DNA of 55,940 nt from Pseudoroseomonas ludipueritiae (GTDB lineage Bacteria > Pseudomonadota > Alphaproteobacteria > Acetobacterales > Acetobacteraceae): assembly GCF_014490445.1 (NCBI RefSeq), contig NZ_JACTUZ010000016.1:1-55940 (forward strand), given 5' to 3'. Below are positions 1 to 55,940 of the stretch, one piece after another. A model generated the notes under the pieces. That model worked only from the letters and a program-made list of their open reading frames with translations, was not told the DNA's origin and ran no database searches. The position numbers and the translations under genes are program-made. The first letter of the stretch is position 1. The number at the start of each line of letters is the position of its first letter.

Positions 1-1
1 C

Positions 2-841
2 CCGCGCCGCGCGCCGGGCACCCTGCGCCGCTTGGTGCGGGAGCCCGTGGCGGCGGCGGCGCTGCTGCTCGCCATCCTGCTGATCCTGGCCGCCGTGCTG
101 GCGCCGGTGCTGGCGCCCACAGACCCCTTCGACAACGACCTCGGCTCCGCCATGGCGGTGCCGGGCACGCCAGGGCTGCTGCTCGGCGCCGATGCGCAGG
201 GGCGGGACATGATCACCCGGCTGCTCTACGGGCTGCGCATCACCTTCGTCATCGGCATCGCCTCTGTGCTGCTGGGCGGCTTCGTGGGCGCGCTGGTGGG
301 CTTCGCCGCCGCCTTCTACCGCCGCGTGGACGGGCTGCTGATGCGGCTGATGGATGTGCTGCTCTCCTTTCCCGCCATCCTCTTCGGCCTGGCGCTGGCG
401 GCCATCTTCGGCCCCGGCATCCCGGCCGTGGTGCTGGCCCTCTCCGTCGCCACGGTGCCGCTGATGGCGCGCATCGTGCGCGGCGCCGCCCTGGTGGTGA
501 TGCGCCAGGATTACATCGAGGCCGCGCGCGCCACCGGCATGGGCGATGCCCGGCTGATGCTGCGCCACGTGGCGCCCAACTGCCTCTCGCCGATGTTCGT
601 CTTCGCCACGCTGCGCTTCGGGCAGGTCATCCTGCTGGGCTCGGCGCTGTCCTTCCTCGGCCTCGGCGCGCAGCCGCCGATGGCGGAACTGGGCGCCATG
701 GCGGCGGAAGGGCGGAACTTCCTGTTCTTTGCGCCGCATATCGCGGTGCTCCCCTGCGCACTGATCTTTGTCTTGGTCTTGAGCTTCAACCTGCTGGGCG
801 ATGCGCTGCGTGACGCGCTGGACCCCCGGCTCCGCGTCTGA
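2..841 (+). CDS. ABC transporter permease, DppC/OppC-like (5' end outside window)
   Basis: Inner-membrane permease of a peptide/nickel-type ABC importer. The frame is open from base 2, so the true start is probably upstream; the TTG at 32 would cut into the usual N-terminal region. About 275 residues are visible. A first membrane segment lies near residues 5-30 from the TTG, followed by a periplasmic stretch with the GADAQGRDMITRLLYG signature of DppC proteins and then five hydrophobic segments. The cytoplasmic EAA loop reads YIEAARATGMGDARLMLRHVAPN, where it contacts the ATPases. The binding-protein gene follows after 26 bases and the two ATPase genes lie further down. The partner DppB-type permease is presumably just left of the window. 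The substrate cannot be read from the sequence. Confidence 0.93.
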   Translation, partial: PRRAPGTLRRLVREPVAAAALLLAILLILAAVLAPVLAPTDPFDNDLGSAMAVPGTPGLLLGADAQGRDMITRLLYGLRITFVIGIASVLLGGFVGALVGFAAAFYRRVDGLLMRLMDVLLSFPAILFGLALAAIFGPGIPAVVLALSVATVPLMARIVRGAALVVMRQDYIEAARATGMGDARLMLRHVAPNCLSPMFVFATLRFGQVILLGSALSFLGLGAQPPMAELGAMAAEGRNFLFFAPHIAVLPCALIFVLVLSFNLLGDALRDALDPRLRV

Positions 842-867
842 TCCTGCTGCAACCGAAAGGCCCAAGG

Positions 868-2481
868 ATGTTCCAGTTGCTGAAGCGCCGCCGGATGGCC
901 GGCCTGCTGAGCGGTTCCCTGCTGGCGCTGGGTGCGCTGCCGCCCGCCGCGCAGGCCCAGATGGCGCCCAAGGATACGCTGGTGGTGCTGCGCGAGATCG
1001 ACGCGGACCGCTACGACCCCGCCCGCACCTCGGCCACCGCGGCGGGGGAGGCGCTGTTCCTGCTGACGGATACGCTGGTGTCACTGGACTGGGACCAGAA
1101 GACCATCCGGCCCAGCCTGGCGGAAAGCTGGACCGTCAGCGAGGACGGCAAGCTCTATACCTTCAAGCTGCGGCGTGGCGTGAAGTTCTGCGATGGCAAG
1201 GACTTCACCGCCAAGGACGTGGTCTATACCATCAACCGCTTCATCGACCCCGCGCTGCGCGGGCCGGTGCGCGCGCGCGCCGGGCAGGTGAAGGAGGTCC
1301 GCGCTGTCGATGACTACACCGTGGAATACGAGCTGCAGCAGCCCTTCAGCGAGTTGCTGCTGCAGCTGACGCAGTATTTCATGGGCATCGTCGATCAGGC
1401 GACGGTGGAGAAGCTGGGCGATGGCTTCGGGGTGCAGGGCTTCAACGGCGTCGGGCCCTACTGCTGGAACAGCTGGTCGCCACGCCAGGAGATGGTGCTG
1501 ACCAAGAACCCTGCCTACAACTGGGGCCCGCCGATCTACCAGAACCCGTCGCCGCAGGTGGGCCGCATCATCCTGCGCGTGATCCCGGAAGCGAATACCC
1601 GGCTGGCCGCCGTGCAATCCGGCCAGGGTGACGTGACGCAGTGGATTCCGTATTTCGCGCTGGAAGGCCTGAAGCGCGTCCCGACGGTGAAGCTGCAGCA
1701 GCAGCCGAACTACTTCTACGACAACTTCATGGGCTTCAGGGTGGACAAGCCCGTGATGAACGACCCGGCCGTGCGCCGCGCCATCAATCTCGCGGTGAAC
1801 AAGGATGCCATCAACAAGGCTGTCTGGTTCAATGCCGGTGAAGTGGCCAGCTCCTACGTCAACCCCAACGCGCAGGACGCCAGCGCCCAGGCCGCTGCCA
1901 AGGTGCCGGGCTTCGACCCCGCCGCCGCCCGCAAGGTGCTGGACGAGGCCGGCTGGGCCCTGGGCAGCGACGGCGTGCGGGTGAAGGACGGCCAGCGCGC
2001 CACATTCCTGGCCTATGCCATCCAGCATGCCTACAACAACGGCATGATGCAGGCCATCCAGGCGGACCTGCGGCGCGTGGGCATCGAGATGCGCGTGCAG
2101 CTCTGGGACGCCACGGTGGCCTGGGGCAAGCTGGCGACGCAGGAATTCGACGCCTTCATCATGTCCTATCCCTATGCCTCGGCCACCGATGCGCTGGGCC
2201 TGTACTTCCCCAGCACCAATCGGCCGACGCCCAACCGCATGAACTGGAATGACGCGGAAACCGACCGGCTGATCAACGCCGCCCGTGCCGCCACGGCGCC
2301 GGAGGAACGCGCCAAGGCCATCGGCGAGGCGCAGATGCTCCTGTCGGAACAGAACCCCTGGCTGCCGCTGATCCGCCAGCCGCTCTGGGTGATGTCGGGG
2401 CAGCGGGTGGAAGGCGTGCGGCCGCATGGCATCTACGGTGCCGCGCTCTACAAGGGCCTCGACATCCGGCTGACGCGCTGA
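868..2481 (+). CDS. ABC transporter family-5 extracellular solute-binding protein
   Basis: Periplasmic receptor (537 residues) for the adjacent Dpp-type importer. The first ~31 residues form a Sec signal: a basic start (KRRR), a hydrophobic core and a small-residue end PPAAQAQ. The mature part has the SBP_bac_5 layout: DPARTSATA near the start, LAESWTVSEDGKLYTFKLR, then GVKFCDGKDFTAKDVVYT, and further down DPAVRRAINLAVNKDAI. Family members bind di- or oligopeptides, nickel, glutathione or other small molecules. The neighbouring amidohydrolase suggests that this one may feed a small nitrogenous compound to a hydrolase, which is inference. It lies 26 bases after the permease and 18 before the amidohydrolase, consistent with one operon. 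Confidence 0.93.
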   Translation: MFQLLKRRRMAGLLSGSLLALGALPPAAQAQMAPKDTLVVLREIDADRYDPARTSATAAGEALFLLTDTLVSLDWDQKTIRPSLAESWTVSEDGKLYTFKLRRGVKFCDGKDFTAKDVVYTINRFIDPALRGPVRARAGQVKEVRAVDDYTVEYELQQPFSELLLQLTQYFMGIVDQATVEKLGDGFGVQGFNGVGPYCWNSWSPRQEMVLTKNPAYNWGPPIYQNPSPQVGRIILRVIPEANTRLAAVQSGQGDVTQWIPYFALEGLKRVPTVKLQQQPNYFYDNFMGFRVDKPVMNDPAVRRAINLAVNKDAINKAVWFNAGEVASSYVNPNAQDASAQAAAKVPGFDPAAARKVLDEAGWALGSDGVRVKDGQRATFLAYAIQHAYNNGMMQAIQADLRRVGIEMRVQLWDATVAWGKLATQEFDAFIMSYPYASATDALGLYFPSTNRPTPNRMNWNDAETDRLINAARAATAPEERAKAIGEAQMLLSEQNPWLPLIRQPLWVMSGQRVEGVRPHGIYGAALYKGLDIRLTR

Positions 2482-2499
2482 GGCGGGAAGGGCAGGGAC

Positions 2500-3936
2500 A
2501 TGACCACCACGCTCGTTCAGGACGCCGATCTCGTCATCGCCTGGGATGAGGCAGCCGGGCAGCATGTCTACATGCCCGATGCCTCCGTGGCCTTCGAGGA
2601 CGGCCGCATCACCTTCGTCGGCCGTGGCTATGACGGCCGGGCCGACAAGGTCATCGACGCCCACGGCATGATGGTCATGCCCGGGCTGGTGAATATCCAC
2701 TGCCACCCTTCCAGCGAGCCGATGAACAAGGGGCTGATCGACGAGATCGGCTCCCCCGGCCTGTATAATTCCTCGCTCTACGAATACATGCCGATCTTCC
2801 GCGCGGATGCGGAAGCCGTGCCCTCCTGCGTGCGCGTGGCGCTGTCGGAGTTGCTTCTCTCCGGCGTCACCACGGTGGCCGACCTTTCCATGGCACATCC
2901 GGGCTGGCTGGACCTGCTGGCGGAAAGCGGCATGCGCGTCTGCGTCGCGCCGATGTTCCGCTCCGCGCGCTGGTTCACCAGGAACGGCCATGTGGTGGAA
3001 TACGAATGGGACGAGGCCGCCGGCGAGAAAGGGATGGCCGAGGCGCTGTCGCTGGTGGAGCGCGCGGAGCAGCATGAATCCGGCCGCCTCTTCGGCATGG
3101 TGGTGCCGGCGCAGATCGACACCTGTTCCGAGACCCTGCTGCGCGAGAGTGCCGAGGAAGCCCGCAAGCGCGGCCTTTCCTGGCAGATCCATGCGGCGCA
3201 GAGCGTGGTGGAATTCCATGAGATCACGCGCCGCAGCGGCTTCACGCCCATCGGCTGGCTCGACAGCATGGGGCTGCTCTCGGACCGCGCCATCATCGGC
3301 CACGGCATCTTCCTGGACGACCATCCCAGCACCCGCTGGCATACCGCCAACGACCTGGACCGGCTGGCGGAGACCGGCACCACCGTGGCGCATTGCCCCA
3401 CCGTCTTCGCACGCCGCGGCATCACCATGAAGCATTTCGGCCGCTACCGCCGCCGTGGCGTCAACATGGGCATCGGCACCGATACCTATCCGCACAACAT
3501 GCTGGATGAGCTGCGGCTGGTTTCCTACCTCGCGCGCACGCAGGCGGAGGACCCACGCAGCCTCTCCTCCACCGACCTCTTCGATGCGGCGACGATCGGC
3601 GGCGCCCAGGCGCTGGGGCGCGATGATATCGGGCGGCTGGCGATGGGCTGCCGCGCCGATTTCGTGATGGTGGACGTGACGCACCCGATGATGCGCCCGG
3701 CGCGCGACCCCATGCGCAGCCTGATCTACGCCGCCGGTGACCGCGCCATCCGCTCCGTTCATGTCGATGGCCAGGAAGTGGTGCGGGAAGGCCGCGTGCT
3801 GACCATGGATTACGAAGGCGCCGCCGCGCATCTGCATGAGGCCCAGAAGCGCATCGTCGCGAATGCACCCGAGCGCGACTGGGCGCACCGACCGGTGGAG
3901 AAGATCTCCCCGCCGACCTTCCGGTGGGCCCGATGA
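2500..3936 (+). CDS. Amidohydrolase, chlorohydrolase/TRZ-ATZ-like (metal-dependent)
   Basis: Cytosolic metal-dependent hydrolase of 478 residues, in the family of atrazine chlorohydrolases, guanine and cytosine deaminases. Visible ligands: HxH at His67 and His69 (GLVNIHCHP), His231 (WQIHAAQ), His268 (IIGHGIF) and Asp328 (GIGTDTYPHN), the expected one-metal set. A purine-rich AGGGCAGGGA precedes the ATG. It sits inside the ABC operon between the binding protein and the ATPases, and its stop overlaps the next ATG (ATGA). The likely role is hydrolysis or deamination of the imported compound; the substrate is unknown. It is clearly paralogous to the minus-strand amidohydrolase at 6105-7538, with similar spacing of all motifs. 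Confidence 0.88.
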   Translation: MTTTLVQDADLVIAWDEAAGQHVYMPDASVAFEDGRITFVGRGYDGRADKVIDAHGMMVMPGLVNIHCHPSSEPMNKGLIDEIGSPGLYNSSLYEYMPIFRADAEAVPSCVRVALSELLLSGVTTVADLSMAHPGWLDLLAESGMRVCVAPMFRSARWFTRNGHVVEYEWDEAAGEKGMAEALSLVERAEQHESGRLFGMVVPAQIDTCSETLLRESAEEARKRGLSWQIHAAQSVVEFHEITRRSGFTPIGWLDSMGLLSDRAIIGHGIFLDDHPSTRWHTANDLDRLAETGTTVAHCPTVFARRGITMKHFGRYRRRGVNMGIGTDTYPHNMLDELRLVSYLARTQAEDPRSLSSTDLFDAATIGGAQALGRDDIGRLAMGCRADFVMVDVTHPMMRPARDPMRSLIYAAGDRAIRSVHVDGQEVVREGRVLTMDYEGAAAHLHEAQKRIVANAPERDWAHRPVEKISPPTFRWAR

Positions 3937-4934
3937 CGGAGGAGCTGCTGCGCGTCGAAGGGTTGCGCACCGTCTTCAAGACCTCCGCCGGGCTGGTGCG
4001 GGCGGTGGATGGGGTGGACCTCTCCGTGCCGCGCGGCAAGACTTTGGGCATCGTGGGGGAAAGCGGCTGCGGCAAGTCCATGCTGTCGCTCTCCATCATG
4101 CGGCTGGTGCCGTCGCCGGGGCGCACGGTGGATGGCCGCGTGCTGCTGGCGGGGCGTGACCTGCTGCCGCTTTCCGCGCGCGAGATGCGCTTGGTGCGCG
4201 GCGGCCAGATCGCCATGATCTTCCAGGAGCCGATGACCAGCCTGAACCCGGTGCATACGGTCGGGCGGCAGCTCGTCGAGGCGATGCAGGTGCATTCCCC
4301 CGGCCTCAACGCCGCCGCGCTGAAGGAGAAGGCGGTGGCCGCGCTGAAGCGCGTGCGCATCCCCTCGCCGGAGCGGCGCTTCGACGAATACCCGCACCAG
4401 CTTTCCGGCGGCATGCGCCAGCGCGTCATGATCGCCATGGCCCTGGCCTGCGAGCCGCGCTTGCTGATCGCGGATGAGCCGACCACGGCGCTGGACGTAA
4501 CCGTGCAGGCGCAGATCCTGGACCTGTTGCGGGAATTGCAGGCCGAGACGGGGATGTCCATCATCCTCATCACCCATGACCTGGGCGTCATCGCGGAAAT
4601 GGCGGATGAGGTGGCGGTGATGTATGGCGGCCAGGTGGTGGAGCGCACCAGCGCCCGCGCCCTGTTCGAGGACCCGCAGCATCCCTATACGCTGGGCCTG
4701 CTCGGCTCCGTGCCGCGGCTGGACGAGAGCCGGGAGAGGCTGCTGGCGATCGACGGCGCCGTGCCGCCGCCCTTCGCCTTTCCCGATGGCTGCCGCTTCC
4801 ACCCGCGCTGCCCCTTCGCCATCCAGGCCTGCCGGGAGGCCTTGCCGCCGCTGCGGGCGCTGGGTCCGGGGCATGAGGCCGCCTGCATCCGCGCCCCGGT
4901 CGAGGAAGCACTGGCCCTGGAGAGCGCCGCATGA
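3933..4934 (+). CDS. ABC transporter ATP-binding protein, DppD-like
   Basis: First of two ATPases energising the importer (333 residues, cytoplasmic face of the inner membrane). It has Walker [10 protein letters not shown]-loop [11 protein letters not shown], signature LSGGMRQR and Walker [13 protein letters not shown], followed by the switch His in ITHDLG. The C-terminal oligopeptide-transporter extension carries the [14 protein letters not shown] cysteine motif typical of DppD/OppD. I chose the ATG at 3933 because it overlaps the preceding stop as ATGA; a GTG at 3924 is also in frame. It is translationally coupled to both neighbours. Confidence 0.94.
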
Positions 4935-6016
4935 CGCCCTTGCTGGAAGTGGCCGGTCTGGCCAAGCACTACCCGGTGAAGCAGGGCGTGATCCGCCAGC
5001 GGCAGGTGGGCACGGTGCGCGCCGTGGACGGCGTGTCCTTTTCCGTGATGCGCGGCGAGACCCTGGCGCTGGTGGGGGAAAGCGGCTGCGGCAAGTCCAC
5101 CACCGCGCGGCTGGCCCTGCGGCTGATCGAGCCCAGCGCCGGCAGCATCCGCTTCGATGGCCAGGACGTGACCAAGGTGGCGGGCGGCGCGATGCGGGCG
5201 CTGCGCCGGCGCATGCAGATCGTGTTCCAGGACCCCTATGCCAGCCTCAACCCTCGCCTGACGGTAGGCGATGCCATCGCGGAGCCAATGGTGGTGCATG
5301 GCATCGGCGACAACCGCTCTCGCCAGCAGCGGGTGCAGGAACTGCTGGAGCTGGTCGGCCTGCGTCCCTTCCACGCCGAACGCTACCCGCATGAATTCTC
5401 CGGCGGCCAGCGCCAGCGCATCGGCATCGCCCGCGCCCTGGCGGTGGAGCCGGACCTGGTGGTCTGCGACGAGCCCGTCTCCGCGCTGGATGTCTCCATC
5501 CAGGCGCAGGTGGTGAACCTGATGAAGGACCTGCAGGCGCGGCTGGGCCTCTCCTACCTGTTCATCGCGCATGACCTGGCGGTGGTGAAGCACATGGCGG
5601 ACCGCGTGGCCGTCATGTATCTCGGCGCCATCATGGAGATGGGCAGCAAGGCGGAGCTTTTCGCCAATCCGCGCCATCCCTATACCCGCGCGCTGCTGGC
5701 CGCCATCCCGCATCCCGATCCCTCACGCCGTGGCCGGGTCACGCCGCTGGGCGGCGACGTGCCCAGCCCGATGGCGGTGCCACCGGGCTGCCGCTTCCAC
5801 ACCCGCTGCCCCTTCGCCCAGGCGCGGTGCCGCGAGGAGGTGCCTGTGCTGCGTGAGGTGTCACCGGGGCAGCAAGCGGCCTGCCACTTCTCCGAAACCT
5901 TGCCCGATGCCGGCCTGGACTATTCCGGTGGCCTGACACCGGCGGCGACAAGGCGCCTGGCCCTTTACGACCATGCCAGGCAGCGCTCGGGCGGCAGGGC
6001 GGCGGCGGGCTTCTGA
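4931..6016 (+). CDS. ABC transporter ATP-binding protein, DppF-like
   Basis: Second ATPase of the importer (361 residues). It has Walker [11 protein letters not shown]-loop [12 protein letters not shown], signature FSGGQRQR, Walker [13 protein letters not shown] and switch His in IAHDLAVV. The insertion [22 protein letters not shown] before Walker A and the C-terminal [14 protein letters not shown] motif are typical of DppF/OppF. Its ATG overlaps the stop of the previous gene (ATGA). It is the last gene of the operon and is followed by a strong hairpin at 6037-6064. Confidence 0.94.
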
Positions 6017-6036
6017 CCCGAAGCGGGACTCGCGGA

Positions 6037-6064
6037 GGGCGCGCGGCGGCTGCGCCGCGCGCCC
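6037..6064. terminator. Strong GC hairpin between convergent genes
   Basis: Perfect 12-bp inverted repeat (GGGCGCGCGGCG / CGCCGCGCGCCC) with a 4-base loop. It sits between the ends of the ABC operon (6016) and the convergent amidohydrolase (6105). There is no T-tract, as is common in very GC-rich genomes. It probably stops transcription in both directions. Confidence 0.6.
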
Positions 6065-6104
6065 ATGGCAGGCTGACCGCCGCACCCCGTAGCGGCGCGC
6101 GGAC

Positions 6105-7538
6105 TCAGCCGCGGAAGGGGGGATAGCTCGACGGCGAAAGCTGTTCGATATCGCGCCCGGCCCAGTCACGGGCCTGCATCCCTGCCCACATCGCTTCCGC
6201 CCCTTCCTGCACGGCGCGCCCCAGGGCCACCGGGTCATAGCCCGGAACCACGCCATCCTGCATCACCACGCGGCCATCGATGATGGAGGTCTGCAGGTCC
6301 TCCGCCGTCGCCGAGAAGACGAGGTTGCGGATTGGGTCGCGCAGCGGCGTCATGAAGAGGCTGTCGCTGTGCCAGATCAGCAGGTCCGCCTTGGCGCCGG
6401 GCGCGATGCGGCCGAGGTCGTCGCGGCCCAGCGCCTTGGCACCATTGAGCGTCGCGGCATTGAACACATCGGCCGCCGTTGCCACCTGCGTCTGCCGGTC
6501 CACGATCTTGGAGACCACGGAGGTCCAGCGCATCGCCTCGATCATGCTCTGCGGGCAGGTATCGGTCGCGATGGTCATGTTGACGCCGCGCTTCTGGTAG
6601 CGCGCGAAGCTTTCCATGGCGATGCCGCGCCGCGCGAAGACCCAGACCGCATGGGCCACATTGGCGCCCGTGTCGGCCAGGATGCCGATATCGTCGGCCT
6701 GGTAATTGGCCCAGCTGCTCTCGCCGGGGATGATGCAGTGGCCGAGGATGCAGCGCTCGGACAGGAAGTCGATCTTCTGCAGCCACTCGATCGGCGTGCA
6801 GCCGTTGCGGCGCGTCATCTCGATGAATTCGGGCACGGATTGCGAGACATGCAGCGCCAGCGGCACCTTCATGTCGCGTGCCGCATCGGCGGAGCGGCGC
6901 AGCAGGGCCTCGGAGCAGGTATCCACCTGCATGGGCGTGAGGAAGCCCTTCAGCCGCCCGTTCTCCCGCCCGTCCACGCGTTCGATGAAGCGCACCGCCT
7001 CGTCGAAGGCACCGGCGCCGTCATCCTCCAGCCATTCGTAATCGACCGTGCGTCCATTGGCCGTGAACCAGCGGCCGGAGCGGTAGCCCTGGCCGATATA
7101 GGCACGGATGCCGCAGCGTGCGGCGTGCTCGGCCACCACATCGCCATAGCCGCCGATTTCCATGATGGTGGTGGTGCCGGTGCGCAGCAGTTCCGGCATG
7201 GAATAGGCAATGCTGGCGTGCCGCGCCGCCTGCGTGATGGCGCCGTCCCTGGCCGAGAGGAACTCGAACAGGCCGGAAAGGTAGAACTGCCGCGGCCCAC
7301 GATCCTCCACGAAGCTCTTGTCCAGCGGCGATTCGGAAAGATGCGCGTGGGTGTTGATGAAGCCGGGGGTGACAACCTTGTTCCGCGCCTCGATCACCTC
7401 ATCCACCGGCCCGTCGTAGCTCTGGCCAACATGGCGGATGGTGTCGCCCTCATACACCACCACGCCGTCCTTCAGGTGGCGGTGCCCGCCATCCTGGAAG
7501 GCGATGATGTGCGAGGCACGGATCATGGTCACGGGCAT
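6105..7538 (-). CDS. Amidohydrolase, chlorohydrolase/TRZ-ATZ-like, second paralogue
   Basis: Metal-dependent hydrolase of 477 residues. HxH ligands are His64 and His66 (GFINTHAHLSE). Further ligands are the His in LALHVSQS, the His in ILGHCII and the Asp in TIATDTCPQS. The layout matches the amidohydrolase at 2500-3936 throughout, including the SGRWFTANG and DTCSEALLR stretches, so the two are paralogues with probably related substrates. It is transcribed alone, convergent to the ABC operon and divergent from the exported hydrolase at 7857. Its context suggests it acts on the same class of imported compound; the specific reaction cannot be told. Confidence 0.87.
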   Translation of the reverse strand: MPVTMIRASHIIAFQDGGHRHLKDGVVVYEGDTIRHVGQSYDGPVDEVIEARNKVVTPGFINTHAHLSESPLDKSFVEDRGPRQFYLSGLFEFLSARDGAITQAARHASIAYSMPELLRTGTTTIMEIGGYGDVVAEHAARCGIRAYIGQGYRSGRWFTANGRTVDYEWLEDDGAGAFDEAVRFIERVDGRENGRLKGFLTPMQVDTCSEALLRRSADAARDMKVPLALHVSQSVPEFIEMTRRNGCTPIEWLQKIDFLSERCILGHCIIPGESSWANYQADDIGILADTGANVAHAVWVFARRGIAMESFARYQKRGVNMTIATDTCPQSMIEAMRWTSVVSKIVDRQTQVATAADVFNAATLNGAKALGRDDLGRIAPGAKADLLIWHSDSLFMTPLRDPIRNLVFSATAEDLQTSIIDGRVVMQDGVVPGYDPVALGRAVQEGAEAMWAGMQARDWAGRDIEQLSPSSYPPFRG

Positions 7539-7856
7539 GCGTCGGTTCCTTGTCGATCCCCCCGCAGGGGCGGTGCCGCACCTGCATTGGCGGCGCGCGG
7601 GACAGGGGCAGTGTTCATCATTGATGATGATCGGTCCAGCCTCGGCACCGGCCGGCTTCGTCGGGGCCCGGGCAGCCGGGCGGCGCCCGCATCATCTGCC
7701 CGACGCTGGAAAGGTCCGGAGCATCCATGATGCGGCGATGACAGGCGCGGCCCGGCGAAAGGTTCTGTGAAATGCTTGCCGTGGCGCCTGCACAAGAGGA
7801 TGGTTTCCGAAACGAAACGCCGGCCCGGGCCGGCGTCAGGTCCAGGGAGGAACCGC
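7539..7856. promoter_or_regulatory. Divergent promoter region with a small palindrome
   Basis: 318 bases between the divergent amidohydrolase (start 7538) and exported hydrolase (start 7857), holding no convincing gene. A perfect inverted repeat TCATCA-T-TGATGA lies at 7615-7627, about 77 bases upstream of the amidohydrolase start, and is a possible operator. The strong ribosome site AGGGAGGA at 7844-7851 fixes the start at 7857. No clear -35/-10 pair could be assigned. Confidence 0.35.
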
Positions 7857-8933
7857 ATGACCACCACCCGCCGCAGGCTCGGGGCAGGGCTGTTGTTCGG
7901 GCTGCTGGCGCTCTGCGCGCCATCGGCCCAGGCGGCCAGCTATCCCGAGCCCAGACAGGGCGAATGGATCGCCCGCGACTTCCGCTTCCACACCGGCCAG
8001 GTGCTGCCGGAGCTCCGCCTCGCCTATACCACGGTGGGGGAGCCGAGCGGGCAGCCGGTGCTGGTGCTGCACGGCACCGCCGGCTCCTCCGCCAGCGCGC
8101 TGACCGGTCCTTTCGCTGAACCGCTCTTCGGGCCGGGCGGGCCGCTGGATGCGCGGAAATACTTCATCATCATTCCGGATGCGATCGGCGCCGGCCGTTC
8201 CGCCAAGCCCTCCGACGGGCTGCGCGCCCGTTTTCCGGAATACAACTACGATGACATGGTGCTGGCGCAGTACCGGCTGGTGACCGAGGGGCTGAAGATC
8301 CCGCACCTGCGGCTGGTATTGGGCAATTCCATGGGCGGGATGCATGCCTGGCTCTGGGGCACCACCTATCCGCAGATGGCGGATGCCCTGGTGCCGATGG
8401 CGTCACAGCCCACCGAGATGTCGAGCCGCAACTGGATGCTGCGGCGGATGATCATCGATGCCGTGCGCAATGACCCCGAATGGAAGGGGGGTGACTATAC
8501 GGCCCAGCCACGTGCCGTTCAGGTCGCCAACGCCTTCTTCGGCATCGCCACCAGCGGTGGCACCCTGGCCTTCCAGGCGCAGGCACCGACGCGGGAAGCC
8601 GCGGACAAGCTGCTGGATGCCCGCCTGGCCACGCCGCTGAACGGCGACGCCAATGACGTGATGTACCAGTGGAACGCATCGCGCGACTACAATCCGCAGG
8701 GGCTGGAGCGCATCCAGGTCCCGGTGCTCGCCATCAACTCTGCTGACGACGAGCGCAACCCGCCGGAGACCGGGTTGATGGAGCAGGCATTGGCGAAGAT
8801 GCCGAAGGCGCGCCTTTACCTGATCCCCGCCTCCGCCGAGACGCGCGGCCATGGCACCACCGGCTTTGCCCGTTTCTGGGCGGCCGAGCTCGGGCGCTTT
8901 CTGGCCGCTTTACCCGAACCGGCATCCCGCTGA
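7857..8933 (+). CDS. Exported alpha/beta hydrolase of the homoserine O-acetyltransferase (MetX) fold
   Basis: 358-residue alpha/beta hydrolase. The start at 7857 is supported by a strong ribosome site seven bases upstream and by the signal peptide it creates (MTTTRRRLGAGLLFG, hydrophobic core, APSAQA). The nucleophile elbow is GNSMGGMHAW with Ser158. The oxyanion region is VLHGTAGSS, the acid is probably the Asp in INSADDERNP, and the His is in ETRGHGTTGF. The long insert after the elbow is typical of MetX-like proteins. An exported location argues against a role in methionine synthesis, so an esterase or acyltransferase acting in the periplasm is more likely. It faces the hydrolase at 9110-10084 convergently. 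Confidence 0.85.
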   Translation: MTTTRRRLGAGLLFGLLALCAPSAQAASYPEPRQGEWIARDFRFHTGQVLPELRLAYTTVGEPSGQPVLVLHGTAGSSASALTGPFAEPLFGPGGPLDARKYFIIIPDAIGAGRSAKPSDGLRARFPEYNYDDMVLAQYRLVTEGLKIPHLRLVLGNSMGGMHAWLWGTTYPQMADALVPMASQPTEMSSRNWMLRRMIIDAVRNDPEWKGGDYTAQPRAVQVANAFFGIATSGGTLAFQAQAPTREAADKLLDARLATPLNGDANDVMYQWNASRDYNPQGLERIQVPVLAINSADDERNPPETGLMEQALAKMPKARLYLIPASAETRGHGTTGFARFWAAELGRFLAALPEPASR

Positions 8934-8942
8934 AGGGGCGGC

Positions 8943-8957
8943 GGGCCGTCGCGGCCC
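8943..8957. terminator. Possible terminator hairpin
   Basis: GGGCCG-TCG-CGGCCC inverted repeat ten bases after the stop of the MetX-fold hydrolase, between convergent genes. The stem is short and there is no T-tract. Confidence 0.3.
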
Positions 8958-9109
8958 TCTCCGTCAGCGGCTTGCGCGGAAAGGCCGTCCTCCGCCCCTT
9001 CCGGCCTCGACGCGGATGTTGCGCTCCTGGCCACGGTGCCCGGCGGCGGAACTCCTGAGGCACCGTGGAGCGCAAGCCTGCGGATGGCAGCGGCCCCGCC
9101 GCGGGGGGC

Positions 9110-10084
9110 TCACGCGGCTGGCAGGAAGCGGCGGATGGTGCCGGCAATCTCCCGGTGGTGCGTTTCCAGGGCGAAGTGGCCGGCATCGAGCAGATGCACC
9201 TCCGCCTTCGGCAGGTCGCGCCTGTAGGCCTCGGCGCCGGCTGGCAGGAAGTACGGGTCGTTCTTGCCCCAGACCGCCAGCAGCGGCGGCTGGTGCTGCC
9301 GGAGATAGCTCTGGAAGGCGGGATAGAGCGCCACATTCGTCCGGTAGCTCAGGATGAGGTCGAGCTGGATGTCGGCTGCTTCCGCGCGGTGCATGAAGAA
9401 CTGGTCGAGCAGGTAGCCATCGGGAGGGACACGCCCCGCCGGCGCACCCTGCTCATACTGGGACCGGATAAACTCGTCGGTCAGCGCGGCACGGCAGCGG
9501 GCGCGGTTCTCCTCCGTCGGCTCGCGCCAGTAGGCTTGCCAGGATTCCCATTCCGGGCTCAGCCCTTCCAGATAGGCATTGCCGTTCTGCGAGATGATCG
9601 CGGTCACCCGCTCAGGCTGCGCCATGGCCAGCCGCAGGCCGGTGGGCGCGCCGTAATCGAAGATGTAGAGCGCGTAGCGCCGCAGGCCGATGGCATCGAC
9701 GAATTGGCCGATCACACGTGCCAGGTTGTCGAAGCTGTAGTCGAAGGCGCCGCGTGCCGGTGCCCTGGTCAGGCCGAAGCCAGGCAGGTCCGGCGCGATC
9801 ACCCGGTAACGGTCGGCGAGCAGCGGGATCAGATCGCGGAACATGTGGCTGCTGGTGGGGAAGCCGTGCAGCAGCAGCAGGACCGGCGCGTCGGCCGGCC
9901 CGGCCTCGCGGAAGAAGACCTCCACGGGGCCAACCTGTTGGGTGCGGTACTGGATGTCGGGCATGGTCGTCTCCGTGAAGGGTGCCAGGCGGGCGGCGGC
10001 CGGGGCGAAAGGCGCCGTGGCCGGGGCCGCTGCCAGGGAAAGCAGAAGGGCGCGGCGCTGAAGCGCCGGAATCGTCTGGTTCAT
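9110..10084 (-). CDS. Alpha/beta hydrolase, epoxide hydrolase/haloalkane dehalogenase-like, with export signal
   Basis: 324 residues from the ATG at 10084; the open frame continues far upstream but only this start gives a sensible protein. The N-terminus MNQTIPALQRRALLLSLAAA followed by Ala/Pro-rich sequence looks like a twin-Arg or Sec signal. An internal Met before DIQYRTQQVG would give a cytosolic form. Motifs: HGFPTSSHMFRDL (oxyanion HGxP), nucleophile Asp in YIFDYGAPTG, acid in VWGKNDPYF and base His in DAGHFALE. The Asp nucleophile and HGxP motif place it with epoxide hydrolases and dehalogenases rather than Ser esterases. It is divergent from a LysR regulator 94 bases away, which probably controls it. 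Confidence 0.85.
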   Translation of the reverse strand: MNQTIPALQRRALLLSLAAAPATAPFAPAAARLAPFTETTMPDIQYRTQQVGPVEVFFREAGPADAPVLLLLHGFPTSSHMFRDLIPLLADRYRVIAPDLPGFGLTRAPARGAFDYSFDNLARVIGQFVDAIGLRRYALYIFDYGAPTGLRLAMAQPERVTAIISQNGNAYLEGLSPEWESWQAYWREPTEENRARCRAALTDEFIRSQYEQGAPAGRVPPDGYLLDQFFMHRAEAADIQLDLILSYRTNVALYPAFQSYLRQHQPPLLAVWGKNDPYFLPAGAEAYRRDLPKAEVHLLDAGHFALETHHREIAGTIRRFLPAA

Positions 10085-10161
10085 GGCGTCACCTCGCTGC
10101 GGTGGAGCCAAGCTAGTGGCTTGCACGGAGCGGCTGAATGCGCGTTGGATGACGCGCTTGA

Positions 10162-10176
10162 TTTCAGGATCTGAAA
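10162..10176. promoter_or_regulatory. Palindrome TTTCAG-GAT-CTGAAA, probable LysR-type site
   Basis: Perfect 6-3-6 inverted repeat two bases before the ATG of the LysR gene. Its inner part fits the T-N11-A rule for LysR sites. Position suggests autoregulation of the regulator and possible control of the divergent hydrolase. Confidence 0.45.
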
Positions 10177-10178
10177 CG

Positions 10179-11117
10179 ATGGACCGGCTGGACGCGATGG
10201 AGATAGCCATCGCCGCCATCGACGAAGGCTCGCTCGCCGCTGCCGCGCGGCGGTTCGGCCGCTCGGCGGCGGCGGCCACGCGCGCTATCGCTCTCCTGGA
10301 AGAGGATGCGGGGGAGACGCTGCTGCTGCGCTCCACGCGCGGCCTGCGCCCGACCGAGGCCGGCGAGCGCCACGCCACGGTCTGGCGCGAGGTGCTGGCC
10401 CGGCTGGCCGAGATCCGGAAGGAACAGGCGCCGAATGTCATCAACGGCACGCTGGTGCTGACCGCGCCGGAGCTGTTCGGGCGCCTGAAGGTGGCGCCGG
10501 TACTGGAAGCATTCCTCGAAGCGCATCCCGAGGTGCGGGCGCGGGCGCTGCTCCTGAACCGCATGGTCGACATGGTGGGCGAAGGTATCGATGTCGCGGT
10601 CCGGCTGGCGCATCTGCAAGACAGCGGCCTGGTCGCGGTGAGGCTTGGCGAGGTGCGGCAGGTCATCTGTGCCTCGCCCGCCTATCTCGCCCGCCATGGC
10701 CTGCCGCGGGAGCCCACGGAGCTGGCCGGCCATCGCTGCATCGGGGTGAACCCGGATGGAAACCGCGAGCTCTGGACGTTCCGGCAGAAGGCCGGCAGCG
10801 CGCGGACACGGTCGGTGCAGGTGCGGACGCAGCTCTCCATCACCAGCGTCGGAACGGGGCTCGATGCGGCACTGCGGGGCAAGGGGCTGGTGCGCGCGCT
10901 CTCCTATCAGGTGGCCGGGCCATTGGCGGTGGGCCAGCTGCGGCGCGTGCTCACCTCCTTCGAGCCGGAAGCGGTCCCGGTGCACATGATCTTCCGGCCG
11001 AACCCGAGGCCCTGGTCGCCGGTGCGCGCCTTCGTGGACCATGCCGTGCCGGCGCTGCGGCGGGAACTGGCGCAGACCGCTGCCGTGGTCGACTGGTTAC
11101 CCACGCCTCAGGATTAG
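10179..11117 (+). CDS. LysR-family transcriptional regulator
   Basis: 312 residues from the ATG at 10179. The N-terminal winged helix-turn-helix (residues 1-60) reads AAIDEGSLAAAARRFGRSAAAATRAI, then LLLRSTRGLRPTEAGE, a typical LysR wing. Residues ~90-290 form the periplasmic-binding-like effector domain (TLVLTAPELFGRLKVAPVLEAFL). Longer in-frame starts would overlap the divergent hydrolase and were rejected. The divergent layout and the palindrome at 10162-10176 suggest control of itself and of the adjacent hydrolase; the effector is unknown. Confidence 0.9.
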   Translation: MDRLDAMEIAIAAIDEGSLAAAARRFGRSAAAATRAIALLEEDAGETLLLRSTRGLRPTEAGERHATVWREVLARLAEIRKEQAPNVINGTLVLTAPELFGRLKVAPVLEAFLEAHPEVRARALLLNRMVDMVGEGIDVAVRLAHLQDSGLVAVRLGEVRQVICASPAYLARHGLPREPTELAGHRCIGVNPDGNRELWTFRQKAGSARTRSVQVRTQLSITSVGTGLDAALRGKGLVRALSYQVAGPLAVGQLRRVLTSFEPEAVPVHMIFRPNPRPWSPVRAFVDHAVPALRRELAQTAAVVDWLPTPQD

Positions 11118-11141
11118 GATGGCACCGGCCCCAGCCATCCT
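11116..11141. terminator. Terminator hairpin after the LysR gene
   Basis: Perfect 8-bp stem AGGATGGC / GCCATCCT with a 10-base loop, starting within the stop codon of the LysR gene. No T-tract. Confidence 0.5.
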
Positions 11142-11456
11142 GAGACCCGCCGTTACCGGTTCGGCGGGCATGGCCGGGATCGGGGGAGGTGCTCGGTCTC
11201 CTTCGCGTGGCTGATGCGGAGCAGTTCCAGGTGTTGCCCGCCGAACTGGTTTCCTGAATGCCAGAACGGCCGTTCCGCCTGAGCCTTCATTCCACCATTG
11301 GGCGGCGGATTTCGAACGTCCAAAGCTGCATGAGCGGTTGCACCCGGGATTATCAGATGCGATAGCGGCCTCCGGGTGTTCGCTCCGGAGGCGGTGCGGG
11401 CAGGGTTCAGCGTTGGTCGGGCCGCCAGCGGAATGAATTGCGCCCGGAGGCACCCC
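11142..11456. other. Intergenic region upstream of nhaA, no gene recognised
   Basis: About 315 bases between the LysR terminator and nhaA. Overlapping reading frames exist on both strands but none resembles a known protein. It presumably carries the nhaA promoter. The only clear signal is the GGAGG ribosome site at 11446-11450. Confidence 0.4.
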
Positions 11457-12644
11457 ATGGCCCAGCACCGCCACATTCAGCCGAGTGCCCTGCGCCGTTT
11501 CCTGGATGGCCAGTCCTCCGCGGGGCTGGTTCTGATGGGGGCGGCTGCCCTGGCCCTGGCGATCGCCAACTCCCCTCTTGGGCCGGGCTATGAAGCCCTC
11601 CTGCATGCCTATCTGGGGCCGCTGTCCCTTGGCCACTGGATCAATGACGGCCTGATGGCCGTGTTCTTTCTGCTCGTCGGCCTCGAGATCAAGCGCGAGG
11701 TTCTGGATGGCCAGCTCTCCACCTGGCCGCGCCGCGCCCTGCCGAGCATCGCGGCCGCCGGTGGCATGATGGTGCCCGCGTTGGTGTACCTGGCCTTCAA
11801 CTCCGGCCCGACGGCCCATGGCTGGGCCATTCCTGCCGCCACGGATATCGCCTTCGCCCTTGGCGTCATTTCCCTGCTGGGCAGACGGGTGCCCGCCTCG
11901 TTGCGCGTCTTCCTGACGGCGCTGGCCATCATCGACGACCTGGGCGCCGTCATCATCATCGCCCTGTTCTACACCGCCGGGCTCTCGCTGCCGGACTTGG
12001 CGGGTGCCGCCGTGGTGGTCGCCATCCTGGCGGGGATGAACAGGCTGGGTGTCCGGCGCCTCCCGCCTTATCTCCTGCTCGGGCTCGTGCTTTGGGTTCT
12101 GGTGCTGCGCTCGGGCGTTCATGCCACGCTGGCGGGCGTGATTCTCGCCTTCACGATCCCCTTGCAAGCCACTCCCGGCAGGCCGGATGCGGCTTCCGGC
12201 AGCCCCCTCCACCGGCTGGAGCATGGCCTGCACCTGCCCGTCGGCTTCCTTGTCGTGCCCATCTTCGGGTTGGCCAATGCCGGGGTGCCCTTCCTCGGCC
12301 TGCCCGCGGAAGCGCTGGCGGCGCCGGTCACGCTTGGCGTCGGGCTCGGTTTGCTCGTGGGCAAGCTGGTGGGGGTGCTGGGCTTTTCCATGCTGGCCAT
12401 CCGCCTGGGCCTCGCGGATATGCCGGCCTATGCGGGGCGGCTCCAGATGGCCGGGACGGCACTGCTCTGCGGCATCGGCTTCACCATGAGCCTCTTTATC
12501 ACCCTGCTGGCCTTCCCCGGCGATCCGCTGCTGCAGGCACAGGCCAAGATCGGCATCCTCGGCGGCTCGCTTCTTGCCGGTTTGCTGGGCTATGGACTGC
12601 TCCGCCTGGCTCCGCAGGATTGGCCGGGAACGCCATCGCGATAG
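11457..12644 (+). CDS. nhaA: Na+/H+ antiporter NhaA
   Basis: Inner-membrane antiporter of 395 residues that exchanges internal Na+ for protons, serving pH and salt homeostasis. Hallmarks: [25 protein letters not shown] in the N-terminal third, [13 protein letters not shown] (the Asp133 region of E. coli NhaA), and the paired ion-binding aspartates in [14 protein letters not shown]. The later [14 protein letters not shown] and [16 protein letters not shown] segments complete the fold of about 12 helices. The start at 11457 has GGAGG seven bases upstream; upstream in-frame starts lack a site. It appears monocistronic. Confidence 0.96.
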
Positions 12645-12893
12645 CCCGTGACGCCGGCTCTTTCGGCCTGGCCCGGTCCCCGGCATCTTCTTCCGCTTCG
12701 CAGGAGCCGCCCTGATCGTGCCGCGGACGGCGCGGCTGGTGGAGGAGGGGACCTCCGTGCCCCTCCCGGTCTCCATGGCCTCCTTGTTCTCGCCCTTCTC
12801 TGCTGCGGCACGCTTATCTGGTTCGTCCGGCACATCGCCGGCCTCTCCTCCAACTGTGCGGATGGCGGCCAATAGCCGCACTCCAGCTCCGTG

Positions 12894-14018
12894 CTAGGCG
12901 GCGGCATCGTCGCGGCTGTGGACGCCCGCGGCTTGCAGGATGTCATCTATGTTCCGCGTCAACTGCCGCCATGCCAACGACAAGCCGAGAACCTGCTCGG
13001 CCTCCTCCCGTGGCAGTGAATGCAGCAGCCCTTCCAGGCGCATGTCCTCGATCACCGTTGCAACTTCGTTGACAGGGCCTTGAACGTTGGCGGCACGGCC
13101 CGGCGCTTCTCTGCCAGCCAATGCTTTCCCTAGCTCGCAAAGAAAACGATCCACCGCCCGCGTGGCGTTCCGTACAGGCTCGGCCAGGCGGCCTTTTGCC
13201 TCCTCCGACAGAGGCTGGGCACTGAGGCGGTCCGCCATGGCAAGGGTATACCATAGCCGCTCAGTCTGCTTCAGAAGGGCGATGAGGGACATGCGGCGCG
13301 CCCGCCTCCGGCTGAGGCGCGTCTGCTGGATCATGGCATCGGCCGCCGCCAGTTCGCGGGCAATCCGCTCATGCGCCACCTGAAGATCCGCCGCATCCTG
13401 CGCGAGGATCTTTGCCATGGATGTGGAAAGAAGCTCGCTGCAGCCCGCCAGTGCCTGCGCCAGGTGCTGTTCCGCGCTGCGGTGGGCCTGGCGCGGCAGA
13501 ATGAGCACACTCGCCGCCGCGCCGGCCGTGGCTCCCAAGGCGATGGCGGCGATCTTGAGCAATGCATCCTCGATCAACTCCATGCCCGGAGCAACGATCA
13601 GGATGGCGACCGGAACCAAGCCATAGCTGAACCGCGGCTTGAGCCCCGCGAGAAGGCTCATGCTTCCGATTCCCACCAGCAAGGACAGGATTGTCTGCCA
13701 GCCGCCGAGGCCGATCAGATAGATGCAGGCCAGGGCGATGAGGGAGCCCAGCATGGCACCCAGAACCCGGTCTTTCGCGGCCGTCAGGGTGCCGCCGACG
13801 CTGCCCTGGATAACATAAAGCGCCGAGAACACGGCCCAGGATGGATCAGGAAGGCGAAGCCAGCGCGCGGCATTATAGGAGATCAGGACAGCCAGGATTG
13901 TCTGGAGTGTCAGGCGGAAGGGGTCCCAGCGGGTCGCGTTGAGGCAGTGCGCGCAGAGCCGGCGAAAGCGGGAACTGGCGTGGCGTGGCGGACCTCCGGG
14001 CGCTTTGAACAGCATCAT
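12894..14018 (-). CDS. FUSC-family membrane protein (aromatic-acid exporter-like)
   Basis: Predicted inner-membrane protein of about 374 residues. The N-terminal half has five to six membrane segments: FRLTLQTILAVLISYNAARWL, WAVFSALYVIQGSVGGTL, then TKDRVLGAMLGSLIALACIYLIGL-like and further helices to about residue 175. This is the FUSC domain found in AaeB/YccS-type exporters. The C-terminal half is soluble and helical, rich in Arg, Ala and Leu. Family members export aromatic acids or are uncharacterised; the substrate is unknown. The start is unsure: two adjacent ATGs at 14018/14015, an ATG at 14039 and a GTG at 14081 are in frame and none has a good ribosome site. It converges with nhaA. 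Confidence 0.8.
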   Translation of the reverse strand: MMLFKAPGGPPRHASSRFRRLCAHCLNATRWDPFRLTLQTILAVLISYNAARWLRLPDPSWAVFSALYVIQGSVGGTLTAAKDRVLGAMLGSLIALACIYLIGLGGWQTILSLLVGIGSMSLLAGLKPRFSYGLVPVAILIVAPGMELIEDALLKIAAIALGATAGAAASVLILPRQAHRSAEQHLAQALAGCSELLSTSMAKILAQDAADLQVAHERIARELAAADAMIQQTRLSRRRARRMSLIALLKQTERLWYTLAMADRLSAQPLSEEAKGRLAEPVRNATRAVDRFLCELGKALAGREAPGRAANVQGPVNEVATVIEDMRLEGLLHSLPREEAEQVLGLSLAWRQLTRNIDDILQAAGVHSRDDAAA

Positions 14019-14218
14019 GCAAGGTAGAATTCGTGCCATGCCGCATTGTTGCGCGAACCGCCTCGCGCCTCGCCATCCCACGGGCGCGCTCCCCAGGAGC
14101 GGCTGGGCGCGAGGCCACCAAAGGCGGCAAGGGCGAGGGCCAGGAAAGCGCGGATGAAGCCGGACACGTGAACCTGCCAGATTCCCCGCCCCGTTGGCGC
14201 CATGCGTGAGACCGGCCG

Positions 14219-15214
14219 CTACCTTGCGCTGGCGGCGCTGACACCAGGGTGGGCCCGATCCACCCGGGCGGCGCCATGCCCGTGGCGCCCCAGGGAGCGG
14301 GCAAGGGAATCCTCCATCAGCATCAGTTCCCGGAAGGCCGCCTCAAGCTCCGCCAGCACCGCGTCGCTCGCCCGCACCAACGGCAGCCGCGGCTTCCAGT
14401 CGCACAATCCGAGCAGGCCCATGGCACCCTTCACGGGCACCGGGTTGGTTTCCGTGAACAGGGCCTGGTGCAAGGGGGACAGCCAGTCCCGCAACTGCGC
14501 CGCCCGCTCGAAGTCCCGCTCAAGCCAGGCCTCCTGCATGCCGGCGCAGAGCGCCGGCACGAGGTTCGCCGTGACCGAGATGCACCCGCTGCCTCCCATG
14601 GCCAGATGCGCCAGCGCCGTCGCATCGTCGCCCGACAGTTGCCGCAGGTCCGCCCCGCAAAGGCGGCGGAGGTTCGCCGGGCGGGCGAGGTCGGCCGTGG
14701 CGTCCTTGACGGCGCTGATGATGCCCTTCTCGAACAGCCTCGCGATGGTCTGGTCCTCGAACCGCACCCCGACGCGCGAGGGGACGTCGTAGAGGATGAT
14801 CGGCAGGCCGGAGGCGCTGCCGATCGCCCGCAGATGCGCCTGCAAACCCTCCTGCGACGGCCTAACATAGGGAGGCGCGGCGCAGAGCAGCGCCGAGGCG
14901 CCGCATTTCCCGGCGGCGGCCGCCATGGCGACAGCCGCCTGGGTGCATGGCGCGCCAATGCCGGCGATCACCGGCACCCTGCCGCCGACGGCCTCGTCCA
15001 CCGCGTGGATCGCCCGGAGCTGTTCATCGGGTGTCATGGCCGCGGCCTCGCCCGTGCTGCCGCAGACCACGACGCCCGAGGCGCCTCGGCTGACGGCACG
15101 CTCCGCCAGGCGGCCGAGGGTGTCCTCGTCAAGCTCGCCATCCCCTGCGCGGAACGGTGTGACAAGCGCCGAAATCGAGCCGCGCAGGATCATGGATTGA
15201 TGACGCATCAGCAT
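14219..15214 (-). CDS. DapA-family aldolase/lyase (dihydrodipicolinate synthase-like)
   Basis: 331-residue class I aldolase of the DapA/N-acetylneuraminate lyase family. Visible: VTPFRAGDGELDE, the CGSTGEAAAM substrate-carboxylate motif, Tyr in IILYDVPSRVG, the Schiff-base Lys in ISAVKDATADL and GGSGCISVTAN. These enzymes add pyruvate to, or cleave it from, aldehydes. This could be DapA itself, but the isolated context and the partner gene of unknown function leave other substrates open, such as keto-deoxy sugar acids or hydroxyproline derivatives. The ATG at 15214 is 10 bases past the stop of the upstream partner gene; ATGs at 15208 and 15193 are alternatives. Confidence 0.85.
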   Translation of the reverse strand: MLMRHQSMILRGSISALVTPFRAGDGELDEDTLGRLAERAVSRGASGVVVCGSTGEAAAMTPDEQLRAIHAVDEAVGGRVPVIAGIGAPCTQAAVAMAAAAGKCGASALLCAAPPYVRPSQEGLQAHLRAIGSASGLPIILYDVPSRVGVRFEDQTIARLFEKGIISAVKDATADLARPANLRRLCGADLRQLSGDDATALAHLAMGGSGCISVTANLVPALCAGMQEAWLERDFERAAQLRDWLSPLHQALFTETNPVPVKGAMGLLGLCDWKPRLPLVRASDAVLAELEAAFRELMLMEDSLARSLGRHGHGAARVDRAHPGVSAASAR

Positions 15215-15224
15215 GGCAGCGGCC

Positions 15225-15770
15225 TCAGGACGAAGGAATGGCGGCGGCGAAGCGGCCAGTGACCACAAGGGCATCGCCCTTGGTGCGGCGCAGGCGCAGG
15301 CGGGTGTAACCCAGCGCGTTCAGCCGCGTGACCAAGCTGCGGGCCAGCCGGGCCGTGCCGGTGCCCAGGAGCCGCATGGCGAGCCGCCCATCATGGGCGC
15401 CGCGCAGCAGAGCCTTGCGGGCACAGAAGGCAATCTCCTCCGCCTGCTCCAGCGAGCAGACCTGCGGGGCGACGACCACCTCGGCCGCCTCGGGATGCGC
15501 CGGCGCCTTCGCGACGCCCATGGCGGACCGGCAGCCGCGGCGCACGGAGGCGCAGAGAAGGTCGGCCGTCGTGCCGCCGACGACCAGAACGCGGTCTTCG
15601 GCCGATGCCTCGACTTCATCGAGCAGGCCGCCGTCATCCTCGGAAGACTGGCGCATGATGTGATGGATACGTGCGGGCCGGCTCAGCAGAACCATCGTTG
15701 CATCCAGCGAACTGTGTTCGTCAAGGATGTCGGCCTTGCCGGCCTTGGTCACGTCAGCAGAAAGAAGCAT
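15225..15770 (-). CDS. Protein of unknown function paired with the DapA-like aldolase
   Basis: 181 residues from the ATG at 15770, preceded at five bases by GGAGG, a strong reason to prefer it over the longer open frame to 15851. Not recognised. The central stretch RVLVVGGTTADLLCASVRRG resembles the glycine-rich first motif of a Rossmann or SAM-methyltransferase fold. VVVAPQVCSLEQAEEIAF follows, where a methyltransferase would have its acidic motif. The C-terminus RLRLRRTKGDALVVTGRFAAA could be the terminal beta strands. At 181 residues it is shorter than a typical methyltransferase, so the assignment is only a shape resemblance. The 10-base gap to the aldolase indicates one operon. Confidence 0.7.
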   Translation of the reverse strand: MLLSADVTKAGKADILDEHSSLDATMVLLSRPARIHHIMRQSSEDDGGLLDEVEASAEDRVLVVGGTTADLLCASVRRGCRSAMGVAKAPAHPEAAEVVVAPQVCSLEQAEEIAFCARKALLRGAHDGRLAMRLLGTGTARLARSLVTRLNALGYTRLRLRRTKGDALVVTGRFAAAIPSS

Positions 15771-15862
15771 GGGAACCTCCACGCTTATGTTCTGCTCGCC
15801 CTCCGCATAAAGAAGCAGTAGCGATTCCGCGCGAGGATCATAAAAAACCAATCAAGGACGGA

Positions 15863-16141
15863 TCAGCTCAGCGACGCCGCGCGTGCGGCCAAACCGATGA
15901 TCGCGTAGGCGGCGGCTTCATCCCAGTTCGTCAGCCTGCCACCGAACTTCGGCTCGCGCAGGACCGCCGCCGTCAGCACGCAGCAGGCGGCGGTGAGGAA
16001 GGCCAGGTATGAGAAGGTCTGCCAGGGGCCGCCCCGCGGGTCGTGGTAGACAGCCGACAGAATGGCGATGCAGCCGAGCCGGAGAGCGAAGCGCCCCAGC
16101 ACGCGCAGTGACGCGATGGCTGAAGGAGGCAGGCGGCGCAT
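15863..16141 (-). CDS. Small membrane protein, unknown function
   Basis: 92 residues with two hydrophobic segments: about residues 15-32 (RFALRLGCIAILSAVYH) and 42-62 (FSYLAFLTAACCVLTAAVL). The loop between them, DPRGGPWQT, is polar. The C-terminus LTNWDEAAAYAIIGLAARA is amphipathic. It has no recognised domain but has coding-like composition and lies between the porin and the aldolase pair on the same strand, 52 bases from the porin stop. It may be co-transcribed with the porin. Confidence 0.6.
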   Translation of the reverse strand: MRRLPPSAIASLRVLGRFALRLGCIAILSAVYHDPRGGPWQTFSYLAFLTAACCVLTAAVLREPKFGGRLTNWDEAAAYAIIGLAARAASLS

Positions 16142-16160
16142 TGCGACAGTTTCCCGCGCT

Positions 16161-16181
16161 GCCGCGGCCAGGAGCCGCGGC
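16161..16181. terminator. Hairpin after the porin gene
   Basis: 7-bp perfect stem GCCGCGG / CCGCGGC with a 7-base loop, 13 bases beyond the stop of the minus-strand porin gene. No T-tract. Confidence 0.4.
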
Positions 16182-16193
16182 AGGATCGAGGCT

Positions 16194-16943
16194 TCAGAAC
16201 TTGCGGCTCAGCGTGACCATCACCCGGTCGTCGCAGACCTTCTGGCCGCCGGAACACCGGCTTTGGGAAATGTCGGTGCCATAGTAGCCGACCGCCAGCG
16301 TGACGCCCGCGAAGACCTCGCGCGACAGGCTCGCGGACCATGTGGCGTAATCCGGCGTGCCGAAGCGCGGCTCATGCTCGATCCACTGGTGGCCGAACCG
16401 GCCAGAGGCGGTGAAACCCAGCGGCAAGGCGACATCCGCCCCGCCCTCCAGGTACACGCCTGTGCCGGACTGCCCGAAGAAGTTGGGCGATACAGACAGG
16501 CCGCCGACGAGGGTGACGGTGCCGATGGCCTTGCTCGCCTTCAGCGCACCCTCGATGTAGTCGATGTTGTAGCCGCCGGAGGGACGGCTGTAGCCCGGAT
16601 AGCTGTAGTAGATGGCCCCGATGTCCCAGGCGATGCCGAGCGCCTCGAACCGGTAGCCGGCCAGCAGGTCCAGTTCCTGCCGCGCGTCGGTGCCGGCGAA
16701 GGCGACGTTGCTGGCGAAGGCGCCGAGATACAGGCCGCTGTCGTGCAGCGCCTCGAAGGTGCCCTGGATGGCCGGGCGGTTGCGCGTCTGGCTGATGCCG
16801 CGGAACAGGTAGTCGCTGGACACCGCCGGCATGGCGGTGAGCGTGAGGCCGAGCGCCTCAACCCTCATCTGCGCCGAGGCGGCGGCGGGCGCGAGGAGGA
16901 CAGCGGCCAAAGCGAAGGCTGCCGCGGAAGCAATGCGGTTCAT
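16194..16943 (-). CDS. TorF-family putative outer-membrane porin
   Basis: 249 residues. The signal peptide is MNRIASAAAFALAAVLL followed by APAAASAQ. The mature part is a series of alternating amphipathic strands ending in VMVTLSRKF, the terminal Phe being typical of outer-membrane beta barrels. The strand opening SSDYLFRGISQTRNRPAIQGTFE and then SGLYLGAFASNVAFAG match the conserved TorF/TIGR02001 family of uncharacterised porins. The two Cys in RCSGGQKVCDD form a likely disulfide in a late loop. It lies just after kdpC on the same strand but is separated by a hairpin, so it is probably independent. Confidence 0.88.
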   Translation of the reverse strand: MNRIASAAAFALAAVLLAPAAASAQMRVEALGLTLTAMPAVSSDYLFRGISQTRNRPAIQGTFEALHDSGLYLGAFASNVAFAGTDARQELDLLAGYRFEALGIAWDIGAIYYSYPGYSRPSGGYNIDYIEGALKASKAIGTVTLVGGLSVSPNFFGQSGTGVYLEGGADVALPLGFTASGRFGHQWIEHEPRFGTPDYATWSASLSREVFAGVTLAVGYYGTDISQSRCSGGQKVCDDRVMVTLSRKF

Positions 16944-16979
16944 GGGTCAGTCCGGTGTGAGAAAGGAAAACCTGGGGAA

Positions 16980-16997
16980 GGGCCGCCACGGCGGCCC
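16980..16997. terminator. Hairpin after kdpC
   Basis: GGGCCGC-CACG-GCGGCCC, a 7-bp stem and 4-base loop, just beyond the kdpC stop on the minus strand and before the porin start. Likely end of the kdpFABC transcript. Confidence 0.5.
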
Positions 16998-17004
16998 CAC
17001 CCGC

Positions 17005-17556
17005 TCAGCGCAGCGTGTCGAGCGCCAGGTTGAGTTGCAGGACGTTGACGCGCGGCTCGCCCAGCAGGCCCAGTTCACGGCCTTCGGTGTGCTGCCGCAG
17101 CAAGGTCAGCACGCGGGCCTCCGGCAGGCCGCGCGCGGCGGCGATGCGCGGCACTTGGCGTGCCGCGTTCTCCGGGCTGATATGCGGGTCGAGGCCGGAG
17201 CCCGAGGCGGTGACGGCATCGGCCGGCACCGGCTTCGGCCCCGCGGCGGCCACGCGCTCACGCACGGCCTCGGCCAGCTTGGCGCTGGTCGGCCCTTGCT
17301 GGGAGGCGGCGGCGGCGCTGGCATCGTAGCCGCTCCCGGCCGCCGAGGGCCGGGGATGGAAGTAGCGGGGCTCCGCGAAGGCCTGGCCGATGAGCGCGGA
17401 GCCAACCACCTGGCCGTCGCGCTCGATCAGGCTGCCGCCCGCCTGGCCGGGGAAGACCGCACCGGCGATGCCGGTCATGGCGGCGGGTGCGGCCAGCCCC
17501 AGCAGGCCGGTGAAGAGCAGCACGGTGGTGGTGGCGGCGCGCAGAATGCCGGTCAT
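17005..17556 (-). CDS. kdpC: Potassium-transporting ATPase subunit KdpC
   Basis: 183-residue small subunit that stabilises the KdpFABC K+ pump and influences ATP affinity. One N-terminal membrane helix (ILRAATTTVLLFTGLLGLAAP) anchors a periplasmic domain. Conserved family stretches include GQAFAEPRYFHPRPSAAG, YDASAAAASQQGPTS, then ASGSGLDPHISPENAARQVPRIAAARGL and the C-terminal EPRVNVLQLNLALD. It starts three bases after kdpB, in the usual kdpFABC order. Confidence 0.97.
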   Translation of the reverse strand: MTGILRAATTTVLLFTGLLGLAAPAAMTGIAGAVFPGQAGGSLIERDGQVVGSALIGQAFAEPRYFHPRPSAAGSGYDASAAAASQQGPTSAKLAEAVRERVAAAGPKPVPADAVTASGSGLDPHISPENAARQVPRIAAARGLPEARVLTLLRQHTEGRELGLLGEPRVNVLQLNLALDTLR

Positions 17557-17559
17557 GGT

Positions 17560-19623
17560 TCAGGCAACCCCCAGAAGGGCAAGAATGAGGTCGATGATCT
17601 TGATGCCGATGAAGGGCGCGACGATGCCGCCCAGGCCATAGACCAGCAGGTTGCGCCGCAGCAGGGCGGCCGCCCCGGCGGGCGTGTAGCGCACGCCGCG
17701 CAGGGCCAGCGGCACCAGCGCGACGATGATCAGCGCGTTGAAGATCACGGCGGAAAGGATGGCGCTTTCCGGGCTCGCCAGGCGCATCACGTTCAGCGCC
17801 CCGAGTTCCGGATAGGAGGCCACGAAGATGGCGGGCAGAATGGCGAAATACTTGGCCACGTCATTGGCGATGGAGAAGGTGGTCAGCGCGCCGCGCGTGA
17901 TCAGTAGCTGCTTGCCGATCTCCACCACCTCGATCAGCTTGGTCGGATCGCTGTCGAGGTCCACCATGTTGCCGGCCTCGCGCGCCGCCTGCGTGCCGGT
18001 CTGCATGGCCACGCCGACATCGGCCTGGGCCAGCGCGGGGGCGTCATTGGTGCCGTCGCCCGCCATGGCGACGAGGCGGCCTTCCGCCTGCGCCTCACGG
18101 ATGTAGCGCAGCTTGTCCTGCGGCGTGGCTTCCGCGATGAAGTCGTCCACGCCCGCCTCGGTGGCGATGGCGGCCGCCGTGAGGCGGTTGTCGCCGGTCA
18201 CCATGACGGTGCGGATACCCATGCGGCGCAGTGCCGCGAAGCGGTCGCGGATGCCGGGCTTGACGATATCCTTCAGCTCGATCAGCCCCAGCAGCCGGCC
18301 GTTCTGCGCGACAGCCAGCGGCGTGCCGCCGCCGCGGCCGATGCGGTCCGCCTCCTGCCGGATGGCGGGCGGCGCTTCGGTGCCGAGCGCACGCAGCACC
18401 GAATCCACCGCGCCCTTGCGGTAGTTCCCCTCCGGCAGGTCGATGCCGGAGATACGCGTCTGCGCGGTGAACGGCACTACCTGTGCGCCCGGCGGCAGGC
18501 TTGGCAGTGGCAGGTTGTGCCGTTCCCGGGCAAAGGCGACCACCGAACGGCCTTCCGGCGTCTCATCGCCGAGCGAGGCCAGCAGGGCCGCATGGGCCAG
18601 CGTCCCGATCTCGACACCCGGCGCCGGAGAGAAGCCGGCGGCCTGCCGGTTGCCGAGCGTGATGGTGCCGGTCTTGTCCAGCAGCAGCACATCCACGTCG
18701 CCCGCCGCCTCCACCGCACGGCCGGAGGTGGCCATGACATTGAAGCGCACCAGCCGGTCCATGCCGGCGATGCCGATGGCGGAAAGCAGCCCGCCGATGG
18801 TGGTGGGGATCAAGGTGATCAGCAGCGCCGCCAGCACCGGCACCGATGGCGGCTGCCCGTTCCAGGACGCCAGGCCCACCAGCGTGACCACCGCGATCAG
18901 GAAAACGATCGTCATGCCGGCGAGCAGGATGTCGAGCGCGATCTCGTTCGGCGTCTTCTGGCGCGATGCGCCTTCCACCAGCGAGATCATGCGGTCGAGA
19001 AAGGTCGAGCCTGGAGCCGCGGTGATGCGCACGACGATCCAGTCGGAGACCACGGTGGTGCCGCCCGTCACGGCGGAGCGGTCGCCGCCGCTCTCACGGA
19101 TCACCGGCGCGCTTTCGCCCGTCACCGCCGCCTCGTTGACGGAGGCGATGCCTTCCACCACCTCGCCGTCGGAGGGAATGAGATCGCCGGCTTCCACCAG
19201 CACGTGGTCGCCGACGCGCAACTCGGTGGCGGCACGCGGCTGCCACAGGCTGCGGTCGTCGGTGCGGATCAGCAGCTTGGCACGGGCTTCGGTGCGCGCG
19301 CGGCGCAGGCTTTCGGCTCGCGCCCGGCCGCGCCCTTCCGCCAGGGCCTCCGCGAAGGTGGCGAAGAGCACGGTGAACCACAGCCAGGCGGCGATGGCTG
19401 CCTGGAAGCCCCAGGCCTCGCCCCGAAAGGCGGCGGCGCCGGCCAGCAGTGTCACCAGGATCGAGATGACCTCGGTGACGAAGATGACGGGATTGCGGAT
19501 CAGCTTCGCCGGGTTGAGCTTCAGCAGCGCGTCCAGCGCGGCGTGGCCCAGCAGGGAGCGGTCGAGCCCCATGCCACCCGGCCCGCGCCGGGTGGTGGAG
19601 ACTGCGGGTACTGGCATGTCCAT
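17560..19623 (-). CDS. kdpB: Potassium-transporting P-type ATPase subunit KdpB
   Basis: 687-residue P-type ATPase subunit that hydrolyses ATP to drive K+ uptake through KdpA. The phosphorylation site is Asp316 in [12 protein letters not shown]. The TGES loop is [13 protein letters not shown], the nucleotide-binding Lys lies in the YRKGAVDSV region, and the hinge is [21 protein letters not shown]. The membrane motif [12 protein letters not shown] carries the Asp and Lys that couple to the K+ tunnel in E. coli KdpB. Length and domain order are normal. The gene is 12 bases downstream of kdpA. Confidence 0.98.
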
Positions 19624-19635
19624 GGGTTCGGGACC

Positions 19636-21333
19636 TCAGAAGGTCTTGCCGGCGAGCATCACGAAATGCTCCGCCAGGGGACCGAGGGCGAGCGAGGGCA
19701 GGAACTGCAGCCCGCCCAGGATGAGGATGACGCCGGCCAGCAGCCCGGCGAAGAGCGGCCCGTGCGTCGGCAGGGTGCCGCTGCCTTCCGGCGTCTTGAC
19801 CTTGCCGGCCAGGCTGCCGGCGATGGCGAGGACGGGCACCACATAGGCGAAGCGGCCCAGCAGCATGGCGATGCCTAGGGTGGTGTTCAGCCAGGGCGTG
19901 TCGGCCGTCAGGCCGCCGAAGGCGGAGCCGTTGTTGCCGGCGGCGGAGGTATAGGCATAGAGCATCTCGGTCAGGCCATGGGGCCCGGCATGGGCGAGCG
20001 AGGCCAGGGCCTGTGGCAGCACCATGGAGACGGCGGTGAAGCCCAGGATGGTGGCCGGCAGCACCAGCACGGCCAGCATGGCCAGCTTGATCTCGCGCGC
20101 CTGCACCTTCTTGCCCAGGAATTCCGGCGTGCGGCCGACCATCAGCCCGGCGATGAAGACCGCCAGCAGCGCGAAGACCAGGATGCCGTAGAGGCCGGAG
20201 CCGACGCCACCCGGCAGGACCTCGCCCAGCTGGATCAGGAACAGCGGCACCATGCCGCCCAGCGGCGTGAAGGAGGACAGCATGGCATTCACCGCGCCGC
20301 AGGACGCACCCGTGGTGGTGGCGGTGAACAGCGCGGCCAGGGCCAGCCCGAAGCGGAGGTCCTTGCCTTCCATGTTGCCCTGGGCGAGGTCGACGCCCAG
20401 CGATGCCATGACGGGCGTGCCGGCAGCCTCGGCGGCATAGATGGCGAGCGTTGCCACCACCACGAAGCCCAGCATCACCAGCAGCAGGGTGCGGCCCTGG
20501 CGCGCGTCACGCACGATGTGGCCGAAGGCGAGGCAGAGCGAGAAGGGGATGACCGCCTGGGACCAGGTCTGGATCGCGGTGACCAGCGCGCCCGGCCCCT
20601 CGAACGGATGCAGCGAGTTGACGCCGAAGAAGCCGCCGCCGTTGGTGCCCAGGTGCTTGATGGCGACCTGGAAGGCCGCGGGCCCCAGCGGGATCACCTG
20701 CTGCCCGCCCTCAAGCGTGGTGGCGGTCACATAGTCGGCAAAGGTCTGCGGGATGCCGAGCGCGACATATGCCAGGCCCACCACCGCGGAGAGCGGCAGC
20801 AGCACGTAAAGCGTGACGCGGGTGAAGTCCGCCCAGAAGTTGCCGAGGCTGCCGATGCTGCCGCGCGCGAAGGCGCGGGACACCGCCAGCGCCAGCGAGA
20901 TGCCGGTGGATGCGGAAAGGAAGTTCTGCACGGCGAGGCCCGCCATCTGGGAGAGGTAGGATATCGCCACCTCACCCGAATAGGCCTGCCAGTTGGTGTT
21001 GGAGACGAAGCTGACGGCGGTGTTGAAGGCCAGCCAGGGCGAAAGGCCACCGAAGCCGCGCGGGTTCAGCGGCAACATGCCCTGCAGGCGCAGGATGAGG
21101 TAGAGCAGCAGGAAGCCCGCCGCGTTCACCGCCAGCATGGCGACGGCATAGGCCCGCCAGCCCTGCTCGCGCGCCGGGTCGATGCCGCCGGCGCGGTAGA
21201 ACAGCGTCTCGACCGGCCGCAGCCAGCGGGCGCGCCCCTCGGCCACGGCGGCGATGTAGCGGCCGAGCGGGATGGCTGCCGCGACAATGGCGGCAAGCAC
21301 GAGCGCGATCTGCACCCATCCGATCAGGGTCAT
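19636..21333 (-). CDS. kdpA: Potassium-transporting ATPase subunit KdpA
   Basis: 565-residue channel-like subunit of the Kdp pump, a member of the superfamily of K+ transporters. It has about ten membrane helices and four pore-loop repeats. Recognisable stretches are [19 protein letters not shown] (first filter region), [20 protein letters not shown]-like (second), [20 protein letters not shown] (third) and [18 protein letters not shown] (fourth). Length is normal. It begins three bases after kdpF, consistent with translational coupling. Confidence 0.98.
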
Positions 21334-21336
21334 GGG

Positions 21337-21423
21337 TTAGAGGTCCTCGGGGCGCAGCAGCGCCCACAGCAGGTAGCCGAGCAGGCCGGCGGAGACGGCG
21401 GCGCCCAGGATCAGGTCCAGCAT
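21337..21423 (-). CDS. kdpF: KdpF, small subunit of the Kdp pump
   Basis: 28-residue single-helix protein: MLDLILGAAVSAGLLGYLL then WALLRPEDL. Position immediately before kdpA and the conserved aromatic-Leu-Leu-Arg-Pro-Glu end identify KdpF, which stabilises the complex in the membrane. It lies 5 bases after the stop of another tiny ORF (21429-21512). Confidence 0.93.
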   Translation of the reverse strand: MLDLILGAAVSAGLLGYLLWALLRPEDL

Positions 21424-21428
21424 GGGTG

Positions 21429-21512
21429 TCAGACCTTTTCGCAGGCAGCCGCGTAGAGGGTCATGAGGCCGAAGAAGCCGAGGCCGGCCGCCAGCAGCAA
21501 GATGTCGATCAT
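21429..21512 (-). CDS. Tiny membrane ORF ahead of kdpF (27 residues)
   Basis: Reads MIDILLLAAGLGFFGLMTLY then AAACEKV: one hydrophobic helix followed by a short Cys-Glu-Lys tail. It is co-oriented with kdpF and ends five bases before its ATG. Its helix-plus-short-tail design resembles KdpF but it has a different end. An in-frame ATG at 21551 would add 13 residues. No good ribosome site is visible at either start. I recall similar tiny ORFs upstream of kdpF in some proteobacteria, but cannot confirm homology here. A possible accessory peptide of the Kdp complex or its membrane assembly. Confidence 0.6.
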   Translation of the reverse strand: MIDILLLAAGLGFFGLMTLYAAACEKV

Positions 21513-21551
21513 CGAGGTGAACTCGCACGATGGAGAACAGGAAGCCCTCAT

Positions 21552-21913
21552 CAAGGACCACTGTTGCTACGCTGGCGGCGTGCAAAAATTCGATGTGAGT
21601 TCTTGCCGGGGCTTATAAAGAAGCCATAAACGGGCCCGTGTGGCGGAGCCGGTTTTTATACCCTTTTTATGGTTTGACCCGGTGTCACGCATATCTTCTT
21701 TATGCGGTTCTGGATTATGAGCCGGGCAGGTCTTTCGGGGGAGCGATGCCTGGGCGGAGACGATCATGGCGAGCCTGCATGGAACTCCACCGTCCGGCTC
21801 AACGAGGCTTCGATCTCCGCGGCGCTCCCTTTGGCCAAGGGCATCTGGCTTGCCTGGCATGCTGCCTCGCCCGCCCTATGATGGCGGCTGTGTGAGCCAC
21901 CTGACCGCCCGAG
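21552..21913. promoter_or_regulatory. Divergent kdpFABC / kdpDE control region with KdpE-box-like sequences
   Basis: 362 bases, clearly AT-richer than the flanking genes. Three elements stand out. At 21653-21672 the plus strand reads TTTTTATACCCTTTTTATGG, close to the E. coli KdpE operator as I remember it (TTTTTATAC then a T-rich run). At 21612-21630 the minus strand, facing kdpF, reads TTTATGGCTTCTTTATAAG followed by CCCCGGC, also similar to that operator and its CCCCGCCC flank. At 21688-21706 CGCATA and TATGCG form an inverted repeat around TCTTCTT. Two boxes in opposite orientations suit a divergent, KdpE-activated promoter pair. Confidence 0.5.
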
Positions 21914-24550
21914 ATGATTGAACCACCCCCACGCCCGAACCCGGATGCCCTGCTGGCCATGGCGCAGCGGGAGGGCCGTGGGCGCCTGAAGGTCTTCCTC
22001 GGCGCGGCGCCCGGGGTCGGCAAGACCTACGAGATGCTGAACGAGGCGCGCCGGCTTCGGGATGGCGGCACCGATGTCGTGGTCGGGCTGGTGGAAACCC
22101 ATGGGCGCCAGGATACGGCTGCCCAGATCGGCGCGCTGGAGGTGCTGCCGCGGCGCCAGATCACCTATCGCGGGCGGGTGCTGGACGAGTTCGACCTCGA
22201 CGCCGCCCTGGAGCGCCGCCCGCAGGTGCTGGTGCTGGACGAGCTGGCGCATACAAACGTTCCGGGGAGCCGCCACCCCAAGCGCTGGCAGGATGTCGAG
22301 GAACTGCGCGACGCCGGGGTCGAGGTATGGACCGCCATGAACGTCCAGCACCTGGAGAGCCTGTCCGAGGACGTGGCGCGCATCACCGGCATCCGTGTGC
22401 AGGAGACCGTGCCGGACCATGTGCTGGCCGGGGCGGACAGCGTCGAGCTGATCGACATCCCGCCGACCGAGCTGCTGGAGCGGATGCGCCAGGGCAAGGT
22501 ATACCAGCCGGAACAGGCGGCACGCGCGCTGAGAGGCTTCTTCCGGGAAGGCAATCTGGCGGCGTTGCGGCAGATCGCGTTGCGCCGCACGGCGGAGCGG
22601 GTGGATGCCGATGTCACCGGCTATATGCGCGCCAAGGCCATCACGGGGCCCTGGCCCTCGGCTGACCGGGTTCTGGCGCTGGTGGGCCGGGATGCCACGG
22701 CGGAAGAGGTCGTGCGCCAGGCCCGCCGCATCTCGGATGCCTTGCATGCGCCATTGATGGCCCTGCATGTCGAGGCCATGGGCGCGGCGGATGGCATGAG
22801 CCCATCGCCCGCCTTGCGCCTGGCGGAGCAACTGGGCGCCGAGGTGGAGACCACCGTCGCCCGGGATCTTCCCACGGCCGTGCTGAACCACGCGCGGGCC
22901 CATAACGCGACGCATCTGGTCATCGGCCGTGGCCAGCCCAGCTTCTGGCGGCGCCTCACGGGCAGGACCTTGACCGCCGTGTTGATCGGGCAGGCGAGGG
23001 GCTTCACCCTGCACCTGGTGCCCGCGCCATCCAGCGTCACGCCCTGCATCCGTCAGGAAGCGGCGGGCCTGCCGCATTGGGCGGGCTGGGCTGCCGTACC
23101 GCTTCTTGTGGCCGTCACCACGGGCCTGAGCCTCTGGGCGGACGGGATCGTGCCGGAAGGTGGCATCGGGATGATCTATCTCGCCGCCGTGGTGGCGCTG
23201 GCGGCCTTGTTCGGCCCGGCCGCCGCCGCAGCGGGGGCGCTGTTGTCCTTCCTGATCTGGGACTTCCTGTTCCTGATGCCGCGCTTCACCTTTGCGCTCT
23301 CCGGTATTCAGGAGGTGATGGGCGGCGCCATCTTCTTCAGCGTCGCGCTGCTGCTGGCCGGCACCACCGGCAGCCTGGGGCGCTCGGTCAGCATGGCGCG
23401 CGCCAGGCTCTTCGGCATGCGGCGCCTGGTCGAACTCTCGCGCAAGCTCAGTGCGGCGACCTCGACAGGCGATCTCCTGACCACCGTCGCACAGGAAGCC
23501 ACGATGCTGGCCGACCGCCCAACCTGCGTGCTGCTGCCCCTGGATGAAGAGCCGGTGGTGCGCGCCGCCCGGCCCGTGGAGGCCGAGCCGGATGCCGCCT
23601 CCATGGCCGCCGCGCGTTGGGCGCTGTCGCGGGGAACCCGGGCGGGATTTGGCACCGACGCGCTGCCTTCGGCCGACTGGCAGTTCCGGCCGATGCGCAC
23701 GGCGAACGGCATCGTGGGGCTGCTCGGGTTGCAGATGGCCGGCGTCCCAACGCGAGACCTGGATGCCGAGCGGGACCGCGCCCTCGACGCGCTGATCGAC
23801 CAGGCGGCGGTCGCGCTGGAACGGTCGCACCTCATGGAAGAACATGCCCGCAGCGCGGCCCGAGCGGAGACCGAAGCCTTGCGCTCAGCCCTGCTGGCCT
23901 CCATCGGCCATGACTTGCGCACCCCTCTTACCTCGATCCGCGGAGCATTGGAGACCCTGCGGATCTCGGGGCGGCAGCTTTCCGGACCGGTGCGCGAAGA
24001 CCTCCTGGCGACCGCCGAGGAAGAAACCGTCCGGCTCACCCGTTACCTCGGGAACGTGATCGACATCGTGCGCCTGGAGAGCGGGCAGGTGAAGCCCAGG
24101 CGCGAGCCGGTGGACATCGGTGATGCTGTTGCTGTCGCGGCGGAGCGCGCGAGCCGCCGGACCGGCCGCCACATCACCTGTGACATCGAGAAGCGCCTGC
24201 CGGCGCCGCAGATCGACCCTGTCCTGCTGGAGCAGGTCCTGGCCAACCTCCTCGACAATGCGGCGAAATTCTCTGAGGCAGGGACGGAGATCCTCATCCA
24301 TGCGAAGCGGGCCGGCGCCGAGGTGGCCATCACGGTGGAAGATCACGGGATCGGCGTCCCGCCAGACCAGATCGGGCAGATCTTCGACCCCTTCTTCCGC
24401 GTCAGGCGCGGCGACGCCGCGCCAGCGGGGAGTGGCCTGGGACTGGCGATCTGCCGGGGCCTCACCCATGCCATGGGTGGCTGGATCACGGCTGAAAGTC
24501 CTGTCAGCAATGGTTCGGGAACCCGCATGACGGTTCACCTGCCCGCATGA
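21914..24550 (+). CDS. kdpD: Osmosensitive K+ channel sensor histidine kinase KdpD
   Basis: 878-residue membrane sensor kinase controlling kdp expression in response to K+ limitation. Domains: N-terminal KdpD domain with Walker A GAAPGVGKT (residues 30-38) and VLVLDELAHTNVPGSRHPKRW; a universal-stress-like domain (~240-370) with HLVIGRGQPSFWRRL; four membrane helices (DUF4118, ~385-490); a GAF-like region; and the kinase core with phosphoacceptor His666 (SIGHDLRTPLTS). The N box is LLDNAAKFSEAGTEI and the ATP lid is GSGLGLAI. Full length. Its stop overlaps kdpE (ATGA), and it is divergent from kdpFABC rather than downstream of it as in E. coli. Confidence 0.97.
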   Translation: MIEPPPRPNPDALLAMAQREGRGRLKVFLGAAPGVGKTYEMLNEARRLRDGGTDVVVGLVETHGRQDTAAQIGALEVLPRRQITYRGRVLDEFDLDAALERRPQVLVLDELAHTNVPGSRHPKRWQDVEELRDAGVEVWTAMNVQHLESLSEDVARITGIRVQETVPDHVLAGADSVELIDIPPTELLERMRQGKVYQPEQAARALRGFFREGNLAALRQIALRRTAERVDADVTGYMRAKAITGPWPSADRVLALVGRDATAEEVVRQARRISDALHAPLMALHVEAMGAADGMSPSPALRLAEQLGAEVETTVARDLPTAVLNHARAHNATHLVIGRGQPSFWRRLTGRTLTAVLIGQARGFTLHLVPAPSSVTPCIRQEAAGLPHWAGWAAVPLLVAVTTGLSLWADGIVPEGGIGMIYLAAVVALAALFGPAAAAAGALLSFLIWDFLFLMPRFTFALSGIQEVMGGAIFFSVALLLAGTTGSLGRSVSMARARLFGMRRLVELSRKLSAATSTGDLLTTVAQEATMLADRPTCVLLPLDEEPVVRAARPVEAEPDAASMAAARWALSRGTRAGFGTDALPSADWQFRPMRTANGIVGLLGLQMAGVPTRDLDAERDRALDALIDQAAVALERSHLMEEHARSAARAETEALRSALLASIGHDLRTPLTSIRGALETLRISGRQLSGPVREDLLATAEEETVRLTRYLGNVIDIVRLESGQVKPRREPVDIGDAVAVAAERASRRTGRHITCDIEKRLPAPQIDPVLLEQVLANLLDNAAKFSEAGTEILIHAKRAGAEVAITVEDHGIGVPPDQIGQIFDPFFRVRRGDAAPAGSGLGLAICRGLTHAMGGWITAESPVSNGSGTRMTVHLPA

Positions 24551-25236
24551 ACGCCGGCCGCACCAAGCTTCTCGTCGTCGATGACGAGCCGCAGATCCAC
24601 CGCTTCCTTCAGCCCGCACTGGGTGCCGCGGGATACGAGACCATCAGGGCCGAAACCGGGGAGGACGCCCTGCGGCTCGCGGCCACACGCCAGCCATCGC
24701 TGATCCTCCTGGACCTGGGATTGCCTGACATCGATGGCCAGGTCGTCATCCAGCGCCTCCGGGAGTTCATCAAGGCGCCGATCGTGGTGGTATCGGCAAG
24801 GGGCCAGGAGGATGAGAAGGTTGCGGCACTCGATGCCGGAGCTGACGATTACGTCGAGAAGCCTTTCGCGCTCGCGGAGCTGCTGGCGCGCATCCGCGTC
24901 GCGCTTCGCTGGGCTGCCGCCAGCGAAAGATCGGCGGAGGCCAATGAGCTCCAGGTCGGGCCACTTTCGATCAAGATCGACCAGCGGATCGCCAGGATCG
25001 ATGGCGCCGAGCCGCTGCATCTTACCCCGCGCGAATGGTCCCTCCTGGTGCATCTCGCCAAAGCCCGAGGGCGTGTGCTCACCCAGCAGCAGTTGCTGAC
25101 CGCGGTCTGGGGGCCAGCCCATGTCGAGGAAGCGCAGTACCTTCGTGTTTACGTCGGGCACCTCCGCCAGAAGCTCGGCCAGGCGGCGGGCCTGCTGAAG
25201 ACCGAACCGGGAGTTGGCTACCGCTTATCGGAGTAG
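24547..25236 (+). CDS. kdpE: KDP operon response regulator KdpE
   Basis: 229-residue OmpR-type response regulator. The receiver domain has the acidic pair at Asp12-Asp13, phosphoacceptor Asp56 in LILLDLGLPDIDG, Ser/Thr switch in VVVSARGQED and Lys in VEKPFAL. The C-terminal winged helix includes HLTPREWSLLVHLAKARGRV and ends with YVGHLRQKLG then EPGVGYRLSE. It is phosphorylated by KdpD and activates kdpFABC, presumably through the boxes in 21552-21913. Coupled to kdpD by a 4-base overlap. Confidence 0.97.
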   Translation: MNAGRTKLLVVDDEPQIHRFLQPALGAAGYETIRAETGEDALRLAATRQPSLILLDLGLPDIDGQVVIQRLREFIKAPIVVVSARGQEDEKVAALDAGADDYVEKPFALAELLARIRVALRWAAASERSAEANELQVGPLSIKIDQRIARIDGAEPLHLTPREWSLLVHLAKARGRVLTQQQLLTAVWGPAHVEEAQYLRVYVGHLRQKLGQAAGLLKTEPGVGYRLSE

Positions 25237-25843
25237 GCCGCCGTTGACCGGGCCTCACCGGGGCGAAGATGGGGCAACTTCCATCACGCCGCTCTCACCT
25301 CGTGTGAGTAACTGGCCGAAGCAGTTTGGCATGAGCAGCAGCCGTGCCTTGGTGGAGCCTGTGGCGGCCGCGCGTCAGTGGTATTGCCGAGTTGTTCGGC
25401 CGTCGTGGCGTGGAAGCGCGCAACAGCGGCTCGCTTCCGGAACATCTCGGCGAAGGCCCCGGCGGAGAAACCGAAGGCGTTCCGGATGTTGATCCCAATG
25501 CCAGTACCGCGCCGCATTTGCTTGCGGGACGATGGGGATCATAGCGTCCGTGAAATCCGGGCAGCTCACGGCCATCGCCCGATGGGGCAACGTTCCGTGA
25601 AAGCCATGGTGGTGATCCGGTTGCCCGGCCGGGCCAACCGCCATGCAACTGGCCTTCGCCAAGCAGGCTTCAGGGCCTTGGCATGCTGTAAGGCTGCCTT
25701 TGACGAAAGACTTCGTGGTACCTTCCGCGCGAAGCAGGTTTCCAAAGTGGTGAATGGGCCGAACAGGCCAAAGTCTGGTAACCTCCTCTCACCGACCCGC
25801 AGGTGTCGAGAGCACTCTCAGGGTTCTCAGCAGGGGCAGCGCC
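25237..25843. other. Intergenic stretch without a recognised gene
   Basis: 607 bases between kdpE and the cyclo-ligase gene. Open frames occur on both strands, e.g. minus 25375-25662 and plus 25378-25854, but none resembles a known protein and their residue use is Arg/Pro/His-rich, as in shadow frames. Possible hairpins lie at GGGCCGAACAGGCC and GAGAGCACTCTC (25757-25820) just before the cyclo-ligase. A 6S RNA often lies upstream of this enzyme's gene in proteobacteria, but I could not recognise its conserved core. Confidence 0.4.
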
Positions 25844-26587
25844 ATGATGGGTGACAGCAACAAGGGAGATCCGCCGGAGCATGGCCTCGTACCGCAAGAC
25901 GAGCGGCCAGAGCACGCAGGGTATAGTTCACCAGCTTGTTTGCTGCACGAGCTGGACTCATCCTTCCTGGAGCCGTCCCGATCAGAGGCACCGCTGCAGC
26001 AGGCGGAGGCCGATGCTGCGCAGGACTGGGATGAGGTCGGGCTCTGGCGCAAGGCCAAACGGACGGCCCTGATCGAACGGCGTCTGGCCCTTCCGGCGGC
26101 CAGCCGCGCGGCGCACAGCAAGGCGATGACGGCGGCCTTGGAGCAAGCCCTGTCGTCCTGCCCAGGCAGCCTGATCGGGTTCTATTGGCCGTTCAAAGGG
26201 GAGTATGACCCGCGCGCGCTGGTCAGGGCCCTGCATGCCAGGGGCAAGCGCCTTGCTCTGCCGGTTGTCGTTCAAAAAGCTGCACCCATGATTTTCCGGG
26301 CGTGGTGGCCAGGCTCGCCAATGGCGCATGGCATCTGGAACATCCCTGTTCCCGCCGCGGGGGAGCCGGTCACGCCCGATATTCTGCTCGTACCCTTGGT
26401 TGGCTTCGACAGGCGGCGCTTTCGCCTTGGTTACGGCGGCGGCTACTACGACCGCACCTTGGCGGCACTACCTGCCAAGCCACGCGCGATCGGGATCGGG
26501 TTCGAACTCTCCCGGATCGCAACCATCCATCCGCAGCCCCACGATATCCCGATGGACCTGATCGTGACGGAAGCGGGGCTGGCTTGA
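25844..26587 (+). CDS. 5-formyltetrahydrofolate cyclo-ligase family protein with N-terminal extension
   Basis: 247 residues from the ATG at 25844 (AGGGG seven to eight bases upstream). The cyclo-ligase domain spans about residues 65-245: WRKAKRTALIERR (ATP/phosphate contact), GFYWPFKGEYDPR, DILLVPLVGFDRRRFRLGYGGGYYDR (the family signature) and AIGIGFELSR. The enzyme converts 5-formyl-THF to 5,10-methenyl-THF with ATP. The first ~60 residues are an acidic extension containing YSSPACLLHELDSSFLEP, a short motif that I recall at the N-termini of other, unrelated alphaproteobacterial proteins. It may be a second, non-housekeeping paralogue. Convergent with the GntP-type permease. Confidence 0.88.
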   Translation: MMGDSNKGDPPEHGLVPQDERPEHAGYSSPACLLHELDSSFLEPSRSEAPLQQAEADAAQDWDEVGLWRKAKRTALIERRLALPAASRAAHSKAMTAALEQALSSCPGSLIGFYWPFKGEYDPRALVRALHARGKRLALPVVVQKAAPMIFRAWWPGSPMAHGIWNIPVPAAGEPVTPDILLVPLVGFDRRRFRLGYGGGYYDRTLAALPAKPRAIGIGFELSRIATIHPQPHDIPMDLIVTEAGLA

Positions 26588-26589
26588 AG

Positions 26590-26614
26590 CCGGAAGCGGA
26601 ATGGCCGCTTCCGG
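26590..26614. terminator. Strong hairpin between convergent genes
   Basis: Perfect 10-bp stem CCGGAAGCGG / CCGCTTCCGG with loop AATGG, three bases after the cyclo-ligase stop and before the convergent permease end (26675). Likely bidirectional terminator. Confidence 0.6.
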
Positions 26615-26674
26615 TAGGCTGGAGGACGAAGCAGGCCGCCGGCGTATTCTGTGGAGGCCTGCTCCCTCCTTGTC

Positions 26675-28060
26675 TCAGAAGCTGCCGAACAGGGTGCCCA
26701 GCACGATGATGGTGATGAGCGCCAGCACCGGCACCAGCAGGTTGACCACGAAGATATCCGAATAGGACTGGCGGTGGTTCAACCCGGTGATCGTCAGCAG
26801 CGAGATCACCGCGCCATTATGCGGCAATGAGTCGAAGCCGCCGGATGCAACCGTGGCAATGCGGTGCAGCAGGTCCGGGCTGATGCCCAGCGCCACGGCG
26901 CGTTCCAGATAGGTGCTGCCCAGCGTGTCCAGCGCGATCGACAACCCACCGGAGGAGGAGCCGGTGATGCCCGCCAGCGCATTCACGGCGATGGCCATGG
27001 AGATGGTGGGTGTATCCGGCGCGATCGAGAGCACGGCGTCCCGCACCAGCAGGAAGGCGGAGAGGGAGGCGATGACAGCACCGTATCCGACTTCGCTGGC
27101 CGTGTTGAAGATCGGCAGCAGCGAGCCCATCGTGCCCTGGTTCAACGTGCCCTGTGGGTCGCGCAGGTAACGGCGGTGGCATACCAGCACAGTCAACACC
27201 GCCCCCACCAGCGCCACGATCAGCGCCCAGGTGCCGATCACCGCTGCGGGCTGCACATTGCCGTAGGCCTGCTGTGCCAGGTAGGCCAGGTCCATGCGCG
27301 GGAACACGATCAGCGAGAACAGCGCGTTCAGCCCGATCACCACGATGATCGGCAGCACGGACAGCAGGAAGCCAGGACGCTCGCCGTCCTCGAAGGTCTG
27401 CAAATCCTCCTTGTGTTCGCCATAGCCTTCACCCGCGTTCTGCGCCACGCGCTGCCGCCAGGTCAGCCAAGCCAAGCCGCCGAATAACATGATGGCGGCG
27501 GCGATCAAGCCGAGCCCCGGTGCGGCGAAGGTGGTGGTGCCGAAGAAGCGTGTGGGAATGGCGTTCTGGATGGCCGGCGTGCCCGGCAGCGCCGTCATGG
27601 TGAAGGTGAAGCTTCCCAGCGCGATGGAACCTGCGATCAGCCGCTTCGGGATCTGCGCTTCGCGGAACAGAGCGGCCGCAATCGGGTAGATGGCGAAGGC
27701 AACCACAAAGAGGGACACGCCGCCATAGGTCAGCAATCCGCAGGCCAGGGTCACCGCCGTGATGGCATGCCGTGCACCGAGCCGCTTGATGATGGTATGC
27801 GCAATGGTGGTGGAGGCACCGCTATCGGCCATCATCTTGCCGAAGATGGCGCCCAGCATGAAGACTGGGAAGAACAGCACGACGTAGCGGCCCAGGCTGG
27901 TCATGAAGACCTGCGTATAGGTCGCGAGCACTGGCCCGCCCTGTGCCAGGATCACCGCGAAGGCCGCCATGATCGGCGCCAGGACCAGGACGTTATAGCC
28001 GCGATAAGCGAAGTACATCAGCCCCGCGAGCGAGAGGATGATGGCGAGGATACCAATCAA
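26675..28060 (-). CDS. GntP-family permease (gluconate/organic-acid transporter)
   Basis: 461-residue inner-membrane permease with about 12 helices. It opens IGILAIILSLAGLMYFAYRG and contains FFPVFMLGAIFGKMMADSGA, the LTYGGVSLFVVAFAIYPIAA segment, MAIAVNALAGITGSSSGGLSIALDTLG and ASGGFDSLPHNGAVISLL near the end, all typical of GntP. Substrates of the family include gluconate, hydroxy acids and fructuronate; which applies is unknown. The start is a TTG that overlaps the stop of the LacI gene (TTGA) and has AGGAG eight bases upstream; the next in-frame Met would remove most of the first helix. It forms a two-gene operon with the upstream regulator. Confidence 0.9.
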   Translation of the reverse strand: MIGILAIILSLAGLMYFAYRGYNVLVLAPIMAAFAVILAQGGPVLATYTQVFMTSLGRYVVLFFPVFMLGAIFGKMMADSGASTTIAHTIIKRLGARHAITAVTLACGLLTYGGVSLFVVAFAIYPIAAALFREAQIPKRLIAGSIALGSFTFTMTALPGTPAIQNAIPTRFFGTTTFAAPGLGLIAAAIMLFGGLAWLTWRQRVAQNAGEGYGEHKEDLQTFEDGERPGFLLSVLPIIVVIGLNALFSLIVFPRMDLAYLAQQAYGNVQPAAVIGTWALIVALVGAVLTVLVCHRRYLRDPQGTLNQGTMGSLLPIFNTASEVGYGAVIASLSAFLLVRDAVLSIAPDTPTISMAIAVNALAGITGSSSGGLSIALDTLGSTYLERAVALGISPDLLHRIATVASGGFDSLPHNGAVISLLTITGLNHRQSYSDIFVVNLLVPVLALITIIVLGTLFGSF

Positions 28061-29115
28061 GACGTTTGCTCCTGTTCTGGGGCAGGGTCCCCGCGCGGGC
28101 GTGCAGTGCTACCGCGTGGGATGAATTCACCGGGGATGCGAATGATGCCCCCGGCAAGGGTTCCGCCGCGGGCGGAGTGCTCGATCTGCTCCACCGCCAG
28201 CGCGACGATGCGGCCGAGCGGCTGGCGCAGCGTAGACAGGTCGTAGGATGGCCAGGCGGCCAACGCGATGTCGTCGAAGCCGGCGATGAGCAGGTCCTCC
28301 GGTACGCGGAGACCCAGGTCGCGGCGCGCGGCATCCAGCACGCCAGCGGCCAGGATGTCGTTGCAGCAGAACAGCGCGTCTGGCCTCTCTGCGCCGCGCA
28401 GGCAGCTCAACGCGGCGGCGTGTCCTGCCTTGTACGTGAAGGTTCCGGCGTGGATATGCCGCGGCGGCGGCAGGCCGCGCTTGATGCAACGGTCTCGGAA
28501 ACCTGCGAAGCGCTCGGCGTTGGTGGAAGTGTCGGCTTGCCCGGCCATGAAGGCCGGGCGCCGCGCCCCTGCCTCGATCAGATGGTCGGCCACGCGGGCC
28601 CCGCCGCGATGGTTATCACAGACGATGGCCATGGCATCAGGTGCCAGGTCTTCCGGATGACGGTTGAGAAACAGCACGGGCGTGCCGGCTGCGCGGCAGG
28701 CCGCTGCGGCCTCGCTGCCCAGGCTGGTGGCGAGAGAAACAGCGATCTCCGGTTGATAAGAAAGCAGCAGCCGCAGTGCGGCCTCCACTGGCTGCCCAGG
28801 GGAGGCCACAACCAGCATGGCATTGAAACCCGCCTCCTGCAGCGCCGCCGTCAGCCGCGCCAGCGCCTCGGGGTAGAAGGGGTTGTCCATCTCCGCCAGC
28901 AGGATGCCGACGATGCGGGTGCGGCGGGTGATGATGGCGCGTGCCAGCGGGTTGGAACGATAGCCCAGCACTTCCGCGCGGCTCAGCACGGCTGCGCGAG
29001 TGGCTGCGGCCACAGTCGCTTCCGGATGAAAGGCACGCGCGACCGTCGCCACTGACATGCCGAGGTCGCGCGCAAGATCCTTCAAGGTGACTGCTGCTGG
29101 GCGCTTAGGGTGCAT
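28057..29115 (-). CDS. LacI-family transcriptional regulator
   Basis: 352 residues. The N-terminal helix-turn-helix and hinge read VTLKDLARDLGMSVATVARAFHP and GYRSNPLARAI, residues 9-65. The sugar-binding-protein-like domain follows (RIVGILLAEMDNPFYPEAL, then DALFCCNDILAAGVLDAARRDLGLRVPEDLLIAGFDD). It closely resembles the GntR/IdnR-like branch of LacI regulators, fitting control of the adjacent GntP-type permease. It is the first gene of the operon and a perfect LacI-type palindrome lies 59 bases upstream, so autoregulation is likely. Confidence 0.93.
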   Translation of the reverse strand: MHPKRPAAVTLKDLARDLGMSVATVARAFHPEATVAAATRAAVLSRAEVLGYRSNPLARAIITRRTRIVGILLAEMDNPFYPEALARLTAALQEAGFNAMLVVASPGQPVEAALRLLLSYQPEIAVSLATSLGSEAAAACRAAGTPVLFLNRHPEDLAPDAMAIVCDNHRGGARVADHLIEAGARRPAFMAGQADTSTNAERFAGFRDRCIKRGLPPPRHIHAGTFTYKAGHAAALSCLRGAERPDALFCCNDILAAGVLDAARRDLGLRVPEDLLIAGFDDIALAAWPSYDLSTLRQPLGRIVALAVEQIEHSARGGTLAGGIIRIPGEFIPRGSTARPRGDPAPEQEQTS

Positions 29116-29173
29116 GATTCCCGCGGCTTACGCGGGTGCGCATCCGTTCCCGATCTCGTCGTTCTTCTTCTGG

Positions 29174-29187
29174 TGAGAACGTTCTCA
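29174..29187. promoter_or_regulatory. LacI-type operator TGAGAACGTTCTCA
   Basis: A perfect 14-bp palindrome with a central CG, the classic form of LacI/GalR operators, 59 bases upstream of the LacI-family gene start (29115). The layout predicts autorepression of the regulator-permease operon. Confidence 0.7.
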
Positions 29188-30452
29188 GGGCAGGCTGCCG
29201 GTGTCAATGAGCTGGAGGTGACACCTACGTGAGGGCGACACTCGCAAGGCCATTGTGCGGGGAGTATCCTCCGCATCACCCCGGGACACCGCGGAGCTGC
29301 CCGAACCTTCTCCTCAACTAGCGAAGGCGCGCCTATCGACCCCCAGCGCCATGGGCGGTGATGTCGAACAACCTGCAGGGCTTGCTGCACCCAGGGAGGT
29401 GAGCCTGACATGCGCAAACACCCTTACCGGTCTTTGGTAGACGTCCACGTGCAGCATACATCGCCATGGAGTAGCGAGCCTGTTGCAGTCCTGATGCTCT
29501 TCCTACATCCCGCTGCCGGGAACAGTGTCACCAGACCGCAGCGCCCTGCTCACAGGAACAGCCGCCGCATCAAGAGCGCGGATAGCCGCAATGGGTTTAT
29601 CTGTGTCGCAAGATCTGGTTGTCGCATGCGGGAGGGAGCCTGCCGCCGTGCGCTGCCGCTCCCGTGTGACCTGCGCCGAGTACGCCATTCTCCACGATCA
29701 GTGTCTTGTGCCTTAATCTAAAAAAATCCTTTGCATTCACCTTCATCCTGAAGGTTGCAGCATTACACGTAGATGCCCAGACTGCACGACGTCTCGCAAA
29801 GGAATGCCAACCACTTGGCATGAACTCATTCACGGAAGCGGTGGACTGCTTAAGCCAACTTGCCTTTCAAGGATGAGGCAGAAGGTCAGAGCGAAAATCC
29901 TTAGGATTGCTACCTGCCAGCAAAGGCCGTCGCTGCCGATGATCCATCTTCATCTTATCGGTCATTCGGACTGTTGGGATTATGAAAGCCGAAGGAGCTA
30001 TATCAGCGGTGCCTACCTGATTCAGAACAAGATTGAGGCCGGAAGGAACATCCTGAACATGGCTGAATGCCCTCAGTGTCCATGGCTGACCACAAGGCGC
30101 ACCAGTCTCTAAGCAGACGCACACACTCTCCACTGCATGGATCCACCAATAGAGTGGCTATCTGGGGAGCGCCGGGCGCAGCAGTTCCTGTGCGCAGAGT
30201 ACAGAAGGCCGTGCACCCAGCGTGCTGATCCGGCGTGCGATACAATGGCGCTGCACATGTGAACGGCGAAGGCGACGCTGGCCTCACGGCCGAACAAGAA
30301 GCCTCGGTTGTCGACGGAACATGCTCCGTCCTTCATGCCCAGGCATGATCGTATCCACAGGCACCCTAATGTTCTGGCCCATATCAGGGAACTTGTTCCG
30401 CGGAGCGACGTTACTGGTTTGCATCGATATCTATCCAGGCGATGACTCTGCC

Positions 30453-30471
30453 GCGTGCTTGCGAAGCACGC
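30453..30471. terminator. Hairpin just upstream of the glycosyltransferase gene
   Basis: Perfect 8-bp stem GCGTGCTT / AAGCACGC with a 3-base loop, ending 21 bases before the ATG at 30493. There is no T-run. It may be a terminator of upstream transcription or a leader hairpin affecting the cassette. Confidence 0.35.
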
Positions 30472-30492
30472 TTCGATATGGAGAACAGCCAC

Positions 30493-31680
30493 ATGCCGCC
30501 TCAGCTCCAGAATTTGCCTTCATCACAGCAACATCTTCTTGTCTGTCTATCCCATTTACGCTGGCAGTTTGTCCACCAACGTCCGCAGCACCTGATGAGT
30601 TACGCGGCACGCAAATGCAGGGTAATTTTCTTAGAAGAGCCGATCTTTAGCGAAGACATCGTTGGTGCGGAGTTGAGGATGCACAACGATGCCTCAGGTG
30701 TCCGAGTCGCGATTCCTCACGTTCCTTCCAGCATCAGCGAGGAGAATGTCGTGGAGGCTCAGCGCAGCCTCCTTGACCAGATGCTGGAGCCATATGCAGA
30801 TCACCACATCACCTTCTGGTACTATACCCCGATGGCGCTCCGCTTCTCGGATCACCAGGTGCCGCATCTGTGCGTGTATGATTGCATGGATGAGTTATCG
30901 GCCTTCCGCGGCGCGCCGCCAGAGCTAACGTTGCTGGAAAGCCGTCTGTTCGACCTCGCGGATCTCGTCTTCACTGGCGGGCAGAGCCTCTATGAATCCA
31001 AGAAGTCTCGACACGCCAGCGTCCACGCTTTCCCCAGCAGCATCGATAAGGCGCATTTTTCCCGCGCCCGTCAGGGGAAAGCGGCCGATCCTGAGGATCA
31101 GAAGCACATCCCGCGCCCACGCATCGGCTTCTTCGGTGTGGTGGACGAAAGGATGGACATTGATCTGGTGGCGGCGCTCGCGGGCCTACGGCCCGAGTGG
31201 CAGTTGGTGATGATCGGGCCTGTGGTGAAGATCGATCCCGCCTCCCTGCCGCGACGGCCGAACATCCATTGGTTGGGCATGAAGTCTTATGCTGAATTGC
31301 CGGCATATCTGGCAGGCTGGGACGCAGGCTTCATGCCTTTTGCGATCAACGAGGCAACGCGCTTCATCAGCCCGACCAAAACGCCGGAGTTCCTGGCCGC
31401 AGGCCTGCCCGTGGTATCCACACCCATCCAAGACGTTCAACGCCCCTATGGCAAGCTGGGGTTGGTTGGTATCGCCGCCACCGCAGAAGAGATGGCGGCG
31501 CAGCTTGAGACAGTGATGTCAGGACCACGCGACGAGTGGCGGAAGGCAGTGGACCGGCATCTCGCTGACATGTCCTGGCAATCCACCTGGGCCGCCATGG
31601 AGCACCTCATGCGGCGGCACGCCCGGCTCAACGTCCCTGCTTCAGAGCAGTCGGCCAGGGGAGCCACAGCGCATGTTTGA
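30493..31680 (+). CDS. Glycosyltransferase, GT4/GT-B-like
   Basis: 395 residues from the ATG at 30493, which has GGAG nine bases upstream; an ATG at 30478 lacks a site. The N-terminal part has LLVCLSHLRWQFVHQRPQHLMSYAAR, a hallmark of TuaH/WsaF-like transferases. The second Rossmann half has RIGFFGVVDERMDIDLVAAL, WQLVMIGPVVKID and IHWLGMKSYAELPAYLAGWDAGFMPF. The sugar-nucleotide site is ISPTKTPEFLAAGLPVVSTPI, with the usual donor-phosphate Lys. Most likely it transfers a hexose or galactofuranose to a surface polysaccharide or lipid. It overlaps the mutase gene by eight bases, so the two are coupled. Confidence 0.88.
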   Translation: MPPQLQNLPSSQQHLLVCLSHLRWQFVHQRPQHLMSYAARKCRVIFLEEPIFSEDIVGAELRMHNDASGVRVAIPHVPSSISEENVVEAQRSLLDQMLEPYADHHITFWYYTPMALRFSDHQVPHLCVYDCMDELSAFRGAPPELTLLESRLFDLADLVFTGGQSLYESKKSRHASVHAFPSSIDKAHFSRARQGKAADPEDQKHIPRPRIGFFGVVDERMDIDLVAALAGLRPEWQLVMIGPVVKIDPASLPRRPNIHWLGMKSYAELPAYLAGWDAGFMPFAINEATRFISPTKTPEFLAAGLPVVSTPIQDVQRPYGKLGLVGIAATAEEMAAQLETVMSGPRDEWRKAVDRHLADMSWQSTWAAMEHLMRRHARLNVPASEQSARGATAHV

Positions 31681-32815
31681 CTGGCTGATCGTTGGCGCAG
31701 GCTTCGCCGGCAGCGTCCTGGCGGAGCGCCTGGCAACACAGCGTGGCGATAAGGTGCTGGTCATCGACAAGCGCAACCACATCGCCGGCAATGCCTATGA
31801 CCGGCACGATGCCGCGGGCGTTCTGATGCACCAGTATGGGCCGCATATCTTCCACACCAACTCGGAGGCAGTCTTCGAGTACCTCTCCACCTTCACCGAG
31901 TGGAGACCCTACGAGCACCGGGTCCTGGCGCAGGTGGATGGGCAGCTTCTGCCGGTGCCGATCAACCGGACCACCATCAACAAGCTCTATGGCCTGCACC
32001 TGTCGTCAGACGAGCAGGTAGAAGCCTTCCTGGCCACGCAGGCGGAGCCGGTGCAGGAGATCCGCACATCGGAGGACGTGGTCGTCAGCCGCGTTGGGCG
32101 CGAACTCTATGAAAAATTCTTCCGTGGCTATACGCGCAAGCAGTGGGGCGTCGACCCATCAGAGCTGGATAAGTCCGTGACGGCCCGCGTGCCCACACGC
32201 ACCAGCGAGGACGACCGCTACTTCACAGACCGGTTTCAGTACATGCCGGCTCAGGGCTACACGCGTATGTTCGAGCGCATGTTGAACCATGCGAATATCA
32301 AGATCATGCTGAACACGCGTTTCGAGGAGGTGAGGAACTTCATCCCCTTCCGGCGCCTGATCTTCACCGGGCCAGTGGATGAGTTCTTTGGCTTCCGGCA
32401 CGGCCACCTGCCTTATCGCTCGCTGCGCTTCAAGCATGTCACACTCGATAAGCCTTGGCATCAACCGGTCGGGGTGGTGAACTACCCGCAGACCGAGGAC
32501 TACACGCGCGTCACGGAGTACAAGCACCTGACCGGGCAGGAACACCAGAAGACTACTCTGACTTACGAGTACTCAGCATCTGACGGTGAGCCTTACTATC
32601 CCGTGCCCCGCCCCGAGAATGCCATCCTGTACCAGAAGTACGAGGCGCTGGCAGACGCTGAGGAGAATGTCTGGTTTGTGGGGCGTCTCGCCACCTACCG
32701 CTACTATAACATGGATCAGGTGGTTGGGCAGGCACTGGCGACCTTCCGCCGGATCGAGGCGGCCTTTCCCGCCAAGGGCGGCACACGTGGCATTCTTGGT
32801 GCCGCCGCCGAGTAG
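31673..32815 (+). CDS. glf: UDP-galactopyranose mutase
   Basis: 380-residue flavoenzyme that interconverts UDP-galactopyranose and UDP-galactofuranose, the donor for galactofuranose in bacterial glycans. FAD binding is shown by LIVGAGFAGSVLAERLA and VIDKRNHIAGNAYD. Family motifs include YGPHIFHTNSEAVFEYLS, the KQWGVDPSELD stretch after YTRK, and the C-terminal GRLATYRYYNMDQVVGQAL with the Arg that contacts the diphosphate. Length is typical. It overlaps the glycosyltransferase by eight bases and precedes the GH1-like fusion by 12. Confidence 0.96.
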   Translation: MFDWLIVGAGFAGSVLAERLATQRGDKVLVIDKRNHIAGNAYDRHDAAGVLMHQYGPHIFHTNSEAVFEYLSTFTEWRPYEHRVLAQVDGQLLPVPINRTTINKLYGLHLSSDEQVEAFLATQAEPVQEIRTSEDVVVSRVGRELYEKFFRGYTRKQWGVDPSELDKSVTARVPTRTSEDDRYFTDRFQYMPAQGYTRMFERMLNHANIKIMLNTRFEEVRNFIPFRRLIFTGPVDEFFGFRHGHLPYRSLRFKHVTLDKPWHQPVGVVNYPQTEDYTRVTEYKHLTGQEHQKTTLTYEYSASDGEPYYPVPRPENAILYQKYEALADAEENVWFVGRLATYRYYNMDQVVGQALATFRRIEAAFPAKGGTRGILGAAAE

Positions 32816-32827
32816 GGAATATGCCGC

Positions 32828-34855
32828 ATGGCCAGCAATCCGCAATCTGGGCATCTGGAGATATGGGGCGGGATCGAGCCTACCATCGTTCGCGTAGGCG
32901 ATACGTGGCGGAACCAGATCCAGGAGACTGGGCATGACAGGCGCCCCGAGGATCTCGATCGTATCGCCGCCCTCGGGATTCGGACCCTGCGGTACCCTGT
33001 TCTTTGGGAAAGCATCGCACCCAGGGAACCTGAGGAAATGAGCTGGTCCTGGCATGATGCGAGATTACGGCGGCTGCGTGCGCTGGGCATGGATGTGGTT
33101 GCCGGCCTCGTGCATCACGGCAGCGGGCCGCACTACACCAACCTGCTCGACCCAGCCTTTCCCCAGAAGCTGGCACGTTATGCTGCCAGCGTGGCGGAGC
33201 GCTACCCGTGGCTGGAGAAGTTCACTCCGGTCAATGAGCCGCTGACCACCGCTCGGTTCAGCGCCCTTTACGGGCACTGGTTTCCCCACCGTGCAGACTA
33301 CGCATCCTGCCTACGCGCGCTGATTATTCAGTGCCGCGGAATCGTGTTGTCTATGCGGGCTATCCAGAGAATCACGCCTTCCGCCAAGCTGGTGCAGACA
33401 GAAGATCTCGGGCGCACCTTCAGCACCCCGCTGCTGCGTTATCAGGCGGATTTCGCCAATGAGCAGCGGTGGCTGACGAATGACTTCCTGTGCGGCAAGA
33501 TCAACCATGCTCACCCGCTCTATGGCTTCTTGCTGCAGAACGGCATGAATGAGGAGGATGTGCGCTTCTTCCAGGATCATGCCAGGCCACCTGACATCCT
33601 GGGCATGAACCATTACCTGACCAGCGATCGCCATCTGGATGAGCGCCTGGATCTCTATCCTTCCTTTCACCACGGCGGCAACGGCCGGCACCGCTACGCG
33701 GATGTGGAAGCTGTGCGGGTGGAGATGCCGCCCGGCACACTCGGGCCGGCCGCACGGTTGCGGGAGATGTGGGAGCGCTACCACATTCCTGTCGCGGTGA
33801 CGGAAGTGCATCACGGCTCCACGCGCGACGAGCAGTTGCGTTGGCTGATGGAATCCTGGCGGTCCGTCCGCGACCTGCGCGAGGAAGGGGTGGACGTCCG
33901 CGGCTTCACCGTTTGGGCGCTTTTCGGCCTGTACGACTGGCGGTCTCTGATGCTGCGGCGCGACAAGTTCTACGAACCCGGGGCTTTTGACGCGCGCAGT
34001 GAACCACCGCAGCCCACGGTGCTGGCTGCGGCGACCGCGGCCATGGTGCGTGGCGAGGCCTATCAGCATCCCGCCCTTCAGGCTCCTGGCTGGTGGCGCC
34101 GTTCCGGGCGGCACTATGTGGCACCGGCGCCGGACGCTGCCCCGAGCGAGCCAGGCCGGCAACAGCCGTTGCTGATCACCGGCGGTGCGGGAAAGCTTTG
34201 CCGTGTGCTGGCACGGTTCTGCGCGGCGCGAGGTTTGCGGGCTGTCGCGGCGCCTGACGCGGGGCTCGACATGGCGGACTTCGCGGCGGTCCAGGAAGCG
34301 CTGACACGGCATCGGCCCTGGGCTGTCATTGACGGCACGGGGCAGGGGCCCGGCGACGATGTCTTTCAGGATGGGTATGATGATCTGGATGGCCACGTCG
34401 CGCTTGCCCGTTGCTGCGCTGAGTTGGGCGTGCCACTGGTGAGCTTCTCGACGGCCGAGGTCTTCGATGGCCAGTTGCAGCGCCCCTACCTTGAGGGTGA
34501 CGCGGTTTCGCCAGCCTCGCTGTTCGGGGAGTACAAGGCGGAAGTCGAGCAGCGGGTCACCAGCATACACCCGGAGGCACTGATCGTCCGCCTGGGCCAT
34601 CTCGTGGAAGCGGAGGCCGCGCCGCCACCCTGTCTCGCCCCGGCGGCGCTGACGCATCTGCCGGATCTTGCGCATGCGGTGCTGGATCTGCTGGTCGATG
34701 GACGCACAGGTATCTGGCACCTGACGCATCCGGAGGAGGAGCCGGTGGCCGACCCAGGCGTCATTCGCCTTTCTTCCGCGAAAGGCCAGGTGATGCCCTG
34801 GGCCGGCGATTGGCTACGTCGCCTGGCGGAGGCGGAGGGTGCCACACCGCGCTAG
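32828..34855 (+). CDS. Fusion protein: GH1-like glycosidase domain plus RmlD-like sugar-nucleotide domain
   Basis: 675 residues with two domains. Residues ~10-400 look like a family 1 glycoside hydrolase: LEIWGGIEPTIVRVGD, RTLRYPVLWESIAP, the acid/base motif FTPVNEPLTT and a putative nucleophile Glu in VAVTEVHHG (the usual TENG is altered). Residues ~435-670 resemble dTDP-4-dehydrorhamnose reductase: PLLITGGAGKLCRVLARF, then STAEVFDGQLQRPYLEGD. In place of the catalytic YxxxK the protein has LFGEYK, with Phe for the catalytic Tyr, so this domain may bind a nucleotide sugar without the normal reduction. It ends the cassette begun by the transferase and mutase. The role in glycan trimming or assembly is inference. 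Confidence 0.82.
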   Translation: MASNPQSGHLEIWGGIEPTIVRVGDTWRNQIQETGHDRRPEDLDRIAALGIRTLRYPVLWESIAPREPEEMSWSWHDARLRRLRALGMDVVAGLVHHGSGPHYTNLLDPAFPQKLARYAASVAERYPWLEKFTPVNEPLTTARFSALYGHWFPHRADYASCLRALIIQCRGIVLSMRAIQRITPSAKLVQTEDLGRTFSTPLLRYQADFANEQRWLTNDFLCGKINHAHPLYGFLLQNGMNEEDVRFFQDHARPPDILGMNHYLTSDRHLDERLDLYPSFHHGGNGRHRYADVEAVRVEMPPGTLGPAARLREMWERYHIPVAVTEVHHGSTRDEQLRWLMESWRSVRDLREEGVDVRGFTVWALFGLYDWRSLMLRRDKFYEPGAFDARSEPPQPTVLAAATAAMVRGEAYQHPALQAPGWWRRSGRHYVAPAPDAAPSEPGRQQPLLITGGAGKLCRVLARFCAARGLRAVAAPDAGLDMADFAAVQEALTRHRPWAVIDGTGQGPGDDVFQDGYDDLDGHVALARCCAELGVPLVSFSTAEVFDGQLQRPYLEGDAVSPASLFGEYKAEVEQRVTSIHPEALIVRLGHLVEAEAAPPPCLAPAALTHLPDLAHAVLDLLVDGRTGIWHLTHPEEEPVADPGVIRLSSAKGQVMPWAGDWLRRLAEAEGATPR

Positions 34856-35240
34856 CCTGACGGCACCTTTGCGGTTTCGCGAAGACCTTCGCGGGGCGGG
34901 GCAGCGTACCGGCAGGAACCATCGCACCAGGTCCGCATGCCCTTGAAAGGTGGCAGTGAGGCCATGCTCCGTCGCGGCGTCGATCCGTGCCCACGGATAG
35001 GGACCGCCCCTGTGCTGCCGAAGACACGCTTTCCCGCCTATTCCCTCCGCTGAGCATAAATATGGCCGGCTGCTCTTCTCAACATGAGCGGCTTGCCATA
35101 TGCGAATGAATATCATTCTTATGGATTGGTCGGAGGCTTGTTCTCGATGCATGTGGGCAAAATGGTTTGGGCCTCCGCCTCGGCAGACCTGAACGGCCGC
35201 ATTATCAATCGCTTCCTGAACTATCCCCTCTGAGCGGACG
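34856..35240. other. Gap between glycan cassette and iron-type operon
   Basis: 385 bases without a convincing gene. CGCGAA-GACC-TTCGCG at 34878-34893 is a 6-bp hairpin 22 bases after the fusion gene and may be its terminator. A Fur-box-like palindrome lies at 35104-35118. A 28-codon open frame (35147-35233) begins with ATG and ends just before the DUF3649 gene; it has no recognised sequence and may be a leader peptide or chance. Confidence 0.4.
35104..35118. promoter_or_regulatory. Fur-box-like palindrome GAATGA-ATA-TCATTC
   Basis: 6-3-6 perfect inverted repeat in an AT-rich pocket of otherwise GC-rich DNA. Compared with the Fur consensus core ATGATAATCAT it reads ATGAATATCAT. It lies about 120 bases ahead of the DUF3649-PepSY-DUF3325 operon, a type often iron-regulated, so Fur repression under iron sufficiency is the expected use. 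Confidence 0.5.
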
Positions 35241-35579
35241 ATGGCTTGGCCCCGTTCCCTTTCCGCCCCCGCGCCTCGCGCCCGGCTCCAGCTTGGCGCT
35301 GAGGCGCGGCGCCGGGCCGGCATCGTCCTGCGGCTGTTGGCGGGCGTCGGCGGCGGCTATGCGGTGGCGGCGCTCTTCACCATGGCGCTGTCCATCGGCC
35401 TGCCCATGCCGCGCGCGGAGGCGGTACTGACTGCCACCATGGCCAGCTTCGCGGTTTATGCCGCGGCCATCGTCTGGGCCTTTGCCGTCCGTGGCGCGCT
35501 GCGCGCCTGGGCCGGCATGGCCGCCACGGCGGCGGTACTGGCGCTGGTTCTGTTGCTCCTGGAAGGGCACCTGCCGTGA
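35241..35579 (+). CDS. DUF3649-like membrane protein, iron-type operon
   Basis: 112 residues with three hydrophobic segments: ~26-50 (GIVLRLLAGVGGGYAVAALFTMAL), 58-82 (VLTATMASFAVYAAAIVWAFAV) and 88-108 (AWAGMAATAAVLALVLLLLEG). Size, position and the first segment match the small DUF3649 proteins that precede PepSY-type iron-regulated membrane proteins. Function is unknown; it may assist ferric-siderophore reduction or transport. Its stop overlaps the GTG of the next gene (GTGA). Confidence 0.8.
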   Translation: MAWPRSLSAPAPRARLQLGAEARRRAGIVLRLLAGVGGGYAVAALFTMALSIGLPMPRAEAVLTATMASFAVYAAAIVWAFAVRGALRAWAGMAATAAVLALVLLLLEGHLP

Positions 35580-37144
35580 AGGAGGGCTTCCGCCAATCCA
35601 TGGCATGGCTGCACACCTGGGCTGGCCTGCTGGTCGGTTGGGTGCTCTTCGCGGTCTTCCTGACCGGCACGGCGGCTTATCTGCGACCCGAGATTTCCTA
35701 CTGGATGCGGCCGGAACTCGCCCTTTCACGTCCCGGGCCAGGGAATGCGGCGGTGGCCGTGGCCGCCATGCAGGCGATGGCGCCGGATTCACCCAGTTGG
35801 TTCATCACCCTGCCTCATGAGCGGGAAACAACCACCCGGGTCTTCTGGCGCGACCCCAAGGCTCCCGGGCGCCGCTTCCGCGATGCCGTGCTGGATGCCG
35901 ATACCGGCAAGCCTTTGGCGGCGCGCGACACGCTGGGCGGCGACTTCTTCTATGTCTTCCACTTCCAGCTGCATTATGTCGGCGTGCTCTGGGGGCGCTG
36001 GATCGTCAGCATCTGCACCATGTTCATGCTGGTGGCCATCGTCAGTGGCGTCATCACCCACCGGCGGATCTTCGCGGATTTCTTCACCTTCCGCCCTGGC
36101 AAGGGCCAACGCTCCTGGCTGGATGCTCACAACGTCTGCGCCGTGCTGGCGCTGCCCTATCACCTGATGATCACCTATACCGGGCTGGTGCTCTTCATGC
36201 TGATGGTCATGCCCTGGGGTATCGACCGCGCTTATCCGGGCGGGCGCGCCGCCTTCAACACGGAAGCCTTCGGCAATGCGCCGCCGCGCCCGCGGGCCGG
36301 CATCCCCGCGCCGCTGGTGGCGATGACGCCCCTGGTGCAGGAGGCGCAGCGGCATTGGCAGGGCGGCCGCGTCGGCCGTGTGGTCGTGCTGAACCCGGGG
36401 GATGCCAATGCCTCCATCCAGCTCGTCCGTGCCGAGTCCGAGCGCTTGTCCTACAACCAGCAGAGCCTGACCTTCGACGGCACCACCGGCGCCCTCATCC
36501 ATGACAGCGGCACGGGCAGCACGGCGGCCGAGGTGCGCGGCGTGATGTATGGCCTGCATATCGGCCGCTTCGCCGGCCCCTTGCTGCGCGGGCTCTTTCT
36601 GCTCTCCGGCCTGGCCGGCACCGCCATGGTTGCCACCGGCTGCATCCTCTGGGCCGTGAAGCAGCGGCAGCAGGCGGCGCGTAAGGGGGGGGCGGGCTTC
36701 GGCACGCGGCTGGTGGAACACCTGAACGTCGCCGCCATCGCCGGCCTCCCCTTGGCCATGGCGGCCTTCTTCTGGGCGAACCGGCTGCTGCCGCAGCAGA
36801 TGCCGCAGCGTGGCGCCTGGGAGGTGCATGTCTTCTTCATCGCCTGGGGCCTCTGCCTGCTGCATCCGCTGCTGCGCCGCGGGCGTGGCGCCTGGGTGGA
36901 GCAACTCGCCGCCGGCGCCCTGGGCTTCCTGCTGCTGCCGGTGCTGAACGCGCTGGTTACCGAGCAGCACCTTGCCGCCACGCTGGAGCGCGGGGACTGG
37001 GTGCGCGTCTGGTTCGACCTGGGGCTGCTGGGCTGTGGCGCGCTGCTGGGCCTGGCGGCCTGGAAGGTGGCGCGCCACGGGCCGCCTGCCCAGCCGCACC
37101 GCGCCGCCTCGGCCCCACGTTCCCTGGCGGAAGCCGCGCCATGA
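35576..37144 (+). CDS. PepSY-associated TM-helix protein (iron-regulated membrane protein)
   Basis: 522 residues, GTG start overlapping the previous stop. The first helix HTWAGLLVGWVLFAVFLTGTAAYLRP is diagnostic for PepSY_TM proteins. A large periplasmic part follows, then a helix near 145 (WIVSICTMFMLVAIVSGVITHRRIF), and HNVCAVLALPYHLMITYTGLVLF. The C-terminal third carries several more helices. Family members include FsrB/PiuB-like ferric-siderophore reductases; the conserved His in HxW and in the HYVG and YHLM stretches could ligate haem. Function in iron acquisition is inferred from family and the upstream Fur-like site. Confidence 0.87.
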   Translation: MKEGFRQSMAWLHTWAGLLVGWVLFAVFLTGTAAYLRPEISYWMRPELALSRPGPGNAAVAVAAMQAMAPDSPSWFITLPHERETTTRVFWRDPKAPGRRFRDAVLDADTGKPLAARDTLGGDFFYVFHFQLHYVGVLWGRWIVSICTMFMLVAIVSGVITHRRIFADFFTFRPGKGQRSWLDAHNVCAVLALPYHLMITYTGLVLFMLMVMPWGIDRAYPGGRAAFNTEAFGNAPPRPRAGIPAPLVAMTPLVQEAQRHWQGGRVGRVVVLNPGDANASIQLVRAESERLSYNQQSLTFDGTTGALIHDSGTGSTAAEVRGVMYGLHIGRFAGPLLRGLFLLSGLAGTAMVATGCILWAVKQRQQAARKGGAGFGTRLVEHLNVAAIAGLPLAMAAFFWANRLLPQQMPQRGAWEVHVFFIAWGLCLLHPLLRRGRGAWVEQLAAGALGFLLLPVLNALVTEQHLAATLERGDWVRVWFDLGLLGCGALLGLAAWKVARHGPPAQPHRAASAPRSLAEAAP

Positions 37145-37473
37145 TCGTGCTTGGCTTTGCGCTGGCCTATGCCGGCTTCAGCGCCCTCTGCCTGTCCATG
37201 GAGCGGCACCACGAACAGGTCTTCCGTCGCCGCCGCCTCCCGCCCTGGCGGCGGCGCGTCCTGGCCTATCTCGGCTGGGTGCTCCTGATGTCATCCCTAC
37301 CGCCGGTGGTGCAGGCCTTTGGCTGGGGCACAGGGCTGGCATTCTGGGCCGGCATCCTGACTGCCACGGCGATGCCGCTTGCCATGCTGCTCACTTACGC
37401 CCCGCGCGCGGCCTTGGTGCTGGCGGTCGGCTCTGTCCCGGCTGGCCTGCTGCTGCTGCTGGCTGGCGCCTGA
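37141..37473 (+). CDS. DUF3325-like small membrane protein
   Basis: 110 residues, ATG overlapping the PepSY stop (ATGA). Three membrane segments: residues 1-16, ~42-60 (VLAYLGWVLLMSSLPPVVQAF) and ~68-108. The start LGFALAYAGFSALCLSMERHHEQVF and the operon position match DUF3325, the usual third gene after DUF3649 and PepSY. Unknown function, presumed part of the same iron-related membrane complex. Confidence 0.82.
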   Translation: MIVLGFALAYAGFSALCLSMERHHEQVFRRRRLPPWRRRVLAYLGWVLLMSSLPPVVQAFGWGTGLAFWAGILTATAMPLAMLLTYAPRAALVLAVGSVPAGLLLLLAGA

Positions 37474-37518
37474 AGCTGGCTTAGCCGGCTGAACCGTCAG
37501 GCTAGCCGTCCAGCTTCA
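37471..37518. terminator. Hairpin spanning the ends of two convergent genes
   Basis: TGAAGCTGG at 37471-37479 pairs with CCAGCTTCA at 37510-37518, with an inner TAGCC/GGCTA stem. It begins at the DUF3325 stop codon and reaches into the last codons of the convergent Bug gene. Plausible bidirectional terminator. Confidence 0.45.
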
Positions 37519-38491
37519 CATTCGCCTCCCGCGCCACCCCGCGCCATTTGGAAATCTCGCTGCTGATGAAGGCGCTGAACTGTTCGGGCGTGCCTGGATC
37601 GGCAAAGCCGCCGAGCTGCACCATGCGTGCCACCACGGCGGGGTCGCGCAGAACGGCGACGGCATCAGCATTGATGCGGCGCAGGATCGCCGGGGGCGTC
37701 GCCGCCGGGGCCACCAGGCCGGACCAGCCCAGCGCCTCGTAATTCTCGATGCCGGCTTCAATGACCGTCTGGGTCTCTGGCAATTGCGGCGGGCGGGAGC
37801 GGCCGGTGGTGGCGACCGCGAGGGCGCGGCCGGCCTGGATCTGGGGCAGGGCGCTGGCCAAGCTGTCCATCATCAGCGGCACATTGCCGGCTATCAGGTC
37901 GGCCATGGCCGGGCCGCTGCCGCGATAAGGCACGTGCGTCATCCTCACGCCTGCCCGGTAGGCCAGCATTTCCATCGCCATGTGCTGCGCCGTGCCGGGC
38001 CCGGCGGAGGCGTAGTTCACCGCGCCCGGCTTCTCCCGCGCGCGGTCCAGCACGGTGCGCAGGCTGTCGAGCCCGGCTCCGGGGTGAGCGACCAGCACCA
38101 ATGGCAGGGTGAAGATATTGGTGATCGCGGCGAAATCCCGCTCCGCGTCATAGGGCAGGTTCGGCATCAGCGAAGGGTTGACGCCAAGCGTGCCCGAGGT
38201 GCCGACGGTGAGCGTATAGCCATCCGGCGCGGCACGGGCGCCTGCCTCCATGCCGAGAGCGCCGGCGCCGCCCGAGCGGTTCTCCACCACCACGCGCTGC
38301 GGCCAGCGTTTTGAGAGTTCATCGGCCATCAACCGCCCGAAGATGTCTGCCGCCTGTCCGGGCGGGAAGGGCACGATGAGGCGCACCGGGCGCTCGGGGA
38401 AGGCGGCGGCATCCTGGGCATGGAGGGCCGCGGGTGCGGCCACGGTGGCGGAGGCCATGGCCAGGAACGCCCGCCGTGTGCTGGTGAGCAT
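37502..38491 (-). CDS. Bug/TctC-type tripartite tricarboxylate transporter binding protein (1)
   Basis: 329 residues. The ATG at 38491 has AGGGAGA eight bases upstream and starts a signal peptide MLTSTRRAFLAMASATVAAP ending LHAQ. Bug hallmarks: FPERPVRLIVPFPPGQAADIFGRL, VVVENRSGGAGALGMEAGA, APDGYTLTVGTSG, the GPGTAQHMAMEML stretch and THVPYRGSGPAMADLIAG. These periplasmic proteins deliver carboxylates or other acids to a TctAB membrane pair. No tctA/tctB lies in this window. It is divergent from the GntR regulator at 38639, which probably controls it. Confidence 0.92.
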   Translation of the reverse strand: MLTSTRRAFLAMASATVAAPAALHAQDAAAFPERPVRLIVPFPPGQAADIFGRLMADELSKRWPQRVVVENRSGGAGALGMEAGARAAPDGYTLTVGTSGTLGVNPSLMPNLPYDAERDFAAITNIFTLPLVLVAHPGAGLDSLRTVLDRAREKPGAVNYASAGPGTAQHMAMEMLAYRAGVRMTHVPYRGSGPAMADLIAGNVPLMMDSLASALPQIQAGRALAVATTGRSRPPQLPETQTVIEAGIENYEALGWSGLVAPAATPPAILRRINADAVAVLRDPAVVARMVQLGGFADPGTPEQFSAFISSEISKWRGVAREANVKLDG

Positions 38492-38581
38492 GCTGTCGTC
38501 TCCCTGCTTCCGCGGCTTGGCGCCGCTTGCTTGCCGGCAGGCTGATCCGGCTTGACGGCGGCATCCTGTCACCGCCAACAA

Positions 38582-38591
38582 TGCATACGCA
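38582..38591. promoter_or_regulatory. Near-palindrome TGCATACGCA, possible GntR operator
   Basis: Imperfect 10-bp palindrome inside an AT-richer pocket of the divergent Bug/GntR promoter region. FCD-type GntR proteins often bind short GTATAC-like dyads. Weak evidence. Confidence 0.22.
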
Positions 38592-38638
38592 AATGGATTC
38601 TCGAGCGCATCCACCATTCGGCCCAAGGGGGCATCAAC

Positions 38639-39331
38639 TTGCTTCGTGACATCGCCACCCCGCCCGACCACCGCACGCCCACTGCCGCCGATCTCGCCCA
38701 TGCCCGGCTCAAGACCCTTATCCTGGACAATCACCTGCCCCCTGGCGCGCAGCGGCTGGAGAGCGAGCTGGCCGTGCAGCTCGGCCTGTCACGAACCCCG
38801 GTGCGCGAGGCACTGGTGCGGCTGGAGCAGGAAGGGCTGATCGCCATCACGCCGCGCCACGGCATGCGGGTGCTCCCCATCGCTGCCGGCGATATGCGCG
38901 AGATCTACGAGGTTCTGACCAGCCTGGAACCCATGGCCGCGGAGCTGCTGGCCCGCCGCCCGGAACCAGCATGCGGGCTGGACCGCCTGGAAACCGCCTG
39001 CACCGCCATGGAGCAGGCGCTGGCGGCGCAGGACCGTACGGCCTGGGCGGCGGCGGATGAGGCGTTCCATCTCGGCCTCGCCGAACTCTGCGGCAACCGG
39101 CGCCTCGCGGGCATGGTGATGCAGGTCTGGGATCAGTCGCACCGCGCGCGGCTCTTCACCCTGAACCAGCGCCCGCTGCCGGTGCGCAGCACCACCGAGC
39201 ACCGCCGCGTGCTGGAGGCCATCGCGGCGGGCGAGGCCGAGCGGGCCCGTGAACTCTACCGCCGGCACCGCCACCGCAGCGGCGTGGAACTCGTCTCCCT
39301 CATCGAACGGAGTGGCGTGACATGGCTTTGA
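38639..39331 (+). CDS. GntR-family regulator, FCD type
   Basis: 230 residues from a TTG at 38639 with AAGGGGG about eight bases upstream; an in-frame ATG at 38552 would give an atypically long N-terminus. Winged helix: ARLKTLILDNHLPPGAQRLESELAVQLGLSRTPVREALVRLEQEGLI (shown in parts: LPPGAQRLESELA, SRTPVREAL). The FCD effector domain spans ~85-215, with the metal-binding set in AADEAFHLGLAEL and the later STTEHRRVLEAI. Family members sense organic acids such as citrate, malonate or lactate. It overlaps the dehydrogenase gene by ten bases and is divergent from a Bug gene. Confidence 0.9.
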   Translation: MLRDIATPPDHRTPTAADLAHARLKTLILDNHLPPGAQRLESELAVQLGLSRTPVREALVRLEQEGLIAITPRHGMRVLPIAAGDMREIYEVLTSLEPMAAELLARRPEPACGLDRLETACTAMEQALAAQDRTAWAAADEAFHLGLAELCGNRRLAGMVMQVWDQSHRARLFTLNQRPLPVRSTTEHRRVLEAIAAGEAERARELYRRHRHRSGVELVSLIERSGVTWL

Positions 39332-40428
39332 GCAGCAACACGGTCCGGGTGGCGCTGATGCCCGGCGACGGCATCGGCACCGAGGTGACGGAGGCTTGCA
39401 TCGCCGTGCTGGAACCGCTGGCGCGGCGGCATGGGCTGGGCCTCGGCTTCGACAGGCTGCGCGCCGGGGCCATGGCCTATCGCGACACCGGCAGTGCCAT
39501 GGATGAGGCGACCTTCGAGCGCGCGAGGGATGCCGATGCCATCCTGCTCGGCGCCATGGGCTGGCCGGGCATCCGCTATCCGGATGGCACGGAGATCGCG
39601 CCGCAGCTCGACCTCCGTTTCCGCCTCGGCCTTTATGCCGGGGTAAGGCCGATCCGCGCCCTGCCCGGCGTGCCCACGGCGCTGGCGGACCCACGTGCCG
39701 CGGAGATCGACCTGGTCATCCTGCGTGAGAGCACGGAAGGGCTCTTCGCCGCGCGCGGGCGGGGCGAGATCATCGACGACCGCGAGGCGCGCGACACGAT
39801 GGTGATCACCCGCGCCACCACGGAGCGCCTCTCGGACTTCGCCTTCAACCTCGCGCGCCGGCGGGCCGCGCGGCGCGGGCGCAAGGGGCGGGTCACGCTG
39901 GTGGACAAGGCCAATGTGTTCACCGGCTTCGCCTTCATGCGCAAGGTGTTCCACGAAACCGCCGCGAAACACGCCGATGTCGAGGCGGCGCACCACTACA
40001 TCGATGCCATGGCGCTGGACCTGGTCCGGCGCCCCTGGGATTTCGACGTGCTGCCAACCGAGAACATGTTCGGCGACATCCTCTCCGACCTCGGGGCAGG
40101 GCTGATCGGCGGGATGGGTTTCGCCCCCTCGGCCGATATCGGGGACACCCATGCGGTGTTCCAGCCCAGCCACGGCACGGCGCCCGACATCGCCGGAAAG
40201 GGATTGGCCAATCCGACGGCCATGCTGCTCTCCGCGGCCATGATGCTGGACTGGCTTGGGGAGCGTGGCGCGGGCCAGAGCTGGGCGGATGCCTCCGCCG
40301 AGCTGGAAGCCGCGGTGGATGCCGCCTTCGCGGAAGGCCTGCGGACGCCGGATATCGGCGGCACCGCCGGCACGGCAGAGGTGGCGCGCCGCGTGGCCGA
40401 CCGTATTGGAGCGCCAGCCCAAGCCTAG
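39322..40428 (+). CDS. Isocitrate/isopropylmalate dehydrogenase family protein, tartrate dehydrogenase-like
   Basis: 368 residues. Motifs of the NAD(P)-dependent beta-decarboxylating dehydrogenases: VALMPGDGIGTEVTEA, ILRESTEGLFAARG (the substrate-binding Ser/Glu region), VTLVDKANVFT with the catalytic Lys, and DVLPTENMFGDILSDLGAGLIGG with metal-binding aspartates. FQPSHGTAPDIAGKGLANPTA binds the cofactor. The family oxidises 2-hydroxy acids with a 3-carboxylate (isopropylmalate, tartrate, homoisocitrate). The GntR-Bug neighbourhood suggests catabolism of an imported hydroxy-diacid, with tartrate or a malate derivative most plausible. Coupled to gntR. Confidence 0.88.
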   Translation: MALSSNTVRVALMPGDGIGTEVTEACIAVLEPLARRHGLGLGFDRLRAGAMAYRDTGSAMDEATFERARDADAILLGAMGWPGIRYPDGTEIAPQLDLRFRLGLYAGVRPIRALPGVPTALADPRAAEIDLVILRESTEGLFAARGRGEIIDDREARDTMVITRATTERLSDFAFNLARRRAARRGRKGRVTLVDKANVFTGFAFMRKVFHETAAKHADVEAAHHYIDAMALDLVRRPWDFDVLPTENMFGDILSDLGAGLIGGMGFAPSADIGDTHAVFQPSHGTAPDIAGKGLANPTAMLLSAAMMLDWLGERGAGQSWADASAELEAAVDAAFAEGLRTPDIGGTAGTAEVARRVADRIGAPAQA

Positions 40429-40614
40429 TGTGACAACGCCGGAAGCTCGTCACGAGGCGGATGATGAGGCAGTTGGGCGCAGGGCGGCTTCGCATAAGCG
40501 ACGGAGCCGAAGGCCGCCCGGTAGTATCGCAGACGCGCCTTGCGGAACTCAGGGGACGCGGAGGGCCGGTCCACCGCGACCGCTCAATACCGGATGCCGC
40601 TTCCCCCGCTCACA

Positions 40615-41592
40615 CTACTGGACCCGGATGTTGCGGGCGCGGATCACCTCCCGCCACTTCGCGTTCTCCGCGGTGTTGTAGGCATTCCATTCCTCGGGCC
40701 GCATCGTCTCGGGCACGGTCGCGAGAGCGGCCAGGCGCTCGCGTGTGTCCGGCGCCGTCGCGGCGGCCACGAAGAGTTCGTTGAGGCGGCGCAGGATCGG
40801 CTCCGGCGTGCCGGCAGGGGCGAGCACGGCGATGTGCTCCGCCACCACCACATCGAAGCCCTGCTCCTTGAAGGTCGGGATGTCAGGCGCGACGGAAGAG
40901 CGGTCGGCGCTGCTGATCGCGAGGGCGCGGAGGTCACCGGACTGGATCAGCGGCAGCACGCCGGATGCGGCCTGGATGATCATCTGCGCCTCGTTGGCCA
41001 TCGTCCCCTGCACGGCGGGCGCGCCGGCGCGGTAGCCGACATCCGTCATGGTGACACCTGCGGCGCTGAGGAAAAGCTCTGTCGCCAGATGGGTGGAGGA
41101 GCCGGTGCCTGAATTGGCATAGACCATGCGGTTGTCGGGCCGTTTCGCCGCCGCGACCCATTCGGCCAGGGTCTTGTGCGGCGAGTTCTTCGGCACGCAG
41201 AGAATCATCGGCTGGGACGCGATCAGACCGATACCGGCGAAAGCGCGGTCGTTGTCGTAGGGCAGGGGAAGCAGGTGTGGCGCCATGGCGTAGGTCGAGA
41301 CGGTGCCGACCAGGACGGTGTAGCCGTCTGGCCGCGCCCGGGCGACCGAGGAGAAGCCGATTGTGCCATTGGCGCCGGCGCGGTTGTCGACAACAAAGCC
41401 GCGGCCCGTGTCCCGGCTCAGACGCTCCGCCAGGATACGGGCAACCGCGTCCGTGGAACCGCCTGCGGCCCAGGGGACAACGATGGTGACATTGCTGGTG
41501 GGGTAGCTCGGGGCGGAGCCCTGCGCCCGCAGCGCAAGGGGAGTGGACAGCAGGCCGAGCGTGGCGGCGCCGAGGACACGGCGGTGCATCAT
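40615..41592 (-). CDS. Bug/TctC-type binding protein (2)
   Basis: 325 residues from the ATG at 41592 (GGGAG ten bases upstream). The signal peptide is MMHRRVLGAATLGLLSTPLA then LRAQ. Bug motifs: YPTSNVTIVVPWAAGGSTDAVARILAERL, FVVDNRAGANGTIGFSSVA, ARPDGYTVLVGTVSTYA, NSGTGSSTHLATELFL and DVGYRAGAPAVQG. It follows the AMP-ligase operon on the same strand after 138 bases, so it may be read from the same transcript or have its own promoter. No membrane partner genes are in the window. Confidence 0.92.
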   Translation of the reverse strand: MMHRRVLGAATLGLLSTPLALRAQGSAPSYPTSNVTIVVPWAAGGSTDAVARILAERLSRDTGRGFVVDNRAGANGTIGFSSVARARPDGYTVLVGTVSTYAMAPHLLPLPYDNDRAFAGIGLIASQPMILCVPKNSPHKTLAEWVAAAKRPDNRMVYANSGTGSSTHLATELFLSAAGVTMTDVGYRAGAPAVQGTMANEAQMIIQAASGVLPLIQSGDLRALAISSADRSSVAPDIPTFKEQGFDVVVAEHIAVLAPAGTPEPILRRLNELFVAAATAPDTRERLAALATVPETMRPEEWNAYNTAENAKWREVIRARNIRVQ

Positions 41593-41730
41593 GGTTCGTT
41601 TTCTCCCATCGGCCGCCTGACCTGGTGGCGCGACAAGCCAACACCTACTGGTGAGTTCCTTGGAGCGGCAAGCGGTTATTTTGCGGCACAGCAACGATTC
41701 GGCTCCCCGGCCAGCCGTCCGTCGCGCCGG

Positions 41731-43350
41731 TCACGCGGGGCTGAGGCCCAGCAGCTTCACCGCGTGCTCGACCAGCAGCCGCTTCTGGATCTTGGAACTG
41801 GCGGTCATGCCGATCTCCTCGAACCCATCCACCACCCGCACGTAGCGCGGCACCTTGAAGCCGGCCATGTTCTGGCGGCTCCAGCCGATCAGCTCCTCTT
41901 CCTCCAATCGCTGGCCCTCGTTCAGGATGATGAAGGCGCAGGGCACTTCCATCAGCCGCTGGTCCGGAACCCCCACCACCACGGCCTGCCGGACGGCGGG
42001 ATGACGGTTGAGAATATCCTCGACCTCGGCGGGCGAGACATTCTCGCCCCCCACCCGCACGATGTCCTTGGCACGGCCGGTGAAGCGCAGGCGGCCATCC
42101 CGGTCCAGGCGGCCCAGGTCGCCGGTGGCGAGCCAGCCCTCGGGGTCCAGGGTCCTCGCGGTTTCCTCGGGCTTGTCGAAATAGCCCTGCATGACGTTCC
42201 AGCCGCGCACGAGGATCTCCCCCTCGGCATCCGGCGGGCAATCCCTGCCACCATCCAGCGCGCGGATGCGCAGCTCAACCCCCGGCTCCGGCAGCATGCG
42301 TCCCTCGACGCGGATCTCCTCCGGCTCCCACCAGCAGGATTGCGACACGTTGGGAGAGGCCTCGGAGAGCCCGTAGCCCACCACGCATTCCCGCGCGCCC
42401 AGCTCGTCGATGATCCGGCGCACGATGGTGGGGGAGGCCGCCGCCCAGGCGCCGCGCAGCACCAGCCGGCGCCGTGGCCGGTCCGGGTGGTTCAGCAGCA
42501 TCAGCGCCATGGTGTCGTTGCCGGAGAAATGCGTGCAACGCTCTTCCTCCATGATCCGCAGGGCCTCGCCGGCCTCGAAGCGGTCCATGGTCACCAGCGT
42601 CGCCACATGCTGCAGGCAGGACAGGATGGACAGGGTGGTGCCGGCGACGTGGAAGAAGGGGCGCGCGCTGTGGAAGCGGTCGGCGATGCGCAGCCCCATC
42701 CGCCCGCCGGAGAAGAAGGCATCGGCGCACATGCTCCGATGCGTCAGCAGCACGCCCTTGGGGAAGGAGGTGGTGCCGGAGGTGTACTGGATCAGCAGCA
42801 CGTCGTCCGGCCTGCAGCACGGCGCCACCGTCCGCCCTTGCCCCGCCGCCAGGAAATCGGCCCAGGCGGTCGCGGCGGCGGGGACCTCCTGGCCCAGCAC
42901 CACCACCTGGCGCAGCTCCGGCAGCGCCGCATCCGGCAGGGCGGCATCCAGGCCCGGGCAGATGCCGCGCAGCATGCCAACGAAATCCACGCGCAGGAAC
43001 CTGTCGGACAGGATCAGCAGGCTGACGCGGGACTGCCTCAGGGCATAGGCCATCTCGGCCGCCTGGAAGCGCGTGTTCACCGGCACCGTCACAGCGCCCA
43101 AGGAGCCAATGGCGAGGAAGATCGCCACCCAGCGCGGCCCGTTGCCCATGCAGAGGCCGACATGGTCGCCCCGCCGCAGGCCGGCAGCGGCCAGGGCGGC
43201 GCGGACGGCCGCCACGTCCTCCGCCAGCGCGGCATAGGTGATGCGGCCGGCGGGCGCGACAATGGCCTCCACATCCGGCGCGATGACCACGGCACGGTGC
43301 AGCGCGGCTTCCGTGGTCAGCGGGCAGATGCCCTCCAGTTCCATGCTCAT
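41731..43350 (-). CDS. AMP-forming acyl-CoA ligase (class I adenylate-forming)
   Basis: 539-residue enzyme activating a carboxylic acid to its CoA thioester through an acyl-AMP. The phosphate loop is IQYTSGTTSFPKGVLLTH, the A5-type stretch is VGYGLSEASPN, the hinge is GWLATGDLGRLDRDGRLRFTGRAKDIVRVGGENVSPAE (seen in pieces) and the catalytic Lys lies in TASSKIQKRLL. Length and motifs resemble fatty-acyl or aryl CoA ligases; chain specificity cannot be told. It is the last gene of the six-gene operon and its ATG overlaps the preceding stop (ATGA). Confidence 0.92.
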   Translation of the reverse strand: MSMELEGICPLTTEAALHRAVVIAPDVEAIVAPAGRITYAALAEDVAAVRAALAAAGLRRGDHVGLCMGNGPRWVAIFLAIGSLGAVTVPVNTRFQAAEMAYALRQSRVSLLILSDRFLRVDFVGMLRGICPGLDAALPDAALPELRQVVVLGQEVPAAATAWADFLAAGQGRTVAPCCRPDDVLLIQYTSGTTSFPKGVLLTHRSMCADAFFSGGRMGLRIADRFHSARPFFHVAGTTLSILSCLQHVATLVTMDRFEAGEALRIMEEERCTHFSGNDTMALMLLNHPDRPRRRLVLRGAWAAASPTIVRRIIDELGARECVVGYGLSEASPNVSQSCWWEPEEIRVEGRMLPEPGVELRIRALDGGRDCPPDAEGEILVRGWNVMQGYFDKPEETARTLDPEGWLATGDLGRLDRDGRLRFTGRAKDIVRVGGENVSPAEVEDILNRHPAVRQAVVVGVPDQRLMEVPCAFIILNEGQRLEEEELIGWSRQNMAGFKVPRYVRVVDGFEEIGMTASSKIQKRLLVEHAVKLLGLSPA

Positions 43351-44096
43351 TCCGCCGCCTTCCCGAAGCCGGCCATGGTGCGGCGCCAGGCCCCTTCGGC
43401 CAGATTCTCCTCGATCGCCATCAGTTCCGTGGCCAGGGCGCCGCGCGGGTCGCGCTCCACGCCCTCGTCGATGCAGCGCTTGGCCTGCCGCAGCGCGCTG
43501 GCGGGTGCCGCGGCGATGACGCGCGCGATCTCCGCCAGCGTCTCCTCCAGCGCATCCACCTCAACCAGGCGGGACACCAGCCCGGCCTGCACCGCCTCGG
43601 CGGCGGAGAGGCTGCGGCCGGTGAACATCATGTCCTTGGCCAGCCGCTTGCCGATGATGCGCGGCAGGCGCTGCGTCGCGCCCACCGTGCCCCACAGCGC
43701 CTCCGGCGTGCGGAAGGAGGCGGCAGGGGTCGCGATGACGAAGTCGCAGGCCGCCGCGATCTCGCCGCCCGAGCCCACGGCGGCGCCCTCCACCACGGCG
43801 ATGGAGGGCATGGGCAGCCGCTCCAGCGCCTCATAGGCCACGAAGCCCTTCAGGCGGCGGGCGCGGACCTGGTCCTCGTCCATGCCCTTGCGCTCCTTCA
43901 GGTCCGCGCCGGCGCAGAAGACGGGGCCATGGGCGCGCACCAGGACCAGCTTCGCCTCCTCCGCCACGGCGCGGCGGGCACCGGCCAGCAGCGCCTCGGC
44001 CATGGCGGTGTTCAGGGCGTTGCGCGCCTCCGGCCGGTTCAGGGTCAGGGTGACGACGCCGTCTTCCGTCTTCGCCCACAGCACAGCTTCGGTCAT
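43347..44096 (-). CDS. Enoyl-CoA hydratase/isomerase family protein (1)
   Basis: 249-residue crotonase-fold enzyme. The oxyanion-hole segments are GPVFCAGADLKERK and VEGAAVGSGGEIAAACD. Both catalytic glutamates of hydratases appear to be present: Glu in SGGEIA and Glu in FRTPEALWG. It most probably hydrates a 2-enoyl-CoA. Coupled to the ligase and CoA-transferase genes by 4-base overlaps on each side. Confidence 0.92.
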   Translation of the reverse strand: MTEAVLWAKTEDGVVTLTLNRPEARNALNTAMAEALLAGARRAVAEEAKLVLVRAHGPVFCAGADLKERKGMDEDQVRARRLKGFVAYEALERLPMPSIAVVEGAAVGSGGEIAAACDFVIATPAASFRTPEALWGTVGATQRLPRIIGKRLAKDMMFTGRSLSAAEAVQAGLVSRLVEVDALEETLAEIARVIAAAPASALRQAKRCIDEGVERDPRGALATELMAIEENLAEGAWRRTMAGFGKAAE

Positions 44097-45289
44097 AGCG
44101 CTCCCATCTCCCGCAATTCGGCGACGCGCGCCGCATCCATGCCGAGGCGCCGGGCCAGCACCTCCTCCGTATGCTCGCCCAGCAGCGGCGGGCGGCCCAC
44201 CTCCGGGTTGGCCCAGCCCTCGAAGCGCAGCGGCACGGGCAGGGCCGGGAACTCGCCCAGCACCGGATGCTCGAAGCGCGACACCATGCCGCGCGCCTGC
44301 ACGTGCTCGTCGGCCAATACCTCGTCCAGCGCCAGCACGGGGCCGGCGGGCACGCCAGCGCCGTCCAGCCTCGCGAAGGCTTCCCCGCGTGGCAGGCGGG
44401 CCATGGCGGCGTTGAGGGCCTGCATCACCTCCTCCCGCCGCGCCACGCGCCCGGCATTGGTGGACAGGCCGGCATCGGCCGCCAGCTCCGTCAGCCCCAG
44501 CGCGGCGCAGAGCGGCGCCCAGTGCTGGTCGCTGGCCGTGATATGCAGGTAGCGGTCGTCGGCGCAGCGGAAGCTGGCGCTGGGTACCCGGCCCGGATGC
44601 TCGGTGCCCAGGCGCGGCGGCACCTCGCCCAGGGCGAAGTTGCGGGCCGCCGCGATGGTCAGCAGCGCCACCTGCGCGTCAAACATGGAGAGGTCCACAT
44701 GGCCGCCCTTGCCGGTGCGGTCGCGCCCGCGCAGGGCCGCCAGGATGGCGATGGCGGCCCAGAGGCCGGAGGACAGGTCGGCCACCGGCAGCCCCGGCTT
44801 CACTGGCCCGCCGCCGCGCTCCCCGGTCAGGCCCATCAGCCCGCCCATGGCCTGGAAGACGGTGTCGTAGCCCTTCCGCTTCGCATAGGGCCCGGTCTGG
44901 CCGAAGCCGGTGCAGGACAGGTACACCAGGCGCGGATTGACCTCCGACAGCGCGGCGTAGTCCAGCCCGCGCCTCCCCAATGTGCCGACAGGGAAATTCT
45001 CCACCAGCACATCCGCCTGCGCGGCGAGGTCGCGGATCACGCGCCGCCCTTCCTCATGCCGCAGGTTGACGGTGATGGAGGATTTGGAGCGGTTGCAGGC
45101 CATGTAATAGCCACTGACGCTGCCGCCCTGCGCCTCGGCGAAAGGCTCGAAGCCGCGGGTCTCGTCGCCGCTGCCGGGTTGCTCCACCTTGATGACCTCG
45201 GCGCCCATCTCGGCCAGCAGCATGGTGGCGAAGGGGCAGGCCAGGACCCGCGACAGGTCCAGGATCACCAGGCCGTCCAGGGGCTTCAT
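44093..45289 (-). CDS. CaiB/BaiF (family III) CoA-transferase
   Basis: 398 residues. LDGLVILDLSRVLACPFATMLLAEMGAEVIKVE is the defining N-terminus, followed by RSKSSITVNLRHEEGR, LVENFPVGTLGRRGLDY and YLSCTGFGQTGPYAKRKGYDTVFQAMGG, in which the Asp of GYDT is the expected catalytic aspartate. The C-terminal GMVSRFEHPVLGEFPALPVPLRF is also typical. Such enzymes move CoA between acids through an enzyme-bound anhydride. In this operon it may activate the imported acid or recycle CoA from a product. ATGA overlaps on both sides. Confidence 0.94.
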   Translation of the reverse strand: MKPLDGLVILDLSRVLACPFATMLLAEMGAEVIKVEQPGSGDETRGFEPFAEAQGGSVSGYYMACNRSKSSITVNLRHEEGRRVIRDLAAQADVLVENFPVGTLGRRGLDYAALSEVNPRLVYLSCTGFGQTGPYAKRKGYDTVFQAMGGLMGLTGERGGGPVKPGLPVADLSSGLWAAIAILAALRGRDRTGKGGHVDLSMFDAQVALLTIAAARNFALGEVPPRLGTEHPGRVPSASFRCADDRYLHITASDQHWAPLCAALGLTELAADAGLSTNAGRVARREEVMQALNAAMARLPRGEAFARLDGAGVPAGPVLALDEVLADEHVQARGMVSRFEHPVLGEFPALPVPLRFEGWANPEVGRPPLLGEHTEEVLARRLGMDAARVAELREMGAL

Positions 45290-45984
45290 GCGAATTCCTC
45301 CCGCAGCGCGCGTGCCTGCGCGAAGCCTTCTTCCAAGGGGCGCGCGCCGGCGGCGCAGAGCCGCTTCAGCGCCAGCATGCGCGGCGGCGGCAAGGTGGCC
45401 AGCGAGGCCGCCAGGCTGACCGCGGCCGCCAGCAGCTCATCCTCCGGCACCGGGTTGGCGCAGAGGCCCAGCCGCTGCGCTTCGTCTGCCGGCAGGTCAT
45501 CGCCAGTGGCCAGCAGGCGGAACACCTCGCGCGGCGGCAGGTGCCGCAGCAGCACCGGGGCCATCAGGGCCGGCAGCATGCCATGCCGCGCCTCAGGGAA
45601 ACCCAGCTTCGCGCCCGGCGCCATCAGCATGGCGTCGCAGCCCAGCGCCAGGGCGGCGCCGGCCCCCAGCGCGGCGCCATGCACCGCCGCCACCACGGGC
45701 TTGCCGATGCGGCCCGGCGCCAGCAGCACCGTCTCGCTCAACGCCGACCTTGCGGCGCGCGCATCAGGGTCGGCGGCGATGGCGCGGATCTCGCCCAGGT
45801 CCGCCCCGGCGCAGAAGCCGGGTCCATCCGCCGCCAGGACCACGGCGCGCACCACCTCTTCCGCCGCCGCCTCCGCCAGCGCCTCCACCAGGCCCTGTGC
45901 GGTGGCCGTGTCCAGCGCGTTGCGCTTCTGCGGCCGGGACAGGAACAGCAGCCGCACGCCGTCCCGCGTGTCCTGCCGGATCAT
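45286..45984 (-). CDS. Enoyl-CoA hydratase/isomerase family protein (2)
   Basis: 232 residues from the ATG at 45984, which overlaps the upstream stop (ATGA); the open frame extends further but would run into the neighbouring gene. Crotonase motifs: LFLSRPQKRNALDTA, GPGFCAGADLGEIR and VHGAALGAGAALALGCD. The first catalytic Glu position is Ala here, while a Glu in FPEARHGML fits the second. That pattern suggests an isomerase or a hydratase of the one-Glu type rather than a classical two-Glu crotonase. Substrate unknown. Confidence 0.88.
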   Translation of the reverse strand: MIRQDTRDGVRLLFLSRPQKRNALDTATAQGLVEALAEAAAEEVVRAVVLAADGPGFCAGADLGEIRAIAADPDARAARSALSETVLLAPGRIGKPVVAAVHGAALGAGAALALGCDAMLMAPGAKLGFPEARHGMLPALMAPVLLRHLPPREVFRLLATGDDLPADEAQRLGLCANPVPEDELLAAAVSLAASLATLPPPRMLALKRLCAAGARPLEEGFAQARALREEFA

Positions 45985-46955
45985 GCCGGCGCCAGCGCGG
46001 GCAGACCGGCGAGGCGGCGGCGGGCGGCCTCGGCACCCTCGACCAGCCGCCGCATCACCACGGCGGCGGGGGGAATGTCGTCGATCAGCCCGGCGGTCTG
46101 CCCGGCCTCGACCTTGCCCCATTCCACATCGCCATCCAGCGCGGCGAGCTTCAGGCTGCGGCTGTTATAGAGCAGCGCCAGCGCCTCCTTCTCATGCCCG
46201 GCACGCTCGGCGGCATCGACCTCATCCGTGAAGCGGTTGCGCAACTGCCGCACCGGCAGCCCGCCGCGCCCCACCAGCGTGGTATCGGCCAGGGCGGCCT
46301 TGCGCACCATTTCCTTGTAGGCCGGGTGCACCGTGGCTTCCTCCGTCATCAGGAAGCGGGTGCCGAGCTGCGCGCCTTCCGCGCCCAGGGCGAACATGGC
46401 GGCGATGCCCTCGCCATCCGCCACGCCGCCGGCGCCGATCACCGGCAGCGACACCGCCTTCACCACCGCCCGCACCATCACCATCGCCGAAACCTCGTCC
46501 GGTGCCGGGTGGCCGCCAGCCTCGCCGCCCACGACGATCAAACCATCCACACCCGCCGCCTCCGCCTTCATGGCATGCAAGGGCGAGGCGACAACATGCA
46601 GCCACTTCGCGCCATAGGCCCGGAAGCGCGGCAGATGCGCCTTTGGCCCGCCCTGGGAGCCGATCACCACCGGCACGCGCTCGGCCTCGGCGATATCGAG
46701 GAATTCGCCGGAGCGCTTGTTATAGAGCGGGATATTGACGGCGAAGGGCGCGTCGGTGCCGGCGCGCACGGCGCGGATGGACTCCAGCAACGCATCAGGC
46801 CGCATCGGCCCGGCGGCGATCGTTCCCAATCCGCCCGCCCGCGCCACGGCCAGCGCCAGCGCGGCGGAGGAAGAGGCCCAGCTCATCCCGCCCTGCACAA
46901 TAGGATAGCGGATGCCGAGAAGACCCGGCAGGCGCGAAGCAAAGCCGAATTCCAT
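45981..46955 (-). CDS. Nitronate monooxygenase-like flavoprotein (NPD/FabK fold)
   Basis: 324 residues from the ATG at 46955, which shares one base with the stop of the Bug gene (TGATG). TIM-barrel FMN protein: LGIRYPIVQGGMSWASSSAALALAVARAGGLGTIAAG, then VVIGSQGGPKAHL, VVGGEAGGHPAPDE (phosphate/His motif) and VIGAGGVADGEGIAAMFALGAEGAQLGTRFL. Family members oxidise nitronates or act as enoyl reductases. Inside an acyl-CoA operon it may be a reductase or detoxifying oxygenase; this is not resolved by sequence. Confidence 0.88.
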   Translation of the reverse strand: MEFGFASRLPGLLGIRYPIVQGGMSWASSSAALALAVARAGGLGTIAAGPMRPDALLESIRAVRAGTDAPFAVNIPLYNKRSGEFLDIAEAERVPVVIGSQGGPKAHLPRFRAYGAKWLHVVASPLHAMKAEAAGVDGLIVVGGEAGGHPAPDEVSAMVMVRAVVKAVSLPVIGAGGVADGEGIAAMFALGAEGAQLGTRFLMTEEATVHPAYKEMVRKAALADTTLVGRGGLPVRQLRNRFTDEVDAAERAGHEKEALALLYNSRSLKLAALDGDVEWGKVEAGQTAGLIDDIPPAAVVMRRLVEGAEAARRRLAGLPALAPA

Positions 46956-47932
46956 CACAGCGATTCCGCACCGCTCTGCTTCACCAGCGGTCCCCATTTC
47001 GCGGCCTCCGCCTGCAGGAAATCAAGATAGGCTTCCGGCGCCAGTGGCGATGCCTCGCCACCCTGCGCCGCGAAGCCCTGCGCCAGCTCCGGGCTGTTCA
47101 GCGCGCGCGTGGCAGCGTCGCGCATGCCTTCGCGGATATGGGCCGGCGTGGCGGCGGGCAGGGCCAGGCCGTACCAGTTGTCCGAGATGACGCGCGGCAG
47201 GCCAAGCTCCGCCGTGGTCGGCACATCCGGCAGGCTCGGCACGCGCTGCGCGGTGGTGACGGCCAGCGGGCGGAAGGCCCCCGCCTCGATATGCGGCCGC
47301 AGCGCCGGCACGTCGGCAATCAGGTAGGTAAAGCGGCCACTCAGCAGGTCGGTGGCCGCCGGGGCGACGCCGCGGTAAGGAATGTGCAGCGCCTCCATCT
47401 TCGCTTCCGAGGCCAGAAGCGCGCTGGCCAGATGCGTGATGGAGCCGACGCCGGCCGAGCCGTAGTTCACCGAGCCCGGCTTCTGCTTCGCCAGCGCCAC
47501 CAGCGCGGCGAGCTCCTTGATGTCGGACTTCGCGTTCACCACCAGCACTTCCGGCACGCGCACCACCAGCGTCAGATGCGCCAGGTCCTTGTAGACATCG
47601 AAAGGCATCTGCTGCTGCGGCATGGCCGGCGCGATGGATAGCGCGCCGGGGCCGGTGAAGCCGAGGGTCGAGCCATCCGGCGCGGACTTGGCCACGGCGT
47701 CGGTTCCCAGCAGGCCGCCGGCACCGCCACGGTTCTCCACCACCACGGGCTGGCGCAACTCCTTGCCGAGCGCATCGGCGAAGACGCGGCCGAAGATATC
47801 GGCTGGGCCGCCTGCCGCGAAGGGAACGAACATGCGCACCGGCCGCTCCGGCAGCCAGCCACTGGCGGCGCGGGCCCGGACCGCCGGAAGGGCCAGCGTG
47901 GTCGCCAGCAGGGTGCGTCGCTTCAGCATCAT
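46955..47932 (-). CDS. Bug/TctC-type binding protein (3), first gene of CoA operon
   Basis: 325 residues with signal peptide MMLKRRTLLATTLALPAVRA ending RAA, and AAGGAGG just upstream of two adjacent ATGs. Bug motifs: LPERPVRMFVPFAAGGPADIFGRVFAD, VVVENRGGAGGLLGTDAVA, GSAGVGSITHLASALL and LHIPYRGVAPAATDLLSG. It leads the six-gene operon ending with the AMP ligase, so it probably captures the substrate of that pathway. Its promoter is shared with a divergent Bug gene and carries the MarR-type palindrome. Confidence 0.93.
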   Translation of the reverse strand: MMLKRRTLLATTLALPAVRARAASGWLPERPVRMFVPFAAGGPADIFGRVFADALGKELRQPVVVENRGGAGGLLGTDAVAKSAPDGSTLGFTGPGALSIAPAMPQQQMPFDVYKDLAHLTLVVRVPEVLVVNAKSDIKELAALVALAKQKPGSVNYGSAGVGSITHLASALLASEAKMEALHIPYRGVAPAATDLLSGRFTYLIADVPALRPHIEAGAFRPLAVTTAQRVPSLPDVPTTAELGLPRVISDNWYGLALPAATPAHIREGMRDAATRALNSPELAQGFAAQGGEASPLAPEAYLDFLQAEAAKWGPLVKQSGAESL

Positions 47933-47982
47933 CGTCCTCCTTGCGTGGGCTTGCTGCCCCTTCGCCGGAGAACCTAGGCTTG

Positions 47983-48003
47983 TTTGTTGATAATATCAAC
48001 CAT
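47983..48003. promoter_or_regulatory. MarR-type operator copy 1 (GTTGA-TAATA-TCAAC core)
   Basis: Perfect palindrome GTTGATA-A-TATCAAC at 47986-48000 inside the 21-mer TTTGTTGATAATATCAACCAT. It sits midway between the divergent starts at 47932 (minus) and 48061 (plus), about 53 and 60 bases from each. 18 of 21 bases are repeated at 52778-52798 next to the marR gene. Confidence 0.75.
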
Positions 48004-48060
48004 CAGGCATAGCCTTCTGCCGGCCGGAAACAAGGCAGAACAATGAAGGGAGAAATCGAT

Positions 48061-49029
48061 ATGGTGGCCACGCGACGCGGGCTGCTGGCGGCGGCAGGCA
48101 CCCTGGCGCTGCCGCTGGAGACCATGGCACAGGCGCGGCCCTGGCCGGACCGCACCGTGCGTTTCGTCATACCCTTCGCACCTGGCGGCCCGGTGGAAGT
48201 TCCGGCGCGCTTCATCGCGGAGCGATTGACGGCCGCTTTGGGGCAGAGCGTCATTGTCGAGACGCGGCCCGGCGCGGGCGGCGCGCTGGGCATCCAGTAC
48301 GTGGTGCAGACGGCGGACCCGCATGTGCTGCTGTTCACCACCTCCTCCGTGGCAGTGCTGCCATCGTTGCTGGCCGAGCCGGGCTACGATCCGTTTCGTG
48401 ACCTGGTGCCGGTCAGCATGATCGTGGATGTGCCCATGGCCATCCTGGTGCGGCCGGACTGGCCGGCGCGCAGCCTGGAGGATTTCCTGCGACAGGCGCG
48501 AAAGAACCCGCAGCGCTTTTCCTTCGGCTCCTCCGGCGCCGGTTCCACCACGCATCTGGCAGGGGAGTTGCTGAAGGTACGCGCCGGCATCGACATCCTG
48601 CACGTGCCCTATCGCGGTGGGGCGCAGGCGGTGAACGCGCTTTACGCCGGCGATACCGACATGCTGATCACGGGGCTGATCGAAACCATGACGCATGTGC
48701 GGGATGGGCGGCTGCGCGCGCTGGCCGTCACTTCTCCCCAGCGCAGCCCCGCGCTGCCGGACATACCGGCAGTTGCGGAGGAAGTCCCGGATTACAGCCT
48801 CAACATCTGGTACGGGCTGTTCGGCCCGCATGGCACGCCGCCAGGCGTGGTGCAGCGGCTGGCGAGCGAGATGGCGCCGCTGCGCGAGAACACGCCGCTG
48901 GCCGAGCGCATGGCCGCATCCGGCGCGAGGCTGCTGCTGGATGGGCCCGGGCCGCTGGAAGCCCGCATGCGGGCCGAGGTGCCCTTGTGGAAGGAGGTGG
49001 TCGCCTCCGCCGGCATCAAGCTGGAATAG
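48061..49029 (+). CDS. Bug/TctC-type binding protein (4)
   Basis: 322 residues from the ATG at 48061, preceded by GAAGGGAGA at seven bases; an ATG 18 bases earlier lies before that site. The signal peptide is MVATRRGLLAAAGTLALPLE then TMAQ. Bug motifs: WPDRTVRFVIPFAPGGPVEVPARFIAERL, VIVETRPGAGGALGIQYV, SSGAGSTTHLAGELL and LHVPYRGGAQAVNALYAG. Divergent from Bug 3 across a shared MarR-type palindrome; its 3' end overlaps the convergent hydratase gene by 14 bases. Confidence 0.93.
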   Translation: MVATRRGLLAAAGTLALPLETMAQARPWPDRTVRFVIPFAPGGPVEVPARFIAERLTAALGQSVIVETRPGAGGALGIQYVVQTADPHVLLFTTSSVAVLPSLLAEPGYDPFRDLVPVSMIVDVPMAILVRPDWPARSLEDFLRQARKNPQRFSFGSSGAGSTTHLAGELLKVRAGIDILHVPYRGGAQAVNALYAGDTDMLITGLIETMTHVRDGRLRALAVTSPQRSPALPDIPAVAEEVPDYSLNIWYGLFGPHGTPPGVVQRLASEMAPLRENTPLAERMAASGARLLLDGPGPLEARMRAEVPLWKEVVASAGIKLE

Positions 49030-49825
49030 ATGCCCAGGCCGGCTGGCGCTTAGCCTTGAAGGCGGCGATGCCTTCCTCGGCCTCGCCGCCGGCCGCGCAG
49101 CGGGCGAAGGCCTGGGCGCCGGCCTCGGCGTAATCGCCAGGGACCGGATCGCCCAATGCGGCCAGCAGCGCCTTGGTTTCCGCCAGCGCGCCAGGGGCGC
49201 CTTGCAGCACATCCGCCACCACGGCGGCCGTGCGGGCGGCCAGCGCCGCCGCATCCGGCAGCACCTCATGCACCAGCCCGGTGGCCAGGGCCTGCGGCGC
49301 ACCGATGGTGGCGCCCTGCAGCACCAGCCGGCCAGCCTGGCTGCGGCCCATGCGGTGTGCCAGCCAGGGCAGGATCTGCGCCGGCACCAGCCCACGCCGG
49401 ACCTCCGGTGCCGCGAAGCGCGCCTCCGCCGAGGCCAGCGCGATATCCGCCGCGCAGACCAGGCCGAGCCCACCGGCGAAGGCGGAGCCCTCGACGTCGG
49501 CGATCACCACCTGCGGCAGCGCGGCGATCGTCGCCAGCCGTGTGGCGGTGCGGCGGTTCCGGCTCAACTGCCGGGCGAGCTTCTCTTCGGGCGGCAATGG
49601 CGTGCCGGCTTCCGCGAGGTCGAGGCCCGCGCAGAAATGCCCGCCCGCGCCGGAGATGACCAGCACGCGCGCCCCGCGATCCTCGGCCAGCTCCGCCAGC
49701 AGCGCATCCAGTTGCCCGACCAGTTCGGCGTTCATGGCATTGCGCCGCGCCGGGCGGTTCAGGATGGCGCGGACCACGGCGCCGTCGCGCCGCACCAGCA
49801 GCGGGGCTTGTTCGTCGGTGCTCAT
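49016..49825 (-). CDS. Enoyl-CoA hydratase family protein (3), methylglutaconyl-CoA hydratase-like
   Basis: 269-residue crotonase-fold protein. Motifs: ILNRPARRNAMNAELV, GGHFCAGLDLAEAG, VEGSAFAGGLGLVCAADIALA and FAAPEVRRGLVPAQILPWLAHRMG. The combination FAGGLGLxxAxD plus xEVRRGLxPAxI with a single Glu resembles methylglutaconyl-CoA and related branched enoyl-CoA hydratases (LiuC/AtuE type). It directly follows an HMG-CoA-lyase-like gene with ATGA overlap, which supports a branched-chain hydration-cleavage pair. Last gene of its operon, overlapping the convergent Bug gene by 14 bases. Confidence 0.87.
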   Translation of the reverse strand: MSTDEQAPLLVRRDGAVVRAILNRPARRNAMNAELVGQLDALLAELAEDRGARVLVISGAGGHFCAGLDLAEAGTPLPPEEKLARQLSRNRRTATRLATIAALPQVVIADVEGSAFAGGLGLVCAADIALASAEARFAAPEVRRGLVPAQILPWLAHRMGRSQAGRLVLQGATIGAPQALATGLVHEVLPDAAALAARTAAVVADVLQGAPGALAETKALLAALGDPVPGDYAEAGAQAFARCAAGGEAEEGIAAFKAKRQPAWASIPA

Positions 49826-50745
49826 GCGTGTTCTCCCAGGCGCGTGGTGCGGGCATGCAGGCGGCGGCCCAGCAGGGCTTCGGCGGCACGGCCGGTGTCG
49901 CGCAGGCGCGCGATGTCCAGGCCGGTGCGCAGGCCCATGGCTTCGAAGAGCGTCGCCAGATCCTCCGTGCAGACATTGCCGGTGAAGCCCTCGCCATAGG
50001 CGATCTCGGCCGGATGCCCGCCAGTGCCGCCCAGCGCCGTGTCGAAATAGGTGATGCCCGCTTCCAGCGCCGCGACGTAGTTGGCCAGGCCGGTGCCACG
50101 CGAATCATGGAAATGCGCGATGACCACGGCGTCCCGCGGCAATTCGGCCTGTAGCAGCCGCATCAGTTCCCGCACGCGTGGCGGCGTGGCGCTGCCGATG
50201 GTGTCGCCCACCGCGATGCGCTTCACGCCCAGTGCCAGGTAGCGCCGCGCATCCTCCACCACGCGCGCGGGCGGTGTCGGCCCATCGAAGGGGCAGTCGA
50301 AGGCGACGGAAATGGTGCCGACGGTGGTGAAGGCATCCCCGGCCAGCGCCGCCATCTCCTCCACATTGCGCCACTGCTCGGCGCGGGAGCGGCGGAGGTT
50401 GCGCTGCGTATGGCCCTCGGAGGCCGAGACCAGAAAGCTGATCTCCTCCGGCGGCCGCGCATCGCGGGTGGCCAGGGCGCGCTGCACGGCGGCGGGGTTC
50501 GGACAGGTGGCCTTGAACAGCACGCCCGGGCGCGGCGGCACGGCCTCCAGCACCTCCACCGCATCGGCGAATTGCGGCACGTATTTCGGGTGGGAGAAGG
50601 AGGTGATCTCGATGCGGCGGAAGCCGCAATCCGCGATGCGCTCCAGCATGGCGGCCTTGTCGGCGGCGGGCAGCACGGTGGGCTCGTGCTGCAGCCCGTC
50701 GCGGGCGAAGCATTCGTTCAGGATGACGTCGGGCATCTCGGTCAT
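49822..50745 (-). CDS. HMG-CoA lyase-like (HMGL/pyruvate carboxyltransferase superfamily)
   Basis: 307-residue TIM-barrel lyase. Conserved: NECFARDGLQHEPTVLPAADK (RDGLQ motif), FRRIEITSFSHPKYVPQFADA, VGDTIGSATP and the metal-binding HFHDSRGTGLANYVAAL. The region equivalent to the catalytic GLGGCP loop of HMG-CoA lyase reads GGTGGHPAEIAYGEGFTGNVCTED, so His replaces the usual Cys. HMG-CoA lyases cleave 3-hydroxy-3-methylglutaryl-CoA to acetyl-CoA and acetoacetate; relatives act on other 3-hydroxy-3-methyl acyl-CoAs. The changed loop may mean altered substrate or mechanism. Coupled by ATGA to the ligase alpha subunit and to the hydratase. Confidence 0.88.
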   Translation of the reverse strand: MTEMPDVILNECFARDGLQHEPTVLPAADKAAMLERIADCGFRRIEITSFSHPKYVPQFADAVEVLEAVPPRPGVLFKATCPNPAAVQRALATRDARPPEEISFLVSASEGHTQRNLRRSRAEQWRNVEEMAALAGDAFTTVGTISVAFDCPFDGPTPPARVVEDARRYLALGVKRIAVGDTIGSATPPRVRELMRLLQAELPRDAVVIAHFHDSRGTGLANYVAALEAGITYFDTALGGTGGHPAEIAYGEGFTGNVCTEDLATLFEAMGLRTGLDIARLRDTGRAAEALLGRRLHARTTRLGEHA

Positions 50746-51611
50746 GCGGGGAGGAGATCCTTCAGCAGATCGATGGCGTCATAGGGCGTCAGCGCGACAT
50801 GGGCGCCGGCATCGCGCAGGGCGGCCAGCTTGGCGGCGGCGCCTTCCCGCGCATGGCCGATCAGGGCGCCGGCATGGCCCATCTGCCGCTCCGCCGGGGC
50901 ATGCCGGCCGGCAACCGTCGCGACCAGCGGCTTCGGGAAGCCCGCCAGCGCCTCGGCCAAGGCATATTCCTTGTCGCCGCCGATCTCGCCGCAATACAGC
51001 ACGGCGGCGGTGCCCGGGTCCTCGGCCAGCCCGGCCAGGTATTCATGCGGGTTGCGGCCGATGACGCTGTCGCCGCCCAGGTGGATGGCGATGCGCTGGC
51101 CGATGCCCGCCGCCGTCAGCAGCCGCGCCACGGTCAGGGTCAGCGTGCCGCTGCGGCCCAGCAGCGCCACCCGCCCGGGCATGCAGAAGGAAGGCGCGAC
51201 GGAGCCCAGCAACCCTTGCCCCGGCACGCAAAGCCCCAGCGTATTCGGCCCCACCAGCCAGCACCCGGCGGCGCGGGCCGCCTGCGCCGCGCGCAGCGTG
51301 TCATGCAGCGGCACATATTCGGCGGCGGCGACAATCGTGCGGATACCCATGGCGGCGCATTGGCGGATGGCGTCGCCCGTTCCTTCCGGCGGGGTGTAGA
51401 GGATGGCGGCATCCGCCGGGGCATCCAGGGCCGACAGGCCGTTCAACAGCGGCAATCCGTCCAACTTGCCGCCGCCCTTGCCCAGAGCGATGCCGGCCAC
51501 CACCGGTGTACCCGCCTCCCGCATGCCGGCCACCTGCCGGGCGGCGTAGCGGCCTGTGGGGTTGAACACCACGACCCGGCGGGGGAAGGCGTGCAGGAAA
51601 GGCGGCATCAT
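50742..51611 (-). CDS. Succinyl-CoA ligase-like alpha subunit (SucD-type)
   Basis: 289 residues. CoA-binding Rossmann domain (RVVVFNPTGRYAARQVAGMREAG, then NGLSALDAPADAAILYTPP) and ligase domain with GPNTLGLCVPGQGLLG. The phosphohistidine is in RQMGHAGALIG, matching the active His of SucD. With the beta subunit it should form an acid-CoA ligase using ATP or GTP. The set is diverged from housekeeping sucCD (e.g. the start is PFLHAFPRRVVVF rather than the usual SIL-type) and is embedded in a catabolic operon, so a substrate other than succinate is likely, such as malate, itaconate or a branched acid. ATGA overlaps on both sides. Confidence 0.88.
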   Translation of the reverse strand: MMPPFLHAFPRRVVVFNPTGRYAARQVAGMREAGTPVVAGIALGKGGGKLDGLPLLNGLSALDAPADAAILYTPPEGTGDAIRQCAAMGIRTIVAAAEYVPLHDTLRAAQAARAAGCWLVGPNTLGLCVPGQGLLGSVAPSFCMPGRVALLGRSGTLTLTVARLLTAAGIGQRIAIHLGGDSVIGRNPHEYLAGLAEDPGTAAVLYCGEIGGDKEYALAEALAGFPKPLVATVAGRHAPAERQMGHAGALIGHAREGAAAKLAALRDAGAHVALTPYDAIDLLKDLLPA

Positions 51612-52735
51612 GCGGCGAGATCCGTGGCCAGGGCGCGCACCAGTTCCAGCGGGTCGTCGCGCAGGGCGGCGATGCCGGCGGCGTTCAGCCGGCTGCGCGC
51701 CGCCTCGGCGTCGAAGCCCCGCGCGGCGGCGTGCGCGGCGGCGAAGCCGAGGTAGAGGGGCCTGGGCGGCGGGTTGCGCGCCAGGAAGGCCAGCAGGGTT
51801 TCCACCCGTTCCGCCAACGGGCGCGACGCGAGGGTCGTATAGAACAGGATGGCGCGCACCTCCGGCCGGGCGGCGATGGCGAAGGCTGCTTCCAGCCGCG
51901 CCTCCGTGGTATCGGCCGGGCCGTCCTGCAGGTTGTCCATGAAGCTGGCGGCCCGCAGGCCATGGTCGGCCAGCAGGTCCAGCAACTGCATGCCGAGGCC
52001 CGCGCCGGCGGAAACCAGGGCGACGTCGCCCGGCATCTCCACCAGCGCGAAGCCGCGCTGGCGTGCCCGCCGTTCCAGCGGCGTCAGGGCGGCTTCCTCC
52101 AGCCCGGCACTGGCAAGGGGAATATCATGGCGCGCCACGGCCGCGCCGTCGCGCACCAGCTTCGCATCGCAGGCGACCAGCCCGGCTGGCGTCACGGCCA
52201 GCGGGTTCAACTCCAACAACGCCAGGTCTTCCTCCCGCAGGATGCGGGCCAGGCGCAGGGCCAGCCTGGCGACACGCGCGGCGAGGTCCGGGGGCAGGGC
52301 GGCGCCGATGGCGGCGAAGCCCTTCTCGGCGGCGAAAGGGTCTTCCGGGTCTAGGTCCCAGCGCGATGGCGGGGCCGCCTGCTCGATCTCCACTCCGCCA
52401 TGGGCGGAGAACAGGCATTCAATCCGTTGCGTGGTGCCGTTCACGCGCAACGCCAGGTAAAGCTCGCGCTCGATCCGGACAGGTTCCTCCAGCAGGAAGG
52501 ACACCTCGCCGGCGATGGCCATCATGTCCTGGCGCAGGGCTGCGATATCCGCGGCGGCTGCGCGGCGCACCAGGCCGCGCTTGCCGCGCCCGCCCTCCAG
52601 GATCTGCGCCTTCAGCACGACCTCCGCGCCGAGATGCATGGGCACCGGGTCCGAGGCACCCAGCGCAACGCCCCGCGGCACCGCGATGCCGTGCCGGCGT
52701 AGCAGCGCCTTCCCGTCCATCTCGGTCAGCCGCAT
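51608..52735 (-). CDS. Succinyl-CoA ligase-like beta subunit (SucC-type, ATP-grasp)
   Basis: 375 residues from the ATG at 52735, which has GGGAGGAG nine bases upstream; a start at 52777 would sit against the operator. ATP-grasp part: MDGKALLRRHGIAVPRGVAL, VVLKAQILEGGRGKRGLVRRA, DLALLELNPLAVTPAGLVACDAKL (metal/nucleotide residues). The C-terminal flavodoxin-like part has the sequence VSAGAGLGMQLLDLLADHG, AASFMDNLQDGPADT and ILFYTTLASRPLAERVE. It is the first gene of the four-gene operon under the second MarR-type palindrome. Confidence 0.88.
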   Translation of the reverse strand: MRLTEMDGKALLRRHGIAVPRGVALGASDPVPMHLGAEVVLKAQILEGGRGKRGLVRRAAAADIAALRQDMMAIAGEVSFLLEEPVRIERELYLALRVNGTTQRIECLFSAHGGVEIEQAAPPSRWDLDPEDPFAAEKGFAAIGAALPPDLAARVARLALRLARILREEDLALLELNPLAVTPAGLVACDAKLVRDGAAVARHDIPLASAGLEEAALTPLERRARQRGFALVEMPGDVALVSAGAGLGMQLLDLLADHGLRAASFMDNLQDGPADTTEARLEAAFAIAARPEVRAILFYTTLASRPLAERVETLLAFLARNPPPRPLYLGFAAAHAAARGFDAEAARSRLNAAGIAALRDDPLELVRALATDLAA

Positions 52736-52777
52736 GGCCCGAGGCTCCTCCCGTTGTTGCGGGGCAGCTAGCGTCAT

Positions 52778-52798
52778 TTTGTTGATAGTGTCAACTAT
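52778..52798. promoter_or_regulatory. MarR-type operator copy 2 (GTTGA-TAGTG-TCAAC core)
   Basis: TTTGTTGATAGTGTCAACTAT; the palindrome GTTGA-N5-TCAAC lies at 52781-52795, between the ligase-beta start (52735, minus) and marR start (52857, plus). It matches copy 1 at 47983-48003 in 18 of 21 positions, the differences lying in the spacer and one flank base. Confidence 0.75.
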
Positions 52799-52856
52799 CT
52801 GCGCGTGCGCCGGCGGCGGCCTAGGACAAGCGGGGCTTCCCGCCTAGAATGCGCGC

Positions 52857-53324
52857 ATGCCTGCATCCCGCACCGCAGCCCAGGCCAAAGCTGCGCTGAC
52901 CATCAAGGACCTGCTGTCCTATCGCATCCATCAGCTTGCCAACGCGCTGAGCCGTGGCGCAGCCGCACGCTACCGACGGGAGTTCGATGTCAGCCTCATG
53001 GAGTGGCGCACGATCGCGTTGCTGGGCGACTTCGCTCCCATGACACTGAAGGACCTGGCGCGTCAGAGCGGGCTGGACAAAGGCCTGGCCAGCCGCGTGG
53101 TGAGCGGGCTGGTGCAGCGTGGCCTGGTGAAGCGCGGCACGGCCTCCGATGCGCGGGAGCTAGCGCTGAGTCTGACCCCCGCGGGCAAAACCGTCTTCCA
53201 GGGCCTCATGCGCTCGGCCAGCGAACGCGACGCGGCGTTCCGCGCGGCGCTGACAGACGCCGAGGCCGCCTGCCTGGAGAGCGCGCTCGGCAAGCTGATC
53301 CAGGTCGCGAGAACACAGGCCTGA
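52857..53324 (+). CDS. MarR-family transcriptional regulator
   Basis: 155 residues. Winged helix-turn-helix of MarR type: FDVSLMEWRTIALLGDFAPMTLKDLARQSGLDKGLASRVVSGLVQRGLVKRG (in parts: LKDLARQSGLDKGLASRVV) and the wing DARELALSLTPAGKTVFQGL. Dimerisation helices flank it at both ends (LSYRIHQLANALSRGAAARYRREF and the C-terminal helix). It is divergent from the ligase-beta gene with a palindrome between them, and the same palindrome lies at the other divergent promoter of the cluster. Probably the local repressor, released by an acid or acyl-CoA intermediate. Confidence 0.92.
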   Translation: MPASRTAAQAKAALTIKDLLSYRIHQLANALSRGAAARYRREFDVSLMEWRTIALLGDFAPMTLKDLARQSGLDKGLASRVVSGLVQRGLVKRGTASDARELALSLTPAGKTVFQGLMRSASERDAAFRAALTDAEAACLESALGKLIQVARTQA

Positions 53325-53631
53325 TCCGGGCCGGTCGGCGTTGCGGCTGCCCGCTTCTTCCGCAGTTCGTGCCGCCGGATTGAAGCCGCCGCGACGGACG
53401 CAAGGTGCTTCGCCGCATATTCAGGCATGCACGGAGTGGCGCGCCCGAAGGGCAGGGAGCGGGATCACGCCCATCCTCGGTTCGGGCGTGACCACAGAGC
53501 TGCTGTCTTCACCATGGATCGTGAAGGGCAGGGGTATCCGGCTCGCAGGCGTGGAGACATCTGTGGGCCGGCATGGATGCCCGTCGCCCAGGCGAATGCC
53601 GCGCGCGGTCAAGCAGGCCTCGGCCTGATCA
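53325..53631. other. Gap between marR and the amidohydrolase, nothing recognised
   Basis: 307 bases between two converging genes. An 82-codon open frame on the minus strand and a 95-codon one on the plus strand overlap each other; neither has recognisable motifs or a ribosome site. No clear hairpin terminator identified. Confidence 0.35.
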
Positions 53632-54828
53632 TCAAGGCGCCCGAACCGAAACCTCTCCATCCCGGACAACCACCTTGCCGCGCTTCACCACCAGCGCGCG
53701 AGGGGGCTGGCTGACCACGGCTTCCGCCAGCGATTCCGCGGAAACGAGAACGATGTCGGCGATGCAGCCGGGGGCAAGACCGTAGCCCCGCGCTCCCATC
53801 ACGGCGGCGCCGCCCCAGGTGCAGGCATCCAGCGCCATCTCGACCTCGTCATCCCGGCGGAAGTTGTTGCGCAAGCCGATCAGCATGGCCCGCTGCAACA
53901 TGTCGCCGTTGCCATAGGGATTCCAGGTGTCGCGGATGCCATCGGACCCCGCGCAGACCGTGATGCCACGTGCCCGGAGCTTGGCCACTGGCGGCGCCGG
54001 GCGGCTGGCCGGGCCAGTGGTCATGACCGCGATGTTGTTGGCTGCCAGCAGGTCCAGCAATCCATCCACCATGGCCAGATCGGGATCGCCCAGGCAGAAG
54101 GCGTGGCTGATCGTGACCTTCCCCTGCATGCCCAGCACGCGGGTACGCTCGGCGATCAACTCCATGCTGAAGGCGCCAACCTGTCCCGGCTCGTGCAAGT
54201 GGATGTCCACCGGCTTGCCGAACTTCTCCGCCAGCCCGAACACCACATCGAGGTGTCCCTTGGGGTCACGATCGATCAGGCAGGGGTCCAGACCGCCGAC
54301 GCCGTCGGCCCCCATGCGCATGGCATCCTCCAGAAGGGCTGCGACGCCAGGGCGGATCAGCAACCCGGACTGCGGAAAGGCGATGGTCTGGATGTCCATG
54401 CTGCCCGCATAGGCCTGCCGTGTCGCCAGCACGCCTTCCATCCCGGCCAGGCCTACCGCGTCGTCGACATCCACATGGCTGCGGATATGCGTGGTGCCAT
54501 GCCGCAGGGACTGCACGACCTGCCGGGCGGACTGGCGGGCCGGGTCGATGTTCCATTCCTTCTTGAGCCGCCGCTCCGTCTCGATCTTGTCCATCAACGC
54601 CGGCCCGGCCTGGTGCGGACGCCAGCCCATGCCCCAGAGCGTCTTGTCCAGATGCGTATGCGCTTCCACCAGCCCGGGCAGCGCCAGGGCCCCGCCGCCT
54701 TCCTCGACCACGGCATCGGGGGCATCAAGGCCCCGGCCGGCTTCGGCGATGACGCCGCCCCTGATCAGCAGGTCAGTCGCTTCGCCGCCCATGGGGCGGA
54801 TGTTGCGCAGCAGGAGGGGCTGTGTCAC
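53632..54828 (-). CDS. Amidohydrolase, cytosine deaminase-like
   Basis: 398 residues from a GTG at 54828; the frame is open to 54972 but the upstream part covers a decayed neighbour. Metal ligands: HTHLDK in LPGLVEAHTHLDKT, His in VDIHLHEPG, His in VTISHAFCLG and Asp in CAGSDGIRDTWNPYG, the pattern of CodA-type cytosine deaminases and isoguanine deaminases. TTHIRSHVDVD is a further hallmark. Reaction likely deamination or ring hydrolysis of an N-heterocycle. A family-5 binding-protein remnant ends 17 bases upstream, suggesting that it once formed a transporter-hydrolase operon like the one at the left end of the window. Confidence 0.88.
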   Translation of the reverse strand: MTQPLLLRNIRPMGGEATDLLIRGGVIAEAGRGLDAPDAVVEEGGGALALPGLVEAHTHLDKTLWGMGWRPHQAGPALMDKIETERRLKKEWNIDPARQSARQVVQSLRHGTTHIRSHVDVDDAVGLAGMEGVLATRQAYAGSMDIQTIAFPQSGLLIRPGVAALLEDAMRMGADGVGGLDPCLIDRDPKGHLDVVFGLAEKFGKPVDIHLHEPGQVGAFSMELIAERTRVLGMQGKVTISHAFCLGDPDLAMVDGLLDLLAANNIAVMTTGPASRPAPPVAKLRARGITVCAGSDGIRDTWNPYGNGDMLQRAMLIGLRNNFRRDDEVEMALDACTWGGAAVMGARGYGLAPGCIADIVLVSAESLAEAVVSQPPRALVVKRGKVVVRDGEVSVRAP

Positions 54829-54845
54829 GCGAAGGGTCCTCGGGC

Positions 54846-55118
54846 TCAGTTGCTGGCGGGCGGCATCGACATCGCGAAGGTTTCCTCGCCATTGCGCGCG
54901 ATCACCCGCAGGTCGCGCCGCGACGCCCGGATATTCACCTGGTGATGCAGCGGAATGATGGCGTGGACTCACATCGCAACGCGCATCGCCTGCCGGTGGT
55001 ATTCCTCACGCGCCACAGGGTCGACCGTTTTCAGCGCCTTGTCCAGCAGCGCGCCGAACCCGGTGCCCGGATAAAGGGACCGGCTGGACGTGCCCCACGC
55101 CCGCAGGCCGAATGGAAG
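54846..55118 (-). pseudogene. 3' remnant of a family-5 ABC solute-binding protein
   Basis: Translation of the minus strand gives LPFGLRAWGTSSRSLYPG, then GFGALLDKALKTVDPVAREE, HRQAMRVAM, an in-frame TGA (54969-54971), and VHAIIPLHHQVNIRASRRD ending TFAMSMPPASN. This matches the typical C-terminus of DppA/OppA-type binding proteins, where IIPLHxQxN is strongly conserved. Only about 90 codons remain, the frame is closed upstream by another TGA at 55119-55121, and no 5' part is present. It is therefore truncated and interrupted. It ends 17 bases before the amidohydrolase start. Confidence 0.75.
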
Positions 55119-55121
55119 TCA

Positions 55122-55224
55122 CTGCACACGCCCTGGAGGTAGGGCGGAGTGAATAACGCATAACAAGGATTATAGTAACAGACAAAACGCCCACTATACC
55201 TAGTGAGCGCTCCTGCATTCTATC
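55122..55224. other. AT-richer junction
   Basis: About 100 bases, including 55150-55220, visibly richer in A and T than all flanking DNA, between the truncated binding-protein remnant and a cluster of small unrecognised genes. A short inverted repeat CACTA-TACC-TAGTG lies at 55192-55205. It could be a recombination boundary; no IS end or attachment site was identified. Confidence 0.35.
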
Positions 55225-55569
55225 CTATTGCTTTTCTGTATAAGTTCCCAAGGCACGTTGCGATCTTATCTGCGCGTCCGCAAGCTTTATCTTTTGGCGC
55301 GCCTCAAACAGAACTGTGAACGTCCGCTCTTTGCTGCGGGACAGCGTCTCCAGCGCACCGGCCAAAACCCGCAGGATGGTGGCGATCCGGCGTAGGTCGA
55401 TGGGGTCTCGCAGGGGGATGTGGATGCGGGCCGACTTACCGGTCATCTCCCGGTAGAACTCGGCCAGAGGATCGCCAGTGCGCGCGATGCGCTCCAACTC
55501 GGTCTCCTCTTTCTTCCGCCGCTTGGGCAGCGTCATCCACTTGCTCACTGGCTTCGGCTCATCGGTCAT
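55225..55569 (-). CDS. Small protein of unknown function
   Basis: 114 residues, ATG at 55569 with GGAGG nine bases upstream. Highly charged: a basic N-terminus (KWMTLPKRRKKEETELERIA), then GDPLAEFYREMTG, and a helical second half (IDLRRIATILRVLAGALETLSRSKERTFTVLFEARQKIKLADAQ in parts) that may form a coiled coil. Not recognised. It overlaps the upstream gene by eleven bases, so it is in one operon with the helix-turn-helix protein. Its small, charged style recalls plasmid or mobilisation accessory proteins, but that is only an impression. Confidence 0.7.
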   Translation of the reverse strand: MTDEPKPVSKWMTLPKRRKKEETELERIARTGDPLAEFYREMTGKSARIHIPLRDPIDLRRIATILRVLAGALETLSRSKERTFTVLFEARQKIKLADAQIRSQRALGTYTEKQ

Positions 55570-55840
55570 GGTGCAGGGCCTCCGAAACGCGCCCGGCGTT
55601 GGTGCCGAAGTGAACGGCGATCTCCTGCTGGCTCATCTTCGGGTGGGCGTGGGCGTAGCGCCGGATGCGCTCGGCCAGGGTCTCATCGACTGCCCGGCTT
55701 CGGTCAGGGGCGCGGCCACGGGCATAGGGCCGGCGGATCATCAGGCCGATGATGTCTTCGATCTCGGCGGCCATGTCGGGGCTGCGGGTACGCTGCTTGA
55801 GTTCAGCCAGGCGGCGCCGGGCCTCGGGGATCTTGCTCAC
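55559..55840 (-). CDS. Small helix-turn-helix protein
   Basis: 93 residues from a GTG at 55840 preceded by AGGAGGG at eight bases; this GTG also overlaps the upstream stop (GTGA). N-terminal helix IPEARRRLAELKQRTRSPDMAAEIEDIIGLMI, then a basic linker and a helix-turn-helix (MSQQEIAVHFGTNAGRVSEAL) at the C-terminus. It probably binds DNA. The same arrangement is seen in replicon-maintenance and phage-type regulators; the family was not recognised. Confidence 0.68.
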   Translation of the reverse strand: MSKIPEARRRLAELKQRTRSPDMAAEIEDIIGLMIRRPYARGRAPDRSRAVDETLAERIRRYAHAHPKMSQQEIAVHFGTNAGRVSEALHHDR

Positions 55841-55940
55841 CGGTTTCCCTCCTTCCACTCTGCCTGCACCTTCCGGCACATGGCCTCTTGCGCGTCTCGG
55901 CCTGCGGAAACGGGGTCGGAGGGGGCGAGGGCGGCGCGGA
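55837..55940 (-). CDS. C-terminal end of an unrecognised gene (continues past window)
   Basis: About 33 codons are visible: ...RAALAPSDPVSAGRDAQEAM then CRKVQAEWKEGNR and TGA, whose last bases overlap the GTG of the next gene (GTGA). The tight overlap and sensible residue composition support a real gene whose body lies right of the window. Confidence 0.5.
   Translation of the reverse strand, partial: RAALAPSDPVSAGRDAQEAMCRKVQAEWKEGNR

Follow-up and report, generated by a model that had tools for sequence, protein, structure and literature searches.

A MarR-family regulator encoded in the window, a 55,940-nucleotide stretch of Pseudoroseomonas ludipueritiae DNA, probably (at about 0.8) acts as a local, pathway-specific repressor that controls two operons, A and B, and the gene BugB through two operators (Table 1). 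That a single MarR acts on both divergent promoter regions had been proposed in a first-pass annotation, and genome comparison supports the proposal well, as across the genus operator site, regulator and gene cluster either occur together or are missing together. Further backing comes from rearranged genomes, in which the site has moved with the enzyme operons, and from an operator equal to MexR PII in half-sites and spacing (PMC9892617).

Results

The operator 21-mers (TTTGTTGATAATATCAACCAT and TTTGTTGATAGTGTCAACTAT for operators 1 and 2) are identical at 18 of 21 positions, against 11–15 for the best 21-mer match after both intergenic stretches were shuffled (n = 100), confirming the near-identity first noticed at two divergent promoters. 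The palindrome that they share, GTTGA-N5-TCAAC, occurs without mismatch twice in the window and three times in the genome, the third copy (C32:1613) differing at its inner bases and overlying a 129-aa ORF. With up to one mismatch allowed, the specific form GTTGATANTNTCAAC is found in the 5.35-Mb genome only at the two operator places, and the reversed pattern not at all; random scatter of the motif through the genome, named beforehand as the refuting outcome, was thus looked for and not found for this form. For the looser pattern GTTGAYNNNRTCAAC, base composition predicts about 0.29 genomic occurrences and two are found; because its backward control also occurs twice, the bare count is unremarkable, and the informative feature is where the sites lie. 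Allowing it one mismatch gives 23 genomic sites versus 10 for the control. The 21 one-mismatch sites are left out of the proposed regulon; among the 13 inspected, 11 lie inside ORFs of 80 aa or more, and two outside such ORFs (L091, L094).

The 16 genomes with an ortholog of this MarR contain 20 perfect GTTGAYNNNRTCAAC sites, 18 of them at cluster promoters. Within the genus, sites are present in all five genomes with marR and in none of the six without it (Fisher p 0.002). A search of the loci of 13 relatives for TTGA-N5-TCAA gave 17 matches; each precedes either a cluster gene or marR, and each has G/C at its outer and Y/R at its inner positions, which the pattern leaves free. Paralogous MarR loci had the site in 0 of 18 cases. 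Where the cluster is rearranged the site remains with the enzymes: in G195, where operon A and marR lie on different contigs, it stands at operon A, and a perfect site is still found at the relocated sucCD of G292. An operator at each target operon, tied to the presence of the regulator, was found with three exceptions, namely G106, which has the cluster and only a degenerate site at NMO/BugB, and G015 and G161, whose sites carry one mismatch. The looser pattern turns up, one or more times, in 70 of the 188 family genomes without a close MarR. The motif was refined on loci L036, L034, L037, L042, L043, L045, L035, L038 and L039, which by matching contig coordinates are apparently the same genomes as G107, G162, G011, G168, G005, G195, G257, G283 and G292, respectively; G267 and the six congeners that lack marR had no part in the refinement.

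Table 1. Features of the proposed regulon and its surroundings, in window coordinates; promoter elements are probable.
Feature	Coordinates	Strand	Remarks
GntR/FCD gene	38552–39331		
AMP-dependent acyl-CoA ligase	41731–43350	-	final operon A gene
ECHa, crotonase family	43347–44096	-	operon A
CaiB, class III CoA-transferase	44093–45289	-	operon A
ECHb, crotonase family	45286–45984	-	operon A; likely start 45984, ORF-list start 46122
NMO/FabK-like flavoprotein	45981–46997	-	operon A
BugA, TctC/Bug-type binding protein	46955–47932	-	operon A gene 1
Operon A promoter	47971–47999	-	TTGATA (47999–47994), 17 bp, TAGGTT (47976–47971); consensus reading
Operator 1, between BugA and BugB	47983–48003		palindrome core 47986–48000 (GTTGATAATATCAAC); equivalent site in relatives
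BugB promoter	47987–48015	+	TTGATA (47987–47992), 17 bp, TAGCCT (48010–48015); consensus reading
BugB, TctC/Bug-type binding protein	48061–49029	+	start from RBS-like AAGGGAG
ECHc, crotonase family	49016–49825	-	operon B
HMG-CoA-lyase-like protein with GGHP loop	49822–50745	-	operon B
sucD-like CoA ligase subunit	50742–51611	-	operon B
sucC-like ATP-grasp CoA ligase subunit	51608–52735	-	operon B gene 1
Operon B promoter	52766–52794	-	TTGACA (52794–52789), 17 bp, CTAGCT (52771–52766); consensus reading
Operator 2, between sucC and marR	52778–52798		palindrome core 52781–52795 (GTTGATAGTGTCAAC); equivalent site in relatives
marR -10	52845–52850	+	TAGAAT; from sequence and similar boxes read by eye in relatives
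marR, MarR-family regulator, 155 aa	52857–53324	+	

The gene count given earlier was right: besides marR there are six plus four genes on the minus strand and a Bug gene on the plus strand. A further Bug gene, starting near 41592, was left out; it lies about 138 bp downstream of operon A, and no such gene was seen at the same place and strand in the downstream stretches of L036–L038. The product of marR passes the Pfam profiles MarR_2 (47.2 bits, cut-off 27) and MarR (36.0 bits, cut-off 24.6), and its AlphaFold model (mean pLDDT 83.5, pTM 0.69) supports a MarR fold: among the 50 Foldseek matches listed, MarR-family structures come first, with query-length TM scores reaching 0.75, and MexR, PcaV, HcaR and HpaR are included.

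The 21-mer of operator 1 stands 50 bases from BugA and 57 from the likely BugB start, and that of operator 2 stands 42 bases from the likely sucC start and 58 from marR. The mechanical ORF list puts the starts of sucC and BugB at 52777 and 48043, respectively; we favour those of Table 1 because RBS-like stretches and a relocated sucC in a different genome point to them. By consensus reading, the inverted GTTGA half-sites 5 bp apart overlap promoters: operator 1 would hold, as TTGATA on both strands, the -35 boxes of the divergent operon A and BugB promoters, and operator 2 that of operon B (TTGACA). At site 1, only the window and the three relatives nearest to it (L033–L035) show a TAGNNT -10 box at a spacing of 17 bp; in the others none is clear. 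As each palindrome likely carries -35 boxes of catabolic promoters, repression by occlusion is likely. We infer that a MarR dimer binds the palindrome, which is of the MexR type, at both operators and excludes RNA polymerase from three promoters, those of operon A, BugB and operon B, until an inducer releases it; this inducer is probably either the substrate of the pathway or the CoA thioester of that substrate.

The operators had also been thought to cover the promoter of marR itself. Coverage appears likely, by consensus, for operons A and B and BugB; for marR it is not well supported. The marR ATG comes about 69 bases after the centre of operator 2, and the probable marR -10 box lies well downstream of the site, such that transcription from it would probably begin at about the ATG, making the message leaderless. 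In loci L033–L045 the site before marR is perfect in 7 of 13, has one mismatch in three and is absent from three, and no perfect site accompanies marR where it does not diverge from an enzyme operon. Autoregulation is doubtful given this probable promoter downstream of site 2 and the three loci without a site; marR is probably transcribed from that separate promoter, with autoregulation weak at most.

The lyase of operon B passes an HMG-CoA lyase profile (NCBIfam PRK05692, 256.3 bits, cut-off 246) and matches Pfam HMGL-like. HMG-CoA lyases have a glycine-rich loop, GGCP(F/Y)APGxxGN, in which the Cys is catalytic. The window lyase lacks the loop with this usual Cys and reads GGHPAEIAYGEGFTGN instead, and GGHP was found in all 14 further matches, two of them from one genome, in the 17 loci searched. 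Although the HMG-CoA lyase cut-off is passed, plain HMG degradation was rejected as the pathway because the loop differs.

Discussion

The principal alternative is that the palindrome is the operator of a different regulator encoded elsewhere, for instance an IclR or GntR protein, with marR a mere neighbour. A perfect site lies off the cluster in G168 and G292, at the same promoter in both, between genes for an IclR protein and a class III aminotransferase; a GntR/FCD gene lies in the window, and the separate contigs of site and marR in G195 also fit such a reading. We consider it unlikely, as sites in the genus occur only where this marR is present and their layout is identical to a MarR-family operator. 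Slightly less probable still is that MarR binds but activates, or that it chiefly regulates its own gene with the enzyme operons secondary, as might be suggested by the position of site 2 beside marR and the perfect site at seven of the 13 marR loci. The sites overlap the likely -35 boxes instead of standing farther upstream, and enzyme promoters retain perfect sites in G005, G087, G292 and G195 while the marR site is absent from or imperfect in six of the 13 loci.

TTGACA and TTGATA resemble the -35 consensus, which could explain part of the conservation of each palindrome, but that the palindromes are only strong promoter elements, back-to-back -35 boxes with no regulator, is very improbable: the outer G/C and both arms are retained in all 17 matches, including the arm not needed as a -35 box for operon B, and site presence tracks marR in the genus. 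Chance similarity of the two intergenic stretches, to which only the two genomic occurrences of the backward control might point, has a negligible probability; the shuffles and the conserved positions in relatives rule it out. Repression by the local MarR is the preferred reading.

If so, this is a clean, testable local regulon in which one regulator acts through two sites on three probable promoters and 11 target genes. Pathway genes lying apart in other genomes could be gathered with the operator, and MarR could serve as a sensor for finding the pathway substrate. We tentatively suggest, as a possibility somewhat short of even odds, that the Acetobacteraceae have an undescribed route of acyl-CoA degradation, related to one in a Burkholderiales MAG, which is under the command of one MarR whose operator is of the MexR type. 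Among the enzymes of this route there would usually be a protein of HMG-CoA-lyase fold from a new subfamily, with His and an inserted loop in place of the usual Cys and with a branched dicarboxyl-CoA different from HMG-CoA as its substrate. The regulon would then define the pathway, because the operators mark genes of the route even where these are scattered.

Searches of paper listings found no described counterpart, although one may still have been published; the two-operator control is very probably a new example of a well-known type of bacterial control. The MexR operator PII of Pseudomonas aeruginosa contains GTTGACCTTATCAAC, and PI and PII of mexR-mexAB-oprM likewise have inverted GTTGA half-sites 5 bp apart that overlap promoters (PMC9892617; MexR is also treated in PMC6018408 and PMC10609311). 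MexR is among both the sequence and the fold matches of the present MarR, but the two are only about 25–27% identical in the fold alignment, the targets here are catabolic operons rather than a drug efflux pump, and each promoter region here has one palindrome.

PcaV, HcaR and HpaR, pathway-specific MarR-family repressors of catabolic clusters, provide a parallel for a local MarR gene beside CoA-dependent degradation genes; the enzymes differ and the inducer probably does as well. Compared with the acyclic isoprenoid and leucine-type branch that ends in cleavage of a 3-hydroxy-3-alkylglutaryl-CoA, the 12 genes here include no biotin carboxylase, and the lyase has GGHP and four extra loop residues, but the likeness extends to three enzymes: ECHc is nearest to isohexenylglutaconyl-CoA hydratase, the lyase to HMG-CoA lyase, and CaiB to succinate--hydroxymethylglutarate CoA-transferase.

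The two sites and their probable promoters

The two 21-mers, one between BugA (the first gene of operon A) and BugB (site 1) and the other between sucC and marR (site 2), lie where the first-pass annotation had placed them, with 18 of 21 bases identical between the two; the best matches between shuffled intergenic stretches were 11–15 (100 trials). The claimed gene content, 10 minus-strand genes with one plus-strand Bug gene and marR, was likewise confirmed. Zero-mismatch GTTGA-N5-TCAAC occurs three times in the genome (5.35 Mb, 394 contigs), at both window sites and at C32:1613, where it has different inner bases and lies over a 129-aa ORF. A genome scan with GTTGATANTNTCAAC (at most one mismatch) found the window sites only, none being found in the backward control. 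The looser GTTGAYNNNRTCAAC also matched only these two sites (0.29 expected from base composition), and because its backward control was equally frequent (2 vs 2), the bare count proves little; the case rests on position and conservation, not on the looser-pattern count.

Promoter boxes, assigned by consensus reading alone, give site 1 a TTGATA-N17-TAGNNT layout on both strands (TAGCCT toward BugB, TAGGTT toward operon A), which is found on both strands in loci L034 and L035, on one strand in L033, and is not clearly seen in loci more distant than these. At site 2, the minus strand toward sucC carries TTGACA-N17-CTAGCT, which recurs in L033–L035; L036–L038 have different -10-like boxes with spacings of 16 or 18 bp. 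The sucC ATG at 52735 has an RBS-like GGGAGGAG ahead of it, and SucC begins MRLTEMDGK, vs MRLTEADGK in the relocated sucC of genome G292. The earlier claim that the marR promoter is also covered by site 2 is doubtful, because a TAGAAT box, with similar boxes in relatives, lies six bases before the marR ATG, whereas about 69 bases separate the operator centre, upstream, from the marR start. Transcription from this box would begin at about the ATG, likely producing a leaderless transcript.

Features of the cluster and its surroundings (window positions unless a genome or locus is named)
Feature	Position	Strand	Content
Site 1	47983-48003		21-mer, BugA/BugB
Site 2	52778-52798		21-mer, sucC/marR
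Operon A	47932 to 41731	-	Bug-type binding protein, NMO/FabK-like flavoprotein, crotonase, class III CoA-transferase, crotonase, AMP-dependent acyl-CoA ligase
Operon B	52735 to 49016	-	SucC-like, SucD-like, HMG-CoA-lyase-like, crotonase
Lyase	49822-50745	-	HMG-CoA-lyase-like
BugB	48061-49029	+	second Bug gene
marR	52857-53324	+
TAGAAT box	52845-52850	+	ahead of marR
Other TctC/Bug-type genes	37502-38734; 40615-41694; 46955-47932 (BugA)	-
Regulator/dehydrogenase pair	38552-40428	+	GntR/FCD; isocitrate/isopropylmalate dehydrogenase family
Off-cluster perfect sites, marR-bearing genomes	G168:C59, G292:C33; L085:1501-1515, L116:1501-1515		GTTGAC-N3-RTCAAC palindrome

Four TctC/Bug-type genes are packed into about 12 kb, and Bug genes flank both sides of the adjoining GntR/FCD and dehydrogenase-family genes, a pair that is possibly a second small catabolic unit.

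Conservation of the site with marR and the cluster

Thirteen loci were compared, each with a MarR relative at 52–97% identity. The pattern TTGA-N5-TCAA, outer bases free, gave 17 matches, distributed among 11 of these loci, with none in L041 or L045. Every match precedes a cluster gene or marR, and each has outer G/C and inner Y/R, though the pattern did not demand them. Ahead of marR, the site is perfect in seven loci, has one mismatch in three (L041 among them) and is absent from three. Upstream of marR in L040, L041 and L042, a second GTCAAC half-site comes no more than about 20 bases after the one-mismatch site (GTTGACTNNGTAAAC), and the two perhaps form a split or tandem operator.

MarR matches at E <= 1e-15 were present in 46 of 200 family genomes and were close (54–100% identity) in 12 of these, including the window's genome and G161, whose MarR is cut at a contig end; the remaining matches were at 30–38%. 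Those 12 genomes hold 13 perfect GTTGAYNNNRTCAAC sites, 12 at homologous-cluster promoters. Another four, out of 250 genomes of the order, add seven sites, six at the cluster. In total, 18 of 20 perfect sites in the 16 genomes are at the cluster; at least one perfect site is present in 12 of these genomes, and none in G106, G015, G161 (all one genus) or G267. Between the flavoprotein gene NMO and BugB, the site in G015 and G161 differs at one position and keeps both half-sites intact (GTTGAGCAGGTCAAC, GTTGAGCCCGTCAAC), and G106 has only a degenerate GTTGACCTGCTCAAG; one-mismatch sites lie near other Bug genes in all three. G267 has marR and lacks both a lyase ortholog and the site. Within the window's genus, all five marR-bearing genomes have sites, all eight at the cluster, vs none of six without marR (Fisher p 0.002). 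Of all the marR-bearing genomes, most correspond to loci from which the motif was refined; the six marR-less congeners and G267 played no part in that. The six congeners have lyase relatives at 36–42% only. The motif was found in none of 18 control loci (2.9–3.5 kb) around MarR paralogs of 31–38% identity. Of the 188 family genomes that lack a close MarR, however, 70 contain at least one match somewhere, and the motif by itself is therefore not diagnostic.

The strongest evidence is REARRANGEMENTS, in G195, G292, G005 and G087. In G195, contig C134 carries a shortened operon A (the CoA-transferase CaiB, the crotonase ECHa and the ligase) with a site between it and BugB; marR is apart, on C58, and there is no lyase ortholog, only relatives at 37–40%. 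In G292, sucCD has moved and keeps a perfect site of its own, 32 bp ahead of the sucC ATG. The BugA–BugB interval holds two sites, the lyase gene is preceded by a one-mismatch site, and marR, no longer divergent from an enzyme operon, has none. G005 and G087 also have the site at the enzyme promoter and none at marR. As some marR copies lack the site while enzyme promoters keep one, the site is primarily that of the enzyme operons. The genome comparison supports the proposal of one regulator for the block, without its autoregulation part. The two off-cluster sites, one in each of two genomes, lie in the same conserved intergenic region, flanked by IclR and class III aminotransferase genes, and mark either an additional target or another regulator whose site is similar.

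Pathway, lyase and regulator

The nearest solved relatives are succinate--hydroxymethylglutarate CoA-transferase for CaiB, HMG-CoA lyases for the lyase, isohexenylglutaconyl-CoA hydratase for the crotonase-family ECHc, succinyl-CoA synthetase beta for SucC and FabK-type reductases for the NMO protein. By inference from these relatives, the cluster suggests a pathway of branched dicarboxylic acid uptake, CoA activation, hydration and cleavage. The lyase scores above the NCBIfam HMG-CoA lyase cut-off; despite this, HMG-CoA lyase was not adopted as its identity, its loop GGHPAEIAYGEGFTGN deviating from the GGCP(F/Y)APGxxGN of the solved lyases shown. GGHP is retained in all 14 further lyase matches (two from one genome; 17 loci searched), and lyases with GGHPAEIAYGEGFTGN are, judged by sequence, a divergent subfamily. 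The clean regulon and this unusual lyase are of moderate interest.

The AlphaFold model of the window MarR predicts a MarR winged-helix layout, and MexR is among its listed sequence and fold matches, at 25–27% identity in the fold alignment. According to PMC9892617, the MexR operator has inverted GTTGA half-sites with 5 bp spacing, over promoter regions, and the MexR-binding duplex PII contains GTTGACCTTATCAAC. Both window sites share the half-sites and spacing described there.
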